64,000 bases of DNA from Paracoccaceae bacterium (GTDB taxonomy: Bacteria > Pseudomonadota > Alphaproteobacteria > Rhodobacterales > Rhodobacteraceae): NCBI GenBank assembly GCA_029243395.1, contig JAQWSE010000007.1, positions 193,690 to 257,689 on the forward strand. The letters run 5' to 3'. The notes beneath the pieces are model-generated. The model had not been told where the DNA came from, made no database searches, and saw only the letters and a program-made list of their open reading frames with translations. The translations under genes and the position numbers were made by a program. Positions 1 through 64,000 of this stretch are shown piece by piece (the first letter of the stretch is position 1; each line of letters opens with the position of its first letter).

Positions 1-382
1 GATATGATCCATCCGAAGTAGCAATGTAAAGCAAGCCCTCAATAAGATCCTCCAAGATTTTAGAGTTCTTGTATAACATCTTATAAATTTTCCTTGCATA
101 TATTTCGAAACCAGCTACATCCCTGCGTGCTAGATTAAAAACACGAGAGGCATTTTTTTCTTCATTTTTTGGAATGTGAAAAACCTGTTTAAAAGCTGAA
201 ATTTCTTCTGGCTTAACTATTCCGTCAGCTTTTGCCATCTTAGCACTTAAAGCAATGACAGCTATGGTAAAGCCAGCAGTTTTCTCAGGAGGAGTCTTCA
301 ATTTCAAGAAAATATTGTTGAGTTGTTCTCCTTTCTTGGTTAGGTTTGCAATTAACTGTGATATTTTGGCCCAAATCGACAT
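1..382 (-). CDS. DjlA/TerB-like co-chaperone, N-terminal part (cut by window edge)
   Basis: I translated this by hand: the reverse strand is open from an ATG at 382 to the window edge (about 127 codons). It begins MSIWAKISQLIANLTKK and contains FTIAVIALSAKMAKADG and a stretch around FKQVFHIP. These resemble the TerB-like domain of alphaproteobacterial DjlA/DnaJ-family membrane-linked co-chaperones, in which a C-terminal J domain follows; that part would lie outside the window. The acidic turn after AKMAKADG and the second one near the edge (IATSDGS) are the usual repeated metal/turn motifs of TerB helical domains. The function (J-domain partner of DnaK) comes from the family, not from visible sequence. 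Confidence 0.7.
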   Translation of the reverse strand, partial: MSIWAKISQLIANLTKKGEQLNNIFLKLKTPPEKTAGFTIAVIALSAKMAKADGIVKPEEISAFKQVFHIPKNEEKNASRVFNLARRDVAGFEIYARKIYKMLYKNSKILEDLIEGLLYIATSDGSY

Positions 383-577
383 CAACTATTTCCCAGGGGA
401 CATTAATTCATTCTTTAAATAAGATTGGATTTAGGGTATCAGCTTACCTGGCATAACTCAACAAATGTAATGTTCACATGATAGCATAGTGCAGCATTTT
501 CATTTGAAGCTAATAGTAAATTTTTGGATTGATCTGGGTTGTTCTAGTTAGATGTTGCACAAACGGCGAGGCAGTTA

Positions 578-3500
578 ATGGCAAGCTGGAGTTTCTGGAT
601 AGATAGAGGTGGTACTTTCACTGACACTGTAGCACTAAGTCCGAGTGGGCAGTTACTTTCTTCCAAATTTTTATCTGTGAATCCCAAGAAATATGATGAT
701 GCCGCAATACATTCTATTCGAAATTTCTTGTCAATTCCTAATTATGAAAAGATACCGGTCTCTAAAATAGAATCTATAAAGATGGGGACTACGGTTGCCA
801 CCAATGCTTTGCTTGAGCGGCGAGGCGCTCGAACAGTTTTGGTTGTTACGAGAGGGTTTGAAGATCAACTGCGATTAGGATATCAGAATCGTCCAGATAT
901 ATTCGCACGGCAAATTATTCTGCCTGACCAATTGTACGAAAAGGTGGCGACTGCAGATGAAAGGATTTTAGCAAATGGAGAGATTGTAAAATCATTAGAT
1001 ATGAATGCTCTGAAAGAGGATTTAGAAGGTTGCCTTAATGAAGGTATAACCGCTTGTGCGATTATATTGATGCATGGGTATAGGTTTGTTGAACATGAAA
1101 AAAAGGCTGCCAATTTAGCAAATGAATTAGGTTTTGAACAAGTATCTGTTAGCCACGAAGTGAATCCCCAAATTAGATTTGTTGAGAGAGGAGACACTAC
1201 GGTTTTAGATGCATATCTGACCCCAATACTCAGAAAATACATAGATCAATTGGAGGAAAACTTTATAGGTGATTTGGGTCATCGTTTGATGTTCATGCAA
1301 TCAAATGGTGGCTTAGCGAGTCCAAAATTTTTTCGAGGCAAAGATGCTGTTTTGTCTGGGCCTGCTGGTGGTGTTGTAGGTGCAGTCGAAGTCAGTATGA
1401 GAGCGGGAGAGGCAAAGATAATAGGGTTTGACATGGGTGGAACCTCAACGGATGTTTGTCATTTTTCAGGTCAATATGAGAGGATTTTTAAGGGTCAAAT
1501 TGCTGGGGTAAGGTTAGCAACTCCAATGATGAATATTCATACAGTTGCTGCAGGTGGGGGAAGTATTCTGACCTATTCATCTGGCAGGCTTCAGGTGGGA
1601 CCTGAAAGTGCTGGAGCAGAGCCTGGACCTGCTTGTTATGGTAATGGTGGTCCATTAACAGTTACTGACGCAAATGTAATTACTGGTAGATTGCGTCCAG
1701 AATTCTTTCCAGCCATTTTTGGTAAGTTGGGTGACCAGAGTTTGATCAAAAAGGAATCCAGTGCAGCAATTGAGCCCATAGCTAAAAAGCTGAATAAATC
1801 TCCTGAAGCTATTGCCGAAGATTGGTTAAGTGTGGCTGTTCAAAATATGGTTAGTGCCATAAAGAAGATTTCAGTTCAAAAAGGTTACAACGTTTCAACA
1901 TATTGTTTGACAGTTTTTGGAGGCGCTGGGGGTCAGTTTGCATGCTCTATCGCAGATAAACTCGGAATCAATAGGTGCTTATTACATTCTAAGGCATCAT
2001 TATTATCGGCCTATGGTATAGGGTTAGCCAGAATCCGAAGGGTGAAAAAGAAAACTATAGAAAAATTGTTGACAGATGAAAGTGTTGGATTCCTTGAAAG
2101 TCAGATCTCAATCTTGACGCAAAAGCTCTCTTCCGAGTTGCGTGATCAAGGTGTCAAAATGAAAGAAATTGAATCTGAGAGCACAATTTTTCTAAAATTA
2201 AAAAGCTCTGATACTACATTTCCAACAAACTTTGAATCTTCACAGATAATGAGGCAAGACTTTGAGCGATCATTTGAAAAACAGTTTGGCTTTTCTATAG
2301 AAGATGAATCTATCATGATTGACTCAATATCGGTTGAGGTTTGTCAAAAAAAGTTTGAAATAGAAGATGTTCCACAAAAACCGATTAAGAAAACTAAAAG
2401 AAAAATGAAAGCTTTTTCTACGGAACGAGCTTTTATTGATGGGAAGTGGCACTCTTGTAAATTCGTCAGAAAAGAAGACTTGAGGTCAAACGATTGTGTT
2501 TCAGGACCTGCGATAATAATCGAAGCTTTCACCTCCATTTTAGTGAAGCCAGGTTGGGAGGCTAACCATACTGATGACGGAAGTATTTTTCTCCGGAAAA
2601 GAGAAATCATTGGAGCACAGCATAGTAAATTTACCAAATCTAAACCTGATCCGATGTTATTAGAAGTGTTCAACAATGTATTCATGTCCATAGCTGAACA
2701 AATGGGAGTCGTTCTAGAAAATACTGCCCAGTCTGTAACCATCAAGGAAAGACTCGATTTTTCATGTGCAGTTTTTGATTCTTCTGGCGATCTGATAGCA
2801 AATGCTCCCCATATGCCAGTCCATGTGGGTTCTATGGAGGCTTCTATAAAGGCAGTGATAAAAAGAAATGAAACCATCCAGGAGCAGGATATTTTTGCTT
2901 TAAACGCGCCATACGATGGGGGTACCCATTTGCCAGATATCACTGTGGTCAAACCAGTTTTTAATCAAAGTGATGGTAAACTAATTTTTTTTGTCGCTTC
3001 TCGTGGACATCATACAGATGTTGGTGGATCGACCCCTGGCTCAATGCCTCCTGACAGTAGGCACATAGATGACGAGGGCGTTTACATTGAGAATTTCAAA
3101 TTAGTAGATCGGGGACATTTCAAAAGAGATGAAGTCATAAATATTTTCCTTGGTGCTAAGTATCCTGCGAGGTCAATAGACGTGAACATAGCGGATTTAA
3201 GAGCGCAGGTCGCTGCCTGCGAGAAAGGTGAAAAAGAATTAAATATCTTGATTGATGAATATGGATCTAGATTAGTTCGTGCTTACACTCAGTTTGTAAG
3301 TGAGAATGCGTCAGACTTGGTTAAGAGCATTTTGTATTCAATAAGGCCTTCTTCATATGTATATAAAATGGATGATGATATAGATGGCAATCAAAGACAA
3401 ATCTGTGTGTCAGTAGGTTTGCAAAATAATCCTTTGAAAGCCATCATTGATTTTTCTGGAACGACTTCCCAAACTAAGACAAATTTCAATGCGCCAGAGC

Positions 3501-4204
3501 CTGTAACGAGGGCAGCAGTGCTCTATGCTATTAGGATTCTAGTTGGGGGAGAAATTCCTATGAATGCAGGATTAATGTCACATGTGGAAATAAAATTACC
3601 TGAGGGCACCATGCTCTCCCCCGAATATCCAGCAGCAGTGATAGCTGGAAATGTTGAAACTAGTCAAGCGGTAACATCAGCATTATTGTTAGCTTTTGGA
3701 ATTCAAGCAGCTTCACAATCAACCATGAATAACATAACGTGGGGTAATCGAGAATATCAGTATTATGAAACTATATGTGGAGGTACTGGTGCAGGAGTGC
3801 ATGCGAATGGAAAAGCCTATGCAGGAACATCCGGGGTACATAGCCATATGACTAATAGTCGATTAACCGATCCTGAAGTATTGGAATTGAGATTTCCAGT
3901 TATTCTTGAAGAATTTTCTTTGAGAAAAGATTCTGGAGGATCTGGTTTCGTTCGAGGTGGAAATGGGGTAGTTCGGAAAACTAGGTTTCTTGAGCCTATG
4001 ACTTTCTCAATTATTTCTGGTCATCGTATGGTTTCTCCACCTGGTCTTCAGGGTGGGTTAAGTGGTAGTTTGGGGGAGACAATTTTGATAAGAAAAAATG
4101 GGGAGAAGATTGTTTTAAAAGCTTGTGATAAGATCTCCTTATTTAAAGATGACCTCATTATTGTTAAGACCCCTGGTGGGGGTGGGTATGGTAATCTAAT
4201 TTGA
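578..4204 (+). CDS. oplAH: 5-oxoprolinase (ATP-hydrolysing), fused HyuA-HyuB form
   Basis: The 1208-residue protein has both halves of the hydantoinase/oxoprolinase family in one chain, as in bacterial and eukaryotic 5-oxoprolinases, which hydrolyse 5-oxo-L-proline to glutamate at the expense of ATP. The N-terminal HyuA half shows the ATPase-fold motifs DRGGTFTDT (about residue 9), GTTVATNALLERRG (about 70) and FDMGGTSTDVC (about 286), followed by GPESAGAEPGPACYG and FGGAGGQFA. The HyuB half starts near residue 690 and carries NAPHMPVHVGSM, NAPYDGGTHLPD and SRGHHTDVGG. The ATG at 578 is preceded by GAGG at suitable spacing. The gene ends 8 bases from the convergent imuA-like gene. Some members act on hydantoins or acetone instead, so the exact substrate is inferred. 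Confidence 0.85.
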   Translation: MASWSFWIDRGGTFTDTVALSPSGQLLSSKFLSVNPKKYDDAAIHSIRNFLSIPNYEKIPVSKIESIKMGTTVATNALLERRGARTVLVVTRGFEDQLRLGYQNRPDIFARQIILPDQLYEKVATADERILANGEIVKSLDMNALKEDLEGCLNEGITACAIILMHGYRFVEHEKKAANLANELGFEQVSVSHEVNPQIRFVERGDTTVLDAYLTPILRKYIDQLEENFIGDLGHRLMFMQSNGGLASPKFFRGKDAVLSGPAGGVVGAVEVSMRAGEAKIIGFDMGGTSTDVCHFSGQYERIFKGQIAGVRLATPMMNIHTVAAGGGSILTYSSGRLQVGPESAGAEPGPACYGNGGPLTVTDANVITGRLRPEFFPAIFGKLGDQSLIKKESSAAIEPIAKKLNKSPEAIAEDWLSVAVQNMVSAIKKISVQKGYNVSTYCLTVFGGAGGQFACSIADKLGINRCLLHSKASLLSAYGIGLARIRRVKKKTIEKLLTDESVGFLESQISILTQKLSSELRDQGVKMKEIESESTIFLKLKSSDTTFPTNFESSQIMRQDFERSFEKQFGFSIEDESIMIDSISVEVCQKKFEIEDVPQKPIKKTKRKMKAFSTERAFIDGKWHSCKFVRKEDLRSNDCVSGPAIIIEAFTSILVKPGWEANHTDDGSIFLRKREIIGAQHSKFTKSKPDPMLLEVFNNVFMSIAEQMGVVLENTAQSVTIKERLDFSCAVFDSSGDLIANAPHMPVHVGSMEASIKAVIKRNETIQEQDIFALNAPYDGGTHLPDITVVKPVFNQSDGKLIFFVASRGHHTDVGGSTPGSMPPDSRHIDDEGVYIENFKLVDRGHFKRDEVINIFLGAKYPARSIDVNIADLRAQVAACEKGEKELNILIDEYGSRLVRAYTQFVSENASDLVKSILYSIRPSSYVYKMDDDIDGNQRQICVSVGLQNNPLKAIIDFSGTTSQTKTNFNAPEPVTRAAVLYAIRILVGGEIPMNAGLMSHVEIKLPEGTMLSPEYPAAVIAGNVETSQAVTSALLLAFGIQAASQSTMNNITWGNREYQYYETICGGTGAGVHANGKAYAGTSGVHSHMTNSRLTDPEVLELRFPVILEEFSLRKDSGGSGFVRGGNGVVRKTRFLEPMTFSIISGHRMVSPPGLQGGLSGSLGETILIRKNGEKIVLKACDKISLFKDDLIIVKTPGGGGYGNLI

Positions 4205-4212
4205 CTCATTTT

Positions 4213-4929
4213 CTAAATATTTTCTGCTAATGCTTTCTTGCTAGTTAAAGTAAATTGTTTTCTTTTTCTGAAGAAAGAAAAAGGATCATTTAAATCTTCA
4301 AACTCATCTACTATCCAAGTTTTCTCCATACCATACCTTGAGTATTGGCATGTTATTTTCCACTCACTATAGATCTTTTTTTTTTCTGATATATAAGGAT
4401 CTCTGATTGGGGAGCAATACCAGCGGCTTTCTATTCCCATTAATTGACAGGATTTTTTTGTTAAAATGAGTACAGTTGGTAACGATTGCTTTGAAGCTAT
4501 GTGATATTTGTTGATTATTAATTGAAGTCTCCTTATTGAAGTAAAATTCCGAATAGTTTCTGCATCGCCAATTATTAGAAAATCTAGACCGATTCTCAGA
4601 GATTCTTCAATAGACCAGAGTAATTCAGGTGTATTTCTGACTTTTACCAGAATGATCCTATTGGGTGATAGCCATGAATTTATTCCATCTGGGAAAGGTA
4701 TCTTGCTACCCTTATGTATCCAAATTATCAAGCTACTAGCGTTTGCTGCTATCATCATAGCCATTATAAAATTAGATGGGCCACAAATTTCGTGAATAAA
4801 ACCTATCTTAATTTTAATTCCAAGGGCAAAATTAATATTTTTATTCTGTCTCGTAATATCCTTTGCAAACTTTATTTTATTTGCCATGTTACAAGGTATT
4901 CGGAGCTTTTCTAATATATTTTTGGTCAT
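4213..4929 (-). CDS. imuA: ImuA-like (RecA/SulA-fold) DNA-damage mutagenesis protein
   Basis: The 238-residue protein follows the pattern of alphaproteobacterial ImuA: HEICGPS near residue 47 in place of a Walker loop, an NRIILVKVRNTPELLWSIEE stretch (about 93-112), FLIIGDAE, a SIRRLQLII segment and a C-terminal ESRWYCSP...EWKITCQYSRYG region. In this class ImuA works with ImuB and DnaE2 in SOS mutagenesis. Here neither partner follows: the next gene downstream is the convergent oxoprolinase. A LexA-type direct repeat lies just upstream (4945-4959), which supports the assignment. Similarity is moderate, the typical P-loop is degenerate as in other ImuA proteins, and no clear ribosome binding site precedes the ATG, so the start could also be the internal Met at residue 15. 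Confidence 0.68.
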   Translation of the reverse strand: MTKNILEKLRIPCNMANKIKFAKDITRQNKNINFALGIKIKIGFIHEICGPSNFIMAMMIAANASSLIIWIHKGSKIPFPDGINSWLSPNRIILVKVRNTPELLWSIEESLRIGLDFLIIGDAETIRNFTSIRRLQLIINKYHIASKQSLPTVLILTKKSCQLMGIESRWYCSPIRDPYISEKKKIYSEWKITCQYSRYGMEKTWIVDEFEDLNDPFSFFRKRKQFTLTSKKALAENI

Positions 4930-4944
4930 AATAAGTATTAGTAT

Positions 4945-4959
4945 GTTCTTTGTTTGTTC
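4945..4959. promoter_or_regulatory. Alphaproteobacterial LexA (SOS) box
   Basis: The sequence GTTCTTTGTTTGTTC is an exact GTTC-N7-GTTC direct repeat, the LexA operator of alphaproteobacteria. It lies 15 bases upstream of the imuA-like start codon (4929, minus strand), where bound repressor would block transcription. The yejF stop lies on the other side, so imuA is the only gene it can sensibly control. Confidence 0.75.
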
Positions 4960-5002
4960 TTAGTCTAGCACAGGAAAATATCATAAGAAATATTATTTCT
5001 AA

Positions 5003-6586
5003 TTAATAACCAAACGAAGCTGAAAAAAGCATCTTTGTATACTCATGTTTAGGTTTAAGGAATAATTCATCAGTTTTGCCATGTTCAACAATTCTGCCTT
5101 GATACATGACCATAATCCTATCTGAGAACATTTTCATTAACCTTAAATCATGGCTAATAAAGAGGTAAGCCAAATCAAATTTTTGCTGCAAGTTTTTAAG
5201 TAAGTGTATAATTTGAATTTGAATGGATCTATCGAGAGAAGAGGTAGGTTCATCCAAAACTAAAAATTTAGGTTTAAGAATGAGTGCTCGGGCTATTGCA
5301 ATCCGTTGCCTTTGACCACCTGAAAACTCATGTGGATATCGGTTGAGGATATTTGATGGGAGTTCAACTTCATCCAGGCAGTCCACAACAAGTTTTTCCC
5401 GTTCTGCTTTGGATAGATTAGAGAAATGTACCTTAAGGCCTTCCTCAATAATATCCTTTATACTCATTCTCGGAGATAAAGAACCATAGGGATCCTGAAA
5501 TACCATTTGCATATCTTTACGGATTTTGGGCAGGCATTTTGTACTGGCATTACGAAGGGATTTTTTCTCAAGGTAAATATCTCCTTTGGATTCAATTAAT
5601 CTTAGAGCCCCTAGTGCTAGGCTACTTTTCCCGCAACCACTTTCACCTACAATCCCTAGTGTTTCTCCTGATCTTATTTCAAAAGTCACCTCCTTCACAG
5701 CATCTACGAAATTCTTTGTCCGTCTTAAGATACCCTCCCGAATAGGAAATCTAACGGAAAGATTCCTTACTTCAAAAACAGGTTTAGAAGATATTTTTTG
5801 CTTAGTATTGAAGATTTTTTCTTGCCCAAACACTAATTTTTTGGTGTAGGTTTCCTTTGGATTCTGGAGAATATCCTTGGTTTTCCCTCGCTCAATAATT
5901 TTACCTGATTTCATTACCACTACCCGTGAAGCTATACGATTTACTATATTTAGGTCATGGGTGATGAAAAGCATACTCATCCCAAACTGCTCTTTTAATT
6001 CGTCCAGTAAAGTTAGAATTTGGTTTTCTGTAGATACGTCTAGAGAAGTTGTTGGTTCGTCAGCAATTAGTATTTCTGGATTGTTAGAAAGAGCCATTGC
6101 AATCATAGCTCTCTGCCTTTGGCCCCCAGACAATTGGTGAGGATAGCCAGATTTTTTTCTAATATAATTTACCATACCAACCTTCTCAAGAAGATTTTCT
6201 GTTATTTCTTTTGCCTCTATCTTGGTAACTTTTTGATGTAATCTTATACTTTCATCGATTTGCTGGTTTACTGTCTGGAGTGGGTTAAGTGACGTCATTG
6301 GTTCCTGAAAAATATAGGAAATTTGGTTGCCTCTAATTTTTTGGAGATTTAATTCAGTGTCCGTGAGAAGATTTTTTCCTTGAAAATTTATTTCACCAAT
6401 AATTTTTGCATGCGAAGGTAATAGTCTAACACATGATAAAGCAGTTAGCGATTTTCCAGAACCACTTTCCCCGACTAGGGCTAAGGTTTCCTGCTTATTA
6501 ATGTGAAGAGACAAATCACTTATTACGTTATGTCCTTCAGGAAAAATGATAGACAGATTATTGATTGATAGTAAGGGATTGTTCAT
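5003..6586 (-). CDS. yejF: Peptide ABC transporter, duplicated ATP-binding protein YejF
   Basis: The 527-residue protein consists of two ABC ATPase domains in tandem, the arrangement of YejF, which energises oligopeptide and microcin-C-type import. Domain 1 has GESGSGKS (about residue 37), LSGGQRQRAMIA and ILIADEPTTSLD; domain 2 has GESGCGKS (about 314), FSGGQRQRIAIA and FLVLDEPTSSLD. All Walker and signature residues appear intact. Each half ends with the region after the H-loop typical of the peptide/nickel transporter family. Its start overlaps the yejE stop by 4 bases (ATGA), indicating translational coupling. It is the last gene of the yejABEF operon. Confidence 0.92.
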   Translation of the reverse strand: MNNPLLSINNLSIIFPEGHNVISDLSLHINKQETLALVGESGSGKSLTALSCVRLLPSHAKIIGEINFQGKNLLTDTELNLQKIRGNQISYIFQEPMTSLNPLQTVNQQIDESIRLHQKVTKIEAKEITENLLEKVGMVNYIRKKSGYPHQLSGGQRQRAMIAMALSNNPEILIADEPTTSLDVSTENQILTLLDELKEQFGMSMLFITHDLNIVNRIASRVVVMKSGKIIERGKTKDILQNPKETYTKKLVFGQEKIFNTKQKISSKPVFEVRNLSVRFPIREGILRRTKNFVDAVKEVTFEIRSGETLGIVGESGCGKSSLALGALRLIESKGDIYLEKKSLRNASTKCLPKIRKDMQMVFQDPYGSLSPRMSIKDIIEEGLKVHFSNLSKAEREKLVVDCLDEVELPSNILNRYPHEFSGGQRQRIAIARALILKPKFLVLDEPTSSLDRSIQIQIIHLLKNLQQKFDLAYLFISHDLRLMKMFSDRIMVMYQGRIVEHGKTDELFLKPKHEYTKMLFSASFGY

Positions 6587-7665
6587 TGAAATACTTTTCT
6601 TGGATCGAATGCATCTCTTACTCCTTCAAAAATAAAGACTTGGAGCGATAGCATAATAGTAAATGTCAAGAATGATGAGATTCCAAGCCAAGGGGAGTTC
6701 AACTGGGTTTTAGCCTGTAGTGCTAATTCTCCAAGTGATGGATAGCTGGCTGGTAATCCAAAGCCTAGAAAATCTAATGTAGCGAGGGTTGAAATAGATC
6801 CTGTAATGAAAAAGGGAAGCAAAGTGATACTTGCAACCATGGCATTTGGGATTACATGTCTAATTATTATGGTGGTATTTGATACGCCTAAGGCTTTAGC
6901 AGCAAGAATATACTCAAAGTTTCTTACTCTTAGGAACTCAGCGCGTACAACACCTACTAGCCCTGTCCAACTAAAAAGAACAACAGTCAGGGTCAGAAGC
7001 CAGAAATTCATTGGGAAAATAGCCGCCAAAATGATAATAACATATAAATAGGGCAAAGAAGTCCAAATTTCTATGAATCTTTGAAATATGAGATCGATCC
7101 AACCACCAAAGAAACCTTGGACGGCTCCAGCAGCTATGCCTACAACTGTAGAGAAGAAAGTGACGATAAAGGCAAAAAATACTGATAGCCGAAAACCATA
7201 TATAATCCGAGCAGCCACATCTCTAGTTTGATCATCTGTCCCCAGAATATGATTTTGGTCAGGAGGAGCCGGAGCCAAATCCACATCGTAATTTACGGTA
7301 TTGAAGGAAGACCTAATTAAGGGCCAAATAGTCCAGTTATCCAAGTTTGATCCGTATGCCTCATTAAGAGTTCTCTCTGCTGAATCTAAGCAATTTATAT
7401 CTCCTCCAGAAATTATTAGACACTCAACTTCTAGGGAGCGGTATTCCGCTTCAGTTTCAAACTCACCACCGAATTGCTTTTCGCTATACTGGTTGGTTAT
7501 TGGCCAGTAAAAACTTCCATTAAAATAGATCAATAAAGGTTTGTCATTAGCTATAAGTTCTGCGAAGAGCGAAAAAAGGGATAAAATACTGAACAAAAGA
7601 AGACTATATTTAGCTCTACGATTTTGCTTAAAATTCTTCCATCTTCGAGCATTCAAAGGGCTCAT
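6583..7665 (-). CDS. yejE: Peptide ABC transporter permease YejE
   Basis: Inner-membrane permease of 360 residues. It starts with the N-terminal RRWKNFKQNRRAKYSLLLF segment and a membrane span, followed by a long periplasmic region with the FGGEFETEAEYR and HILGTDDQTRDV motifs usual in YejE, then five more spans. The cytoplasmic coupling (EAA) loop reads YILAAKALGVSNTTIIIRHV. It overlaps yejB upstream and yejF downstream by 4 bases each, so the three genes are translated as one unit. Pairs with YejB. Confidence 0.92.
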   Translation of the reverse strand: MSPLNARRWKNFKQNRRAKYSLLLFSILSLFSLFAELIANDKPLLIYFNGSFYWPITNQYSEKQFGGEFETEAEYRSLEVECLIISGGDINCLDSAERTLNEAYGSNLDNWTIWPLIRSSFNTVNYDVDLAPAPPDQNHILGTDDQTRDVAARIIYGFRLSVFFAFIVTFFSTVVGIAAGAVQGFFGGWIDLIFQRFIEIWTSLPYLYVIIILAAIFPMNFWLLTLTVVLFSWTGLVGVVRAEFLRVRNFEYILAAKALGVSNTTIIIRHVIPNAMVASITLLPFFITGSISTLATLDFLGFGLPASYPSLGELALQAKTQLNSPWLGISSFLTFTIMLSLQVFIFEGVRDAFDPRKVFQ

Positions 7666-8762
7666 GAACTTCTTCCCTCAAAATCTATTCTTGGATCAAC
7701 TAGCACGTACACTAGATCAGATATCAAACCAATTATGAGTCCGAGTAGGCCAAAAAAATACAATGTTCCAAACATAACGGGATAGTCACGTGTTAGCGCT
7801 GCTTCAAAGCCAAGTCGACCCAGACCGTCCAAAGAAAAAATTGTCTCTATTATAAGTGATCCACCAAAGAAAGCGCTTATAAAAAGGCCAGGAAACCCAG
7901 CTATTATTATTAGCATGGCATTCCTGAAAATGTGCCCGTACAAAATAGTGGTGTCTGAAAGACCTTTTGCTTTGGCGGTAGTCACATACTGTTTCTTGAT
8001 TTCATCAACGAAAGAATTTTTGGTCAATAATGTTAGTGTGGCGAAAGAACTTATTGTTGATGCCAATACTGGTAGAGTTATATGCCATAGATAATCAAGT
8101 GCTCGTTCAATTATACCCAAATCAGCCCAATTGTCTGATGTTAAGCCCCTTAATGGAAACCATTGATAATAGCTACCTCCTGCGAAGAAAACCAATAGGA
8201 TTATGGCAAATAAGAAGCCTGGTAGAGAATAACAAATTATTATAATGCCAGATGAAATGGTATCAAAATTTGATCCATCACTTACTGCTTTCCTTATTCC
8301 CAATGGGATTGAAATTAAATATGCTAGAAGGGTAGACCACAAACCTAAAGAAATCGATACTGGCATCTTTTCAATTACCAAATCAATGACAGCAATTGAT
8401 CTAAAATAGCTTTCCCCAAAATCAAAAGTTAAGTAATTTTTTATCATTGAAATGAAGCGCTCAATTGGAGGTTTATCAAAACCAAATTGTCTCTCTAAAT
8501 CGTTTATGAACTCTTCTGGGAGCCCCTTAGCTCCTCGATAAGAACTCTCTTGTTTTGCGTTCTGAAAGCTACTTTCTTTTTGACCTGCATCACCACTACT
8601 TCCACCTATGAGGTTAAGATTAGAAGATCCAGTTTCAAATTGGTGGATCATTTGTTCTACTGGTCCACCAGGTACAAATTGTACCAGAGCGAAGTTTATT
8701 AACATTATACCAAAAAGGGTAGGTATAATAAACAAAACACGGCGTATGATGTAACCAATCAT
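7662..8762 (-). CDS. yejB: Peptide ABC transporter permease YejB
   Basis: Inner-membrane permease of 366 residues that begins MIGYIIRRVLFIIPTLFGIM, the N-terminal span of the OppB/DppB class. The low-complexity Gly/Ser-rich periplasmic insert (about residues 46-80) before RGAKGLPEEFI and FGFDKPP is typical of YejB. The coupling loop reads VTTAKAKGLSDTTILYGHIF and further spans follow. The yejA stop lies 6 bases upstream and the yejE start overlaps its stop. Confidence 0.92.
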   Translation of the reverse strand: MIGYIIRRVLFIIPTLFGIMLINFALVQFVPGGPVEQMIHQFETGSSNLNLIGGSSGDAGQKESSFQNAKQESSYRGAKGLPEEFINDLERQFGFDKPPIERFISMIKNYLTFDFGESYFRSIAVIDLVIEKMPVSISLGLWSTLLAYLISIPLGIRKAVSDGSNFDTISSGIIIICYSLPGFLFAIILLVFFAGGSYYQWFPLRGLTSDNWADLGIIERALDYLWHITLPVLASTISSFATLTLLTKNSFVDEIKKQYVTTAKAKGLSDTTILYGHIFRNAMLIIIAGFPGLFISAFFGGSLIIETIFSLDGLGRLGFEAALTRDYPVMFGTLYFFGLLGLIIGLISDLVYVLVDPRIDFEGRSS

Positions 8763-8768
8763 ACGCTT

Positions 8769-10613
8769 TTATTTTCCTAAAATTTCTGCCGCTTTTGCTT
8801 CATCGTACCACCAAAAATCAAAAGCACCTAAGTCAAAAGGTGGCAAAATGCTTGGGTATGAATACTGATTTCTGTAAGCAACCGTGTGCACATTCTTGTA
8901 CCATTGGGGTATCCAGAGATGCATAGCTCTTAGTGATCTATCTAATCCTCTAACAATGTTATTCAATTCTTGTCGTGATTTAGCTTTCACTGCCAGTTTT
9001 ACTAGTTCATCTATCCCTTGGTTCTTAAGGCCTACAAGATTTCGAGAAGGGACATCAGCAGTTTCAGATGAAAACTTTTGAACAAGATCTATCCCTGGGG
9101 TCATAGAGTTCCCATAAGTCGAGGTGATAATGTCCCAATCAAAGCTTCGAACTCTCTCAGTATATTGGGTGCTATCTATCCTAGTATGCTTTGCATCGAT
9201 ACCGAGTAGCTTAAGGTTTTCAATAAAGGGATTAATTATTCGATCAAAGGCAGGAGAATAGTTTAAGATTTCTAACTTAAAGGTTTCTCCTGCCTCATTT
9301 TTTCGTGACCCATTCTTTAGTTCCCATCCAGCTTCAGTAAGAAGCTTCCCTGCTATCCGTCTATTTTTTCTATCTACCTTATTTGGAGAAGATTTAGGAG
9401 GCACATATGCTGGTTCAGTAAATACTTTTTCGGGCAAATGTTGTTGGAAGGGTTGCAAAACTCTTAACTCTGCTTCTGAAATCATGCCAGAGGCTTTCAT
9501 CTCACTATTTTCCCAAAAACTAGTCACTCTATCATATAGGCCAAAGAATAAAGTCTTGTTAGACCATTCAAAATTAAACATTAATCCTAGTGCTTGTCGC
9601 ACTTTTGCATCTTTAAATTTTTCTAGGCGGACATTGAAAAAAAAGGCCTGGGCGGCTCCGAGGTTTCCATCTGGAAGAGATTCTTTTTTAATGATCCCTT
9701 CAGAAATTGCAGGGAAATTATAGTCCTGCGCCCATTTCTGAGACGAATTTTCGGAACGAAAAGTATATTCCCCAGCTTTAAACCCCTCAAAAGCAGCAGT
9801 AGTGTCAGCATAATATTCATATCTAATCTTTTTAAAATTATTTCTACCCTTGTTTATAGGGAGATAATTACCCCAGTAGTTTTCATTTAATTTGTAAACT
9901 AGTCTCTTTCCAACCTCAATTTCATCCAAAACATATGGCCCGCTACCTAGCATTGGTTCTAGGCTACTTTCTGAAAAATCTCTGGTTGAAAAAAAGCGTT
10001 TGGAAAAAACACTAGACGATGCAGCCAGCATCAATAATTCATTATTTTCTGAGGGTTCTTTAAATATGAATTTGACTTGCTTTTCTGACAATTCTTTTAC
10101 TTTTTCGATTCCTGAAAAGACCTGTTTAAGAGATGGAATACCCTTTTCGAGCAGTACATAGTGACTGAAAACCACATCTGCTGCGGTTACTGTTGATCCA
10201 TCAGAAAACTTGGCTTCTGGTCTTAAGGTGAATATTGCGTAAGATCTATCTTCGGGATATTCAATGGTTTCAGCAAGTAGCCCATAAAGGGAATCAGGTT
10301 CATCAGCGGTTCCCGTCATTAGGGTTTCAATAAAGATGTTCCCAGAACCTGCTGCATTCCCCTTTACAATATACCTGTTTAAAGAATCAAAGGTGCCAAA
10401 TGCCCATGTGGAAATTTCACCACCCTTTGGGGCTGCAGGATTTACATACGCCAGAGAATCATAATGCGATGGATACTTGAGATCTCCAAAATTAGATATG
10501 CCATGAGACTTGATAAGATTTTCGGAGAAGGCAAAAGTTGTCAAAACTAAAGTTAGGAGAAACGCAAGAAATCCAAACTTTAGATAATGTTTAAAATAGC
10601 AATTGTAGTGCAT
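8769..10613 (-). CDS. yejA: Peptide-binding periplasmic protein YejA
   Basis: Substrate-binding protein of 614 residues and the SBP_bac_5 (oligopeptide/dipeptide) family. The N-terminus is a signal peptide: a short charged stretch, a hydrophobic core FGFLAFLLTLVLTTFAFS, then the mature domain starting near HGISNFGDLKYP. Family landmarks include DEPDSLYGLLAETIEYPED, FTLRPEAKFSDGSTVTAADV, LGSGPYVL and the C-terminal LWIPQWYKN. A GGAGGG ribosome binding site lies upstream of the ATG. It is the first gene of the yejABEF operon, whose promoter should be in the 206-base gap at 10614-10819; I saw no clear operator there. In the known system the cargo is peptides such as microcin C; here it is presumably peptide nutrients. 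Confidence 0.92.
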   Translation of the reverse strand: MHYNCYFKHYLKFGFLAFLLTLVLTTFAFSENLIKSHGISNFGDLKYPSHYDSLAYVNPAAPKGGEISTWAFGTFDSLNRYIVKGNAAGSGNIFIETLMTGTADEPDSLYGLLAETIEYPEDRSYAIFTLRPEAKFSDGSTVTAADVVFSHYVLLEKGIPSLKQVFSGIEKVKELSEKQVKFIFKEPSENNELLMLAASSSVFSKRFFSTRDFSESSLEPMLGSGPYVLDEIEVGKRLVYKLNENYWGNYLPINKGRNNFKKIRYEYYADTTAAFEGFKAGEYTFRSENSSQKWAQDYNFPAISEGIIKKESLPDGNLGAAQAFFFNVRLEKFKDAKVRQALGLMFNFEWSNKTLFFGLYDRVTSFWENSEMKASGMISEAELRVLQPFQQHLPEKVFTEPAYVPPKSSPNKVDRKNRRIAGKLLTEAGWELKNGSRKNEAGETFKLEILNYSPAFDRIINPFIENLKLLGIDAKHTRIDSTQYTERVRSFDWDIITSTYGNSMTPGIDLVQKFSSETADVPSRNLVGLKNQGIDELVKLAVKAKSRQELNNIVRGLDRSLRAMHLWIPQWYKNVHTVAYRNQYSYPSILPPFDLGAFDFWWYDEAKAAEILGK

Positions 10614-10819
10614 TTTTTTAACGTTCCCTCCAATTTCTAAAAATGATTCTTAATCTCAAATCTAAGCCTAGAAGATAGTTTTTGAAATGAATTTATTTTG
10701 GTATAGCTGATAACCCAAGAAATCATACTTTCCTAATAAGTTTTGAGAGTTAATTTCCAATCTTAACCCGCGGTTTTCAAGCTAAAAAAATTAATATTTC
10801 CTTTTAGGCAACACAAGTC

Positions 10820-11332
10820 CTAATTAGTATTTTCTTCTAGGTATGCAACTAAATTGGCTCTGTCATTTACTTTACCTAAGCCAGCAAAACTCATGGCAGT
10901 ACCAGGTGCATAAACTGATGGTTTGGTGAGGAACTCATTTAACTCATCCTGTGTCCATACGCCTTCAAGATTCTTTAGACTACCAGAATATTTAAACCCT
11001 GTAGCTGATGCTATCTTGCGACCTATGAGTTTATATAGATGAGGCCCAGTACCATTTTCACCATCACTTAATTTGTGACATGCTTTACACTTACCAAAGA
11101 CTTTCTTTCCTTTGGATACATCTGCAGTTGCTACCAGCTCTAGAAATGGCACCTCATCATCTGTCTTAATTTCACTCACCACTTCTTCGTCTATTTCCAG
11201 TAGATAGGCTACTTCATAATGATCATTGTGGTGATCGTGATAAACTACTTCCGCTGCCCATTGAACTAATAAAAATACTAGGAGAGAACCGCAGCTAGCT
11301 CCAACAATCTTTGTCCATGCCATAGTATCCAT
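10820..11332 (-). CDS. cycM: Membrane-anchored class I cytochrome c (CycM-type)
   Basis: Protein of 170 residues with one N-terminal span (about residues 10-27, uncleaved anchor), a charged linker rich in His, Asp and Glu, and a class I cytochrome c domain. The haem site is CKACH (residues 82-86) and the distal Met is in the YAPGTAMSFAGL segment near residue 149. This matches the alphaproteobacterial membrane-bound cytochrome c-552/CycM that carries electrons from the bc1 complex to the terminal oxidase. It is divergent from pheA, an arrangement conserved in many alphaproteobacteria. Confidence 0.88.
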   Translation of the reverse strand: MDTMAWTKIVGASCGSLLVFLLVQWAAEVVYHDHHNDHYEVAYLLEIDEEVVSEIKTDDEVPFLELVATADVSKGKKVFGKCKACHKLSDGENGTGPHLYKLIGRKIASATGFKYSGSLKNLEGVWTQDELNEFLTKPSVYAPGTAMSFAGLGKVNDRANLVAYLEENTN

Positions 11333-11435
11333 TAATTATATCCTTCTTTATATAAAGTTCAAAGATCCATAGGGTTTATGTTATCACAATCTTATTGTAC
11401 TTTAACTACTTCCCTATATAGTTTTCAAGGTATAG

Positions 11436-12308
11436 ATGGCGCGACAAAAGGAACTATGGGGATTTTTTGTGAAAATTTCGTTTCAAGGTGAATTAGGTTC
11501 TTATTCGCATCAAGCTTGCTGTGAAGCATTTCCCGATGCTGAACCACTGCCATGCCCAACATTTGAGGGAGCTATGGAAAAAGCTAAGGGAGGTGAATCT
11601 AAATACGCTATTATACCGGTTGAAAATTCGACTTATGGAAGGATTGCAGACATTTATTATTTGTTACCCGAATCAGGGTTGTTTATAATAAAGGAGCATT
11701 TTTTGAGGGTACACATTAACCTTTTGGCTTTACCAGGTGTTTCTATTAGCGAAGTGAAGTTAGCTATGAGTCATTCCGTATTGTTGGGGCAGTGCAGAAA
11801 ATTTTTGGCAAAAAACAATATTAAAGGAGTTTCAGGGGTGGATACGGCTGGTTCAGCCAAACTTGTATCCCAGAACCAAGATCGTACAAAAGCAGCCTTA
11901 GCGTCTCCATTAGCTGGACAGATTTACGGATTAGAATCCTTGGTTGAAGAAGTAGAAGATATGAGTAATAACACTACCCGTTTTTTGGTGATGTCTAATA
12001 ATTCTGATGAAAATAATGTTACTGATAAAAAGCAATTCATGACTACCATTGTCTTTCAGGTAAGGAATATTCCTGCAGCTCTCTATAAGGCAATGGGTGG
12101 TTTTGCGACCAATGGCGTCAACATGGTAAAGTTGGAGAGCTACATGGTTGCCGGAACTTTTACATCAACTCAATTTTATGCAGATCTTGAAGGGCATCCT
12201 GATGAAGAATCAGTGAATCGGGCATTAGCTGAGTTGAAGTATTTTACTAGTATGGTTAAAATTTTGGGTGTTTATGAGGCGGATAGTTTTAGGGATTACA
12301 ATTCTTAA
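11436..12308 (+). CDS. pheA: Prephenate dehydratase
   Basis: Monofunctional enzyme that decarboxylates and dehydrates prephenate to phenylpyruvate in phenylalanine synthesis. The catalytic domain shows ISFQGELGSYSHQA, the IPVENSTYGRIAD motif and the TAGSAKLVS / NNTTRFLVM segments near residues 150-195; the C-terminal 90 residues form the regulatory ACT domain with GGFATNGVNMVKLESYM (the GAL/ESRP-like region). Start choice is uncertain: the ATG at 11436 gives an 11-residue extension, while a GTG at 11469 gives the family-typical start (V/M)KISFQGE. The gene is convergent with nudC, with 3 bases between the stops. Confidence 0.92.
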   Translation: MARQKELWGFFVKISFQGELGSYSHQACCEAFPDAEPLPCPTFEGAMEKAKGGESKYAIIPVENSTYGRIADIYYLLPESGLFIIKEHFLRVHINLLALPGVSISEVKLAMSHSVLLGQCRKFLAKNNIKGVSGVDTAGSAKLVSQNQDRTKAALASPLAGQIYGLESLVEEVEDMSNNTTRFLVMSNNSDENNVTDKKQFMTTIVFQVRNIPAALYKAMGGFATNGVNMVKLESYMVAGTFTSTQFYADLEGHPDEESVNRALAELKYFTSMVKILGVYEADSFRDYNS

Positions 12309-12311
12309 AAT

Positions 12312-13268
12312 TTAAATTGTGCCCCTAACCCAGGACTCTAGGAGATGCCTGGCTATAGTGCCTGGTCGTGCGGCTTGCATATGTTTGCACTTTCCTTCCA
12401 ACAAATGCTGTAATTCTCTTTTTCTTATCCAAACTGCATCTTCTAACTCTTTATGATCAATATTTAAGGATTGCTCATCTGTGGTAGCTTTTAGACCGAT
12501 CATTAAAGATGATGGGAAAGGCCATGGCTGGTTAGTTACATATTCAATATTACTGATCTTAAGCCCAACCTCCTCTTGGATTTCTCGTTTTGCCGCCATT
12601 TCTATTGTTTCTCCAGGTTCAATAAAACCTGCAAGGCATGAGTACAACTTTTCAGGAAATTGGTGGGATCTCCCTAGAAGAGTTTTATTTCCGCTAGTGA
12701 TTAATATTATTACCACAGGATCAATCCTAGGAAAATAATTCTTGTTGCAATTTTCACATCGCTTTTCCCAACCGCAATTTAACAAAATCAGAAATAGGCC
12801 ACACCTGCTACAGTGTCTATTGTTCAGGTTCCATTCTATTAAGGCTCTACCAGTTCCAGCTAAGGTAGAGTCATCCTCCGGAATATTTGTTAAATCGGTT
12901 CTAAGATTTCCAAAATAACTCCTAACCATGGAGGGATCTTTTTGAATTTTTTCCTCGAAATATTCTTTAGTATTCTTATTTCCTGGGTCTTTTTGTTCTA
13001 TAAAAATATCATGGGCATATAGGTGTCTTCCTTTATAAAGGCCCAAAAAAATTGACAAGTTAGCATACTTCAAAAGCCAATGATCGTAAAATAGATAGGC
13101 AAGACTGCTTTGCTCGTTTTGGGTACTTAGAAGCGGTGAGCCCTCAAAAAAAATAATGTTAAGCTCATCATTTTTCTTTACATAACTATCGACCTCCCAA
13201 TGGCCACGCAAATCCGCTCTGCGATCTAGTATTTCATTATTAAATACAAGGTAGGGGTTATCTTTCAT
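12312..13268 (-). CDS. nudC: NAD(+)/NADH pyrophosphatase (Nudix)
   Basis: Protein of 318 residues with the three parts of NudC: an N-terminal domain, a zinc ribbon with CSRCG...CENC (around residues 153-176), and a Nudix domain with the box G-x5-E-x7-REIQEEVG near residues 218-240. The SQPWPFP-type specificity motif is present as NQPWPFPSSLMIG, which distinguishes NADH pyrophosphatases (and RNA de-NADding enzymes) from other Nudix hydrolases. It ends next to pheA and is divergent from the SRP RNA gene. Confidence 0.92.
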   Translation of the reverse strand: MKDNPYLVFNNEILDRRADLRGHWEVDSYVKKNDELNIIFFEGSPLLSTQNEQSSLAYLFYDHWLLKYANLSIFLGLYKGRHLYAHDIFIEQKDPGNKNTKEYFEEKIQKDPSMVRSYFGNLRTDLTNIPEDDSTLAGTGRALIEWNLNNRHCSRCGLFLILLNCGWEKRCENCNKNYFPRIDPVVIILITSGNKTLLGRSHQFPEKLYSCLAGFIEPGETIEMAAKREIQEEVGLKISNIEYVTNQPWPFPSSLMIGLKATTDEQSLNIDHKELEDAVWIRKRELQHLLEGKCKHMQAARPGTIARHLLESWVRGTI

Positions 13269-13339
13269 TATAAAATTTAGCTGTATTAATTCTAATCCAA
13301 AGGCTTGTAAATTGTTGAAGAAAAAACTACTAGTTACAG

Positions 13340-13434
13340 GGAGAGATTGGTGTGGGCGAGCTACTCGCCAATCCGGTCAGATCTGAAAGGAAGCAGCCGT
13401 AACGAGTTCAGCTTGGGTCATATCCAGTCTCTCA
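13340..13434 (+). ncRNA. ffs: Signal recognition particle RNA, small bacterial type (4.5S)
   Basis: The segment has the conserved apical region GGTCAG...TGAAAGGAAGCAGCC (13375-13398) with the symmetric and asymmetric internal loops of domain IV, which Ffh binds. The ends pair: GAGAGATTGG at 13341 against CCAGTCTCTC at 13424, closing a hairpin of about 95 bases. Position immediately upstream of dnaX is the usual alphaproteobacterial place. Exact ends are estimated from the pairing. Confidence 0.92.
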
Positions 13435-13449
13435 CTTGACTCTTTTAAT

Positions 13450-13481
13450 TTGATCAGCTCAACAAATTGGGTACCTATAAT
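13450..13481 (+). promoter_or_regulatory. Possible promoter of dnaX
   Basis: A perfect TATAAT lies at 13476-13481, 27 bases before the dnaX start. The best -35 candidate, TTGATC at 13450-13455, is 20 bases away, which is long, so only the -10 element is convincing. The gene could also be read through from the SRP RNA. Confidence 0.35.
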
Positions 13482-13508
13482 TGTATACTTAAGTAAGTTA
13501 GTAGAATC

Positions 13509-15200
13509 ATGGTTTACACTGTCTTAGCGAGAAAATATAGACCACAAAAATTATCAGACTTGGTGGGTCAAGAGACTTTGGTTAAAGTCTTAACTAATTC
13601 TTTTAAACTTAATCGTATAGCACATGCTTTTATTTTAACTGGTTCCAGAGGTGTTGGAAAGACATCAACTGCTAGGATCATTGCAAAAGGATTAAATTGT
13701 GAAGATCCAGCAAAAAAAAATGCTCCTACCATTGATCCGTGTGGAATTTGTAGTTCCTGCACATCAATTGCTGAAAGTCGTCATATTGATGTTATAGAGA
13801 TGGATGCCGCTAGTAGGACAGGAGTTTCGGATGTCAGAGAAATAATAGAAAATATAGACTACAAGACCGTTACAGCGCGATTTAAAGTTTATATTATTGA
13901 TGAAGTTCATATGTTATCAAATTCGGCATTTAATGCATTATTAAAAACATTAGAAGAACCTCCTGAGCATGTGAAATTTATTTTTGCGACGACAGAAGTT
14001 ACAAAAATACCTACTACTGTTATTTCAAGATGTCAGAGGTTTGATTTAACAAGAATAGAAGCATCCAAGATAAGTGATCAATTAGAGAGTATATGTAATA
14101 GAGAAGAAATTAGTTTTTCAAGAAATGCTTTGTCACTTATTTCAAATATAGCTGAAGGATCATTAAGAGATGCTTTGTCAATATTAGATCAGGCCATAGT
14201 GCACGGGGAAGGATCCATAGAGCTTGAAAGCATTACGAGTATGCTTGGATTAGTGGATCAAAAGGGGTCATTAAAACTGTTTGAGCATATCATCGATCAG
14301 GAACAGGAGAAGATATTAGAGGAATTAGATCATCAATATAAGAATGGTTTTGACTCTATAGCCATATTAAATGGTTTGATGGAAACAATTAGCAAATTAA
14401 CGATATTTAAAATTAGAAAAGAAGAGTCTCTGGAAAAAAGTTTTTCAGGAGAATTGATTAAATCGTTCAGTAAAGTGTCCAAAAGAATTCCAACTGATAT
14501 TTTATCAAGATGCTGGCAAATGGTGTTGAAAAATCATGGAGAACTTAAGTATGCTCCAGATATGTTTAGTGCCTTGCAAATGGGGATGCTCAGATTAAGT
14601 TTTTTTTGTGGATTACCCGGACCTTTTGATTTGATGAAACAGATTTCCGACGGAAAACTGATTGGGGAAGAGGCCGACACAAAGCCTCAACATAATCTAG
14701 ATATTATGCAAAAACCTACTGAAATATCTGAGTTAACGCCAGGAAATATAGGCAGTCCAAATGAAAGATTGGCAACTGCTCCAGAACGTTCTGCTAAGCG
14801 TACTGAAGATTTTCAATTTGGGGGAAAAGAAAAAAAAAAAATAGAGATTAATGATTTTGATGATGTTCTAAGTTTGATTAAGGAGGAGAGAAATTTACCA
14901 CTCTTAGTTGAGATTGAGAATCATTTTAAGTTGATTTCATTCAAAACAGGTGAAATTGAGTTTGATTTGACCCAAGATGCTAGATCAGATTTAGTATCAG
15001 ACATTTCAAAGTCGATTGCAAAAAACAGTAAATTGCAATGGAAGTTCGTCCGTGTAACTGATAATTCGGCTCTTACTATTGTAGCTAACAGGACAGAGAC
15101 TAGGAATCAGCAGCAAAGAAAAATTGACAGTAATCTTGTAGTGAAAGAAATAAAAAGAATATTTCCTGGGGCAAGAATTGGAAAGTCGACATTTCATTAG
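13509..15200 (+). CDS. dnaX: DNA polymerase III tau/gamma subunit
   Basis: Clamp-loader ATPase of 563 residues. The AAA+ module carries GSRGVGKTSTARI (Walker A, about residue 45), a zinc-binding CxxCxxC cluster (C...CGICSSC, about 64-82), DEVHMLSNSAFNALLKTLEEPP (Walker B region) and ISRCQRFD (sensor). The collar domain follows to about residue 370, then a low-complexity linker, and a C-terminal part (about 445-563) that corresponds to the tau-specific region contacting the polymerase alpha subunit. The linker codes GGKEKKK from a tract of 12 consecutive A; slippage there would give a gamma-like short form (see separate entry). It is followed by ybaB and recR as usual. Confidence 0.95.
   Translation: MVYTVLARKYRPQKLSDLVGQETLVKVLTNSFKLNRIAHAFILTGSRGVGKTSTARIIAKGLNCEDPAKKNAPTIDPCGICSSCTSIAESRHIDVIEMDAASRTGVSDVREIIENIDYKTVTARFKVYIIDEVHMLSNSAFNALLKTLEEPPEHVKFIFATTEVTKIPTTVISRCQRFDLTRIEASKISDQLESICNREEISFSRNALSLISNIAEGSLRDALSILDQAIVHGEGSIELESITSMLGLVDQKGSLKLFEHIIDQEQEKILEELDHQYKNGFDSIAILNGLMETISKLTIFKIRKEESLEKSFSGELIKSFSKVSKRIPTDILSRCWQMVLKNHGELKYAPDMFSALQMGMLRLSFFCGLPGPFDLMKQISDGKLIGEEADTKPQHNLDIMQKPTEISELTPGNIGSPNERLATAPERSAKRTEDFQFGGKEKKKIEINDFDDVLSLIKEERNLPLLVEIENHFKLISFKTGEIEFDLTQDARSDLVSDISKSIAKNSKLQWKFVRVTDNSALTIVANRTETRNQQQRKIDSNLVVKEIKRIFPGARIGKSTFH
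14830..14841 (+). other. Poly-A slippage tract inside dnaX (candidate tau/gamma switch)
   Basis: Twelve consecutive A lie at codons 441-445, at the end of the linker before the tau-specific region. Loss of one A puts TAG directly after the lysine codons (444-residue product); gain of one A gives three more codons and then TAA (447 residues). Both alternative frames therefore stop at once, producing proteins close in size to E. coli gamma (431 residues). Known precedents are -1 frameshifting in E. coli dnaX and transcriptional slippage on A9 in Thermus dnaX. Function here is inferred. Confidence 0.5.
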
Positions 15201-15270
15201 ATCATTGCTAAGTTATGAAGGAAAGTGAAATACTCAAAATAGGTTCTTTATTTCAACTGTGAGGTTAGAC

Positions 15271-15615
15271 ATGCTTAAAGGATTAGGTCAATTAGGTGAT
15301 ATGGCTAAGTTAATGCGCCAGGCACAAGACATGCAAACAAAAATGACGGATGTTCAAAAACAATTAGAAAACCTTGAGGTAGCTGGTGAATCGGGAGGTG
15401 GACTTGTAAAGTCAATAGTTAATGCAAAAGGAACCCTTAAAGGTTTGACTATTGATGAAAGCTTGTTTAAGGCATCGGAAAAAGAGGTGGTTGAGGATTT
15501 AATAGTAGCAGCTATCAGGGATGCGCAAGAAAAATCTGGTGACAAGGCAAAAGAAGAAATGGCTAAGGTCACCTCTGGTTTAAATTTACCTGAAGGGTTC
15601 AAATTACCTTTTTAA
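15271..15615 (+). CDS. ybaB: YbaB/EbfC family nucleoid-associated protein
   Basis: Protein of 114 residues starting MLKGLGQLGDMAKLMRQAQDMQ, with the family pattern of an amphipathic N-terminal helix, a GGGLVKSIVNAKGTLKGLTID beta segment, and a C-terminal helix ending in GLNLPEGFKLPF. YbaB dimers bind DNA; the gene is nearly always found between dnaX and recR. I chose the ATG at 15271 because TGAGG lies 6 bases before it and the family starts with MxKG; a GTG at 15259 would add four residues. Confidence 0.92.
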   Translation: MLKGLGQLGDMAKLMRQAQDMQTKMTDVQKQLENLEVAGESGGGLVKSIVNAKGTLKGLTIDESLFKASEKEVVEDLIVAAIRDAQEKSGDKAKEEMAKVTSGLNLPEGFKLPF

Positions 15616-15625
15616 GAAGAAAAAT

Positions 15626-16255
15626 TTGCGCATTGGGTTGTCTATGCAGTTTCGTGAATATGGTGGTGATAGAGAAGTTGAGGCGCTTATTGCCCTTATG
15701 GCTAAATTACCTGGTCTAGGCCCTAGATCTGCTCGAAGAGCAGTAATTAAGATGATTGAAAAAAGAAAGATCATTCTGGAACCTTTGGCTCAAGTATTAG
15801 GGTCAGTTTCAGAAAAAATAACAGAGTGCGTAGAATGTGGCAACTTTTCGACCGAGGAAATCTGTTGTATTTGCTCTGATGGCGAGCGACAAAGTAGCAT
15901 TATGTGCATCGTACAGGATGTTGCAGACTTGTGGGCAATGGAGCGATCAAATGTATTTAAAGGTATTTATCATGTGCTAGGTAATTATTCTTCTACTTAT
16001 TCGGGCATCAATCCAGAAGAATTAAAGGTGGATAAAATAAGAACTCGACTTGAGAAAGAGCACGTTGAAGAGGTAATATTAGCTCTTGATGCGACGATTA
16101 ATGGCCAAACGACCGCTCATTATTTGATTGAGAAACTTCAAGATACTGGCGCCAAGTTCTCTTCACTTGCTCATGGTGTGCCAGTGGGAGGTGAACTTGA
16201 CTATTTAGATGACGGAACGATTCGGGCGGCTTTCACAGCGCGGAAAAATGTCTAG
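15626..16255 (+). CDS. recR: Recombination mediator protein RecR
   Basis: RecR works with RecF and RecO to load RecA on gapped DNA. Visible are the helix-hairpin-helix region (LMAKLPGLGPRSARRAVIKM), a four-cysteine zinc finger (CVECGNFSTEEICCIC, about residues 68-83), the Toprim domain with IVQDVADLWAMER and ALDATINGQTTAHYL, and the C-terminal LAHGVPVGGELDYLDDGTI signature. The frame opens with TTG at 15626; an ATG at 15644 (MQFREYGG) is the more ordinary start, but neither has a strong ribosome binding site. Follows ybaB by about 10-28 bases. Confidence 0.93.
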   Translation: MRIGLSMQFREYGGDREVEALIALMAKLPGLGPRSARRAVIKMIEKRKIILEPLAQVLGSVSEKITECVECGNFSTEEICCICSDGERQSSIMCIVQDVADLWAMERSNVFKGIYHVLGNYSSTYSGINPEELKVDKIRTRLEKEHVEEVILALDATINGQTTAHYLIEKLQDTGAKFSSLAHGVPVGGELDYLDDGTIRAAFTARKNV

Positions 16256-16436
16256 TTTAATAATATTTTCATATTGGATTCCCAAAATATTTTTCAGATT
16301 AAAGGTATTAATCGGATGGAATCACAAGCAAAATATAAAAAAAAGTAGATTTTTGTCAAAATTGTTTTTGTTTTTAATTGATTGGTTAAAAAAAAAATGT
16401 CATAAGCAGAGTCTTGTATTGGAAAAGGAGTTTATG

Positions 16437-16742
16437 ATGTTTGTTAGGGTTGATGCTGCTATTAGTAAGAATGATCAAGGTGGTCGTGCTCAAAGGTTGT
16501 TTGCGGCGGTAGTATTAGCGGCATTAGACGATGCCATAGCTGACGACAAAAAATATGGTAACGGTGCTGAGCAAATAGCCCGGTGGGCACGTTCAAGAGA
16601 CGGCAGGGAAGTTTTAATGTGTGCCGGAATAGATCCGAATGAACGTTGCGTTAAAGGAATGGTGGGGTTTGTAAAAAAGGGTGTGAGAACATCCGTAGCT
16701 TTATCCCGTGAGGAGAGTGAAAGGCAGGCTGAGGCCGCTTAG
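16437..16742 (+). CDS. DUF6280 family small protein
   Basis: A protein of about 101 residues, MFVRVDAAISKNDQGGRAQRL onwards, that matches my memory of DUF6280, a small conserved protein of alphaproteobacteria with no known function. Conserved-looking parts are LAALDDAIADD, ARWARSRDGREVLMCAGIDPNER and FVKKGVRTSVALS. The frame is open much further upstream (to 16209) but the upstream residues overlap recR and are low-complexity. AAGGAG at 16425-16430 fixes the start at one of two consecutive ATGs (16434 or 16437); 16437 has the better spacing. The 180-base gap upstream probably holds its own promoter. Confidence 0.72.
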   Translation: MFVRVDAAISKNDQGGRAQRLFAAVVLAALDDAIADDKKYGNGAEQIARWARSRDGREVLMCAGIDPNERCVKGMVGFVKKGVRTSVALSREESERQAEAA

Positions 16743-16745
16743 GAT

Positions 16746-16764
16746 TAGACCAAGAAGGGGTCTA
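16746..16764 (+). terminator. Weak hairpin after the DUF6280 gene
   Basis: TAGACC and GGTCTA form a 6-bp stem around a 7-base loop just after the stop codon. Only a short TTCTCCT follows, not a real U-tract, so its efficiency as a terminator is doubtful. Confidence 0.3.
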
Positions 16765-16843
16765 TTCTCCTATCGTCAAAGAATAATTTAATTATTTGTT
16801 GTCTTGCGGATGTGAGATATTTGTGATGTGGAAGCTAATCTAA

Positions 16844-18457
16844 ATGAATAATATTGATATTAGTCTCAAAAAGAATGAAGCTAATCATGTGCCTTTAACC
16901 CCTATTGCTTTTTTAGAGAAAGCAGCCACCACTTTTCCAAATAAGAAATCCCTAATTTATAATAGAAAAAGTTTTACCTGGTCAGACACTTATTCCAGAT
17001 GTAAGCGGCTAGCTTCGGCCCTTCTTTCAAGAGGAATGAAACGTGGTGATACTATTGGGTATCTTGCTATGAATACTCCAGAGCTTTATGAAGCTCATTT
17101 TGGAATACCTATGGCAGGTCTGATCTTAAATGCCATGAATTATCGATTAGATCCAAAAACCTTATCTTTTATAATTGATCACTCCGAAACAAAGTTGCTT
17201 GTTACAGATTTAGAATTTCTTTCTGTAGCTGAACAGGCCGTTGCATTGAGCAATAGCCAGCCTTTTATTATTGTTATTGCTGATATTGAGGCAGGGTTTA
17301 AAAATAATTCTAAATACCAAGATTATGAGGAGTTACTGTCATCTGGTGATCCAAATCATATTGGATCAATCTTAGAAGATGAGTGGGAAACAATCTCTAT
17401 AAACTATACCTCTGGAACAACTGGAAATCCCAAAGGCGTAGCATATCATTATCGTGGAGCGTACCTTAATGCCTTGGGGAATATTTTGGAATGGGATATG
17501 GGATCTCATCCAGTATACATGTGGACGCTGCCAATGTTCCACTGTAACGGTTGGTGTTTTCCATGGACTATAGCAGCTAAAGCTGGGACAAATGTTTGCC
17601 TTCGTAAAATTACAGCCAAATTGATGTATTCATTAATAACAGAGCATTGTGTTGATCACCTTTGTGGGGCACCCATTGTATTAAGTATGTTGGCTGATGC
17701 GACTTCGAAAGAAAAAACATCCTTTGACCACTCTTGCAAAGTGATGACAGCTGCAGCTCCACCGCCTGCTGCAATTTTGGAAGCTATGCAGAAACTTGGT
17801 TTTCAAGTTACTCATGTTTATGGGTTGACCGAAGTTTATGGTCCCTGTGTTGTGTGTGCTTGGGATCCAGAATGGAATAATTTACCAATCAAAGAACAGG
17901 CCATCATAAAATCCAGACAAGGTGTAGCCTACCTTGTTCAGGAAGGTATTAGAGTAGTGAATCAGGAAAATGACTTAGATGTGCCCCGAGATGGGAAAAC
18001 GATAGGAGAAGTTCTATTGCGTGGTAACATAACAATGAAAGGTTATCTCAAAAATCCAGTGGCTACAGAAGAAGCTTTTTCAGGAGGTTGGTTTCACACG
18101 GGAGATTTGGGTGTGATGTTTGAAAATGGTTATGTGCAACTCAAAGACAGGGCTAAAGATATCATAATATCTGGTGGCGAAAATATTTCTTCAATTGAGA
18201 TAGAAAATTGTATTTATGATTTGGAACAAGTAGCAGCGTGCGGTGTAGTGGCGATGAAGGATAAAAAGTGGGGAGAGGTACCGTGCGTCTTTGTTGAGTT
18301 AAAGCCTGACCATACTCTTTCCAAAGATCAAATTATCACCCACTGTAGGTCTAATTTGGCTGGGTTCAAGGTGCCTAAAGAGGTGATATTTCAAGAGATT
18401 CCGAAAACTTCTACCGGAAAAATTCAGAAAGTTGAATTAAGAAAGCTCATAACTTAA
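16844..18457 (+). CDS. AMP-forming acyl-CoA synthetase (DmdB/AAE-like)
   Basis: Adenylate-forming ligase of 537 residues that would activate a carboxylic acid to its CoA thioester through an acyl-AMP. Core motifs are complete: YTSGTTGNPKG (about residue 186), PMFHCNGWCFPW, VYGLTEVYGP (about 325), GWFHTGDLGV, KDIIISGGENISSIEIE and the catalytic-lysine motif KTSTGKIQK near the C-terminus. The FHCNGW segment is typical of the short/medium-chain group that includes methylmercaptopropionate-CoA ligase (DmdB) and plant AAE enzymes. The other DMSP demethylation genes are absent here, so the substrate cannot be assigned. No acyl-CoA dehydrogenase or hydratase accompanies it. Confidence 0.8.
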   Translation: MNNIDISLKKNEANHVPLTPIAFLEKAATTFPNKKSLIYNRKSFTWSDTYSRCKRLASALLSRGMKRGDTIGYLAMNTPELYEAHFGIPMAGLILNAMNYRLDPKTLSFIIDHSETKLLVTDLEFLSVAEQAVALSNSQPFIIVIADIEAGFKNNSKYQDYEELLSSGDPNHIGSILEDEWETISINYTSGTTGNPKGVAYHYRGAYLNALGNILEWDMGSHPVYMWTLPMFHCNGWCFPWTIAAKAGTNVCLRKITAKLMYSLITEHCVDHLCGAPIVLSMLADATSKEKTSFDHSCKVMTAAAPPPAAILEAMQKLGFQVTHVYGLTEVYGPCVVCAWDPEWNNLPIKEQAIIKSRQGVAYLVQEGIRVVNQENDLDVPRDGKTIGEVLLRGNITMKGYLKNPVATEEAFSGGWFHTGDLGVMFENGYVQLKDRAKDIIISGGENISSIEIENCIYDLEQVAACGVVAMKDKKWGEVPCVFVELKPDHTLSKDQIITHCRSNLAGFKVPKEVIFQEIPKTSTGKIQKVELRKLIT

Positions 18458-18481
18458 TCATGTTAACTTAGGTTGATTTAA

Positions 18482-19360
18482 ATGGAATTGTGGGTCATTT
18501 TTGCCATTTTGGCAGCGTTCACGCAGAACATTAGGGCCATGACCCAAAGGCAGTTAACTGAGAATTTGGATACGTTTTCTGCCACATATGCTAGATTTTT
18601 ATTTGCATCACCCATAGCAGCTTTATTTTTAATTTTTTTAATGGGTAGACCGGAAGTTTCCTTCCCAACATTGAATATCACTTTTCTTATATTTGGGATT
18701 CTAGGCGGGTTATGTCAGATACTTGCTACCGTTTCTCTGATTTATCTTTACAATCTTCGTAACTTTGCTGTGGGATCTGCATTTAAGAAAACTGAAGCTT
18801 TGCAAGCTGCCTTTATTGGATTTATTATAGTCGGTGATTTAATTTCTATGACTGGTTTTATTGCTCTTGGTCTAGGGTTGTTGGGAGTATTGTTTTTAGC
18901 CAAATCACCGATTTCGTATGATTTTTTTAATACCTCATTACTCCTGGGTTTGTTTTGTGGAACATTATTTGCTGCATCTGCGGTTTTTTATAGAGGCACA
19001 ATATTATCTCTTGAGACCGGTGATTACTTACTTAAAGCAACTATGACGCTTACATTTGTATTACTTTTTCAGTCTATTAGCATGGGTATCTTTCTAGAAA
19101 TTAGAAAACCAGGGACATTGTCAAAAATGCTTAAATTCTGGCCTTTTGTCTTTGTCGCGAGCTTCTCAGGAGCCTTAGCATCTTTATTTTGGTTTTCAGC
19201 TTTTGCTCTCCAAAATGCTGCTTATGTTAAAGCAGTTGGACAGATTGAGCTTTTATTTTCATTATTGGCTTCTGTATTATTTTTTAAAGAACGAGTACGA
19301 ATTCAAGAAATTTTTGGAATGATATTTGTTGCATTGAGTATTCTAATCCTAGCAATTTAG
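18482..19360 (+). CDS. DMT-superfamily (EamA) permease
   Basis: Integral membrane protein of 292 residues with about ten hydrophobic segments arranged as two EamA repeats (about residues 3-137 and 150-290). The second repeat contains LFWFSAFALQNAAYVKAVGQIELLFSLLASVLFFKER-like sequence, the usual signature of this drug/metabolite transporter family. Direction and substrate cannot be read from the sequence. It stands 24 bases after the acyl-CoA synthetase and 54 bases before a PuuA-like ligase, so it may export or import an intermediate of either. Confidence 0.8.
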   Translation: MELWVIFAILAAFTQNIRAMTQRQLTENLDTFSATYARFLFASPIAALFLIFLMGRPEVSFPTLNITFLIFGILGGLCQILATVSLIYLYNLRNFAVGSAFKKTEALQAAFIGFIIVGDLISMTGFIALGLGLLGVLFLAKSPISYDFFNTSLLLGLFCGTLFAASAVFYRGTILSLETGDYLLKATMTLTFVLLFQSISMGIFLEIRKPGTLSKMLKFWPFVFVASFSGALASLFWFSAFALQNAAYVKAVGQIELLFSLLASVLFFKERVRIQEIFGMIFVALSILILAI

Positions 19361-19414
19361 TAATCTTATGATAGATCCTAATAACTATGTTTGCTTTTTG
19401 AGAAGGTGTCCAAA

Positions 19415-20758
19415 ATGTTAAAGAAAGCATTTGAATGGATTAATGAGGCTGGCAGCACTCCTGTAATAATGGCGGCCACATGTGATCTTAATGGAATTTG
19501 GCGTGGGAAAAGAATTCCAGTTACTCAAGTTGAAAAAGTTTTGAGTGAAGGGATTCGGATTCCAATATCGGCCTCTTGTGTAGATGTTTGGGGAGCAGAC
19601 TTGGAGGACAGCCCCTTTCTTTTTGAAACGGGTGATTCTGACGGTAATGGATTATCTACAGGAGTTGGTCTTTTACCAGATTACGCAAATGAAAAAAATT
19701 CTGCTTTGATCCCACTTTGGATTTTTGATAATCAAGCGGTATCGTCACCAATCGACCCAAGACACGTACTTAACGGGGTAATTCAAAAATTCAAAAATTT
19801 AAATCTTAGGCCTGTGGTGGCTTTTGAACTAGAGTTTTATTTGTTGGAAATTCAAGGAGACAGGCAGCTTAACCCGCTAAAAGATCTTAATGAATCCGCC
19901 TTACCTACCAATGTACTTTCTATAACCGATCTTGATTCAAATAAAGAATTTTTTAACGATCTCTACAGAGTATGCGGAGAGTTTGATATTCCAATGGAAG
20001 GAGTTTCGTCGGAAAATGCAGCGGGCCAGTTTGAAATAAATCTTAAGCATGTGGACAACCCATTAACAGCAGCTGATCATGCAGTATTTTTCAAACGTTT
20101 TATTAAACTTATAGCTAAAAAACATAATAAGACTGCTACATTTATGGCCAAACCTTTTTCGAAAATTTCAGGAAGTGGCATGCATGTTCATATGAGCTTA
20201 TTGGATAGTAAGGGCAACAACGTTTTTAATAATGATACCGATTTAGGATCGGAAATATTGAAAAGCTCTGTAGCAGGACTTCTTGACAATATGAGCGAAT
20301 CCACTCTAATTTTTGCACCCCATTTTAACTCCTACAAACGTCTTCGACCAGGAACACATGCCCCTATAAACATATGCTGGGGCTACGAAAATAGAACAGC
20401 TGCTGTCCGCGTACCAGGTGGAAATTATGTAGCCAAGAGAATCGAGCATAGAGTTGCTGGAGCAGATGCTAACCCATATCTAGTTTTATCTTCAATCCTT
20501 GCTTCAGTTTTGGATGGTATTATTCACAAAAAAGTGCCTTCGGATCCAGTTTTGGGAGACACTTATCGTGAAAAGTTATTACAAATTCCCATGAGTTGGG
20601 ATCAAGCCATTCAAAGTTTTGGAAGTTCAAAAAGAAATGGAAATTTTTACTCAGAAGTCTTCTGTAACGTGTTCAAGAATTGTAAGCGGCAGGAACTCGA
20701 GAACTTTAATGCTAGAATTGAAGATCACGAGATAAACACATATCTTGAAAGTATCTAA
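19415..20758 (+). CDS. Glutamine synthetase-family ligase (gamma-glutamylamine synthetase-like)
   Basis: A 448-residue member of the GS/PuuA group. The catalytic-domain motifs are AFELEFYL, GQFEINLKH, SGSGMHVHMS, THAPINICWGYENRTAAVR and RIEHRVAGADANPYL, covering the metal and ATP ligands of the fold. Gamma-glutamylputrescine synthetases and related enzymes of this branch ligate glutamate to an amine rather than to ammonia, and the surrounding amine transport and oxidation genes favour that role. A second relative is encoded at 29953. The ATG at 19415 has GAAGG at good spacing; the frame extends 8 codons further to a TTG. Its stop overlaps the convergent oxidase by 4 bases. Confidence 0.82.
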   Translation: MLKKAFEWINEAGSTPVIMAATCDLNGIWRGKRIPVTQVEKVLSEGIRIPISASCVDVWGADLEDSPFLFETGDSDGNGLSTGVGLLPDYANEKNSALIPLWIFDNQAVSSPIDPRHVLNGVIQKFKNLNLRPVVAFELEFYLLEIQGDRQLNPLKDLNESALPTNVLSITDLDSNKEFFNDLYRVCGEFDIPMEGVSSENAAGQFEINLKHVDNPLTAADHAVFFKRFIKLIAKKHNKTATFMAKPFSKISGSGMHVHMSLLDSKGNNVFNNDTDLGSEILKSSVAGLLDNMSESTLIFAPHFNSYKRLRPGTHAPINICWGYENRTAAVRVPGGNYVAKRIEHRVAGADANPYLVLSSILASVLDGIIHKKVPSDPVLGDTYREKLLQIPMSWDQAIQSFGSSKRNGNFYSEVFCNVFKNCKRQELENFNARIEDHEINTYLESI

Positions 20759-22035
20759 AGTTTGAGCTTAGGAATTATTTCCTTTGTAGCTCTGACTCCT
20801 GAGAAATAAGCGCCATGGCATGTTCCATAATGATACTTTTCTGTTGCTTCTCCTGCAAAGAACAATGTATCTTCTATGGATTTTCTAAGTAGATCCCTAT
20901 CTTTATTTTTTCCAGGTAACGCATAGGAGTAGGATCCTAGAGAGTATTGATCAAGACCCCAAGAGGAAGTTATTGACTTTGTAATGCGTTCTAATACCTC
21001 ATGACCGAAAGTATTGGACAGCATGAGCCTAATTCGCTTTAAGACTTTTTTAGGGGAAAGCTCTAATTCTTTAGCTTCTTTCCCACCAAAGAAAATTATC
21101 ATGTGATTCTTCGGCTTTGTTCTAATTTCAAAACTCATTACTGAAGAAATACTCGTCTCCGAAGGCCCACTACATACAACATACCAACCTTCATGGTTTT
21201 TTTGAAAGGTTGTATCTCGAAAGCACAAACCTACTTTATTAAGGGTTGCCATTGGTAAGTTGCAAATAGCTGCTAACTTATATTCGGGCAACTCAGGAAG
21301 AAATTTGATTTGATTTGAATTTAGTATCCCATTTGAAACTGTAACTAGTAATTTTTTTGAATTAAATCCACCATTTGTTGTCTCAACATGAACTCGATTT
21401 CCAGACCAAGAAACCTTCTTAACTGCACTATTAAATTTGATGTTATGGTGTGACCCCCATTTTTCGATGAGGTTGGCCATTCCACTCTCAACTACAAAAT
21501 CCTGTCCCTCCTTCAGAGACACAAAATCCTTAAGGGAAACTAAATTTGGTTCCACTCCATTTAAGCCTGTCAGGAGGTTACTAAAAATAGAAAAATATGG
21601 ACTATCCATATCTAGGCAGGAAGACAAAGCCTTATCGCTAGGGTAATGTTTCGCTTTAGAAAGCTTATCCTTGAATATCTGGTCTTCCTCTAGGATTGAT
21701 TTTCTTGCCTCCTTTGACAGGCAAAGACCATTAATTAGGAACTTTGTTTTTTCTAGGGAGAATAGATCACCCATATTTGTTTTAACACGGGTATTTAAAC
21801 TTTGTGAAATTCCGACAAACGGATTAATTTTGCCTTCATGCAAGTAGGAACAACCAATGTCAAACCAACTTCCAAAATGATCCGGTGCTTTCTTAGCCCT
21901 TCCACCCACCCTATTGCTAGCTTCTAAAATAATATGTGGGATGTCCTTTTTCGTGAGGATTTTTGAAGCAGCTATGCCGGCTATACCAGCACCGACTATT
22001 ATGACCTCATGATTAAAGTTATTATGCGTTAGCAA
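20755..22035 (-). CDS. Flavin-containing amine oxidase (MAO/polyamine oxidase family)
   Basis: A 426-residue FAD enzyme. The dinucleotide-binding motif VGAGIAGIAASKIL with the downstream ILEASNRVGGRAKKA lies at residues 13-50, and the C-terminal FAD motif LFFAGEATEKYHYGTCHGAYFSG near residue 395 is typical of monoamine and polyamine oxidases. It would oxidise an amine or polyamine to an imine/aldehyde with production of H2O2 or reduced flavin. No signal peptide, so cytoplasmic. It is transcribed away from the Rieske oxygenase with a 147-base divergent promoter region. Confidence 0.82.
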   Translation of the reverse strand: MLTHNNFNHEVIIVGAGIAGIAASKILTKKDIPHIILEASNRVGGRAKKAPDHFGSWFDIGCSYLHEGKINPFVGISQSLNTRVKTNMGDLFSLEKTKFLINGLCLSKEARKSILEEDQIFKDKLSKAKHYPSDKALSSCLDMDSPYFSIFSNLLTGLNGVEPNLVSLKDFVSLKEGQDFVVESGMANLIEKWGSHHNIKFNSAVKKVSWSGNRVHVETTNGGFNSKKLLVTVSNGILNSNQIKFLPELPEYKLAAICNLPMATLNKVGLCFRDTTFQKNHEGWYVVCSGPSETSISSVMSFEIRTKPKNHMIIFFGGKEAKELELSPKKVLKRIRLMLSNTFGHEVLERITKSITSSWGLDQYSLGSYSYALPGKNKDRDLLRKSIEDTLFFAGEATEKYHYGTCHGAYFSGVRATKEIIPKLKL

Positions 22036-22188
22036 AAAAAATCACTTTCATTTAAAACATACAAAAATTACTATAAGTTTTATCAGGGTTTTGATTTTGA
22101 TTGAATAAATTTGTTGAATACCTTTAATCAATTTTGAAGTAATAAGAAGAGATTTTACCAGCTAGACCTACATTAAAGGAACATGTCA

Positions 22189-23385
22189 ATGATCAACAAG
22201 CAAAATCAGCAAAAAAATGACTGGGACCGGAGTGGATTACCCGGTTGGACATATCACTCCGAGGCGCTTTTTGATCTAGAAGCAGAGGAACTTTTTAGGA
22301 GAAGGTGGCAGTTTGTATGTCATGTAAACGAACTAAGTGAAATCGGATCGTTCAAAACAATTGACCGAGTGAATGAGAGAGGATTTGTCATAAGAGATCA
22401 AACTGGCAAGATCAGGGCTTTTCATAATCTTTGTATGCATAGGGGTTCAAGAGTTATAGGAGAGCCTGAAGGTACGTGTAAACGGGCCATTTTTTGCCCA
22501 TACCATGGTTGGTCTTACAATTTTGATGGGACCGTTAGAGGTATCCCAAACAGGGATACCTTTGGTGACGTCGATTTCTCACAGATGAATTTAAAGCCGT
22601 TAGACATGGAAATATGGCATGGATTAATTTTTGTGCGATTCAAAGGCAGTGATCAAAAATCTGTTTCAGAAATTTTAGCAAGGTTTCATGATGAGGCGAG
22701 TCTTTATAAGATAGATCAAATGGTACCGGTTGAGGGTAGCGAGTGGTTGGATGTATTGGATGCTAACTGGAAATCTGTTAGGGACGTTGACAATGAGGGA
22801 TACCATGTTCCACAGGCACATCCAGCTTTATTTGATTTATATGGCCAAAATTATGAAGATGAGCCCTATGTAGAAGGTACTTCCAGATCCATAGGTACAT
22901 TTAATGTGAAGCCTTCTAAGAAATGGAGTGTAAGAAGTTACCGAAAAATTTTGGAAAAAAACAATTGGTTAAATCTTCCCAAACTTCAAAGTTGTTCCTG
23001 GGTGTATATGGGTATGTTTCCTAATTTTGTATTAGGTTTATATCCAGACTGCGTAATTTATTATTATGAATATCCTTTGTCAACCAATAAGACTATCCAA
23101 CAAGGAGGTGTACTGAGGCATAAAAAAGAAACAAGAGCAAACAGGCTAGCGAGATACCTAAGTGGGCGTATTGACAGAGATACAGCTAAGGAAGATCAGA
23201 TGTTGGTGGTTTGGTCATCAGAAGCAGTTAAATCTTCTGCATTTTCAGGGATCTGCCTATCGGATCTTGAGTCCGGAGTTAAGACATACCATGATCATCT
23301 TAGGGAATTATTACCGGTAGTCACAATGCAAGAGGAACCTAAAGAAAAACCTCTTTCGCAGGTCAATAGCAGTCTTTTGAAATAG
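22189..23385 (+). CDS. Rieske non-haem iron oxygenase, alpha (catalytic) subunit
   Basis: A 398-residue oxygenase component. The Rieske [2Fe-2S] cluster is bound by C-x-H (LCMHRGSRV) and C-x2-H (FCPYHGWSYNFDG), about residues 82-106. The mononuclear iron site follows the family pattern: VRDVDNEGYHVPQAHPA, with the bridging Asp and two His. This sequence type is close to the quaternary-amine oxygenases (choline, glycine betaine, carnitine) more than to classical ring hydroxylases. Its reductase partner is not encoded nearby. The frame has ATGs at 22183 and 22189; AAGGA at 22176-22180 suits the second. It directly precedes a polyamine-type ABC transporter (56 bases), suggesting a role on an imported amine. 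Confidence 0.83.
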   Translation: MINKQNQQKNDWDRSGLPGWTYHSEALFDLEAEELFRRRWQFVCHVNELSEIGSFKTIDRVNERGFVIRDQTGKIRAFHNLCMHRGSRVIGEPEGTCKRAIFCPYHGWSYNFDGTVRGIPNRDTFGDVDFSQMNLKPLDMEIWHGLIFVRFKGSDQKSVSEILARFHDEASLYKIDQMVPVEGSEWLDVLDANWKSVRDVDNEGYHVPQAHPALFDLYGQNYEDEPYVEGTSRSIGTFNVKPSKKWSVRSYRKILEKNNWLNLPKLQSCSWVYMGMFPNFVLGLYPDCVIYYYEYPLSTNKTIQQGGVLRHKKETRANRLARYLSGRIDRDTAKEDQMLVVWSSEAVKSSAFSGICLSDLESGVKTYHDHLRELLPVVTMQEEPKEKPLSQVNSSLLK

Positions 23386-23441
23386 GAATTTATATCAGTT
23401 TAAATTTGTTAATCAAGAAATGAAAAGAGTATGCTTTTAAC

Positions 23442-24299
23442 ATGAATTTTTCAGATCAAGATAAAAAGGGATGGCGCCTTCTTGGCCTACCATTCATATT
23501 TTCAGTACTGCTTCTTGCTGTTCCTCTTGCAACAATGTTTGCATTGAGTTTCTGGACACAAGATTATTTAGTTCTCAAAAAGACTTTCACCTTGGCAAAT
23601 TATAGAGAGGCTTGGTTTGAACCTGTTTTCCAAACCTTATTTACGCGTTCGTTATTAATTTCATTTACAGTCACGGTGTTCACGATAATATTTGCTTTCC
23701 CGGTTGCATATTTTATCTCTTTTTATGGGGGGAAGCGGAAAGCTCTTTGGTTGTTCTTAATCACTATTCCTTTTTGGACTAGTTATCTATTAAGGATGTT
23801 CTTATGGAAAGTTATTTTAGGTTATAATGGTGTCCTGAATTCATTTCTCGAATGGATTGGTGCTATCACTGAACCTCTGACGTTCCTTTTGTATAATTCT
23901 AATGCTGTAGTCCTTGCATTGGTTCATGGCTGGGCACCTTTTGCGATACTGCCAATTTTTGTTTCTTTGGAAAAAATAGATCGTTCTCTTCTGGAAGCTT
24001 CAAATGATCTTGGCGACACTGCATTCAAGCAGTTTTTTAGGATAATATTACCACTCTCTATGCCAGGGGTTGTTGGCGCAGTTCTTATAATATTCATACC
24101 AACCATTGGAGATTATATAACTCCAAAACTAGTTGGGGGACCAGAAGGATTAATGATTGCTAACATGATACAAGTCCAGTTCTCAAAGGCAAACAATGCT
24201 CCTTTGGCAGCTGCTTTATCGGTGACTTCCCTACTTATAGTGGGTTCGATATCAATCTTATTCGTATTATTAAATAAAAAGCATATGAGAAATTATTAA
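23442..24299 (+). CDS. potB: Spermidine/putrescine-type ABC permease (PotB-like)
   Basis: Inner-membrane protein of 285 residues with six predicted spans and the coupling loop LLEASNDLGDTAFKQFFRIILPLSMPG near residue 185. The conserved TSYLLRMFLWK segment and FIPTIGDYITPKLVGG are characteristic of PotB/PotH permeases for polyamines and related compounds. The next permease starts one base after its stop. The gene order B-C-A is normal for this family, but the binding protein is on the opposite strand (26259). Confidence 0.87.
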   Translation: MNFSDQDKKGWRLLGLPFIFSVLLLAVPLATMFALSFWTQDYLVLKKTFTLANYREAWFEPVFQTLFTRSLLISFTVTVFTIIFAFPVAYFISFYGGKRKALWLFLITIPFWTSYLLRMFLWKVILGYNGVLNSFLEWIGAITEPLTFLLYNSNAVVLALVHGWAPFAILPIFVSLEKIDRSLLEASNDLGDTAFKQFFRIILPLSMPGVVGAVLIIFIPTIGDYITPKLVGGPEGLMIANMIQVQFSKANNAPLAAALSVTSLLIVGSISILFVLLNKKHMRNY

Positions 24300-24300
24300 G

Positions 24301-25113
24301 ATGAAACAATCTAGCAAATACTTTAAAGTCTGCATTGTGATTTTTCTGATATTTTTGTATGCACCTGCTCTTCTCTTACCTATTTTTTCCTTCAACGATA
24401 GTCAAGTTATTGCTTTTCCACTTTCAGGTTTTTCAACGGTATGGTTTGAGAAATTACTCTATGAAGATACTTTGCATGATGCTCTGAGAAACTCACTATT
24501 GGTTGCCGTTTCATCTTCTATCTTAGCCACGGCACTTGGTACGCTTGTGGCCAGAGCGTCTTCAAGATACAAATTTTTTGGGCAAAGAGCATCGGTAACC
24601 TTTATTTTGGTTCCTCTCATATTGCCTGAAATTATTTTAGGGGTGTGCCTCTTGACTGTACTAATCCAACTTGGATTAAATCTTAATCTATGGACAGTAG
24701 TTTTAGGTCATACACTTCTTATAACCCCTTTTTCCACTCTTATTATGGTGTCTGCTTTTAATAATCTTGATATAAGTTTAGAAGAAGCATCTTTAGATCT
24801 TGGTATGAGTTCAGTTCAGACCTTTCGTTTAATCATATTACCTATGGTTTCTCCAGGGTTGATTTCTAGCCTTCTTATTGGTTTTGTAATTTCATTAGAT
24901 GAATTTATAATAGCATTTTTTCTGACTGGGGTGGAACCGACATTACCAGTTTATATCTGGGCACAGTTTAGGTTCCCAGCAAAATTGCCGAGCACCATGG
25001 CTCTTGGGACCATACTTTTAATTGTTTCCTTAATTTTGGTGTCTTTATTCGAATATTTCAGAAGGCGGATCGAATTATATAATCAATACACTATGGAGCT
25101 GGATCAAAAATGA
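24301..25113 (+). CDS. potC: Spermidine/putrescine-type ABC permease (PotC-like)
   Basis: Second permease, 270 residues, with an N-terminal span ending in YAPALLLPIFSFNDSQ (usual for PotC/PotI), six spans in all, and coupling loop LEEASLDLGMSSVQTFRLIILPMVSPG. The SLDEFIIAFFLTGV segment is also typical. Starts right after potB and overlaps potA by 4 bases (ATGA), so the three are coupled. Confidence 0.87.
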   Translation: MKQSSKYFKVCIVIFLIFLYAPALLLPIFSFNDSQVIAFPLSGFSTVWFEKLLYEDTLHDALRNSLLVAVSSSILATALGTLVARASSRYKFFGQRASVTFILVPLILPEIILGVCLLTVLIQLGLNLNLWTVVLGHTLLITPFSTLIMVSAFNNLDISLEEASLDLGMSSVQTFRLIILPMVSPGLISSLLIGFVISLDEFIIAFFLTGVEPTLPVYIWAQFRFPAKLPSTMALGTILLIVSLILVSLFEYFRRRIELYNQYTMELDQK

Positions 25114-26222
25114 CAAACGGGGAAAAAATCCAAGAAGCTAACATTGTAGATTTGATATCCATTCAAAAAACCTTTGACCGCATAAAAGCGGTGAATGATG
25201 TTTCTATAGGGATTAAAGAAGGCGAATTTTTTTCACTACTTGGTCCTTCAGGATGTGGAAAGACTACTCTGCTTAGAGTAATTGCTGGATTTGAGATTCC
25301 TGAAATGGGGGATGTTTTAATAAATGACAAAGTTGTAAATTCTGTTCCACCTAATAAGAGACCAACTAATATGGTTTTTCAAAATTATGCCATCTTCCCA
25401 CACCTAAACGTGGCAGAAAATGTAGGGTATGGCTTAAGAAATAGTAAGTTGGATAAAAACTTAGTACAGAAAAGAGTAAGGGAGACACTGAATCTAGTAG
25501 GTTTAGATGGATTTGATAATAGGTCGTCAACAGCGCTGTCTGGTGGTCAAAGGCAGAGGGTGGCCTTGGCTCGTGCCCTTATATTAAAACCTAGAGTGCT
25601 GTTGCTCGATGAACCTTTATCTGCATTGGATAAAAATCTCAGAGAACAAATGCAGTTTGAATTAAGGCAGTTACAAAAATCCGTTGGCATTACTTTTATC
25701 TTAGTCACACATGATCAAACAGAGGCGCTTACCATGAGCGACAGGGTTGGGGTGATGTTTGATGGAAATGTGGATCAAGTAGCAACACCGGAAGAAATTT
25801 ACAATAAACCTAGAACTAAAAGAGTAGCATCATTTATAGGGAGCATGAATTTTTTTGATGCAGAAATATCCAGCAGCAAAGACAATCCTATTATAGCACT
25901 AAATGAGAACTTAGGAAAAATCAGATTGAAAAAAGAAAGTATTTTTGGCATGGAGGGCTCAAAACTCTCAGTTGGCATTAGACCCGAAAAATTCAAGTTA
26001 ATTGCCAATGACCATAAAGAAGCAGATAGGGCAGTATCTGCTATAGTTTATGAAAAATCATTTCTTGGTGAAAAAAAATTATTTAATTTGAGATTCAAAG
26101 ATGGAGAAAATGTCATAACAGTTTCTACCTCAGATTTGAAGAATGCTCCGAATCCTAAAATTGGGGATGAGGTTAAGTTTATATGGGATGAGGAAGATCT
26201 TGTGGGTTTTTTTGAGGAATAG
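25110..26222 (+). CDS. potA: Polyamine-type ABC transporter ATP-binding protein (PotA-like)
   Basis: ATPase of 370 residues with GPSGCGKTTLL (Walker A, about residue 46), a Q-loop in NMVFQNYAIFPHL, the signature LSGGQRQRVALARAL, Walker B VLLLDEPLSALD and the H-loop THDQ. After about residue 240 a TOBE-type regulatory domain follows, as in PotA and other CUT1/Pot ATPases. The stop codon lies inside the inverted repeat of the terminator at 26217. Confidence 0.9.
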   Translation: MTNGEKIQEANIVDLISIQKTFDRIKAVNDVSIGIKEGEFFSLLGPSGCGKTTLLRVIAGFEIPEMGDVLINDKVVNSVPPNKRPTNMVFQNYAIFPHLNVAENVGYGLRNSKLDKNLVQKRVRETLNLVGLDGFDNRSSTALSGGQRQRVALARALILKPRVLLLDEPLSALDKNLREQMQFELRQLQKSVGITFILVTHDQTEALTMSDRVGVMFDGNVDQVATPEEIYNKPRTKRVASFIGSMNFFDAEISSSKDNPIIALNENLGKIRLKKESIFGMEGSKLSVGIRPEKFKLIANDHKEADRAVSAIVYEKSFLGEKKLFNLRFKDGENVITVSTSDLKNAPNPKIGDEVKFIWDEEDLVGFFEE

Positions 26223-26242
26223 GTGGTTTTGACCACCTATTC
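26217..26242. terminator. Bidirectional terminator between potA and the binding-protein gene
   Basis: A perfect 11-bp stem, GAATAGGTGGT against ACCACCTATTC, with a 4-base loop TTTG. The plus-strand side is followed by CCTTTTC and the minus-strand side by TCAAAAAAACC, so it can end both the potBCA transcript and the convergent binding-protein transcript. Confidence 0.8.
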
Positions 26243-26258
26243 CCTTTTCAAAGATTAG

Positions 26259-27314
26259 TTAGAAGCCAGATTTGATTAGTTCGAACTCTTTAATCATTCT
26301 TTCTCTTAATTCTGGAGCAGATGGCTTTTGAAACAAAGAACCTTCGGTATAACTTTCTAAAGGTTCCCAACCGTTTTCTTTGCCGACGGTTGCCATAACT
26401 TCTTTGTTTGTATGACCGTATCCCCACTCAGTTAGCATGTAAGCAGCAGAGGCATCTTCTAGCCATGCGTCCAAAAAGTCATAAGCTTTTTCCTCTGATC
26501 CTGGTGCATCCTTCATCATGGTATAGCCACAGACCCAGGTCGATGATCCTTCTTTGGTTCCTCTGTTAAAGACAACTTTGGGTGCATCTTCTTCCCAACC
26601 AAGAGTAAATGCTACTTCATTCCAAGTCCATTCCAAGAGGATTTCACCACTTTTCATGAGTGCTGAACCTTCTGCGCCATCGGCATGGTACTGCCTCACA
26701 TTCTTATGAACTTTTCTTAGGAAATCTGAAGCTTTTTTAAAGTCATCATCAGTTGCTTTGGTCCAATCCATTACACCTACTGCTAAAAATCCAAGAGCAT
26801 AAGCGTCGTCGACATTATCAATCAGGGAAACTCGACCTTTGAATTTTGGGTCAGCAAATGCGTACAAGGAGCTTGCCTCAGCTTCAGTTACCTCGTCCGC
26901 ATTATATGTTAGGGCAGTCGCACCCCAGTCGATAGGAAGTGCCCACTGAACACCATCTACTTGAAAACCTTCCATTCCAGCAAATCCTGGATCTACTTTT
27001 CCCCAGTTCTTTAGTCGACTAGTATCAATTGGGACAATGATATCGGCATTGCGCCATTTTACTACTGACTGGGAACAAGGATGACCAAGATCAGCTCTAA
27101 ATCCAGCCCTCACCTTTTGAAAAGCTTCTTCTTCATCAGAAAAGAAAGAATAAGTTGGTGAGTCTCCATACTTTTCTACGTAAGCTCCAAAAAATCCGGG
27201 GTCTTCATACCCACCCCAATCAAAAACAATCAAGTCATTATCTGCTGCCACTGCTAGGTTCGCAAAAAATAATGAACCAATAAATGCCAGAATATTTACA
27301 GGTTTTAAATTCAT
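26259..27314 (-). CDS. potD: Polyamine-type periplasmic substrate-binding protein (PotD-like)
   Basis: A 351-residue periplasmic protein. The signal peptide ends at NLAVAA-DND (about residues 23-24), followed by LIVFDWGGYEDPGFF, the standard start of mature PotD/PotF-type proteins. Ligand-pocket-type segments include WALPIDWGATALTYNAD, MKSGEILLEWTWNE and AYDFLDAWLEDASA. A strong GGGAGGAG precedes the ATG. The ligand is probably a polyamine or similar amine, as judged by neighbours. It is read with the class III transaminase upstream (82-base gap) and not with its permeases, which are on the other strand and convergent. Confidence 0.87.
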   Translation of the reverse strand: MNLKPVNILAFIGSLFFANLAVAADNDLIVFDWGGYEDPGFFGAYVEKYGDSPTYSFFSDEEEAFQKVRAGFRADLGHPCSQSVVKWRNADIIVPIDTSRLKNWGKVDPGFAGMEGFQVDGVQWALPIDWGATALTYNADEVTEAEASSLYAFADPKFKGRVSLIDNVDDAYALGFLAVGVMDWTKATDDDFKKASDFLRKVHKNVRQYHADGAEGSALMKSGEILLEWTWNEVAFTLGWEEDAPKVVFNRGTKEGSSTWVCGYTMMKDAPGSEEKAYDFLDAWLEDASAAYMLTEWGYGHTNKEVMATVGKENGWEPLESYTEGSLFQKPSAPELRERMIKEFELIKSGF

Positions 27315-27396
27315 ATTCTCCTCCCAAATTACGAATTAGAATTTTTTCAAAATGAAATATTTATTATACTTGCATCAAGCATTTTCACCATGAAAT

Positions 27397-28770
27397 TTAT
27401 TGAAAATGTTTTTCAACCTCCAAAACTGCATCATCTAGAATGTCGAACATCAAGTCAATCTCTGTTTTTGTAATAATAAGTGGCGGTGAGAAGACACACA
27501 TATTGATTATAGGTCTAAGTAGTAAACCTCTTTTTTCAGCGGCTTTGTCAATAATTGAACCAAAGTGGTGGTCAAAAGCTAAACGATCATCCTCATTGAG
27601 GTTTTTATCACTATGACCTTCTAAGCAACCTAAAAGTCCAATCCCCCTTGCATGTTGAATACAGTTATATTTTTCTCCAAGATCCTTGATGCGTTTCTGA
27701 AAATGGGGAGCTATTTCTTGAACATGCTTCAATATTTCCTCGTTTTCCATAATTTCAATTGTTTTTAGTGCTGCTGCTGCTGCTACAGGATGTCCGGAAT
27801 ACGTAAAACCGTTGGCAAACAAAAGCTCATTATTATTCTTATTTGCCTTTATATCAGTCATTAGAGAGTCGGAGACAATTGTAGCTCCCATTGGAATATA
27901 ACCCGAAGTTAAGCCCTTTGCACACGTTATAATGTCTGGAACAAAGTCAAAGATTTTCTCTGAAGAAAACCAGTGTCCAAGTCTTCCGAAACCAGTTACG
28001 ACTTCATCGGAAATATACAATATATTGTACTTTTTACACACTTCCCAAGTCATTCGGTGGTAACCTTCAGGAGGCAGTATCACCCCTCCCGAAGCTAACA
28101 CGGGTTCAGCTACAAAAGCTGCCACTTTGTCAGGGCCAACATCTAAAATCTTTTTTTCCAGTTCTGAGACTTTTGCCTCACACCACTCTTTTTCTGAAGT
28201 TTCAGAATTTCTTAGATTGGGATTCACATCTGATACGAATTCAATTCCTGTAACTATCGTATCAAGATATCTTTTATCCCGCTCTTTTCCAGAAATGCTT
28301 GATGAAAGCAATGTTGACCCATGATAACCTTTTTCCCGTGCAATAATTATTTTTTTTTCGTTTTGGTTTAGGCAGTTGAAATAAAAATGTACAAACCTAA
28401 TTGCACTATCCAAGGCAGTTGAACCACAGGTGGTGAAAAATACTGTGTTTAGATCTGAAGGTGTGAGAGTTGATAGTTTATGAGCTAGGCGGACCGCAGG
28501 TTCTGTACTAGAAAACCATGGGCTAGAATATGGTAGTTTTTCACATTGAGATGCAATTTCTTTAGCTATTTCTTTTCTTCCATAACCAATATTTACGCAC
28601 CACATCCCTCCTGGTCCATCGATATATTTGTTACCATTTGCATCGTATAAATAGATGCCTTCTGACCGAACAATCATATTATAATCTGACGATTCAGAAC
28701 TACAGTCTTGCCATGGATGCAAGAAATGCTTGGAATCCAAATTCTTTATTATATCAGTGACAGGGGTCAT
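27397..28770 (-). CDS. Class III PLP aminotransferase (putrescine/omega-amine type)
   Basis: A 457-residue fold-type I enzyme. Key elements are PGGMWCVNIGYGRKEIA (about residue 53), the HGSTLLSSSISG segment, the cofactor Asp in YISDEVVTGFGR (about 247), and the Schiff-base lysine in ITCAKGLTSGYIPMGA (about 279). This is the pattern of omega-amino acid:pyruvate and putrescine/spermidine aminotransferases (SpuC-like), which remove the terminal amine of a polyamine. It lies upstream of the potD-like gene in the same direction and is divergent from the agmatinase-family gene. Confidence 0.85.
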   Translation of the reverse strand: MTPVTDIIKNLDSKHFLHPWQDCSSESSDYNMIVRSEGIYLYDANGNKYIDGPGGMWCVNIGYGRKEIAKEIASQCEKLPYSSPWFSSTEPAVRLAHKLSTLTPSDLNTVFFTTCGSTALDSAIRFVHFYFNCLNQNEKKIIIAREKGYHGSTLLSSSISGKERDKRYLDTIVTGIEFVSDVNPNLRNSETSEKEWCEAKVSELEKKILDVGPDKVAAFVAEPVLASGGVILPPEGYHRMTWEVCKKYNILYISDEVVTGFGRLGHWFSSEKIFDFVPDIITCAKGLTSGYIPMGATIVSDSLMTDIKANKNNNELLFANGFTYSGHPVAAAAALKTIEIMENEEILKHVQEIAPHFQKRIKDLGEKYNCIQHARGIGLLGCLEGHSDKNLNEDDRLAFDHHFGSIIDKAAEKRGLLLRPIINMCVFSPPLIITKTEIDLMFDILDDAVLEVEKHFQ

Positions 28771-28973
28771 TTTAATTTAATTATTTTGCTTTTTTACCGT
28801 TCATGCCTTATCTAACGATTAGTTCGATTTATTCAGTTTTATACAAGAAAGTCCATCTATTTTGCCTTTTATGTCAATATAGAGAAAAGTTTTGTTAATA
28901 TTTTATGATGAAATTAATTCCAACGCTTCCCTCCATTCATTTAAGATTAAGAAAAAAGAGTTAGCAGAAGAAG

Positions 28974-29942
28974 ATGAGTAAAAATGGTGATCAGGCTTTT
29001 AGGGCCGACAATAATCTAGAAAAATGGCCTGAAATGACATATGGTGGGGTTCTAAGTTTCCTTAGACGAAAGTATTCACGTAATTTGGAGGGTGTAGATG
29101 TTGTGGTGTCTGGTCTACCCTATGATACAGCAACTACCAACAGACCTGGAACAAGGTTTGGTCCTAGAGCTATAAGAGAAGCTTCTACACAGTTAGCCGA
29201 GTTAAAATCTTTTCCTTTCGGTTTTGAAATAACGAATTCTCTCAATATAATTGATTGGGGAGATTGTATGCTAGATCCGCATAGACCGGATTCTATAGTT
29301 ACTTCTATCCAAGGGCATGCTGAAAAAATTTTAGATAAAGGCTGCAAAATGTTAACATTTGGAGGAGATCATTTCATCAGCTATCCTTTAATCAAGGCTT
29401 ATGCAAAAAAATATGGCCCCATAAGTTTGCTACAATTGGATGCCCATTGTGATACATGGGAGGATGATGGCATAAGATTAGATCATGGAACAATGTTTGC
29501 TCGTGCCGTCAAAGAGGGCTTAATAGATGTAAATTCTTCGACTCAACTGGGCCTTAGGACTTTCAATGACAGTGATTTTGGCTTTGAGATTTTGTCTTCG
29601 CCTTGGGTTCACACTAATGGCATAGGTAAATGTCTTGAAATAATAAAGCAAAGAGCCAGAGAAAATCCACTATATATTTCATTCGATGTTGATGGTTTGG
29701 ATCCTGCTTTTGCTCCAGGTACTGGGACACCTGTTTCCGGTGGCTTAGCTAGTTGGCAAGCTTTGGAGATTGTCAGGGGATTAGGAAGTTGTCATTTGGT
29801 TGGGATGGATGTTGTAGAGGTTTCACCACCTTACGATCATAGTGACATTACAGCGATATTTGCGGCGACTGTAGCCCATGACTGGCTATGCTTACTTGCA
29901 AAGAAAAATGGTGCTCAAGAGAGTATAATTGGTCGAATCTGA
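28974..29942 (+). CDS. speB: Agmatinase-family ureohydrolase
   Basis: A 322-residue member of the arginase/agmatinase fold. The binuclear manganese ligands can be seen in GGDHFISYP, LDAHCDTWED (DAHxD) and SFDVDGLDPAFAPGTGTP; the metal ligands seem complete. The family hydrolyses guanidino compounds to urea and an amine; agmatine to putrescine would feed the following PuuA/PuuB pair. Guanidinobutyrase or guanidinopropionase activity is an alternative that sequence alone does not exclude. The next gene starts 10 bases after its stop, so they share a transcript. Confidence 0.85.
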   Translation: MSKNGDQAFRADNNLEKWPEMTYGGVLSFLRRKYSRNLEGVDVVVSGLPYDTATTNRPGTRFGPRAIREASTQLAELKSFPFGFEITNSLNIIDWGDCMLDPHRPDSIVTSIQGHAEKILDKGCKMLTFGGDHFISYPLIKAYAKKYGPISLLQLDAHCDTWEDDGIRLDHGTMFARAVKEGLIDVNSSTQLGLRTFNDSDFGFEILSSPWVHTNGIGKCLEIIKQRARENPLYISFDVDGLDPAFAPGTGTPVSGGLASWQALEIVRGLGSCHLVGMDVVEVSPPYDHSDITAIFAATVAHDWLCLLAKKNGAQESIIGRI

Positions 29943-29952
29943 AAGGGACATC

Positions 29953-31314
29953 ATGTTAAAAAAACCCAGCACTAGATTTCCTAAAGCCTTACAAGGTTGG
30001 CTTGGTAGTAAAAAGATAGAAGAAGTTGAATGTGTGATTTCAGACATTGCAGGAGTAGTAAGAGGGAAAGCCATGCCGCTTTCAAAGTTTGACCGGTTAG
30101 AGAATGTGTACATGCCATCTTCTATTTTATATCAAACTATTTCAGGTGATTATGTAGATTTACCAATACCAAACCAGTGGACTGAGAATGACATGGTCTT
30201 AACGCCAGATATTTCAACGGCCATATGTTCTCCCTGGGCAGATGATATTACTGTGCAGGTAATTTGTGATGTCCTAGATCTTGATGGTAACCCGATTGAA
30301 ATTGTACCTAGAAACGTATTAAAGAGAATCATTAATCTTTATAAGCAAAAGGGATGGGATCCGATCGTTGCTCCAGAGATAGAGTTTTACCTTACAAAGC
30401 CGAATCTTGATCCTAGTTTACCTATAGAACCAATGCTCGGAAGAACTGGCAGAAAAGTTGCTTCTCGTCAGGCGTATAGTATGGCTGCAGTAGATGAATA
30501 TGGTCGGGTGATAGACGACATTTATGATTTTGCTGAAGCCCAAGGATTTGAAATTGATACTATAAATCAAGAAGGTGGAGCTGGGCAGATTGAGATTAAT
30601 CTCGTGCATGGCGATCCACTGAAGTTGGCAGATCAAGTTTTTTTCTTTAAGAGAATGATCAGGGAAGCCGCATTCAAGCGTGATTGCTTTGCGACATTCA
30701 TGGCTAAACCTATGCAAGAAGAGCCTGGAAGTGCTATGCATATTCATCAATCAATTTGTGATTCAGATTCAGGGCAAAATATATTCGTTAATAAAAAAGG
30801 TGAACCAAGTAAGTACTTTTACAATTTCTTGGGAGGTCAACAGGAATATTTACCAAAGGCGATTTGTCTTTTAGCACCTTATGTAAACTCATATAGACGT
30901 TATGTTGCCACTGGATCTGCCCCGATAAATCTTGAGTGGGCGCGGGATAATAGGACTACCGGACTTCGGATACCGATTTCTTCATCAAACAATTTAAGAA
31001 TTGAAAATAGGGTTGGAGGAATGGACTGTAATCCTTATCTTGGGATAGCGGCGTCCTTGGCATGCGGGTTTTTAGGAATAAAGAAGAAGCTTAAACCAAG
31101 AGAAGCTCTAACAGGAGAAGCATACACAATGCCAAGAGCTCTACCTCATGGACTTATCGAAGGTTTAGAACTATTTAATGAGGCTCCAGAACTTGAAATG
31201 GTTTTAGGCAAGACATTTTGTTCGATTTATAGATCTCTAAAGAGGTATGAGGCAGAGTCTTTTTTACAAGTCATAAGTCCCTGGGAACGGGAGCATTTAC
31301 TCTTGAACGTATGA
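29953..31314 (+). CDS. puuA: Gamma-glutamylputrescine synthetase-like ligase
   Basis: A 453-residue GS-family enzyme. Motifs: EIEFYL, GGAGQIEINLVHGDP, PGSAMHIHQSI, SAPINLEWARDNRTTGLRIP and RIENRVGGMDCNPYLG. It is a distant paralogue of the ligase at 19415. Its linkage to an agmatinase-family gene upstream and a PuuB-like oxidase downstream (overlapping ATGA) makes the Puu pathway assignment, glutamate plus putrescine to gamma-glutamylputrescine, likely. The ATG at 29953 with AAAGGG upstream was preferred to a TTG at 29929 that would overlap the preceding gene. Confidence 0.85.
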   Translation: MLKKPSTRFPKALQGWLGSKKIEEVECVISDIAGVVRGKAMPLSKFDRLENVYMPSSILYQTISGDYVDLPIPNQWTENDMVLTPDISTAICSPWADDITVQVICDVLDLDGNPIEIVPRNVLKRIINLYKQKGWDPIVAPEIEFYLTKPNLDPSLPIEPMLGRTGRKVASRQAYSMAAVDEYGRVIDDIYDFAEAQGFEIDTINQEGGAGQIEINLVHGDPLKLADQVFFFKRMIREAAFKRDCFATFMAKPMQEEPGSAMHIHQSICDSDSGQNIFVNKKGEPSKYFYNFLGGQQEYLPKAICLLAPYVNSYRRYVATGSAPINLEWARDNRTTGLRIPISSSNNLRIENRVGGMDCNPYLGIAASLACGFLGIKKKLKPREALTGEAYTMPRALPHGLIEGLELFNEAPELEMVLGKTFCSIYRSLKRYEAESFLQVISPWEREHLLLNV

Positions 31315-32621
31315 TTGACCTTTTAAGTATAAATGATCCAGGCGGAGAGTATCCAAAGAGTTACTATACATCTACTGTTAATATACAAAACCATTTACCA
31401 TCTCTTCAAGAAAATATTAAATGTCAAATATGTATAATTGGAGCTGGATTCACCGGCCTATCCGCGGCATTGTCTCTTTCAGATCTTGGTTATGAAGCTG
31501 TAGTTTTAGAGGCTAATAGAATAGGTTTTGGAGCTTCTGGTAGAAATGGTGGACAAGTTGGATCCGGACAAAGATGGAATCAAGAAAAACTGGAAATGCA
31601 TTTTGGATTTAAGGATGCTCAGATCTTCTGGAACATCGCAGAAGATGCAAAAAAAGAAGTTTATTCAAGAATAAAACGGCACGCCATTAAATGTGATTAT
31701 AATTCAGGGATCATACATGCCTCCATCAATCAGAGGGATACTCTTGATAGCTATGATCAGGCAGATCAATTAAGAAACAAGTATAATTACCAACACTTGA
31801 GGAAGTTAAATGAGAAGGAAATTTCTGAAATTCTTGATACTGATTTTTATAAAGGTGGTTATTTAGATCTTGGAGCCAGCCATTTGAATCCGTTAAAGTT
31901 TGTAATGGGTTTGGGAAGTGCAGCACAAACTGCTGGCGCTAGAATCTATGAAAAAACTAAAGTGGTGAAGATTGAATATGGGAAAAAGAACAAACTAACT
32001 ACTAGTACTGGGACCGTTGTAGATAGTGATTATTTGTTAATCGCTTGCAATGGTTATTTGGGTAATTTGGATCAACAGACAGCCTCACGAGTGATGCCCA
32101 TAAACAATTTTATTATTGCCACTGAACCTTTAAAGTCCGGCTTTTTAAAACCTTTTTTACGGTACAATTATGCAGTCGCTGATAGTAAGTTTATTCCCAA
32201 TTATTTCCGCCCCTCACCAGACAAGCGTTTAATTTTTGGGGGAGGTGAAAATTATACTTACAAGTTTCCAAAGAATTTCAAAAAAATTTCCAGGGGGAAA
32301 ATGGTTAAAATTTATCCACAATTGAAAGACACGAAGATTGATTTTTCATGGGGAGGAACGCTAGCAATAACCAGAAACCGGTTGCCTTGTTTCAGAAAAG
32401 TTTCACGTACTGCGTTTTCAATTTCAGGATACTCCGGTCATGGTGTTGCTTTGTCTGTAATTGCTGGAAAAATATTTGCAGAACTTATTGCTAAAAAATC
32501 TGAAAAATTTGATTATTTTTCCCAATTACCCATTGAACCATTTCCGGGGAAATCAAGCCTTAGATGGCCTCTTTTGGTATTAGGAATGTTTTGGTATTCC
32601 TTAAGAGATCGTTTCAAATAA
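31311..32621 (+). CDS. puuB: Gamma-glutamylputrescine oxidase-like FAD oxidoreductase
   Basis: A 436-residue DAO-family flavoprotein. The FAD motif CIIGAGFTGLSAALSLSDLG lies at about residues 41-60, and IGFGASGRNGGQVGSGQR, immediately after, is the mark of the PuuB/OrdL group. C-terminal SGYSGHGVALSVIAGKIFAE is the second FAD-contact region. The predicted reaction is oxidation of gamma-glutamylputrescine to the aldehyde. It is last in the speB-puuA-puuB unit; PuuC (dehydrogenase) and PuuD (hydrolase) are not in the window, so the pathway must be completed elsewhere. Confidence 0.85.
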   Translation: MIDLLSINDPGGEYPKSYYTSTVNIQNHLPSLQENIKCQICIIGAGFTGLSAALSLSDLGYEAVVLEANRIGFGASGRNGGQVGSGQRWNQEKLEMHFGFKDAQIFWNIAEDAKKEVYSRIKRHAIKCDYNSGIIHASINQRDTLDSYDQADQLRNKYNYQHLRKLNEKEISEILDTDFYKGGYLDLGASHLNPLKFVMGLGSAAQTAGARIYEKTKVVKIEYGKKNKLTTSTGTVVDSDYLLIACNGYLGNLDQQTASRVMPINNFIIATEPLKSGFLKPFLRYNYAVADSKFIPNYFRPSPDKRLIFGGGENYTYKFPKNFKKISRGKMVKIYPQLKDTKIDFSWGGTLAITRNRLPCFRKVSRTAFSISGYSGHGVALSVIAGKIFAELIAKKSEKFDYFSQLPIEPFPGKSSLRWPLLVLGMFWYSLRDRFK

Positions 32622-32714
32622 GATTTGCTAAAATAATCTGTTGGAGATATTGACTTTCAAAATAAAAAAGGCATAAGGCAACTAAAGTTATAGCAAATAC
32701 CTGGAGTAAAAATT

Positions 32715-33716
32715 ATGACCGTAAAAGTTGGAATTAACGGATTTGGAAGAATTGGCAGAAATGTTCTAAGAGGCATTTTAGAAGCAGGGAGAAAAGACAT
32801 TGAAGTTATTGCAATCAATGATTTAGGTCCTGTTGAGACAAATGCTCATTTGTTGCAGTTTGATAGCGTTCACGGCAGGTTCCCCGGTACCGTTGAAGTA
32901 GTTGAAGGCGGAATAGATGCTGGGAGTGGAACTATTCTTGTTACTGCAGAAAGAGATCCCTCCAAACTACCTTGGGATGATGTTGATATTGCTTTAGAAT
33001 GTACGGGAATTTTCACTGACCGCGACAAGGCGGCTTTGCATTTGCAGAATGGTGCGAAGAGAGTGTTGGTATCAGCTCCAGCATCAGGAGCAGACAAAAC
33101 GGTGGTTTATGGGGTAAACCATGATAGTTTGACTTCTGACCATTTGGTTGTATCTAATGCCTCATGCACTACTAATTGCCTTGCTCCTGTCGCGATGGTT
33201 TTAAACGAAAAATTTGGAATCAAGACCGGGTACATGACCACCATCCATAGCTATACTGGTGACCAACCGTCTTTAGATACTATGCATAAAGATCTTTACA
33301 GAGCACGAGCAGCTTCTTTAAGTATGATCCCTACATCAACTGGTGCTGCTAAAGCTGTGGCTTTAGTTCTGCCAGATCTAGAAGGAAAAATGGATGGAGC
33401 AGCAATAAGGGTACCTACCCCAAATGTATCTTGTGTTGATTTAAAATTCTTAACTGAAAAAATTACTTCTGTTGAAGCAATAAACACTGCGATCAAGGAA
33501 GCTTCTATGGGAGCTTTAAAAGGTGTTTTAGGTTATGATGAAAATTCTCTGGTCTCAATAGATTTTAATCATGCTCCGGAATCATCGACCTTTGCGCCCC
33601 AACAAACAAAGGTGCTGCCTAGTGGTATGGCAAGGATATTGTCATGGTATGATAATGAGTGGGGTTTTTCCAACCGGATGGCCGATACAGCGGTTGCAAT
33701 GGGAAAACTGATTTAA
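32715..33716 (+). CDS. gap: Glyceraldehyde-3-phosphate dehydrogenase, type I
   Basis: A 333-residue enzyme of glycolysis/gluconeogenesis. It shows the NAD-binding INGFGRIGRNVLRG at residue 8, the catalytic-cysteine motif SNASCTTNCLAP near residue 150, the sulfate-site HSYTGDQPSLD, and SWYDNEWGFSNRM at the C-terminus. GGAG stands 9 bases before the start. It appears monocistronic here; pgk and fba are not adjacent. Confidence 0.95.
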   Translation: MTVKVGINGFGRIGRNVLRGILEAGRKDIEVIAINDLGPVETNAHLLQFDSVHGRFPGTVEVVEGGIDAGSGTILVTAERDPSKLPWDDVDIALECTGIFTDRDKAALHLQNGAKRVLVSAPASGADKTVVYGVNHDSLTSDHLVVSNASCTTNCLAPVAMVLNEKFGIKTGYMTTIHSYTGDQPSLDTMHKDLYRARAASLSMIPTSTGAAKAVALVLPDLEGKMDGAAIRVPTPNVSCVDLKFLTEKITSVEAINTAIKEASMGALKGVLGYDENSLVSIDFNHAPESSTFAPQQTKVLPSGMARILSWYDNEWGFSNRMADTAVAMGKLI

Positions 33717-34129
33717 TTTAAATATGGGGTGCCAATGCTCGTTAAATTCATGCACAATTATGCCTCTAGAACCAACTACTTTTGTTTTAAATTCTTTTAA
33801 GTGGGCCCAGATTCTAATAGCTTCTGGCAGTGTTTAAAAGCTTTCTCTCCTGAGTATTCAAATAATATTACCAATCTTGAAAGCTCCGTTCCTATTCTAT
33901 ATTTTTGTTACCACGCGCCGGAGCATTCCTTCTTTTTAATTTCAGATATAACTTCAGAGGGGAAAATATGATCTTTTTTGCTAAAATATAATTCTAATTC
34001 AGTCTTTGACACAAGGTCCCGAGTTGCATAGTTTATCAAACTTACCCCAGTCATTATCAAAATTCTCCTTACTAGTTCTGTTCCTTTTATGTGTTTACAA
34101 TAAGTCGCAACCGTTGAGTTACTGAGCAA
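33717..34129. other. 413-base stretch without a convincing gene
   Basis: Between gap and the DUF1289 gene I see no tRNA, no strong hairpin terminator and no recognisable protein. A minus-strand frame (33908-34129) opens with TTG and would give at most 73 residues ending in KKKECSGAW, or 47 from an internal Met; it has no ribosome binding site and resembles nothing I know. The promoter of the DUF1289 gene is presumably at the right end. Confidence 0.4.
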
Positions 34130-34375
34130 ATGAAAATACCTAGCCCTTGTATTGATATTTGTAAATATAAACTAAATGGCCATTGTACTGGTTGTTACAT
34201 GACTAGAAAACAAAAGAAGCAATTCAAGACATTAAATAGCTTCTCAGAAAAAAGAATTTTCTTATCTAAATTGATCACCAAACAAATAGGGTTTGATGGC
34301 TCAAAGAAATGGCAGACAAGTTATCGTAGAAAATGTAATAAAAGAGGTTTAAACTACGAGAAATTAATCACCTGA
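34130..34375 (+). CDS. DUF1289 small cysteine-motif protein
   Basis: An 81-residue protein that begins MKIPSPCIDICKYKLNGHC and continues TGCYMTRKQ. The SPCIxxC...GxCxGCxRT pattern is that of DUF1289 (YdhL-type) proteins, whose four cysteines suggest a metal or Fe-S site. Its C-terminal half is basic and diverged from the usual short form. Its end overlaps the end of the convergent dps gene by 8 bases. Confidence 0.75.
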   Translation: MKIPSPCIDICKYKLNGHCTGCYMTRKQKKQFKTLNSFSEKRIFLSKLITKQIGFDGSKKWQTSYRRKCNKRGLNYEKLIT

Positions 34376-34838
34376 GGTGTGAATTAAGAAGCCAAGCGAA
34401 TTTCTCATGTACCTGCCCTCTGGTTATTGCTAGATCTTGAGTTAGTAAATCACCATTTTTTTCAGCTAACGCTGCTACACCACCCAAGGTAGCTGCTACA
34501 GTTGTTTGCGCTTCAGCTAACATTTCAATCATGGCCCTATCATCAATTTTTCCATTACTTTCCGTGACCTTTGAGGTTTTAACCATTTGACTAAGTTCAC
34601 CATTTGCGTGACCTCCAATTGCCTTAATTCTCTCGGCCAATTCATCCTGTGCTAAGAAGTGATCTTCATAAATTTTTTGAAACAACTCGTGCAGTGGTCC
34701 AAAAGCCATTCCCGTCACATTCCAATGAAAGTTTTGTGCCATCATAGTTGTGACGACTAATTCAGCAACACTTTGGTTTAATCCAATTTCAAGCTCTTTT
34801 CTCGAATCTGTACTTAAAATTCTTTCAGTTTGTCCCAT
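34368..34838 (-). CDS. dps: Dps-family ferritin-like DNA-protection protein
   Basis: A 156-residue four-helix protein of the Dps family, which stores iron as ferric oxide using H2O2 and protects DNA in stress. The ferroxidase-centre motif is visible as AQNFHWNVTG...FQKIYEDHFLAQDELAERI (about residues 33-69), with the intersubunit His, Asp and Glu ligands in place. The N-terminus is short and only weakly charged, so DNA binding may be weak. AGGA precedes the ATG at good spacing. An unknown gene lies 18 bases upstream in the same direction. Confidence 0.92.
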   Translation of the reverse strand: MGQTERILSTDSRKELEIGLNQSVAELVVTTMMAQNFHWNVTGMAFGPLHELFQKIYEDHFLAQDELAERIKAIGGHANGELSQMVKTSKVTESNGKIDDRAMIEMLAEAQTTVAATLGGVAALAEKNGDLLTQDLAITRGQVHEKFAWLLNSHLR

Positions 34839-34856
34839 TTGCTTTTCCTTTCGCTA

Positions 34857-35324
34857 CTAGAGAGAATCAATGTCTTGTACCAAACCATCTAACAAGAAAT
34901 ACATATATGACCTCTTGTTGATATTTTCTACCCTGCTACTCAACAAAAATTTAATACTAATGTGATCATTTTTACTGAAGCTAGTTATGAGCCTTGATAG
35001 CCATTCTTCATCAAAACTCAAATTTGGTTCACTAGGAAGCCTAAATACTGGAGGTTTGCCGAGAGCCTCATTCAATGTCCGGAGAATGCCATAGGCAAAA
35101 AAACGTGCGGATTTTTCTTTATCGACTTGGATCAGTTTACAGGCTTCATCAAGACTTATTCTTGATTCAATTCGACAGCTTATCATAAGAAACCGTAGTT
35201 TGTTTATTATGTTTAATAAACGGTCTGATTCCACATTTCCCAAAGTGTTAATAGTGGACTTAGCATTTAAATTATTGTCATGCATTTTGGTTATAGAGAT
35301 CGAAAAGAATTTTTTAGGTATCAT
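34857..35324 (-). CDS. Unknown protein upstream of dps
   Basis: I do not recognise this 155-residue protein. It has no signal peptide or membrane span and looks largely helical; features that stand out are SRISLDEACKLIQVDKEKSARFFAYGILRTL and the motif ALGKPPVFRLPSEPNLSFDEEWLSRLI. The ordered Leu/Ile spacing and the internal proline-rich motif suggest a real protein. The start is uncertain (Met at residue 14 is an alternative). It is 18 bases from dps and probably cotranscribed with it, so a stress-related role is possible, but nothing in the sequence shows one. Confidence 0.6.
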   Translation of the reverse strand: MIPKKFFSISITKMHDNNLNAKSTINTLGNVESDRLLNIINKLRFLMISCRIESRISLDEACKLIQVDKEKSARFFAYGILRTLNEALGKPPVFRLPSEPNLSFDEEWLSRLITSFSKNDHISIKFLLSSRVENINKRSYMYFLLDGLVQDIDSL

Positions 35325-35526
35325 TCCAAATATAATGATCTAATTTAATGTAGGGAAGGGGTAATTTAAATTTTATGCAACTAAATTATTAAACAATGTT
35401 ATTTGAATCCTCAAATTTCACTTGTTTTAATTTAATTTTTTACAGTAAATTATTGTTTGATGCAGCCCGCCCTTTTTCTTCTATAAAAGAGCTGATTGCA
35501 ATACACATCATGGGAGTAAGGCTAAA

Positions 35527-36339
35527 ATGGGTGGCAAAAACAAAGAAAAGAATAAAAAGCAAAATAAAATTTCAAAAAAAGCCTACGAAATGGAATTGCA
35601 GCGACTTCATTTCGAACTCATTAAGCTTCAAGAATGGGTAAAAAAAACTGGAAAGAGAGTGGCAATAATTTTTGAAGGTCGGGATGCGGCTGGGAAAGGT
35701 GGAGCTATATCCAGGATTATATCACCGTTGAACCCACGCCTTTGTAAAGTAGTCGCACTTGGTACCCCTACTGAACGAGAAAAGGGGCAGTGGTATTTCC
35801 AAAGATATGTTCAACATCTACCTTCATCTGGCGAAATAGTGATTTTTGATAGAAGTTGGTATAACCGAGCCGGAGTAGAAAGGGTGATGGGATTTTGTTC
35901 TGAAGAACAATATAATAAATTCTTGGTTGCCTGCCCAATATTTGAGAATCTATTGTTAAAAGATGGTATAACATTAATTAAGTACTGGTTCTCAGTAAGT
36001 GATGAAGAGCAAGAAAAGAGGTTTCAGGATAGAGCAACCAATCCATTGAAAAGTTGGAAATTAAGTCCAATGGACTTGGAATCCAGGAATCGTTGGGTTG
36101 AGTATAGCCGAGCAAAGGACCTTATGTTCGAGCATACTGATACCAAGGAAAGTCCATGGTGGGTAGTAGATGGTGAAGAAAAGAAAAGCGCACGACTCAA
36201 TTGTATCGAGCATTTACTAAGCAAGTTTGAATATACTGATTTAAAAAAATTAGCGGTGAAACTACCAGTTCGAAAGGAAATTCAAAAACTGGCTAGGCCT
36301 CCAATGGGAAATCAGAATTTCGTGCCGAGCATATGGTGA
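35527..36339 (+). CDS. ppk2: Polyphosphate kinase 2 family protein
   Basis: A 270-residue single-domain PPK2. The P-loop is FEGRDAAGKGGAISRI (about residue 49), the Walker B/lid region FDRSWYNRAGVERVMGFC (about 103) and the lid-type RFQDRATNPLKSWKLSPMDLES follow; all the usual residues are present. PPK2 enzymes use polyphosphate to phosphorylate nucleotides. The type (ADP or GDP, class I) cannot be fixed from sequence. The same window encodes PPK1 and exopolyphosphatase (61.3-64 kb). A Lys-rich N-terminus of about 20 residues is typical. Divergent from the unknown-dps pair. Confidence 0.9.
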   Translation: MGGKNKEKNKKQNKISKKAYEMELQRLHFELIKLQEWVKKTGKRVAIIFEGRDAAGKGGAISRIISPLNPRLCKVVALGTPTEREKGQWYFQRYVQHLPSSGEIVIFDRSWYNRAGVERVMGFCSEEQYNKFLVACPIFENLLLKDGITLIKYWFSVSDEEQEKRFQDRATNPLKSWKLSPMDLESRNRWVEYSRAKDLMFEHTDTKESPWWVVDGEEKKSARLNCIEHLLSKFEYTDLKKLAVKLPVRKEIQKLARPPMGNQNFVPSIW

Positions 36340-36421
36340 TAAAGAACTTTACTGTAGCAATCCCTGAAGAACTAATTTCTTTGGTCTAGTCTAACCAAGT
36401 ATTTTTGATCGTCAAAAATTG

Positions 36422-37117
36422 TTACCAAGGGATTTCTTTGCCATCAAAATTGAAGAACTTTCCAGTATCGTCTAAACTCTTCTTAGAAATCACTGTTGCC
36501 ATTCCATTCACACTTTCTTCAATAGATATAAGTGCATTGGGTCCACCCATATCAGTCCTAACCCAACCAGGATGCAAGGCAATGACGGAAATTCCTTTTG
36601 ATAGCAGATCAATAGATAAGGATTTAATAACCTGGTTAAGAGCAGTCTTGGAGGATCTATAAATATACATACCTCCTCCAGTATTGTCTGAAATTGAACC
36701 TACCTTGGAGCTTAAGAAAAACATCTTTTTTTCCAGCCCTTTCTCAATATTTTTAATTAATGATTGGCTAATTAGTAAAGGAGCAATAAGATTGACTCTT
36801 AGGACCTCTAACCAATCTGGCGAAGTTACTGCTCCGAATCTTTGAATTCCTGGACCTATGACACCTGCATTATTTAAGAATAAATCAATTGGCTCTCCAT
36901 TGAGAAATTTTGATATCTTTTCTCCTGCATTTGTTTCTACAGCGTCGACTTGGAGAATTATTAATTTCTCAGGAAACCTTTTGCTTAATTCTTCAAGTTC
37001 TCTTGCTTTTTCTATATTTCTACATGTGGCAAAAACTTTGTAACCTTTATTAAGTAAATTCTTTGTAAGGCCTAGGCCTAAACCTTTGTTGGTTCCTGTT
37101 ATTAGGGCATTGCCCAT
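36422..37117 (-). CDS. Short-chain dehydrogenase/reductase
   Basis: A 231-residue classical SDR. Visible are the cofactor motif TGTNKGLGLGLT (residues 8-19), LFLNNAGVIGP (the NNAG motif), FLSSKVGSISDN with the catalytic Ser region, YRSSKTALNQV (YxxxK) and HPGWVRTDMGG. The NNAG and YxxxK elements are intact. The C-fan-like pattern, with HPGWVRTDMGG, is common in SDRs active on carbonyls of short substrates, but the substrate is unknown. Convergent with ppk2 and divergent from the HIBADH-like gene across a region that contains a palindromic operator. Confidence 0.83.
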   Translation of the reverse strand: MGNALITGTNKGLGLGLTKNLLNKGYKVFATCRNIEKARELEELSKRFPEKLIILQVDAVETNAGEKISKFLNGEPIDLFLNNAGVIGPGIQRFGAVTSPDWLEVLRVNLIAPLLISQSLIKNIEKGLEKKMFFLSSKVGSISDNTGGGMYIYRSSKTALNQVIKSLSIDLLSKGISVIALHPGWVRTDMGGPNALISIEESVNGMATVISKKSLDDTGKFFNFDGKEIPW

Positions 37118-37269
37118 TATGCTATTCCATATCTAAAAGTTTGGTCGGGAGGGTTCATGTTATTTAGCCAATCTAAGAATATGATTCATCATGATGAAGT
37201 ACCGAGTTGTTTCTTGTTAAATAGATAGAGTTTTTTGTCAAGATCCAGATACCTTGTCTAAGTTTCGAT

Positions 37270-37289
37270 TATTTCACTGTATGAAACGC
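37270..37289. promoter_or_regulatory. Palindromic operator copy 1 (candidate IclR site)
   Basis: TATTTCACTGTATGAAACGC, with inverted half-sites TTTCA and TGAAA around 5 bases. It lies 51 bases upstream of the HIBADH-like gene at 37340. Read on the other strand, it differs at a single base from the site at 41182-41201, next to the IclR-family regulator. Binding is inferred. Confidence 0.62.
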
Positions 37290-37339
37290 TTCAAACACGA
37301 TATGATCCCGAAGTTGAAATTCATGTAGACTTAATAGAT

Positions 37340-38230
37340 ATGGAACAACCTGTGGAAAAACCAAGAATTGGAATCATTGGATTAGGTAAGATGGGTTCAG
37401 CGATTGCATCGCGGCTATCTAGGCAAGGATTTTCATTGAGTGGATGGAATAGAAGTTTTTTGCCAAAAGAAAAAGAGGTATTCCTTAATATTCAGATTGA
37501 GGCCAGTATTTCGGCTTTATCTAGGTCGGCAGAAATCATAATTCTCTCATTGAGTGACGATAATGCAGTGGTTGAAGTCCTCGGTAACTTATGTGCCAAC
37601 AATCTCGAAAACAAATTAATTGTTGATACCAGCACTGTTCGTCACACTACTCTTTCTGATAATTATGAGATCATCAGACGCTCAGGTGCTGATGCAATTG
37701 ATGCTCCTATTTCTGGCTGGCCTAAAATGATTGAAAATGGTACTGCTGGAATTTATATTGGTGGTGATAAACGGTTAGTGCAGAGATATCGGCCAGTAGC
37801 TGAGGTTCTATCAAACCGCGTTGAACATGTTGGTAAATTAGGTTCGGGAGCTGCTGCTAAGATAGTTAATAATATGATGTTAGCTAGTTACTGGCAATCA
37901 CTCAAAGAAGCTATTCAAGTTGGTATTAAAGCTGGATTACAGGCTGAAAATATACTTACTATTTTGTCAAGAAGTCCTGCAGCCAATGGAAGTTTGGCTT
38001 TAAAATCAGATGCAATTTTGGGAAGAGCAAATAATGTGACATTTACTATTTCTGGTATTGTGGAAGATTTGAGGATGTTTAATGAAACGGTTAAAAGCTT
38101 AAAGGTTCAAGCTCCAGCAATGCAGGCGGCTTTCAAGAGTTTTCATGAATGCAAGGAAGCAGGACATGGTGATAGTGATTTTATATCGATGATCAGTGCA
38201 GCTATCAGAGAAATTGAAGGATTAGAGTAA
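37340..38230 (+). CDS. 3-hydroxyisobutyrate dehydrogenase-like NAD(P) oxidoreductase
   Basis: A 296-residue beta-hydroxyacid dehydrogenase. The Rossmann motif IGIIGLGKMGSAIASRL opens the protein (about residue 11), DAIDAPISGWPKMIENGTAGIYIGG is the substrate-binding DxPxSG motif (about 120), and GSGAAAKIVNNMM carries the catalytic lysine (about 173). The family covers HIBADH, tartronate semialdehyde reductase and similar enzymes, so the 3-hydroxyacid substrate is open. It is first in an operon in which the next two genes start right at its neighbour's stop codon (0-base gaps). Confidence 0.85.
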   Translation: MEQPVEKPRIGIIGLGKMGSAIASRLSRQGFSLSGWNRSFLPKEKEVFLNIQIEASISALSRSAEIIILSLSDDNAVVEVLGNLCANNLENKLIVDTSTVRHTTLSDNYEIIRRSGADAIDAPISGWPKMIENGTAGIYIGGDKRLVQRYRPVAEVLSNRVEHVGKLGSGAAAKIVNNMMLASYWQSLKEAIQVGIKAGLQAENILTILSRSPAANGSLALKSDAILGRANNVTFTISGIVEDLRMFNETVKSLKVQAPAMQAAFKSFHECKEAGHGDSDFISMISAAIREIEGLE

Positions 38231-38860
38231 ATGTTTTTTGAGCCTAGTAAGGGACATGGGTTGAGCCACAATCCTATTGCAGCATGCGTTGCCCCGCGAC
38301 CAATTGGATGGATTTCGACTTGCAGCAAAGATGGTATAAATAACTTGGCGCCTTTTAGTTATTTCAACCTGGTTCATAATTTTCCACCGACTGTTATGTT
38401 CGCTTGCAATGGACTAAAACCAGACGGCACAGAAAAAGATAGTTGGAGAAATGCTGAAGAAACAGGAGAATTTGTTTATAATGTTGCTACAGACAATGTC
38501 AGAGAAAAAATGAACTTAACATCTACTTCCTGGGATTCGGAGGTTGATGAAATAAGTGAAGTTGGTTTAACTAGCATAGGATCGCGACTAGTAAAACCTA
38601 TGAGAATAGTTGAATCCCCTATTCAATTCGAATGCAAAACAATAAAAGTAATTCATCTACCTTCATCAAGTGATCAAAACCCTTCTAATATAGTTTTTGG
38701 AGAAGTGGTAGGAGTCCATATTGAGGATTCTTGCATGTCAGGAGGCAAAGTTGATTATGATAGGGTTAAACAAATATCCAGACTAGGTTATATGGATTTT
38801 GCGAGAATTGGAGAGATTTTCGTTATGCCCAGGCCTTACCCAAAGAAAGAGCAAGGTTAA
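38231..38860 (+). CDS. Flavin reductase-like (FMN split-barrel) protein
   Basis: A 209-residue protein with the flavin-reductase domain pattern: an N-terminal VAPRPIGWISTCSKDGINNLAPFSYFN (about residues 20-46), a GEFVYNVATDN segment and GEVVGVHIEDS. Members bind FMN and either reduce free flavin for a monooxygenase or act as uncharacterised esterase/reductase-like proteins. No monooxygenase partner is next to it. Placed between the HIBADH-like gene and the hydratase subunits with no intergenic space on either side. Confidence 0.75.
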   Translation: MFFEPSKGHGLSHNPIAACVAPRPIGWISTCSKDGINNLAPFSYFNLVHNFPPTVMFACNGLKPDGTEKDSWRNAEETGEFVYNVATDNVREKMNLTSTSWDSEVDEISEVGLTSIGSRLVKPMRIVESPIQFECKTIKVIHLPSSSDQNPSNIVFGEVVGVHIEDSCMSGGKVDYDRVKQISRLGYMDFARIGEIFVMPRPYPKKEQG

Positions 38861-39727
38861 ATGATTTCGTATGATTCAATAAAGAAATTATCGGCTGATC
38901 TTTATGATTGGTCTTTAAAGAAAATACCTGAAGACACTAAATCTCGCCTAGATGAAGCACTCAAGCATGAAACTGGTGAAAATGCGAGGAAAGTCTTAAA
39001 TTTTATGATCAAAAGTTCTAAGCTTGCTGAAGAAAAGGAAAGGTTCCTATGCTCAGATGCCGGTGTTCCTGTTTACAGTGTAAAAATAGGTTCTCAGGCT
39101 AATTTTGAAGGTGACATAAAGAGAGCTTTTGTAGAAGGATTTGATGAATTGGTGAAAAGGATAGATCCTCCATTACTAAAATTTGTACAGAATCCCTTGA
39201 CAAACGAACGATCTTTCAAGGGTAAAGATATGCCTATAATTTCCTGGGATATAGTAGATGGAGCGGAATATATTGATATAACCTGTTCACCAAAAGCTTT
39301 AGGTTCCGGAAGATGGGCAGCACTTGACATTTTTGTGTACCCGACTCTGGAGGACATCGAGAGATTCATAATGAAAACAGTTATAAAGGCCGGTTCACAA
39401 CATTGCCCACCAGTGATGATTGGGGTGGGGATAGGAGGTTCCTTTGATCATGCGGCAAAAATGGCTAAAATGTCGACCTTACGAAAACTAGGTACAGAAA
39501 ATCCTGAACCAATATTAGCAGACATGGAAAAGCGATTACTTAAAGCTATAAATAAGACTGGTTTTGGTCCTATGGGTCAAGGCGGAGATACGACTGCACT
39601 TGGGATACACATTGATTATTCAGCGGGGCATGGTTTTACCCCTATAGCTGTATGTTTTAACTGTTGGATAAATCGCAGAACTAGGGCACGCATACACAAC
39701 TCAGAAAAAATAGAAAGACTAGAATAA
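38861..39727 (+). CDS. Class I fumarate/tartrate hydratase, alpha subunit
   Basis: A 288-residue subunit of an iron-sulfur hydro-lyase that adds or removes water from a dicarboxylate. Cysteines likely to ligate the [4Fe-4S] cluster are C64 (CSDAGVP), C182 (HCPPVMIGVGIGG) and C268 (NCWINRR). The normal KGGGSEN-type active-site motif is replaced by SPKALGSGRW (about 143), so this is a divergent branch, and fumarase activity should not be assumed. The beta subunit begins 6 bases after its stop. In the operon with the HIBADH-like and flavin-reductase-like genes. Confidence 0.82.
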   Translation: MISYDSIKKLSADLYDWSLKKIPEDTKSRLDEALKHETGENARKVLNFMIKSSKLAEEKERFLCSDAGVPVYSVKIGSQANFEGDIKRAFVEGFDELVKRIDPPLLKFVQNPLTNERSFKGKDMPIISWDIVDGAEYIDITCSPKALGSGRWAALDIFVYPTLEDIERFIMKTVIKAGSQHCPPVMIGVGIGGSFDHAAKMAKMSTLRKLGTENPEPILADMEKRLLKAINKTGFGPMGQGGDTTALGIHIDYSAGHGFTPIAVCFNCWINRRTRARIHNSEKIERLE

Positions 39728-39733
39728 TTTGTT

Positions 39734-40351
39734 ATGAATAAAACCCACCACCTTTCTGTACCTTTTTTGCCAAATGATTTGGAAGTTTTAGAGATTGGTG
39801 ACTTGGTTTTTTTGAGTGGGGAAATAATAGTAACTGTTGGATTACCAACTCACGAGAGAATGAGAAACTATCTTGTTAGTGGTAAAGCTCTTCCCATGAA
39901 TTTTGAGAATAACATATTATGCCAAGTTGGATGCTATGTTGAAGAAAAAAATGGCATGATGCAAAGTCGGTACATTAATCCCTCGACAAGTACTCGGTTC
40001 GAACCTTATCTACCCGAGATTATTGAGGGGACAGGCATAAAAGCTATAGGTGGAAAGGGTGGGGTAGGACCCAAGACAATTAAAGCTATGAAAAAACATG
40101 GATGTATATATCTTTCCTTTATAGGGGGTGCTAGTGCCCTCACTTCTGATGCTGTTAAGGAAGTATTGGATATAAAGTGGAATGATTTCATAATGCAATT
40201 CAGGTTGATTAAGTTGCGAATTGAAAAACTTGGACCATTGAATGTTGGAGTGGATACCAAGGGAAACTGCCTTTATACTGATTTACAAACTCAGGCTCAG
40301 GACAATTTTGAAGACTTAATGCAAGAACTTAATCAAAATCGGCGAGTTTAA
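39734..40351 (+). CDS. Class I fumarate/tartrate hydratase, beta subunit
   Basis: A 205-residue partner of the alpha subunit. Characteristic parts are LEIGDLVFLSGEIIVTVGLPTHERM near residue 25, GTGIKAIGGKGGVGPKTIKAMKKHGCIYL (about 94) and FIGGASAL, which form the swivelling domain of the family. The C-terminus overlaps the end of the convergent IclR-family gene by 23 bases. The alpha/beta split occurs in tartrate dehydratase and in archaeal-type fumarase, while many bacterial enzymes are fused. Confidence 0.82.
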   Translation: MNKTHHLSVPFLPNDLEVLEIGDLVFLSGEIIVTVGLPTHERMRNYLVSGKALPMNFENNILCQVGCYVEEKNGMMQSRYINPSTSTRFEPYLPEIIEGTGIKAIGGKGGVGPKTIKAMKKHGCIYLSFIGGASALTSDAVKEVLDIKWNDFIMQFRLIKLRIEKLGPLNVGVDTKGNCLYTDLQTQAQDNFEDLMQELNQNRRV

Positions 40352-41123
40352 CTAATTCCCGAGCATTTTTACTGATACTTTTTGAAGCTTTCTGCAATGT
40401 TGTTACAAATTTTTGGATTGCCTCAAAACTATTATATGCAGAGCGAAAATAGGTAAGCCCAAGGGTTCCCATTACCCGATTTTCGCCATAAATAGGTACG
40501 GCTATAGTGTTGGAAGATCTTGGTTCTGCCTCAGGATTTCTCTCAGAAAAACCTTGTTGGTGTACTCGCTGGAGAGACTGTTTTAGTAAAATTTCCTTTT
40601 CATTCAAAGCAGCTCCTTTTAGCAAATTCAAATACCCTAATGTTCTTAGCAGGATTTCCTGTTCAGTTTTTGGGCAAAAAGCTAAATAGGCTAGGCCGAG
40701 AGCATGTTTGTCAAGGGTCAGGCTCATATTGACGGTAGCATGAAACGGTGAATTAGGACTATCAGAAATTGTCGAATATCTCACTACAACTTTTGTTTTC
40801 TCGAGTGTCGCAATCGAAGCTGGCCATGTGAATTTCTTAGTTAGGGCTATGGCTTGTGCTCGTCCAACCTCGACTACGAGAGGATCTCCATGGAACCCTG
40901 CGCTTAAGGAATTAACCTTAGAAGTAACTTGGTAACCTGCCTGTCTAGGATCATTAGTCACATATCCAGCTTGAAGAAGGGTTTGCAGTACTCTCACTAT
41001 GGTTGGTTTAGGCATTTTTGTTTTTAAGTGTAAATGGCGTATGGTTGAAACTCGGTTCTTATTGAGTTCTTCAAGAATCTTTAAAGTTCTCATGACAGAT
41101 CTTATAGGTAAAAATGAAACCAA
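40329..41123 (-). CDS. IclR-family transcriptional regulator
   Basis: A winged-helix DNA-binding domain (LPIRSVMRTLKILEELN, then MPKPTIVRVLQTLLQAGYV) is followed by the IclR effector domain, with QKFVTTLQKAS at the C-terminus. Family members control catabolic operons and bind a small organic acid. The frame is open to an ATG at 41174, but a TTG at 41123 is preceded by AAGGAAG at 5 bases and gives the usual IclR N-terminus, so I prefer it. The palindrome at 41182-41201 is then 59-78 bases upstream. Overlaps the hydratase beta subunit at the 3' end and stands between the two operons it probably controls. Confidence 0.85.
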   Translation of the reverse strand: MVSFLPIRSVMRTLKILEELNKNRVSTIRHLHLKTKMPKPTIVRVLQTLLQAGYVTNDPRQAGYQVTSKVNSLSAGFHGDPLVVEVGRAQAIALTKKFTWPASIATLEKTKVVVRYSTISDSPNSPFHATVNMSLTLDKHALGLAYLAFCPKTEQEILLRTLGYLNLLKGAALNEKEILLKQSLQRVHQQGFSERNPEAEPRSSNTIAVPIYGENRVMGTLGLTYFRSAYNSFEAIQKFVTTLQKASKSISKNARELVKLADFD

Positions 41124-41181
41124 TATTTCTTCCTTAATTTGTCTAGGAATGCTCACACATAGAGATAATATCATGGTCGAT

Positions 41182-41201
41182 GCGTTTCACACAGTGAAAT
41201 A
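41182..41201. promoter_or_regulatory. Palindromic operator copy 2 (candidate IclR site)
   Basis: GCGTTTCACACAGTGAAATA, which on the reverse strand reads TATTTCACTGTGTGAAACGC, one base different from the site at 37270. It lies between the divergent IclR-family gene and the DUF6282 gene, so it could control both (autoregulation plus operon control). Binding is inferred. Confidence 0.65.
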
Positions 41202-41300
41202 TTCAAAACTATGCTTTGCTGTGATTCCCAATAATAATTTAGACTAGTTTCTAACTTCCTAAAGGAAAGAATTAAAGAATTACTAGGAGTAGATATCGAT

Positions 41301-42185
41301 ATGAAAGATCGAGTGGATAAATTGATGACGGGATCTTTCGATCTTCACGTACATTCTGGACCATCTGTAATGTCAAGGAAGCTAGATCACCTGGGTGCGG
41401 TGAAGGAAGCTTCAAAAGCGGGTCAGAGAGGAATCCTTATAAAGGACCATTATTATGCTGGAGCACCACTAGTCAATTTGTTGAAACCTCTAATTGCTGA
41501 GTACAATGTTGAATTATTTTCAGGAATTCCTCTAAACAATACTTCCGGTGGTTTAAATCCATTTGCAGTAGATACTTTCCTAAAATCAGGAGCAAAGTTA
41601 GTTTGGATGCCGACATCTTCTGCTGCTAACCACATTAGATCAACTCATAGAAAGACCCGATTAGCTACCGCACGCCCGATGAAGAAGGCCGAAGCTATTT
41701 CAGTGGTCGATCATAAAGGAAACTTGGTCGATGAGGTAAAGGAAATCCTAGATTTAATTGCAGAATTTGATGCTATTTTATCTTCCGGGCATCTTCATAT
41801 CAGTGAGATATGGCCTCTATTTGAAGAGGCCAAGGCTAGAGGTGTCAATAGAAGGTTAGTTAATCATCCTTCATACGTGGTAGGTGCTAGTTTGTCCGAC
41901 ATGGAAGAACTCACTGGAAGTGGAGCTTATGTTGAGCATTCAGCCTCTTTCTATATTGAGAGTAAGTTTTTATGTTATACACATGAGGAATTAATTCAAC
42001 ATTTAAAGGCTAGTGGATTTGAAAGAACTATCCTTGGGTCGGATTTGGGGCAGGATGGGAATCCTACTCCAGTTGAAGGGATGAGGGCTTTTATAGAATT
42101 AATCTTGAGTCTCGGTTTTAAGGATGAAGATGTTGAAAAAATGGTTGCAAGAAATAGCACACGTCTAATAGGTCTAGATGAGTGA
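41301..42185 (+). CDS. DUF6282 (amidohydrolase-like, metal-dependent) protein
   Basis: A 294-residue protein that fits DUF6282. The N-terminal FDLHVHSGPS carries an HxH metal motif; other likely ligands are KDHYY (about 50), SGHLHIS (about 162) and NHPSY (about 189), with an aspartate in GSDLGQDGNPTP near 250. The arrangement resembles a TIM-barrel amidohydrolase/PHP hydrolase. The reaction is not known. It is the first gene of a unit that continues with an FAH-family protein and a TAXI-TRAP importer. Confidence 0.75.
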   Translation: MKDRVDKLMTGSFDLHVHSGPSVMSRKLDHLGAVKEASKAGQRGILIKDHYYAGAPLVNLLKPLIAEYNVELFSGIPLNNTSGGLNPFAVDTFLKSGAKLVWMPTSSAANHIRSTHRKTRLATARPMKKAEAISVVDHKGNLVDEVKEILDLIAEFDAILSSGHLHISEIWPLFEEAKARGVNRRLVNHPSYVVGASLSDMEELTGSGAYVEHSASFYIESKFLCYTHEELIQHLKASGFERTILGSDLGQDGNPTPVEGMRAFIELILSLGFKDEDVEKMVARNSTRLIGLDE

Positions 42186-42223
42186 AATCCGTAATAATAA
42201 AGAGAATTATTTAAAGGAAAGTA

Positions 42224-43210
42224 ATGAAATTTTGTCAATTCATTCTACCAAATAAAGAAAGAGCTATAGGCTTTTCATGGGAAGGAGGCAAGAGTATAGT
42301 TCATGCCAAACCTATTTTTGAAAACATGAAGGAAGCAGGAGGGACAAAAAGTCTTTTTACTTTTCCAACCAGCATGAAAGCATTTGTAGAAGAAGGTGAG
42401 AATGCGCTAATTGCTTCTAGAGAAGTTCATAATAAGTTATCTATATCTGGGGAAGAAAAGCAGCATTCAGAGCATATTTTTCCTTATGAAACAACCCATC
42501 TTTTAGCCCCTCTCGAGAATCCACAGAAATTTTTTGCGGTTGCAATCAATAGGCATGGGGGTTGGGATAGTGCTATAAAGCCGAAACATCCTAACACAAC
42601 CTATTTTATAAAATTATCTTCTTGTATCGTAGGCCCTAAAGATACAGTGAAAATACCTGATGTAGGACAAGTAGGGCCTGAGGTTGAACTTGCTATAATC
42701 ATAGGTAGGCATGGAAAGGACATTAATCCTGAAGAAGCCTTGGATTATGTCTTTGGCTATACTGTCCACAATGACATCACAGCACACCAGATGCGAAAAA
42801 CCACTGAGTGGATAAGAATGAAAAGGGCAGATGGATCAGAAGAACATCTTACATATCCAGGTAGGTATAAGAACTTTGATACTTTCTCGCCAATGGGACC
42901 ATGGTTAGTAACCCCAGACGAAGCTCCCAACCCTGATGAGGCAATACTAGATGCTTGGCTCAACGAAGACCATGTTCAACACGGTTCAACAAGAGATCAT
43001 GTTTATCATTCTGCTCATTTAATCTCTTACCTGTCTAAGGCTCATGCCTTGGTACCAGGTGACATTATTTCAACTGGAACCGTTGGTCCCGTTGACCCAT
43101 GGACGATGGCCACAATCGATCTTGGAAAAGTTGGAGGGACCATACATGCTGCAATTGAAGGTCTTGGTCATATCTCCAATCCTATCGAATTTGTGCCAGG
43201 ACTAAAGTAA
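42224..43210 (+). CDS. Fumarylacetoacetate hydrolase-family protein
   Basis: A 328-residue FAH-fold protein. The metal-binding segment is GPEVELAIIIGRHGKDI (about 149) with E-x-E spacing and an aspartate in GYTVHNDITAHQM; further landmarks are FAVAINRHGGWD and GDIISTGTVGPVD. The superfamily includes hydrolases, decarboxylases and hydratases of beta-diketo acids and 2-keto-3-deoxy acids. Typical partner of sugar-acid and aromatic catabolism. A ribosome binding site (AAAGGAAAG) precedes the ATG. The TRAP binding-protein gene follows at 38 bases. Confidence 0.83.
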   Translation: MKFCQFILPNKERAIGFSWEGGKSIVHAKPIFENMKEAGGTKSLFTFPTSMKAFVEEGENALIASREVHNKLSISGEEKQHSEHIFPYETTHLLAPLENPQKFFAVAINRHGGWDSAIKPKHPNTTYFIKLSSCIVGPKDTVKIPDVGQVGPEVELAIIIGRHGKDINPEEALDYVFGYTVHNDITAHQMRKTTEWIRMKRADGSEEHLTYPGRYKNFDTFSPMGPWLVTPDEAPNPDEAILDAWLNEDHVQHGSTRDHVYHSAHLISYLSKAHALVPGDIISTGTVGPVDPWTMATIDLGKVGGTIHAAIEGLGHISNPIEFVPGLK

Positions 43211-43247
43211 TTGGAAATGAGAAACTTAAGTGGAAAAGGAGAATATT

Positions 43248-44396
43248 ATGTCAAAATTTGTTAAGAAATTTATAGGAGTTCTGACTTTGGGGGCCATATT
43301 GTTTTTCCCAATTTTAGCAACTAGTGAAGTAAAACTTCCAAGTACTATTTCTTGGACTGCATATAATGTCGGTAGTTCGGGTTATGGACAGTCAGTGGCG
43401 ATTGGGAAGGCGCTCCAAGACGCATATGGCGTTACACTTCGTGTGGTCCCTGCCAAAAATGATGTATCCCGTGTAGTTCCTGTGATAAAAGGGCAAATCG
43501 ATTTTTCTGCGGCAGGATCAGGGGTATTTTATGCAGTTGAGGGTGTTTCAGGATGGGCGAAACCAGAACTAGGACCCCAACAATTACAAATGGTGATGAG
43601 TTCGACAGGTCGAAATTGTCTGGCACTTGGAACTGCAACAGATGCAAACATTAAAACGGCTGCAGACCTTAAGGGTAAGAGGCTGCCTTGGGTAATTGGT
43701 TCGCCTTCACTACAGACAAATGTTACTGCCTTTCTGGCATACGGAGGTTTAGATTGGAGTGATGTCACGCGGGTTGATGTTGCAAGTTTTGGAGCCGCAT
43801 GGAAAGCCATCTTGAACAACCAAGCGGATGCAATGACTTCTTTCACTACGGGTGGTGGGACAGAACTAGACGCTTCACCTCGTGGATTAAGCTGGCTGTC
43901 CACACCGCATAGTGAAACAGAAAACTGGGCCAGAATGCAGGTTGTCGCGCCTCATATGGCACAACGCACAGCAACTTTAGGAACCAACCTCTCGAAAGAA
44001 AACCCACTCCAATGTGGAGGGTTCCCCTATCCTATATTAGTAACGGCACCAGATAGAGATGCTAATTTGGTTATGAACATGGCTAAGAGCATTAGCGCCC
44101 AGTTTGATAATTTTGTTAAGGCTGAACCTTCTGCTGGTGGATGGGCAAACGAGCGTCAAAACTTTCAGTGGGTACTGCCTTACCACAAAGGTTCTGTAGC
44201 GTTTTGGAAATCCGAAGGCCTTTGGTCTGCCGAGGATGACGCGCATAATCAGAATTTGCTTAAGCGACAGTCGGTCATTGCCACCGCATGGGAAGGCATG
44301 GAAGATAAAACCGAAGATGGGTTTAAAGAGCGCTGGATGGCGGCTCGTTTCCAAGCGCTAACTGATGCAGGTATGCCAGCTGTTTGGGAAAAATAA
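43248..44396 (+). CDS. TAXI-family TRAP transporter solute-binding protein
   Basis: A 382-residue periplasmic protein. The signal peptide (KKFIGVLTLGAILFFPILATSE) ends about residue 26. The mature protein opens with ISWTAYNVGSSGYGQSVAIGKAL, the typical TAXI ligand-binding start, and includes VVPAKNDVSRVVPVIKGQIDFSAAGSG and DLKGKRLPWVIGSPSLQTNV. It delivers a solute to the fused permease downstream, with sodium-driven uptake. AAGGAG before the ATG at 43248 fixes the start. Its stop overlaps the permease frame. Confidence 0.9.
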   Translation: MSKFVKKFIGVLTLGAILFFPILATSEVKLPSTISWTAYNVGSSGYGQSVAIGKALQDAYGVTLRVVPAKNDVSRVVPVIKGQIDFSAAGSGVFYAVEGVSGWAKPELGPQQLQMVMSSTGRNCLALGTATDANIKTAADLKGKRLPWVIGSPSLQTNVTAFLAYGGLDWSDVTRVDVASFGAAWKAILNNQADAMTSFTTGGGTELDASPRGLSWLSTPHSETENWARMQVVAPHMAQRTATLGTNLSKENPLQCGGFPYPILVTAPDRDANLVMNMAKSISAQFDNFVKAEPSAGGWANERQNFQWVLPYHKGSVAFWKSEGLWSAEDDAHNQNLLKRQSVIATAWEGMEDKTEDGFKERWMAARFQALTDAGMPAVWEK

Positions 44397-46342
44397 ATTT
44401 GCAGAATTCAGATCAAAAAACGACATCAAGTCGTTTTAGGTCATTAACAGAATTTTATTTGTGGCCACTTAGAGTGGCCACAATTGTAATGGTGCTTTTG
44501 GCAGTTAATCAGGCTTTTAATTTTCATTTTTTCATAGGATATACATTACTATCGAATAAATATCTGTATTCGATACTCATAATAGTAATTCCGTCTATCT
44601 TTATTTTAATACCCGGCTCTATAAAGGGCTCAAAATTGTCTGTTCCCATACTTGATTTATTTTTAGCACTATCGAGTATTACTATTTTGGCATGGTTTAT
44701 AGCCAACTCATTTGATATGATGGCATATGGTTGGGAATTAGCAGCACCAATCAATGCTCAATATTTTTCCATTGCATTGTGGATCATAGTTTTTGAAGCT
44801 GCTCGCAGAGCTGGAGGTATTGGACTTGCCATTATAGTGGGTACTATCTCTCTCTATCCTCTATTTGCAGACAGGATGCCTGGACCAATTAGAGGTTTTT
44901 CTTTCGAACTTGGAACTGCCGCTGGTTATCATGCCATGAGTGATGAAAGTATTATAGGAATTCCAATGCGAGCATTTTCAAATTTAGTTATTGGTTTCTT
45001 AATTTTTGGAGCAGCATTACAGCATACAGGCGCAGGTAAATTTTTCATTAATTTGGCATTTGCCCTATTGGGGCATATCAGGGGCGGTCCTGCCAAAGTA
45101 GCTATAGTGGCGAGTGGATTAATGGGATCTATGAGTGGTTCAGTCGTAACTAATGTGATGACCACTGGTGTGATGACAATACCAGCTATGAGAAAGATAA
45201 AATTGTCAGCGCCATTTGCTGCTGGCGTGGAGGCATGTGCATCAACTGGAGGTGTATTGATGCCCCCAGTGATGGGGGCTACAGCATTCATCATGGCAAA
45301 TTTTTTGGAGACCTCCTATGCGAATGTCGCTTTGGCTGCGATCATCCCGTCTTTCTTATACTTTTTTGGTCTTTTTATCCAAATTGATGCCAGAGCTGCG
45401 ACTGAAAAGCTGGAGGGGCTTGATAAAAAAGAGCTACCTTCTCTAAGTCAAACCTTAAGAGACGGATGGTACTATGTTTTTGCTTTTGGTCTTTTGGTTT
45501 ACTTGTTGCTCTTTTTAAGAAGGGAAATGCTAGCACCTTTTTATGCTACTCCCTTATTAATTCTAATTAACCAAATTTTTTCACCTAAAACCCGCTGGGG
45601 AGTAAAAGAGCTTTTATCTTTTATTGACTCACTTACCAAGCTATTTGCCGAGCTTGTCGGAGTTCTTGCAGGAATAGGTTTAATCGTGGGGGCACTTTCT
45701 ATGACAGGCTTAGCAGGTACCCTGGTGAATGATTTGCTCTCAATCGCAGGAGGCTCTCCGATGATTCTGTTGCTTATTGGGGCAATGACAAGCTTTGTTT
45801 TGGGCATAGGTATGACCGTAACAGCTGCATATATATTTCTGGCAATTTTGCTTGCACCTGCGCTAATTAGTACGGGCATGAACCCGATTGCTGTTCACAT
45901 GTTCATTTTTTATTGGGGGATGTTGTCATTTATTACACCACCTGTCGCACTAGGTGCTTTTGCAGCTGCATCTGTGGCCAAGTCCCCCCCAATGGCGACG
46001 GGGTTAGAAGCAATGAGATTAGGTAGCGTCATTTATTTTATCCCATTCTTCTTTGTACTTGATCCAGCATTGGTATTAGTGGGGCAACCTGCCCAAGTCA
46101 TACCAGCACTCGCTTTGGCAATAATAGGCATATTTATTTTCTCAGGCGCTATGCAGGGGTATCTATATGGGGTTGGGAATCTAAATATTGTTGAAAGAAC
46201 TATGATGTTTTTTGGTAGTCTTCTTTTACCCCTGCCAGGGCACACAATTTTTCCAATTTCAAAATCCTATTTATTGGTTATTTGTGCATGCATGCTATTA
46301 CCTGTGATCATTTTTCCATACGTTCGGAATAGGAGAGGGTAA
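44384..46342 (+). CDS. TRAP transporter fused 4TM/12TM permease (TAXI type)
   Basis: A 652-residue permease with many spans. The small-subunit part comes first (about residues 25-150), and the large subunit carries AFSNLVIGFLIFGAALQHTGAGKFFINLA, GSMSGSVVTNVMTTGVMTIPAMRK and ASTGGVLMPPVMGATAFIMANFL, which are standard motifs of the fused TAXI-TRAP permease. The only early starts are TTG (44384 or 44399), the first overlapping the binding-protein stop; no strong ribosome binding site distinguishes them. The last gene of the DUF6282-FAH-TRAP unit. Confidence 0.9.
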   Translation: MGKINLQNSDQKTTSSRFRSLTEFYLWPLRVATIVMVLLAVNQAFNFHFFIGYTLLSNKYLYSILIIVIPSIFILIPGSIKGSKLSVPILDLFLALSSITILAWFIANSFDMMAYGWELAAPINAQYFSIALWIIVFEAARRAGGIGLAIIVGTISLYPLFADRMPGPIRGFSFELGTAAGYHAMSDESIIGIPMRAFSNLVIGFLIFGAALQHTGAGKFFINLAFALLGHIRGGPAKVAIVASGLMGSMSGSVVTNVMTTGVMTIPAMRKIKLSAPFAAGVEACASTGGVLMPPVMGATAFIMANFLETSYANVALAAIIPSFLYFFGLFIQIDARAATEKLEGLDKKELPSLSQTLRDGWYYVFAFGLLVYLLLFLRREMLAPFYATPLLILINQIFSPKTRWGVKELLSFIDSLTKLFAELVGVLAGIGLIVGALSMTGLAGTLVNDLLSIAGGSPMILLLIGAMTSFVLGIGMTVTAAYIFLAILLAPALISTGMNPIAVHMFIFYWGMLSFITPPVALGAFAAASVAKSPPMATGLEAMRLGSVIYFIPFFFVLDPALVLVGQPAQVIPALALAIIGIFIFSGAMQGYLYGVGNLNIVERTMMFFGSLLLPLPGHTIFPISKSYLLVICACMLLPVIIFPYVRNRRG

Positions 46343-46508
46343 GAGTGTATAAATTACTTTAATTCAACACAATATTTTCTTGGTTATATATTAAGCTAGA
46401 TATTAAGTCTTCACAGTTTCTATCAAAATGATAAAATCGATTTGTTTATATCGGAAAGAGATTCTACGGTCTAAGATATTACCCTTCAAATGAGAGATTA
46501 AGCCAAGA

Positions 46509-47129
46509 ATGATAAGAAAATTTGATGACACTACCGCATTACTTTTAATTGACACCCAGAAAGGAGTGAATGATACATTCTATTATGGAGGCAAGAATGG
46601 GCGAAGAAACAACCTTAAAGCCGAGGCCAATATTATTTCTCTCTTGGAAAAGTGGCGTGACGCAGAGGGCCGAGTAGCCTTTACAAGGCATGACTCTAGA
46701 GAACAGAATTCCCCTCTCAAGCTGAATCTTGAAAGTGGTGAACAACTTGAAGGCATGGACCCAGGAAAAGGGGACCTTGTTGTGACAAAGGATGTAAATA
46801 GCGGGTTCATAGGAACCTCCCTTGAACTAGATTTAAGAAGATTGGGTGTTCAGCGGTTAGTTGTAGCGGGGTTTTTCACTAATGTTTGCATTGAAACCAC
46901 TGTTCGTATGGCCGGAAACATGGGGTTTGATACTTATTTGGTTCATGATGCCTGCGCAGCAATGAACTGCATCGGTCATGATGGTACTGACTATGACCCT
47001 GAAACCGTTCATAATATGGCAATCGCGAACCTTCATGGTGAGTTTTGTACTGCTATTACTACTGAGCAAACCTTAAATCTATGTGAAAAGGATTGTAGTT
47101 TTTTGAACAGAGTTCAAGGAAACGAGTAG
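46509..47129 (+). CDS. Isochorismatase-like cysteine hydrolase
   Basis: A 206-residue protein of the isochorismatase/nicotinamidase superfamily. The catalytic triad candidates are Asp in LLIDTQKGV (about 14), Lys in VVTKDVNSGF (about 97) and Cys in FTNVCIETTVR (about 127). Members hydrolyse amides, ureido compounds or isochorismate; a ureido or amide substrate fits the amidinohydrolase next door. It overlaps the following gene by one base (stop TAG and start GTG). Confidence 0.82.
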   Translation: MIRKFDDTTALLLIDTQKGVNDTFYYGGKNGRRNNLKAEANIISLLEKWRDAEGRVAFTRHDSREQNSPLKLNLESGEQLEGMDPGKGDLVVTKDVNSGFIGTSLELDLRRLGVQRLVVAGFFTNVCIETTVRMAGNMGFDTYLVHDACAAMNCIGHDGTDYDPETVHNMAIANLHGEFCTAITTEQTLNLCEKDCSFLNRVQGNE

Positions 47130-48001
47130 TGTTTGGAGTTTCATCTATGACGGCACCCTTAAAAAAGGTCGCTGTTAAAAAACCTGGTACCTCCTTAATT
47201 AATGCAAAAGCAGATGAGTGGCATTACGGTCCTTCATTTGATCCTAAAAAGATTGGTGCAATTCATTCCATTTTTGTTCAGATGTTGAAAGATTCTGGTG
47301 TAGAAGTTTTCTGGATGCCTGAACATGACTTTGGCATTGCTGACGCGATTTTCACATATGATGCTTCTCTTATGACCCCATTGGGAGCTATCCTAATGTC
47401 ACCTGGAAAGTTTTTGAGAAAAGGCGAGCAAAATATTCATCGAGACTTTTATGAGAATTTTAACATACCCATTATAGGGAGTATTGAAGCTACTGGACTT
47501 GCAGAAGCGGGAGATACGCTGTGGTTAGACGATGAAACACTCATTATCGGCAGGGGCTTTAGGACAAATCCTGAGGGCATTAAACAAATCAAAAGAATAC
47601 TCAGCCCACAAAACATCACTATCCACGTGTTTGACCTGCCTGTTTTTTCAGGTCAAGCTGCTTGCTTACATCTTATGTCTCTGATTAGTCTTGTTGACAC
47701 GTATTCTGCACTAGTATGCTTGCCCCTTTTGCCTGTGGGTTTACTGGAATTACTTAAAGAAAAGAATTTTTCTTTAATAGAGGGCCCTTTTCATGAATTT
47801 GAAAGAAGTAATACACTTAGTAACAATGTTTTGGCAATAGGGCCTGGGGATTGTATAATGATTGACAGTGTTCCCGAGACAGAAACCGCCTTAAGGAATG
47901 CAGGCATAAAAGTGCAAGTATTTAATGGTGACTGCTTGTGTGTGGGCTGTGAAGGGGGACCCACATGTTTGACCAGACCTCTATTAAGAACACATGGTTG
48001 A
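47129..48001 (+). CDS. DDAH/arginine deiminase-fold amidinohydrolase-like protein
   Basis: A 290-residue member of the guanidino-group-modifying superfamily. The catalytic Cys appears in EGGPTCLTRPL near the C-terminus, the His in ACLHLMSLISLVD (about 175) and acidic residues in AEAGDTLWLDDETLIIGRGFRTN (about 128). Dimethylarginine dimethylaminohydrolase converts methylated arginines to citrulline; close relatives act on other guanidines. The start GTG at 47129 has AAGGA 8 bases upstream and keeps the conserved FGVSSMTAPLKKVAVKKPG segment; an ATG at 47147 (TTTGGAG upstream) would start later. Linked to an isochorismatase-like hydrolase, which could process a released urea or amide. Confidence 0.8.
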   Translation: MFGVSSMTAPLKKVAVKKPGTSLINAKADEWHYGPSFDPKKIGAIHSIFVQMLKDSGVEVFWMPEHDFGIADAIFTYDASLMTPLGAILMSPGKFLRKGEQNIHRDFYENFNIPIIGSIEATGLAEAGDTLWLDDETLIIGRGFRTNPEGIKQIKRILSPQNITIHVFDLPVFSGQAACLHLMSLISLVDTYSALVCLPLLPVGLLELLKEKNFSLIEGPFHEFERSNTLSNNVLAIGPGDCIMIDSVPETETALRNAGIKVQVFNGDCLCVGCEGGPTCLTRPLLRTHG

Positions 48002-48109
48002 TTATTATAAATCTTTAGTACTAAGATCAAGGGTATTCCTTTTTTGAACTTCATCCTCTTTAGTTTTTAAAAAGAATTTTGCGAAATATTCACCAAAAGG
48101 TGTGGTTCA

Positions 48110-48955
48110 ATGATTGAAGTAAAAAAAATTACACCTGTGATTGGAGCAGTAATAGAAGGTGTAAATTTTTCCAAGCCTATTGATAAAAAAGTTTTTGATC
48201 AAATTTATGAGATTTTAATTGAAAACCTTGTTATCTTTTTTAGAAATACCAATATCTCACCAAATGCCCATTTGGAGTTTTCAAAGAACTTTGGTGAATT
48301 AGATGATCCTCATCCTGTTTATCCTAATGTTGAGGGTTTTAGTAGAATAGTTAAACTAGAAAATGATGAACATTCACCACCTGACACTGATGCTTGGCAC
48401 ACAGATCTAACTTTCAAACAGGAACAGCCATTTGCGTCAGTACTAGTGGCTCGTTCTGTGCCAGAAATAGGCGGTGACACACTTTGGTCTAGTTGTTATG
48501 CCGCTTATGAGAGACTTTCTTCTGGAATGAAAGCAGATTTTGAGAAGATTAAATGCATCCATGATATGGGTGACTTTAGAAATACATTCGCGCAATCACA
48601 AAATGGTAAATCTGGTGTTGATCGGTTAAATGAGGGCATGTCTAAATTTGGTCAAAATATACGCAATCTAATTGAAAGGCATCCAACTAGCGGGAAAAAA
48701 TATCTTAATTTTAACGAGTCATTTGTTTCACATATAATTGGTAAGACTATGAATGAAAGTAATGCACTAAAAACATTTTTAACCAATCATATGAACAAAC
48801 CTGAGGATCAAATTCGTTGGAATTGGAAATCAGGTGATATGGCTATGTGGGATAATAGAGTTACTATGCATTACGCTATAGCTGATTATCTCCCTAACTA
48901 TAGGTGCATGAATAGAGTAACCATTATTAATGACAAAAGGTCCAAGATAATTTAA
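48110..48955 (+). CDS. TauD/TfdA-family Fe(II)/2-oxoglutarate dioxygenase
   Basis: A 281-residue enzyme. The iron ligands are visible as HTDLTF (HxD, about residues 97-99) and a distal His in MWDNRVTMHYAIADY, with the 2-oxoglutarate-binding arginine in YRCMNRVTI. The family hydroxylates taurine, 2,4-D, carnitine-type substrates, trimethyllysine and others; this one has no sulfonate transport or other clue to specificity next to it. It is separated from the DDAH-like gene by 108 bases and read in the same direction. Confidence 0.85.
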   Translation: MIEVKKITPVIGAVIEGVNFSKPIDKKVFDQIYEILIENLVIFFRNTNISPNAHLEFSKNFGELDDPHPVYPNVEGFSRIVKLENDEHSPPDTDAWHTDLTFKQEQPFASVLVARSVPEIGGDTLWSSCYAAYERLSSGMKADFEKIKCIHDMGDFRNTFAQSQNGKSGVDRLNEGMSKFGQNIRNLIERHPTSGKKYLNFNESFVSHIIGKTMNESNALKTFLTNHMNKPEDQIRWNWKSGDMAMWDNRVTMHYAIADYLPNYRCMNRVTIINDKRSKII

Positions 48956-49039
48956 GCTTCTTTAATGTAACAGAAAGAGTTCATGCAAAATATTCACTGA
49001 CTTTCAGAAAGAATCTACAAAAGTGATGTAATTGCAAAC

Positions 49040-49924
49040 TCAAGGTTTTATCGGTGACTGTTGCTGTGGTTTTACAAACCTGTTGTTCCTGAGATCATTA
49101 ATTGCTGTCCGCAATTCTTCTTGAGTATTCATGACAATTGGACCATGCCAAGCAATTGGCTCTTGTATAGGTGCCCCGGCTATTAGCAAGAATCTAATTC
49201 CTTGTTGTCCCGCTTGAACCACAATATCATTTCCTGTTCCAAATTGAACCAAAGTTCTATCTCCTGACATGTCTCGTATATTGAGTTCTTGTCCTAGCAT
49301 TTCTTTTTCTAGCAGAATGCCTTTTGGTGTTGAGGCATCAGCAAATTTCCCCTCTCCTTCAAAAATATAAGCAAATGTGTTTCTGTAAGTATCAACTTTA
49401 AATGACTTACGGCGATTAGCCGGAACGTTTATATCAAGATAGAGGGGATCGGCAGCAATACCGTCAACTGGCCCTTTTTTACCCCAGAAATTACCTGTGA
49501 TTACCTTTACCTTCGTTCCATCATCATCAATAATTTCAGAGATATCTTTGCTTTGCACATCTTGGTATCGTGGCGTGGTCATTTTGAGGTTGCTGGGGAG
49601 ATTAGCCCAAAGTTGGAACCCATGCATTTGCCCCCGGGCATTTCCTGTTGGCATCTCTTGGTGCATAATGCCCGAACCGGCAGTCATCCACTGTACATCA
49701 CCATTTGTTAGTGTTCCACTATTTCCTAGGCTATCACTATGGGCCACTGACCCACTGAGTACATATGTGATAGTTTCGATACCACGATGTGGATGCCAAG
49801 GAAAACCAGCTAAATAGGATTTAGGGTTGTTATTTCGAAAATCATCAAAAAGTAAAAATGGGTCATGAGTTTGTGGAGAATTAAAACCAAAAGCTCTATG
49901 TAAATGTACACCTGCACCCTCCAT
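49040..49924 (-). CDS. Pirin-family bicupin
   Basis: A 294-residue pirin. The metal-binding N-terminal cupin shows FPWHPHRGIETITYVLSG (about 42) and SGIMHQEMP (about 84), in which three His and one Glu bind iron; the C-terminal cupin is less conserved. Bacterial pirins act as quercetinases or regulators of central metabolism. It is convergent with the dioxygenase and runs away from the tRNA-Glu island. Confidence 0.88.
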   Translation of the reverse strand: MEGAGVHLHRAFGFNSPQTHDPFLLFDDFRNNNPKSYLAGFPWHPHRGIETITYVLSGSVAHSDSLGNSGTLTNGDVQWMTAGSGIMHQEMPTGNARGQMHGFQLWANLPSNLKMTTPRYQDVQSKDISEIIDDDGTKVKVITGNFWGKKGPVDGIAADPLYLDINVPANRRKSFKVDTYRNTFAYIFEGEGKFADASTPKGILLEKEMLGQELNIRDMSGDRTLVQFGTGNDIVVQAGQQGIRFLLIAGAPIQEPIAWHGPIVMNTQEELRTAINDLRNNRFVKPQQQSPIKP

Positions 49925-50077
49925 TGTGGGGGTTGCCTTACTTGTTGTGATTGCTGGCCTGATTGACAGTATAAATCTCCATTATTTGAATCTTCAATAA
50001 AAAAAAGCTATGGCAGTCGTATATCACAATACCAGTTTATGAAAAAGCTTCAAAGTGATAGAATCTTTCAGGGGTGC

Positions 50078-50201
50078 ATGAAACAAATTTCCATTATTTA
50101 GGCCATAATTCAGTTCAAGTTACTGAAAGACTATATGCGAAACATAAACAACCTTCATGAGAGAATCTGCATCTGTTATAGGTGAGGCTATCAATTTCTG
50201 A
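50078..50201 (+). pseudogene. Decayed tyrosine recombinase (integrase) C-terminus, copy 1
   Basis: Allowing for two single-base deletions, the sequence reads MKQIS-YLGHNSVQVTERLYAKHK, then TFMRESASVIGEAINF and a stop. The LGH...VTERxYAK pattern contains the catalytic His and the nucleophilic Tyr of phage-type integrases. Everything upstream of the C-terminal 45 residues is missing. It matches the fragment at 51289-51459 and is followed by a copy of the tRNA-Glu 3' end, so it is the trace of an element once integrated there. Confidence 0.78.
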
Positions 50202-50290
50202 GATCGGAATGTGATTATGTTTCTAAAACAGGTATTTTTATCGTTTAAGTCCTTGATTTTAAAGGGTAAAAGATGGTACTCCCTAGGGGA
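50104..50290 (+). repeat. Direct repeat copy 1 (integrase end plus tRNA-Glu 3' end)
   Basis: About 187 bases match 51361-51548 in the same orientation at a distance of 1258 bases. Identity is high in a block of 21 bases at 50200-50220 and in 22 of 23 bases at 50268-50290, where AAAAGATGGTAC and CCCTAGGGGA are the trailing sequence and 3' acceptor end of tRNA-Glu. It looks like an attachment site left by integration; the rest of the tRNA is absent in this copy. Confidence 0.8.
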
Positions 50291-50434
50291 TGGATTATTC
50301 AATGATTTCAATAACTTACAAGCGATTGGTAGTCGCCTCATCGGTCACAGTCGGTCATTACTTTTAGAATTTGATTAAAAATTCTAATACTAATTTGTAT
50401 TATTTTTGTTTTTAATTACAAATAGTTTTAATGC

Positions 50435-50440
50435 TATAAT
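50435..50440 (+). promoter_or_regulatory. Possible -10 element of the tandem-domain gene
   Basis: A perfect TATAAT lies 36 bases before the start at 50476 in a very AT-rich stretch. I see no convincing -35 at 16-18 bases, so only the -10 is proposed. Confidence 0.35.
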
Positions 50441-50475
50441 GCAGACTCAAATAAAAATATTGTTTGGAGATACCC

Positions 50476-51180
50476 ATGAAAATGATTGCTTTTGCTGTAC
50501 CAATCTTAGAAGGAAAATTAGAAGATTGGAAACAAATGATACTTGGCAACATGCTTGGAGAAAATAAAAAAGCTACTGATGAAAGTAGAGAATATGCAGG
50601 TGTACAGGAACGTTCTTATTTGCAAAAAATGTCAAAAGGACATTTATGTATTCTTACTTGGGAGGGAAATGATCCGTTATCATTTTGGTTGGATTTAATG
50701 AAAATAGCACTACCCGAATTTACGGACCATCTTGCTGATCTTCATGGAAGGGGGATATTTAAAAAAGAAAATCCGGCATCTATGTTAGCAGAAATGGTAT
50801 ATGATAGTAAGGATGAACAAAGTGAAATTCTCAAAAAAGATGAGAAAACGGAAATGATTGCTATTGCATTACCAATTTTGCCTGGGAAAATTGAAGTATG
50901 GAAAACTAAAATACTAGATAAAATGCTTGGAGAAAATAAGCCAGATACAGATTCAGTGCGTCACGCAGCTGGAGTAAGGGAACGATCATTTTTACAAGAG
51001 ACCCCTGATGGTCATATGGTAATACTAACATTTGAAGGAAAAGATCCAGTTACAGGTTATTCGCAGATAATACAAAAAATGCCTTCAGAATTTGCAGAAT
51101 TAGTAATGGAAGTACATGGTTTGAACGTAAATGCACCACAACCACCCATGCCTAAATTGGTGTATAATAGTCGTGAATAA
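50476..51180 (+). CDS. Unknown protein made of two tandem copies of one domain
   Basis: A 234-residue protein built from two homologous halves, residues 1-112 and about 121-234. Matching blocks: MKMIAFAVPILEGKLEDWK and TEMIAIALPILPGKIEVWK; LGENKKATDESREYAGVQER and LGENKPDTDSVRHAAGVRER; GHLCILTWEGNDP and GHMVILTFEGKDP; LHGRGIF and VHGLNVN; MLAEMVYDSKDE and MPKLVYNSRE. The pattern of beta strands and helices resembles a dimeric alpha/beta-barrel (DUF6176-like) domain, but I cannot name the family with certainty. There is no signal peptide or membrane segment. GGAGAT lies before the ATG. It is the only gene between the two integrase scars at tRNA-Glu, so it was probably acquired. Confidence 0.78.
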   Translation: MKMIAFAVPILEGKLEDWKQMILGNMLGENKKATDESREYAGVQERSYLQKMSKGHLCILTWEGNDPLSFWLDLMKIALPEFTDHLADLHGRGIFKKENPASMLAEMVYDSKDEQSEILKKDEKTEMIAIALPILPGKIEVWKTKILDKMLGENKPDTDSVRHAAGVRERSFLQETPDGHMVILTFEGKDPVTGYSQIIQKMPSEFAELVMEVHGLNVNAPQPPMPKLVYNSRE

Positions 51181-51288
51181 ATAAATAATCTTAACGCAAT
51201 TTTAATTAACTTTCTTATTTATGAGGTAGTTTATATTACTAGGAATTACTAACAATTTTAATTTTCTAATAGAGTACTCACTTTAATT

Positions 51289-51459
51289 CATCAAACTGGG
51301 GCAGTCAAAATGGTAAGATCTGGCCGAGTAGACATGAAAAAAATTTCCGTTTATCTAGGACATAGGTCACTTGTTGTAACAGAGAGGGTTTATGCGAAAT
51401 TTAAACCAACCTTCATGAAAGAATCTTCATCCGTTATGGCTGACGTTATCAATATATGA
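51289..51459 (+). pseudogene. Integrase C-terminal fragment, copy 2
   Basis: An open frame reads HQTGAVKMVRSGRVDMKK, then ISVYLGHRSLVVTERVYAKF and PTFMKESSSVMADVINI before a TGA. LGHRSL...VTERVYAKF is the box with the catalytic His and Tyr of tyrosine recombinases. The upstream catalytic Arg/His boxes are missing or degenerate (LIHQT where LRHT is expected), and nothing further upstream fits, so this is only the tail of an integrase. It ends 72 bases before the tRNA-Glu 3' end. Confidence 0.8.
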
Positions 51460-51548
51460 GATCGGAATGTGATTATGTGGCATAGGCGACTATTTTTCTC
51501 TTGTAAGTCATTGATTTTAAAAGATAAAAGATGGTACACCCTAGGGGA
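51361..51548 (+). repeat. Direct repeat copy 2 (integrase end plus intact tRNA-Glu 3' end)
   Basis: Partner of 50104-50290, separated by 1258 bases, with the same order: integrase tail, a conserved block (51458-51478) and the tRNA-Glu 3' end. In this copy the tRNA is complete, so this is the original attachment side. Confidence 0.8.
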
Positions 51549-51606
51549 ATCGAACCCCTCTTTCCAGAATGAAAATCTGGCGTCCTAACCGATAGACGAA
51601 GGGTGC
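51532..51606 (-). tRNA. tRNA-Glu (anticodon TTC)
   Basis: On the reverse strand the sequence begins GCACCCTTCGTCTATCGG and ends CCCTAGGGTGTACCA. Acceptor GCACCCT pairs with AGGGTGT (first pair G-U), the anticodon stem is CCAGA/TCTGG around TTTTCAT, giving anticodon TTC, and the T arm has GGTTCGATTCC. CCA is encoded. It lies 56 bases downstream of recJ in the same direction and is the target of the integrations described at 50-51.5 kb. Confidence 0.96.
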
Positions 51607-51662
51607 ACACATCCCTTTAATAATTCGGTATTCTGGATGGCGCAAGTAGTTTTTCTCTATAC

Positions 51663-53429
51663 TCAGGTGATCAGAGAAACATCTTTAATGACGAAGTTTG
51701 GAGTCTTTCTGCCTGACCAGTCATTAATTTCAAGATTACCAGCAAAATGAAATCTTTCCGCTTGGTTCTGGTTTAAGAAATTTCCAACATCATCATTCAT
51801 GGCTCGAAAAAAAATCGATTGGATTGTACTATTACTATCGTCGGAAATCACGAATCTTAGATGCTGATTGGCAATCACCTTAAGCCATTTTATCCTACAA
51901 TTTGCTAAAACAAAAATTGGAGGTTGAGCTCCTGCACCATAAGGACCAGCTTCTTCTATTTTTTCAATAAGTTCTACAGTTATAGCATTAACAGAAATGA
52001 GTGAAGTTATATTTAATTTCCGGGGAGTTTTATGTAATCGTTTTTGATCTTTTAAAATGTCAGATAACCGCTCCATGGCTGTTTTGATTTTATCCCTTTT
52101 AAAGGTGATGCCAACTGCTTGAGCGTGCCCACCACCTTTAGCTATTAGCTTTTCTTCTGACAATTGATTTACTGCTAATCCTAAATTCAAATTTGGGATG
52201 GATCTACCTGATCCTTTACCAATGCCATTTTGATCGATTGCAATTGCTATAGTTGGTTTGTCGAATTTTTCTCTGAGCCTTGAAGCTAATATACCGGTTA
52301 GTCCAGGATTCCAATCTTCTTGGGCAACCCAAATAAGATTTTCATCATCTTTAGGAATTTTGATTATATCAAGGGCTTTATCCAGCATTTCAGCTTCAAT
52401 TAGCTTTCTGTCATCATTCAAACTATTTAATGTTTTTGCTATCATTTCAGCCTTAGAAATATCCCTTTCAATTAGGAGGTCCACTGCAAGTTTTGAATTT
52501 CCCAATCTACCCCCTGCATTTATTCTGGGGCTTAGTGAAAAACCAAGATCGCTGACTCTAATCTTGCCATTAATATTTGCAATATCCATTAATGCACTTA
52601 GTCCTACATTATATCGCTCCTGTAAGATCCTTAACCCAGTCTTAACGTATGCTCGATTCAAGCCGACAAGTGGTACTACGTCTGCGATAGTAGCTAAAGC
52701 TACCAAATCTAAGTAAAATAATAGATCTGGGACTTGGTGCCCATTTTTTTTTAACTTAGTGTTTAATCCAACTAAGAGTAGAAAAACCACCCCTGCAGCA
52801 CATAAATATTTATATAGGGATGTTTCATCAGCTCTATTTGGATTAATAATAGCGTCAGCAATTGGTAACTCATTACTAGCTAGGTGATGGTCTACTACTA
52901 TTACTTTACATTCTTCAGTCTTAGCAATTGAAATAGGCTCAAAAGAAAGAGTACCGCAATCTACGCAAACTATAATATCATGGTCTTCAGCTAGAGATTT
53001 CATAGCCTCATTGTTCGGTCCATAACCTTCTTTTATTCTATCAGGAACATATACTGAAGGTTTCAAACCAAAGTGTAGCAACCAATTATAAAGCAATGCA
53101 GAAGAGGTGCCACCGTCTACATCATAGTCGGCAAATATTGCAATCTTATTTTTTTTTAAAACAGCCTTAGACAGGATTTCTATGGCTGCATCCATGTCAT
53201 GGAAAGAAGATGGGTTTGGTAGGGTATCCTTAATTTTTGGGTTAAGAAACAATTCAATTTGGTCAGCCGTTATTTGTCTTTGGGCTAATAATATAGCGAG
53301 GGGGTAAGGTAGAGAGGAAACCTGTTGTAAATTCGTTGCCAATCTTTGTTCTTTATTGTTTGGCTTGACCCAGATTTTGTTGGTTAGAGACTGTTTGATA
53401 TTTAGAAATGGTTCTTCCATTTCATTCAT
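51663..53429 (-). CDS. recJ: Single-stranded-DNA-specific exonuclease RecJ
   Basis: A 588-residue 5'-3' exonuclease of the RecF pathway. DHH-family motifs are visible: ADYDVDGGTSSALL (motif I, about 94), CVDCGT (about 143), VVDHHLASNELP (the DHH motif, about 164) and the C-terminal DHHA1 motif AKGGGHAQAVGIT (about 445). All metal-binding aspartates appear present. The stop of glpX overlaps its start by 4 bases. The order aminotransferase-hom-glpX-recJ is conserved in alphaproteobacteria. Confidence 0.95.
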   Translation of the reverse strand: MNEMEEPFLNIKQSLTNKIWVKPNNKEQRLATNLQQVSSLPYPLAILLAQRQITADQIELFLNPKIKDTLPNPSSFHDMDAAIEILSKAVLKKNKIAIFADYDVDGGTSSALLYNWLLHFGLKPSVYVPDRIKEGYGPNNEAMKSLAEDHDIIVCVDCGTLSFEPISIAKTEECKVIVVDHHLASNELPIADAIINPNRADETSLYKYLCAAGVVFLLLVGLNTKLKKNGHQVPDLLFYLDLVALATIADVVPLVGLNRAYVKTGLRILQERYNVGLSALMDIANINGKIRVSDLGFSLSPRINAGGRLGNSKLAVDLLIERDISKAEMIAKTLNSLNDDRKLIEAEMLDKALDIIKIPKDDENLIWVAQEDWNPGLTGILASRLREKFDKPTIAIAIDQNGIGKGSGRSIPNLNLGLAVNQLSEEKLIAKGGGHAQAVGITFKRDKIKTAMERLSDILKDQKRLHKTPRKLNITSLISVNAITVELIEKIEEAGPYGAGAQPPIFVLANCRIKWLKVIANQHLRFVISDDSNSTIQSIFFRAMNDDVGNFLNQNQAERFHFAGNLEINDWSGRKTPNFVIKDVSLIT

Positions 53430-54391
53430 GAAAACCGCTGTCTATAAAGTAGTCGTCGCACTGAACCAGTTTTTGATCTCATTAAAATAGTTTCCATTTC
53501 TAATATATTCCCATCCCATCTAGCTCCGCGCAGAATTGATCCGTCTGTTACTCCAGTGGCTGCAAAAATCACATCTTTGGTTACCATTTCATTAAGGGTG
53601 TAGATTTTATTGAGATTATCTATACCCGCCGCCATAGCCCTCTTCCGTTCAGTATCATTCCTAAAAGTTAATCGTCCTTGTATTTGTCCTCCTAGACATT
53701 TAAGAGCTGAAGCTGCAAGCACACCTTCTGGTGCACCTCCACTTCCCATGTACATATCTATGCCGGTCTTTGGCGTATCTGCACAGTGTATCACACCAGC
53801 AACATCTCCATCTGTAATTAATCTGAGCCTTGCTCCCGTTTCTCGAATTTCTTGAATCAAGTTTTGATGTCTGGGTCTTTCAAGGACACAGATCATGAGA
53901 TCACTCGGCTTGCAGCCTTTTGCTTTGGCAAGTTTTTCAATTCTTTCCGATGGGGTCATTTCTAGAGTGATTAGATTAGGATCATAGTTCGGACCGTAGG
54001 CCAATTTTTCCATATAAACATCTGGTGCGTGTAATAGGGATCCCTTTGGTCCCATTGCAATCACTGTCAAAGCATTAGGCATATCTTTAGCAGTTAAATT
54101 AGTACCTTCTAGAGGATCAAGAGCTATATCTACTCCTGGTCCTTTCCCACTTCCAACCTTTTCACCAATATATAGCATTGGAGCTTCATCTCGCTCTCCT
54201 TCTCCAATAACTATTGTTCCATTTATTTCTAGCATATTTAGCTGAGCTCTCATAGCATCTACTGCCGCTTGGTCGGCTGCTTTTTCATCCCCAGCGCCTA
54301 CAAACCTTGTTGCTGCTATTGCTGCTGCCTCAGAAACTCTTGCAAGCCCTAAGGATAATAAACGATCATTGAAGGCACTCTTTGATTCCAT
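53426..54391 (-). CDS. glpX: Class II fructose-1,6-bisphosphatase
   Basis: A 321-residue GlpX enzyme, which removes the 1-phosphate of fructose 1,6-bisphosphate in gluconeogenesis. Metal- and substrate-binding motifs are IVIGEGERDEAPMLYIGEKVG (about 60-80), DIALDPLEGTNLTAKDMPNALTV (about 92) and LRLITDGDVAGVIHC, followed by MYMGSGGAPEGVLAASALKCLGG. Overlaps recJ by 4 bases and starts 12 bases after the hom stop. Confidence 0.95.
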   Translation of the reverse strand: MESKSAFNDRLLSLGLARVSEAAAIAATRFVGAGDEKAADQAAVDAMRAQLNMLEINGTIVIGEGERDEAPMLYIGEKVGSGKGPGVDIALDPLEGTNLTAKDMPNALTVIAMGPKGSLLHAPDVYMEKLAYGPNYDPNLITLEMTPSERIEKLAKAKGCKPSDLMICVLERPRHQNLIQEIRETGARLRLITDGDVAGVIHCADTPKTGIDMYMGSGGAPEGVLAASALKCLGGQIQGRLTFRNDTERKRAMAAGIDNLNKIYTLNEMVTKDVIFAATGVTDGSILRGARWDGNILEMETILMRSKTGSVRRLLYRQRFS

Positions 54392-54403
54392 TTTAAACCT
54401 ATT

Positions 54404-55693
54404 TTATAAATCTTCTATCCTAATATAGACTGGTTCGCTTTTACAAATTTCAAGTGTACTAATTTCTTCTATGGCAGATTTAAGTGAAGTTTTCTGTGTA
54501 GGATGGGTCACAATTAAAACAGGTGCGTTTTCATCTTGGTGATGTAGTTGGCGCATTCTATTTATTGAAATAGCATATTTCCCTAAAATACCCGCTAATT
54601 GTGCTAATGTACCTGGTTTATCAGTTAGTAAGAATCTCAGATAAAAACTAGATATAAGATCTTCTGTCACATGAGGAGAAATTTTTAACAGATTTGCTTT
54701 TTGCCCAAATGTAGTGCTGATATTTCCCTTAGCTATGTCAATAAGATCAGAAATTATTGAAGAGGCCGTTGGACCTGCTCCTGCACCAGGTCCAATATAA
54801 TGGGTTTGTCCTACAAAATTACCTTCTACCATTACCATGTTTGTTCCACCATCTAATTTTCCAAAAAGGCTTTCTCTTGGAACAAGGCATGGTTCTACCT
54901 CTTGGCTAATACCTGCCTTAGATTTATTGGCTAACCCTAATAATTTTATTCTGTAACCCATTGCGTTTGCATTCTTAATATCTACTAGAGATATGCTTTC
55001 TATTCCCTTTACCATAACATTATCGAAATTAATTCTTGATCCAAAAGCCAGAGAAGCCAAAATTGAAATTTTGTGTGCAGAATCTATTCCCCCCACGTCA
55101 AGGGAAGGATCTTTTTCAACAAAACCAAGATCTTGAGCTTGTTTAAAAATTCTTGAATAATCTTGCTGATCATTTTCCATTTGTGTGAGGATGTAGTTAC
55201 ATGTTCCGTTAATTACTCCATAAACTCTTGAAACCTCATTGCCACTCAATGATTCCCTGAGAATTTTTATGATAGGGATCCCACCTGCTACTGCTGCCTC
55301 AAAATTAAGAGCAACTTCCTGTTCTTCAGCTAAAAGGGCGAGATAATGACCGTGATGTGCTATTAAGGCTTTGTTGGCTGTAACCACGTGCTTATTATTT
55401 AGTAATGCCTTTTCAGTTATAGATTTAGCTACTCCATCTTCTCCACCAATGAGTTCTACTATTACATCAGTTTCATCATCATTTGATAAAGCTAGTGGAT
55501 CTGAAATCCATTGAAATTTGGACAAATCTATATTTCGTTTTTTATTTTTTCTTTTTGCACAAATCCCAGAAATTTTGATCTCACGACCTGCTCTAAGAGT
55601 AATTGTTTCTATATTTTTGGTTAGTAAATCAATGACTCCCAACCCTACTGTGCCAAGACCAATTATTCCTATATTCAATGGATCCTTTTCCAT
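54404..55693 (-). CDS. hom: Homoserine dehydrogenase
   Basis: A 429-residue enzyme that reduces aspartate semialdehyde to homoserine for methionine, threonine and isoleucine. The NAD(P) motif IGIIGLGTVGLGVIDLL is at residue 8; the catalytic region contains VTANKALIAHHG and YGVINGTCNYILTQM. A C-terminal ACT domain (about residues 348-429, LRFLLTDKPGTLAQLAGIL) would make it sensitive to threonine. Located between the aminotransferase (171 bases upstream) and glpX. Confidence 0.95.
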   Translation of the reverse strand: MEKDPLNIGIIGLGTVGLGVIDLLTKNIETITLRAGREIKISGICAKRKNKKRNIDLSKFQWISDPLALSNDDETDVIVELIGGEDGVAKSITEKALLNNKHVVTANKALIAHHGHYLALLAEEQEVALNFEAAVAGGIPIIKILRESLSGNEVSRVYGVINGTCNYILTQMENDQQDYSRIFKQAQDLGFVEKDPSLDVGGIDSAHKISILASLAFGSRINFDNVMVKGIESISLVDIKNANAMGYRIKLLGLANKSKAGISQEVEPCLVPRESLFGKLDGGTNMVMVEGNFVGQTHYIGPGAGAGPTASSIISDLIDIAKGNISTTFGQKANLLKISPHVTEDLISSFYLRFLLTDKPGTLAQLAGILGKYAISINRMRQLHHQDENAPVLIVTHPTQKTSLKSAIEEISTLEICKSEPVYIRIEDL

Positions 55694-55864
55694 TAGAAAT
55701 CCCTTTTCAGATGCTAATTCTTAAATACCTATTTTATCTAATTGTTGGTTTATCGATCAATTTTTTTTGATTATGATTGCATTAAAGTCTTAGGAATTTA
55801 AAAGTATCAGATTAAACCATGACATTAAACCAATAAGATTTGCAACTGTATGAAATTTCTAAAT

Positions 55865-57055
55865 TCACCCGTTCATGATTTTTTTAATATTCTTAGCTGC
55901 TTGACGAATTCTATGTTCATTTTCTACTAATCCAATTCTCACATAACCTTCACCGTATTCTCCGAACCCTATTCCAGGTGCAACTGCAACGGAGGCTTTT
56001 TGCATTAGTAGCTTGGCAAATTCCATTGAACCAATATTTTCATATTTTTTTGGTAATGGGGCCCAGGCAAACATAGTAGCCTGAGGTTTTGGAATTTCCC
56101 ACCCTGCTCTCCTCATGGATGTGAGTAACGTATCTCTGCGTAGCCGGTATTCGTTTCTAATTTGTTCTATATAAACTTCAGGTCCATTTAGGGCTTCGAC
56201 AGCTGCAACTTGGACGGGTGTGAAGGCCCCATAATCAAGGTAAGACTTAATCCTAGTTAATGCATTAATCAGGTATTTATTGCCTACTGCAAAACCAACT
56301 CGCCAGCCAGCCATAGAGAAGGTTTTTGACATGGATGTAAACTCGACAGCAATGTCCTTAGCCCCATCGATTTCCAGAATAGATGGAGGTGGGTTATTGT
56401 CAAAATAAATTTCTGCATAGGCCAAATCTGATAGAATCCAAATAGAGTGCTTCCGTGCAAATTTTACTAGTTCTTTGTAGAAATTGAGATCACAAAGTTG
56501 TGCAGTGGGATTGGATGGAAATGAAATTACAATAGCGATGGGTTTTGGTATCGAATGAAGAACAGCCCGAGACAAGGTTTTCAGGTAATCTTCTGCATCG
56601 AATATCCCTTTTACTAAAGACGGGATATGTCTGATTGTTCCACCCGCTATCATGAAACCATAAGCATGGATAGGGTATGTTGGATTTGGCACCAAAATTA
56701 AGTCGCCAGGGGCGGTGATGGCTGAGGCTAGATTGGCTAAGCCTTCTTTAGAACCTAAGGTAGTAATAATTTCTGTTTCTGGATCCAAAGAGACCCCAAA
56801 ACGGCGTTCATAGTATTTAGCCTTAGCTTTTCGCAATCCAGGAATACCCCGGGATGCAGAGTAACGATGTACTTTTGTTTTTACAGCTGTCTCAATTAAC
56901 TTATTTACTATGTGCTTCCCAGCATCGATATCTGGATTTCCCATCCCGAAATCTATAATATCAACATTATCTCTTCTTAGTTTTTCCTTGAGGGTATTTA
57001 TTTCCGAAAAAATGTAAGGAGGTAACCTTTTAATTCTATAAAATTCTTCACGCAT
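55865..57055 (-). CDS. Class I/II PLP aminotransferase (AlaA / LL-DAP aminotransferase-like)
   Basis: A 396-residue fold-type I enzyme. Motifs: IDFGMGNPDIDAG (about 36), SASRGIPGLRKAKAKYYERRFG, PNPTYPIHAYGF, SFPSNPTAQL, and the Schiff-base lysine in EFTSMSKTFSMAGWRVGFAVGN (about 240). Alphaproteobacterial orthologues upstream of hom are annotated as alanine, aspartate or LL-diaminopimelate aminotransferases, so the amino donor is uncertain. It heads the conserved cluster with hom-glpX-recJ. Confidence 0.9.
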   Translation of the reverse strand: MREEFYRIKRLPPYIFSEINTLKEKLRRDNVDIIDFGMGNPDIDAGKHIVNKLIETAVKTKVHRYSASRGIPGLRKAKAKYYERRFGVSLDPETEIITTLGSKEGLANLASAITAPGDLILVPNPTYPIHAYGFMIAGGTIRHIPSLVKGIFDAEDYLKTLSRAVLHSIPKPIAIVISFPSNPTAQLCDLNFYKELVKFARKHSIWILSDLAYAEIYFDNNPPPSILEIDGAKDIAVEFTSMSKTFSMAGWRVGFAVGNKYLINALTRIKSYLDYGAFTPVQVAAVEALNGPEVYIEQIRNEYRLRRDTLLTSMRRAGWEIPKPQATMFAWAPLPKKYENIGSMEFAKLLMQKASVAVAPGIGFGEYGEGYVRIGLVENEHRIRQAAKNIKKIMNG

Positions 57056-57185
57056 AAGATAACACCATTCCTATGGAAAAATTGAAGAGATTCTTAAATT
57101 CTTGTACATACGATGATTATGTTGAACTTGGGCAATCTCTTTGGTTTTCACTAGTGAAGGTTTCAAATTCAAACTAACTTAATAT

Positions 57186-58469
57186 CTAATAAATGGGAAA
57201 ATCTTCACAGAGTTTAATGACTTGTTTTTTTATCTTATTTTCAATTTCCTCATTATTTTCTGGACCATTTTTTTGCAGAGAATCTAATGTATCCGCAATC
57301 CAATCGCCAATTTTTCTAAATTCCTCAACCCCGAACCCACGAGTAGTGCCTGCTGGCGTTCCGAGTCTAATACCTGAAGTCACCATAGGTTTTTCAATGT
57401 CAAATGGGATACTATTCTTGTTACAAGTTATATTAGCCTTTCCAAGGCTTTTCTCGGCTTCATTGCCCTTAATATTTCTAGAACCAACATCTACTAGAAT
57501 GACATGGGTATCAGTCCCCCCTGTTACTATCCTGAAACCTCTATCGTTGAGGCGTCTTGCTAAGGTTTTAGCATTTTCAATAACATTACTTTGATAAGTT
57601 ATAAAATCTGGTTTTAATGCCTCCTCAAATGCTACAGCTTTTGCTGCTATGACGTGCATAAGAGGTCCGCCCTGCAGGCCTGGGAAAACCGCAGAGTTAA
57701 ATTTCTTTGCATGGTTTTCATTGTTAGTTAGTATTATGCCTCCTCTAGGCCCCCTTAGGGTTTTATGAGTAGTACTAGTGGCGACATCAGCAAATTCTAA
57801 AGGATTTGGGTGTTTGCCTGCAGCTACTAGACCAGAGAAATGGGCCATGTCAACCATAAGAAAGGCATTTATTTGATCTGCTACACTTTTGAATTTTGCA
57901 AAATCAATTTGTCTAGGTATGGCTGAACCTCCTGCGATTATAACCTTTGGCCGGTGGTTTTTTGCAAGCTCTTCAACTTGCTCATAATCAATTTGCTCCG
58001 TGTCTTTTTTCACACCATAATGTATTGCATTAAACCATTTGCCCGATAGGTTGGGTTTTGCCCCATGTGTTAGATGACCTCCAGAAGTTAGATCCATGGC
58101 CAAAAATGTGTCGCCAGGTTGCATTAAAGACATAAAAACCGCTTGATTAGCTTGACTTCCTGAATTTGGTTGAACATTAGCAAAATTGCAGTCGAACAAT
58201 TTTTTTGCTCTCTCTATTGCCAGGGTCTCAGCAACATCAACGAATTCACATCCTCCATAATATCGTCTACCTGGATAGCCTTCGGCATACTTATTAGTCA
58301 TTACTGAACCTTGTGCTTGCATAACAGCCAAAGAAGTTATGTTTTCTGATGCGATAAGTTCTATTTCTTGTTCTTGTCTTTTGTTTTCATTATCTATTGC
58401 CAAGAATAGTTCAGGGTCGGAATTGCTTAGTTCCCGTGTGAATAGTTCCCTTTTACTTTGCTTCAACAT
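57186..58469 (-). CDS. glyA: Serine hydroxymethyltransferase
   Basis: A 427-residue PLP enzyme that interconverts serine and glycine with tetrahydrofolate. Visible are [19 protein letters not shown] (about 36), the [20 protein letters not shown] motif, the cofactor-Asp segment [10 protein letters not shown] and the Schiff-base lysine in [13 protein letters not shown] (about 235). An AGGA precedes the ATG. The 277-base region between it and nadK is divergent and should hold both promoters; I saw no riboswitch in it. Confidence 0.96.
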
Positions 58470-58746
58470 CTAATATCCTTTTCAAGCCAAATTGGTCTTT
58501 AATCACTTATAAATATGGCATTTTTTTCTAATAAACAATAGTGCATCAGTAATTTTAATTTCAAAATAGAGCTTAAGCTAAACTTGTATGGTGTAGATGA
58601 TTAACTAAAGTATTTCTGATATTTTTAAAAAATTTCTTTTGCAGGTTTGATCATCTTGTTAGTGTTTATTGTAGGCTCTTTTTTCCCTTCTATTTCTGAT
58701 ATATAAGTAAATTTTTATGCAGAAGTTAATTTTGAAGGATTGATCA

Positions 58747-59511
58747 ATGAAATTTCAAAAACCTACCTTTATTGGTGATAGTGGATCTGAGATTGAACAA
58801 GCCATTGGTGACATCCACAAAAAATACGATGCATTTGATATATCTCAGGCTGATGTAATAGTGGCTCTTGGGGGTGATGGTTTTATGCTTGATATACTTA
58901 ATGAATTTCAAGGCTCAGGATTACCTGTGTATGGTATTAATCAGGGAACCGTTGGTTTTCTAATGAACCAAGTTAGTAAAGGCAATTTAATTGAAAAATT
59001 GAACCGGGCTGAGGAATCTGTAATCCATCCGCTCAAGATGTCAGCTACTAAGTTAGACGGTAGTATAGAAGAAGCCTTAGCTATAAACGAAGTTTCACTA
59101 CTTCGTGGGGGGTCGCAGGCTGCAAAACTTAAGGTTGTCGTGGATGATCTGGTTAGATTGAGAGAATTGGTATGTGATGGGGCATTGGTATCTACTCCGG
59201 CAGGATCGACAGCTTATAATTATTCTGCACATGGTCCTATAGTGCCTATTGGGTCTAATATTTTGGCACTCACCGCCATGGCTGCATTTAGACCCAGGCG
59301 TTGGAGGGGTGCATTAATTCCGGCAACTGCAAAGATAGAGTTGTATGTCCAAGAACCTAAAAAGAGGCCGGTTTCAGCTTTTGCGGATAGTAAAGAAGTG
59401 AAAGATGTTAAGAGCGTTAAAATTTCAAGTGAAAACCGAATTTGTTATCGACTCTTGTTCGATCCTGGCCATGGGCTACAAGAGAGGATCTTAAGAGAGC
59501 AATTTGTTTAA
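58747..59511 (+). CDS. nadK: NAD kinase
   Basis: A 254-residue enzyme that makes NADP from NAD and ATP. Diagnostic elements are the GGDGFMLD motif (about residue 38), GTVGFLMN (about 66), NEVSLLRGG and STPAGSTAYNYSAHGPIVP (about 143). It has the short alphaproteobacterial form. AAGGA lies 8 bases upstream of the ATG. It begins the plus-strand block nadK-perM-hdaA-ppk-ppx. Confidence 0.92.
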   Translation: MKFQKPTFIGDSGSEIEQAIGDIHKKYDAFDISQADVIVALGGDGFMLDILNEFQGSGLPVYGINQGTVGFLMNQVSKGNLIEKLNRAEESVIHPLKMSATKLDGSIEEALAINEVSLLRGGSQAAKLKVVVDDLVRLRELVCDGALVSTPAGSTAYNYSAHGPIVPIGSNILALTAMAAFRPRRWRGALIPATAKIELYVQEPKKRPVSAFADSKEVKDVKSVKISSENRICYRLLFDPGHGLQERILREQFV

Positions 59512-59548
59512 TTTTTTGCTTCTTTAGGGAGCAGAAGGGATACGGCTT

Positions 59549-60601
59549 ATGAGACCTACACTGAACATAATGTTAATAATATCTCTTATATCAGCCATTT
59601 TTATTGGAGGATTTTATTATTTAAGTGAAGTGCTACAACCATTTATTTTTGGGGCAGTAATGGCTTATTTTCTTGATCCTTTGACAGATAAACTGGTTCA
59701 ATATAAAATTCCTAGAGTAGTGGTAGCTTCATTTTTAATAATAATCTCTTTGGTGATTTTGTCCATTTTATTACTATTCATATTTCCTATTTTTGCTAAA
59801 CAGTTTTGGAATTTGTTGCAAATTTTACCTAGTTTTTATGATTGGTTCTTAAACTTTGCCAGAGTTTGGTGGGAAGGATTTTCTGGGGAAAGACTTGAGT
59901 TTACTGATTCTATGCAATCGATTCGGAGTGGTGTGCAGGAGAATTTAAGTTCAGTCATTGGAGGTGTTTTTGTTTCTTCAATAGTTTTGGTAAAGTTTTT
60001 AACTAATACTATGATTACTATCGTCATTGCCTTTTACCTCCTATTGGATTGGGATAGGTTGGTACAATTTGTGGAAAAATTGATACCTTTAAGGTATCAG
60101 AAACTCACACATACATTGTTCTCAGACATTGACAGAGTTTTGGCCAGGTTTTTTAGAGGACAGATGATTGTTTGTTCTATATTAGCTTTATACTATGGGA
60201 TAGCACTCATGCTTGTTGGTATTGATACCGGGCTTGCACTTGGATTATTTGCTGGATTAATTTCATTCATTCCTTTTGTGGGGGCAATATTGGGCGGTGG
60301 CTTAACCATTTTAATTACCCTTTTACAGTTTTGGGAAAATCCTACAATCATATTGATTGTACTCACTATATTTGTTGTAGGGCAACTTTTAGAAAGCAAT
60401 TTTCTCACACCAAATTTAGTTGGAAAATCTGTTGGAATTCATCCAGTATGGTTAATCTTTTCTCTAGCCTTGTTTGGAAGCTTGGGTGGTTTTGTGGGTT
60501 TGCTATTTGCAGTACCAGTTGCTGCTATTTTTGGGGTGCTGATTCGTCATTATTTGGCAAAGTATTTTTCTAGTGATTTTTATAGTTCGAAGGGATTGTA
60601 G
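59549..60601 (+). CDS. perM: AI-2E/PerM-family membrane protein
   Basis: A 350-residue membrane protein with about seven or eight spans and a soluble loop near residues 90-140. The end contains LESNFLTPNLVGKSVGIHPVWLIFSLALFGSLGGFVGLLFAVPVAA, the conserved core of the family. PerM-type proteins are secondary transporters, but the substrate is unsettled. The next gene starts 3 bases after its stop, so it is coupled to hdaA, as in other alphaproteobacteria. Confidence 0.9.
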   Translation: MRPTLNIMLIISLISAIFIGGFYYLSEVLQPFIFGAVMAYFLDPLTDKLVQYKIPRVVVASFLIIISLVILSILLLFIFPIFAKQFWNLLQILPSFYDWFLNFARVWWEGFSGERLEFTDSMQSIRSGVQENLSSVIGGVFVSSIVLVKFLTNTMITIVIAFYLLLDWDRLVQFVEKLIPLRYQKLTHTLFSDIDRVLARFFRGQMIVCSILALYYGIALMLVGIDTGLALGLFAGLISFIPFVGAILGGGLTILITLLQFWENPTIILIVLTIFVVGQLLESNFLTPNLVGKSVGIHPVWLIFSLALFGSLGGFVGLLFAVPVAAIFGVLIRHYLAKYFSSDFYSSKGL

Positions 60602-60604
60602 ATT

Positions 60605-61309
60605 TTGGGAAAACAATTGACTCTGAATCTTGGTCGCCGTTTCACCCTTACAAGGGAAGAGTATTATGTGTCTGAAGCCAATAGCATGGCTATCCGGGCT
60701 CTGGATGATTGGACCCTGTGCCTGCAGCCTGGACTAATAATTGTGGGACCTAAGTCCAGTGGGAAAACACACCTGGCCTCCGTCTGGATGAATGAAACTG
60801 GTGCAGACTCATTTCAGGTTTCAGAATTAGCTTCTTTAGATGTTCAATTCCTATCAAAAGAAAAGTTCATCGTCATTGAAAATTTGGATTCAATTTCTGA
60901 ACTTCCTATAGAGGAACGAAACATAGCTGAGGAAAAAATATTGCATATGTATAACTTTTTTGCTGCTAGTGGGGGTAAACTTTTGATGACTGCTGTTACT
61001 TTCCCAATTATGTGGGATTTAGGACTCAAGGATCTATTATCAAGATTGATGTCACTGCAAATAGCTGAACTAAGCTTACCAGATGATAAATTGTTGGCTG
61101 CTATTATGGCGAAGCAATTTGTCGATAGGCAAATAGTTGTTTCATCAAAAGTGATAGAATATGCTATGGCAAGGATGGAAAGGTCTTTTTCATTCGCTAA
61201 GAAACTAGTAGATGAATTAGATATTGAAGCTCTCAGCCTCAAAAAACCAATTAATAAGAAATTGGTTAATGACGTAATTAGTAGGTTGGGTTCAAGGTTT
61301 GGAAATTAA
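60605..61309 (+). CDS. hdaA: DnaA-homologous regulatory protein HdaA
   Basis: A 234-residue protein that begins MGKQLTLNLGRRFTLTREEYYVSEANSMA, with the QLxLxL clamp-binding peptide of Hda proteins. GPKSSGKTHLASVW (Walker A, about 50) and KFIVIENLDSI (Walker B, about 94) follow, then a AAA+ lid (RMERSFSFAKKLVDELDIEALSLKKPI). HdaA inactivates DnaA after replication starts by stimulating ATP hydrolysis with the sliding clamp. The start codon is TTG, which is supported by the family N-terminus; no better start exists. Sits between perM and ppk as usual in the class. Confidence 0.88.
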   Translation: MGKQLTLNLGRRFTLTREEYYVSEANSMAIRALDDWTLCLQPGLIIVGPKSSGKTHLASVWMNETGADSFQVSELASLDVQFLSKEKFIVIENLDSISELPIEERNIAEEKILHMYNFFAASGGKLLMTAVTFPIMWDLGLKDLLSRLMSLQIAELSLPDDKLLAAIMAKQFVDRQIVVSSKVIEYAMARMERSFSFAKKLVDELDIEALSLKKPINKKLVNDVISRLGSRFGN

Positions 61310-61321
61310 TTTTAGGGAAAA

Positions 61322-63526
61322 ATGGTGTCAAGAAAGATAAACGAGATTAATGCTGACTTTCTGCATGGTAGGGAACGAAAATCAAAGTCTCTTGCTGGGA
61401 TAGACAAGTGGTCAGTTAAAAGATTTTTTAATCGTGAACTTTCTTGGATAGCCTTCAATGATAGAGTTTTGGAAGAAGCCAGTAATTTAAAGGTTCCTCA
61501 GTTAGAAAGGGTGAGGTTCTTAGCTATTTCTGCGGAAAATTTGGATGAATTTTATACGGTAAGAGTGGCTGGCTTAAAGGAAATGGTTAGGGGCAATATG
61601 TCTTGGCCGAGCATTGATGGTTTGTCACCATCCGAACAACTCGGAAAAATTGAGAAGTTGACAAGAACTTTGATGCAGAGACAGCAGGAGATATGGAGAA
61701 GCTTGTCTACCAATCTCGAAGCAGCAGGTATAAAAATTCTAGAAGAAAAGGATCTTACAATCACAGAGATAAACTCTTTGAAAGATTATTTCACGGAACA
61801 TGTGGTTCCGTTGATTACTCCACTTGCTATCGATCCAGCACACCCATTTCCTTTTATAGCTTCCGGTGGGTTTACTCTTGCAGCAAGATTAAAAAGATTA
61901 TCTGATAATATTACTTTTGAAATTTTGATACCAATCCCATCCCAGATACCTAGGTTTCATCGATTATCGAAGGGTAGAAAAAAAGATGAAATACGGTTCT
62001 TTCCTTTAGAAGGGATATTAGAAAAATTTCTACTAATTTTGTTTCCAGGATATAAAGTAGTGGGCAAGTGCACCTTTCGGATCCTTAGGAATAGTGATTT
62101 AGAGCTAGAGGAGGAGGCAGAAGATTTAGTAAGAGAATTTGAAACGGCACTTAAAAAAAGACGACGCGGTGATGTGGTTCGGTTAACTATCTCAAAAAAT
62201 GCCCCCAAAGAATTGTTTGACATGGTTACGAGCTCGCTTTCTGTATTATCAGAAGAAATTATACAGGTTGATGGTGTCATAGGTATGTCTAATCTTTCTG
62301 AGTTAGTCATTTCAGACAAACCAGAGTTGCTTTGGAAATCTTTTAAACCTAGAAACCCTGAGCGAGTAGAGGAAAATCATGGTGACATTTTTTCTACGAT
62401 ACGAAGGAAGGATATGCTTTTGCACCATCCCTATGAGAGCTTCGACGTAGTTGTGAGGTTTCTGCAACAAGCAGCTGCTGACCCCGATGTGGTTGCAATT
62501 AGGCAAACCTTATATAGGACGAGTAGGAATAGTCCAATTGTCAAGGCTCTTTGTGAAGCGGCAGAGGCGGGTAAATCAGTGACAGCATTGGTTGAATTGA
62601 GGGCTAGATTTGATGAAGCTAAGAATATTCATCAGTCCCGTGCTTTGGAAAGAGCGGGAGCTCACGTTGTTTATGGTTTTTTAGATTTGAAGACGCATGC
62701 TAAGATTTCTGTGGTAGTAAGGAAGGAAGGAAGGCGTCTTGTATCTTATACTCATTTTGGTACTGGAAACTATCATCCAATTACAGCTAATTTTTATACT
62801 GATCTTAGTTTTTTCACTCGTGAACCTAGTCTTGCAAGAGATGCAACCAAGGTATTCAATTATATTTCTGGATATATACAGCCAAAAAATTTCGAAAAAA
62901 TCAGTATGGCTCCAGTGGATTTAAAGAAAACTATACTTGAGAATCTGGCTAATGAAGTCAACTGTGTTTCAAAGGGATTAGAGGGCAATGCCTGGATCAA
63001 ACTAAACTCATTGATTGAAAGGGAGGTCATTGATGCCATGTATGAAGCCAGCAATGCAGGGGTCAAAATTGATTTGGTTGTAAGGGGAATTTGTGGCTTG
63101 CGACCGGGCCTTAACGGTCTTTCAGAAAATATAAGGGTGAAATCTATAGTGGGTAGATTTTTAGAACATTCAAGGATAGTTTGCTTTGGGAACGGAGCCG
63201 GTTTGCCGTCGCCTGATGCTAAAGTATATATATCTTCTGCTGATTGGATGGACAGAAATTTGAATCGAAGAGTTGAAGTATTAGTTCAGATAGAAAATCC
63301 AACAGTGAAAGCACAAATAGTTAATCAGATTATGGCTGCTAATTTGAGGGATCAAGCACAATCGTGGGTTTTGCAAGCTGATGGTTCTTATTTGAGAGAC
63401 AATGATGCTCACGAGCGCAAATTCAGTTGCCATGATTTTTTTATGAAAAATCCCTCTCTTTCTGGACGTGGCCGAGCCATAAAGAAATATCCTCCCCAAT
63501 TATTGATAGAGCGGAAGATACATTAA
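61322..63526 (+). CDS. ppk: Polyphosphate kinase 1
   Basis: A 734-residue enzyme that polymerises phosphate from ATP into polyphosphate. N-domain: FFNRELSWIAFNDRVLEEA (about 36). Catalytic domains: VVRFLQQAAADPDVVAIRQTLYRTS (about 380), ELRARFDEAKNIHQSRALE, LKTHAKISVVV with the autophosphorylated His (about 460) and RFLEHSRIVCFGNGAG with the second conserved His (about 618). Length fits the family. Followed by ppx at 51 bases, a typical pair. Confidence 0.95.
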   Translation: MVSRKINEINADFLHGRERKSKSLAGIDKWSVKRFFNRELSWIAFNDRVLEEASNLKVPQLERVRFLAISAENLDEFYTVRVAGLKEMVRGNMSWPSIDGLSPSEQLGKIEKLTRTLMQRQQEIWRSLSTNLEAAGIKILEEKDLTITEINSLKDYFTEHVVPLITPLAIDPAHPFPFIASGGFTLAARLKRLSDNITFEILIPIPSQIPRFHRLSKGRKKDEIRFFPLEGILEKFLLILFPGYKVVGKCTFRILRNSDLELEEEAEDLVREFETALKKRRRGDVVRLTISKNAPKELFDMVTSSLSVLSEEIIQVDGVIGMSNLSELVISDKPELLWKSFKPRNPERVEENHGDIFSTIRRKDMLLHHPYESFDVVVRFLQQAAADPDVVAIRQTLYRTSRNSPIVKALCEAAEAGKSVTALVELRARFDEAKNIHQSRALERAGAHVVYGFLDLKTHAKISVVVRKEGRRLVSYTHFGTGNYHPITANFYTDLSFFTREPSLARDATKVFNYISGYIQPKNFEKISMAPVDLKKTILENLANEVNCVSKGLEGNAWIKLNSLIEREVIDAMYEASNAGVKIDLVVRGICGLRPGLNGLSENIRVKSIVGRFLEHSRIVCFGNGAGLPSPDAKVYISSADWMDRNLNRRVEVLVQIENPTVKAQIVNQIMAANLRDQAQSWVLQADGSYLRDNDAHERKFSCHDFFMKNPSLSGRGRAIKKYPPQLLIERKIH

Positions 63527-63577
63527 TCTTTTGACAATTGATTTATTAAACTAATTAAGGGTTGATTCATTGTTCTA

Positions 63578-64000
63578 ATGAAAAATCAAGAAGAAAAAAG
63601 AATAAGAACTAATTTACTATGTAGGACGGGTATAATTGATATTGGATCTAACACAGTTAGGTTAGTTGTCTTTGAGGGTCCTTCTAGATCGCCGCGGTAT
63701 TTTTATAATGAAAAAGTAAATTGCGGTTTGGGCGTTAGGTTGGGTGAGACAGGTCGTCTAAATCCAAAGGGTGCAAGAAAAGCTATTAAGGCCTTGAGAC
63801 GTTTCATTTCGATAATGAATGGGATGAATTTGAAACTTGTTTATTGTGTGGCAACTGCAGCTGTAAGAGATGCAATAGATGGACCTCAATTTGTTAACCA
63901 TCTTGAAGAAAAGTTTAAAATAAAAATCTGGGTTGTTTCGGGAAAAGAGGAAGGCATTTTGGCTGCATCTGGGGTTTTAATGGGCTGGCCTGAAGCTTCT
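63578..64000 (+). CDS. ppx: Exopolyphosphatase (Ppx/GppA), N-terminal part
   Basis: An open frame starts at the ATG at 63578 and runs off the window (141 codons). It contains GIIDIGSNTVRLVVFEGP, the first phosphate-binding motif of the Ppx/GppA and actin-like fold, then CGLGVRLGETGRL and CVATAAVRDAIDG. The gene is downstream of ppk, consistent with exopolyphosphatase rather than GppA. The rest of the protein is not visible. Confidence 0.88.
   Translation, partial: MKNQEEKRIRTNLLCRTGIIDIGSNTVRLVVFEGPSRSPRYFYNEKVNCGLGVRLGETGRLNPKGARKAIKALRRFISIMNGMNLKLVYCVATAAVRDAIDGPQFVNHLEEKFKIKIWVVSGKEEGILAASGVLMGWPEAS

Follow-up and report, generated by a model that had tools for sequence, protein, structure and literature searches.

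A 15-bp inverted repeat and a local IclR-family regulator in a predicted two-operon catabolic block containing DUF6282

Within the window, the 64-kb stretch of Paracoccaceae DNA analyzed here, nine adjacent genes appear to form a self-contained accessory catabolic block, in which the local IclR-family regulator is predicted to bind at two promoters, each time to a 15-bp inverted repeat (probability about 0.8). As judged from sequence comparisons, the proposed two-operon regulon is very likely real, and the regulator is probably autoregulated. A regulator of known type and its predicted operator place DUF6282 in a catabolic block that is defined, regulated, and apparently transferable and that brings its own importer. 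The substrate question thereby becomes testable through a single binding protein, a single sensor, two promoters, and eight genes for enzymes or transport. The common operator also serves as a handle for collecting the pathway in full from dozens of relatives.

The first operon, on the forward strand, encodes an HIBADH-like NAD(P)-dependent β-hydroxyacid dehydrogenase (37340..38230), a Flavin_Reduct FMN split-barrel protein (38231..38860; profile matches to 3bpk, 4z85, and 1eje), and the α (Fumerase, 38861..39727) and β (Fumerase_C, 39734..40351) subunits of a class I fumarase-type hydro-lyase. The gene of the IclR-family regulator lies on the reverse strand (40329..41174). The second operon, again on the forward strand, encodes a DUF6282 protein (41301..42185), an FAH-fold enzyme (fumarylacetoacetate hydrolase family, FAA_hydrolase; 42224..43210), a TAXI-type TRAP solute-binding protein (43230..44396), and a fused TRAP transporter permease (44384..46342). 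The same families had been named in the initial annotation, and the Pfam models agree with it, as do the NCBIfam models for the TAXI protein and the fused TRAP permease; the dehydrogenase reached no equivalog cutoff. The downstream isochorismatase-like, ADI-like, and TauD genes (46509-48955) were considered as pathway members and set aside, as no relative of them was found at E 1e-10 in the four genomes with the same gene order described below.

The initial annotation had pointed to two 20-bp sequences, one base apart, as a palindrome in front of both operons. A scan of the whole window recovered this pair, at 37270-37289 on the forward strand (no mismatch) and at 41182-41201 on the reverse strand (one mismatch), and no third match at up to three mismatches (shuffle mean, 0.00; n = 100). 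The symmetry was confirmed but not its length, since the symmetric unit is a 15-bp inverted repeat, TTTCAC-N3-RTGAAA, and not 20 bp. In predicted operator 1, the core (37272-37286) pairs at 5/6 arm positions, and HIBADH has its start codon 61 bp downstream of the center. Predicted operator 2, with its core at 41185-41199 and 6/6 arm pairs, lies in the gap that separates the divergently oriented IclR and DUF6282 genes; its center is 18 bp away from the start of the IclR ORF and 109 bp away from DUF6282. The IclR ORF start is ~20 residues longer than most of the nine aligned orthologues, and the annotated start may differ from the true one.

The regulator passed the cutoffs for HTH_IclR (32.8 versus 22 bits) and IclR_C (35.2 versus 24 bits), and Pro55, Lys56, Thr58, and Arg61 in the recognition-helix region are invariant in the nine aligned orthologues. 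Its best family-level NCBIfam match is NF007342, which we take to be the MhpR-like model, and PcaR/PcaU-like models are also among the best matches. The resemblance to MhpR-type regulators consists in this match of 239.9 bits; the protein differs from them in staying below the curated equivalog cutoff of 251, and the block has no aromatic-ring-cleavage gene. We propose that the regulator would repress both operons and its own gene until its C-terminal domain is occupied by the imported acid or by an early pathway intermediate. Operator 1 would serve HIBADH-FlavR-FumA-FumB, and operator 2, in the divergent gap, would serve iclR itself and DUF6282-FAH-TAXI-TRAP. A tenable, if less probable, alternative is that IclR acts as an activator, bound at both promoters and inducing with its ligand. 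Several MhpR and PcaR relatives are activators, and the distances of the operator centers from HIBADH (61 bp) and DUF6282 (109 bp) are compatible with upstream activation. Against this stands the weak promoter-like pair of the DUF6282 operon (9/12 matches; chance mean, 0.7; not significant), whose −35-like hexamer starts at 41186, inside operator 2, and would fit occlusion; the scan of the forward strand in front of HIBADH gave no promoter-like pair, and neither operator gave a promoter signal above chance.

The nine genes are found in the same order in four other genomes (L030-L033; the TRAP permease is fragmentary in L030), whose flanks differ, apart from an aminotransferase gene that both L031 and L033 have. 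A rearranged block without FAH is present on plasmid pW43B of Parasedimentitalea marina, where DUF6282 is in one line with HIBADH-FlavR-FumAB. These blocks support the earlier suggestion of a coregulated pathway with its own importer, and they speak against the two operons being mere neighbors with independent functions under a common regulator. We consider the latter unlikely, even though modules are mixed in relatives, in which DUF6282 is paired with varied enzymes and transporters, and a close HIBADH (at least 40% identity) was seen in 5/77 loci. Gene presence was assessed by tblastn with the window proteins and those of relatives. DUF6282 is inside the fetched locus in 73/79 test loci; because 5 of the 88 loci (L025-L029) had been found via DUF6282, its counts were taken from the 79-locus test set. 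The DUF6282 family is carried by 18/385 genomes of the class, the present one included, and by this genome alone among 12 of the genus, the other 11 being 60-89% complete.

The linkage of the palindrome to the regulator was examined in the relatives and in the own genome. A single-sequence IclR scan of the genome contigs gave no relative, and relatives were collected by an alignment-based scan (best 80 of 164 fetched). The motif consensus was set after viewing L019-L029 and the published motif, and L030-L109 served as the test set. The contig L088 is identical to L021; it was dropped from the 79-locus counts, the unguided repeat counting, the FAH/HpcH counts, and the relatedness test and retained in the gene-presence tblastn, the 89-region count near iclR, and the 88-locus spacer count. 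The exact degenerate core occurs at 82 sites upstream of cluster genes in 57 of the 79 test loci holding an IclR relative (at least two in 22), compared with 2 in 557 kb of coding DNA and 17 that fall outside both the recognized genes and their upstream regions. The palindrome thus passes the refutation test set in the initial annotation, being linked in relatives to counterparts of this IclR and to operons of similar kinds. Unguided counting of inverted repeats arrived at the same motif, and a spacer of 3 gave 96 upstream sites in 65/88 loci compared with 0-2 for each other spacer from 0 to 8. A site with at most one mismatch lies within ~250 bp upstream of iclR in 55/89 regions (shuffles expect 2.4) and is absent there in 34/89. 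Operator 1 has a one-mismatch counterpart upstream of HIBADH in three of four close relatives; in the fourth, an exact core lies in the gap between HIBADH and FlavR. Taken singly, the sites that precede HIBADH in relatives are weak (shuffle fractions, 0.044, 0.044, and 0.062; 0.292 in L033). The outer bases AAACG of the window site agree with the extended consensus of relatives, in which C at −2 is found in 68% and A/G at −1 in 96% (94 sites, both reading directions).

The 17-mer TTTCACTGTRTGAAACG matches exactly at two places in the own genome, at none with one or two mismatches, and at nine with three; the backwards-read control gave five forward and five reverse. The exact degenerate core occurs at 12 places, of which the only two intergenic ones are the window sites and 10 are inside genes; its reversed control occurs at 10. 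Because the degenerate core has this genomic background, the case for the regulon is built on where the sites lie, on the stricter sequence, and on conservation. The flanked pattern WTTYCRYN3RYGRAAW, which a C at one outer position kept from matching either window site, was dropped for the unflanked core.

Recognition of the repeat by another regulator, such as one of the two further IclR_C proteins of the genome, is quite improbable. IclR-family motifs look alike, and L149 has two one-mismatch sites although no relative of this IclR was seen in its 19 kb. However, the degenerate core is absent from both paralogue loci (~3.5 kb each), the motif is found together with relatives of this IclR in 57 of the 79 test loci, and it is nearly absent at distant DUF6282 genes: of 13 DUF6282-first loci that are more distant and lack this IclR, one carries an exact core and another a site with one mismatch. 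On the short contigs L148 and L150, where a close DUF6282 is encoded, there are neither one-mismatch sites nor an IclR relative; these two contigs and L149 speak against the proposed regulon. A chance repeat without function can practically be dismissed, for despite the ten cores inside genes of the own genome, there are two copies where none is expected, and in relatives the core is strongly enriched ahead of cluster genes.

The repeat also fits published operators of the IclR family. The core TYCRY-N3-RYGRA, given for group 1 of the IclR family in the main text of Suvorova and Gelfand (2021; PMC8222616), is present in both window operators; the spacer TGT has A/T at 2/3 positions and partly matches the W3 of the group-1 motif, and the flanks (ATT and AAC on opposite sides) are mixed between two group-1 subgroups as given there. 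The block further resembles the group-1 regulons of that main text in having a small local regulon with sites near the regulator and catabolic operons, at positions within the range reported. This core, the linkage to iclR, and the uniqueness of the stricter sequence in the own genome support the original view that the palindrome marks an IclR regulon. The target set of the block was not found in the portions of PMC8222616 compared, and "TRAP" and "fumarate" have 0 occurrences in its main text; the open-access collection searched gave no paper joining these families and nothing on DUF6282. The combination of families may correspond to no described pathway. Homarine catabolism was considered as a pathway guess and dropped, as the matching papers in that collection, judged by titles and the beginnings of abstracts, gave nothing on this block.

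The structure model of DUF6282 best matched 2i5g (E 6.4e-9; 13% identity; TM 0.65, normalized by query length). At lower ranks, the matches include other TIM barrels, for example, deoxyribose-phosphate aldolases, so the residues bear part of the argument for an amidohydrolase. His16, His18, Lys48, Asp49, His50, His164, His189, and Asp248 are invariant in 16 DUF6282 sequences, and the model combines the TIM-barrel fold with HxH, Lys, His, His, and Asp, which we take to be the residue set of the amidohydrolase superfamily. DUF6282 is thus predicted to be a metal-dependent barrel of this superfamily and may act on an ester, lactone, amide, or related bond. Two matches from a sequence comparison of DUF6282 with solved structures were set aside as chance: the designed repeat protein 6een (42 residues; E 7.5e-6 with the whole sequence, no stretch passing alone) and 7w89 (E 0.075).

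The α subunit of the hydro-lyase exceeded the cutoff of domain model TIGR00722 (202.3 versus 100.65 bits); the β subunit remained under that of TIGR00723 (117.6 versus 145.15) and passed Pfam Fumerase_C (96 versus 22.2). The enzyme resembles class I fumarase/L-tartrate dehydratase (TtdAB) in its two-subunit layout and in Cys64, Cys182, and Cys268 of the α subunit, which align with cysteines of 7xky and are presumably the Fe-S cluster ligands. It differs in having PKALGSGR where 7xky has PKGAGSEN and in missing the fumarate hydratase/L-tartrate dehydratase equivalog cutoffs (NF004885, 215.9 versus 276; NF006084, 141.9 versus 365). It would hydrate or dehydrate a di- or tricarboxylate. The HIBADH-like enzyme, which would oxidize or reduce a hydroxy acid, scored under the cutoffs of the 3-hydroxyisobutyrate or tartronate-semialdehyde (2-hydroxy-3-oxopropionate) reductase/dehydrogenase equivalogs (TIGR01692, 107.7 versus 291.6; TIGR01505, 117.6 versus 340.75).

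The FAH-fold enzyme has the FAA_hydrolase domain (153.4 versus 23.9 bits) and may perform a carbon–carbon cut. It shares this domain with 2,4-didehydro-3-deoxy-L-rhamnonate hydrolase and HpaG, the two best NCBIfam matches, but differs from them in score (121.8 versus 500 and 120.5 versus 276.4 bits); all six matched NCBIfam models were under their cutoffs, and with scores so far below, its function is not assignable. In most relatives, this cut appears to fall to an HpcH/HpaI aldolase with a cupin partner. Among 77 loci, none had both FAH and HpcH, 13 had FAH only, 54 HpcH only, and 10 neither; loci of <15 kb (10/87) were excluded here and from the relatedness test, and the identity cutoffs (e.g., FAH 50%, HpcH 40%) were chosen after the first gene-presence results. 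At the looser first cutoff, L035 and L089 have a distant FAH match (33% and 31%) beside HpcH, and the exclusion was not significant when relatedness was counted (four pairs on well-supported branches; median p 0.25). There is perhaps an even chance that the block represents an undescribed pathway widespread in Alphaproteobacteria, marked by the operator and by DUF6282 as a new amidohydrolase-superfamily group, with a modular core and the cut made by FAH or by HpcH aldolase plus cupin.

The transporter exceeded the TAXI-TRAP cutoffs for both the solute-binding protein (TIGR02122, 147.1 versus 84.35) and the fused permease (TIGR02123, 563.2 versus 320.65). A TAXI solute-binding protein likewise belongs to the glutamate TAXI-TRAP VcGluP of Vibrio cholerae (PMC11574862), in which we take the key glutamine to be the glutamate-binding Gln93. 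The window protein differs in having Gly97 at this position, in a weak alignment (E 2e-6) with our own residue numbering. Glutamate is disfavored as the imported substrate on this basis, and the transporter would import an organic acid, probably one other than glutamate.

The two 20-mers that lie before the HIBADH operon (37270–37289) and in the gap between the IclR and DUF6282 genes (41182–41201, read on the minus strand) differ by a single base, and no third match with three or fewer mismatches was found in the window (0.00 in shuffled sequences). The initial annotation described a 20-bp palindrome; the symmetry is confirmed, but the symmetric unit is shorter than claimed, namely TTTCAC-TGT-ATGAAA at 37272–37286 on the plus strand and TTTCAC-TGT-GTGAAA at 41185–41199 on the minus strand. 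The 17-mer form of the operator has two exact matches in the own genome (2.49 Mb, 13 contigs) and no further match with one or two mismatches. The degenerate core, TTYCRYNNNRYGRAA, occurs at 12 places, compared with 10 for the same pattern read backwards; 10 of the 12 are inside ORFs of at least 90 codons, and the intergenic ones are the two window sites only. The core is absent from the ~3.5-kb loci of two other IclR_C proteins found in this genome.

That one palindrome before two operons marks an IclR regulon was examined by its frequency and linkage in relatives. Genome contigs were scanned with the IclR alignment, the best 80 of 164 relatives were taken, and one duplicate of the L021 locus was dropped. 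The linkage was upheld, with 82 exact upstream sites in 57 of the 79 test loci against 2 in coding DNA; 22 of the 79 have two or more upstream sites, and 17 exact cores lie elsewhere. In 55 of 89 regions, the ~250 bp preceding iclR hold a site with no more than one mismatch, where 50 dinucleotide shuffles predict 2.4 such regions. Across 88 loci, 96 exact cores lie within 250 bp upstream of recognized cluster genes (65 loci), and the 633 kb of coding DNA contain 2. Other spacers from 0 to 8 gave 0 to 2 upstream sites each in these loci. Permuted half-sites gave a mean of 1.5 over 179 permutations, and those with the top counts (52, 37, 37, and 32) share sequences with the motif via its ambiguous letters. 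An unguided count of exact 5-bp inverted repeats with spacers of 0–10 in 87 loci placed parts of the motif in the first eight ranks, the eighth being tied with an unrelated repeat. A site with at most one mismatch precedes DUF6282 in 52 of the 88 loci, TctC in 42, IclR in 41, HpcH in 34, FumA in 21, BKACE in 19, and cupin in 13, among others. Each of the four closest relatives (L030–L033) has an exact core in the DUF6282/IclR gap. Before HIBADH, three of them have a one-mismatch site (shuffle fractions of 0.044, 0.044, and 0.062); L033 has a two-mismatch site only (0.292), with an exact core in the HIBADH–FlavR gap instead. The regulon is very probably real, and the IclR protein is predicted to act on both operons (probability of about 0.9), somewhat more probably by repression than otherwise. 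It belongs to an already known type of system and is built around an uncharacterized pathway.

As a reverse control, seventeen loci were retrieved through DUF6282, not IclR. In four of them (L147–L150), DUF6282 is 40–51% identical to that of the window: L147, on the same contig as L021, has operator sites, and the short contigs L148 and L150 have neither sites nor a window-type IclR. L149 has two one-mismatch sites and no relative of the window IclR in its 19 kb. None of the remaining 13 has a window-type IclR, and among them there is an exact core in L153 and a one-mismatch site in L161. It is thus the IclR subfamily, much more than DUF6282 at large, that the motif tracks, with L149 as the exception.

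In the part of the survey by Suvorova and Gelfand (2021, PMC8222616) used here, the group-1 IclR operator is GKTYCRYW3-4RYGRAMC, its subgroups carry GTT or WTT flanks, and most sites are centered 20–80 bp ahead of the start. Both sites of the window match this core; their flank is mixed, their spacer is TGT, and their centers lie at −61 (HIBADH), −18 (IclR ORF), and −109 (DUF6282). The same part gives Pro46, Arg47, Thr49, and Arg52 of TtgV as important for DNA binding; in our own placing, they align with P55, K56, T58, and R61 of the window IclR, which are invariant in nine orthologues. In a quick IclR tree, the window protein groups with L028 and L030–L032 (SH-aLRT of 98) and next with L033 (95).

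In L030–L033, the nine genes of the block at 37340–46342 recur with order and orientation unchanged; the L030 permease is fragmentary, and the FumA frame of L033, found in two analyses, was masked by a longer antisense frame in a third. The flanking genes differ, save that an aminotransferase gene follows the permease in both L031 and L033; L028 has it as well. This class V gene (L028, 21837–22841; L031, 3528–4730; L033, near 2861), whose best NCBIfam match is BhcA, far under its cut-off, was not seen adjoining the block in the window. The L030 contig is assigned to a Blastopirellula MAG (NORP48) and carries the block with proteins as much as 85% identical to those of the window; it is probably a misbinned alphaproteobacterial contig, and frames beside its block resemble, by eye, a recombinase and a DNA-transfer ATPase.

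Of 149 family genomes searched at 1e-30, 4 had an IclR match, as did 4 of the 385 class genomes searched at 1e-40; both counts include the own genome. Three of the six other matching genomes have DUF6282 neighborhoods (L019–L021), and L022–L024 have no block gene except IclR; DUF6282 is present in 73 of the 79 IclR-relative loci. A plasmid search with DUF6282 gave 47 records, five of which were examined. Parasedimentitalea marina plasmid pW43B (L028) carries a rearranged set with HpcH aldolase and cupin and without FAH; repABC genes lie nearby (98–3587), and this plasmid is a likely route of transfer. Within the genus, DUF6282 is in the own genome only (1 of 12, the others being 60–89% complete). 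The G+C content of the block (40.3%, vs 37.6% in the rest of the window) is near the top among 9-kb windows. Taken together, these findings suggest that the block is accessory and probably transferred. On two other plasmids, genes are in two pieces, which are frame breaks or sequencing errors: cupin and quinone oxidoreductase in Mameliella alba (L025, 9283–10181 and 14925–15332), and DUF6282 and cupin in Neorhizobium galegae VafX2 (L029, 11917–12863 and 13942–14858). L072 and L077 have three DUF6282 genes each, two of them preceded by a site with at most one mismatch, which suggests family expansion under the same regulator.

Pfam and NCBIfam bore out the gene families initially named, but none of the block's enzymes reaches an NCBIfam equivalog cut-off, so named activities are unwarranted. 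Three cysteines of the hydro-lyase alpha subunit line up with cysteines of 7xky, whose PKGAGSEN stretch is PKALGSGR here; the FMN protein is similar to 3bpk, 4z85, and 1eje. A sequence search of known structures gave no credible relative of DUF6282. The AlphaFold2 model of DUF6282 (mean pLDDT of 90.7, 16 aligned sequences) best matches the amidohydrolase-superfamily barrel 2i5g (E of 6.4e-9, TM of 0.65, rmsd of 5.9), followed by renal-dipeptidase-like and TatD-like entries and, lower still, other TIM barrels such as DERA aldolases. Based on this model and the invariant His-x-His, Lys-Asp-His, His, His, and Asp, DUF6282 may bind a metal. Downstream of the permease (46509–48955) are isochorismatase-like, arginine-deiminase-like, and TauD-like genes, which are outside the block in L030–L033.

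VcGluP uses a Gln for glutamate, as described in the part of PMC11574862 used here; because the window TAXI protein lacks it (the Gln93 position is our own placing), glutamate would be an unlikely substrate. From the enzyme classes, our guess is a di- or tricarboxylic acid that is unsaturated or hydroxylated, or the corresponding lactone. FAH and HpcH never co-occur in 77 loci (FAH only, 13; HpcH only, 54; neither, 10) at cut-offs of our choosing, a looser one adding two distant FAH hits. HpcH and cupin occur together in 53, with one locus having HpcH alone and one cupin alone. The FAH proteins form two subfamilies, ~33% identical. Placing the FAH label on the IclR tree takes five changes against HpcH rows, at least three forced by well-supported branches, and seven with all rows. 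Such branches provide four independent pairs, and in none of these does HpcH change in the same way as FAH; it is opposite in 1–3 and otherwise does not differ (median p of 0.25). FAH and HpcH/cupin may hypothetically be two alternative carbon–carbon cutting modules. The putative cupin of L028 (13716–14624), a 302-residue protein without Pfam or NCBIfam match, was so read from a histidine-rich motif and looks by eye like one of two domains; it occurs at 54 of the 77 loci, where its neighbor is almost always the HpcH aldolase.
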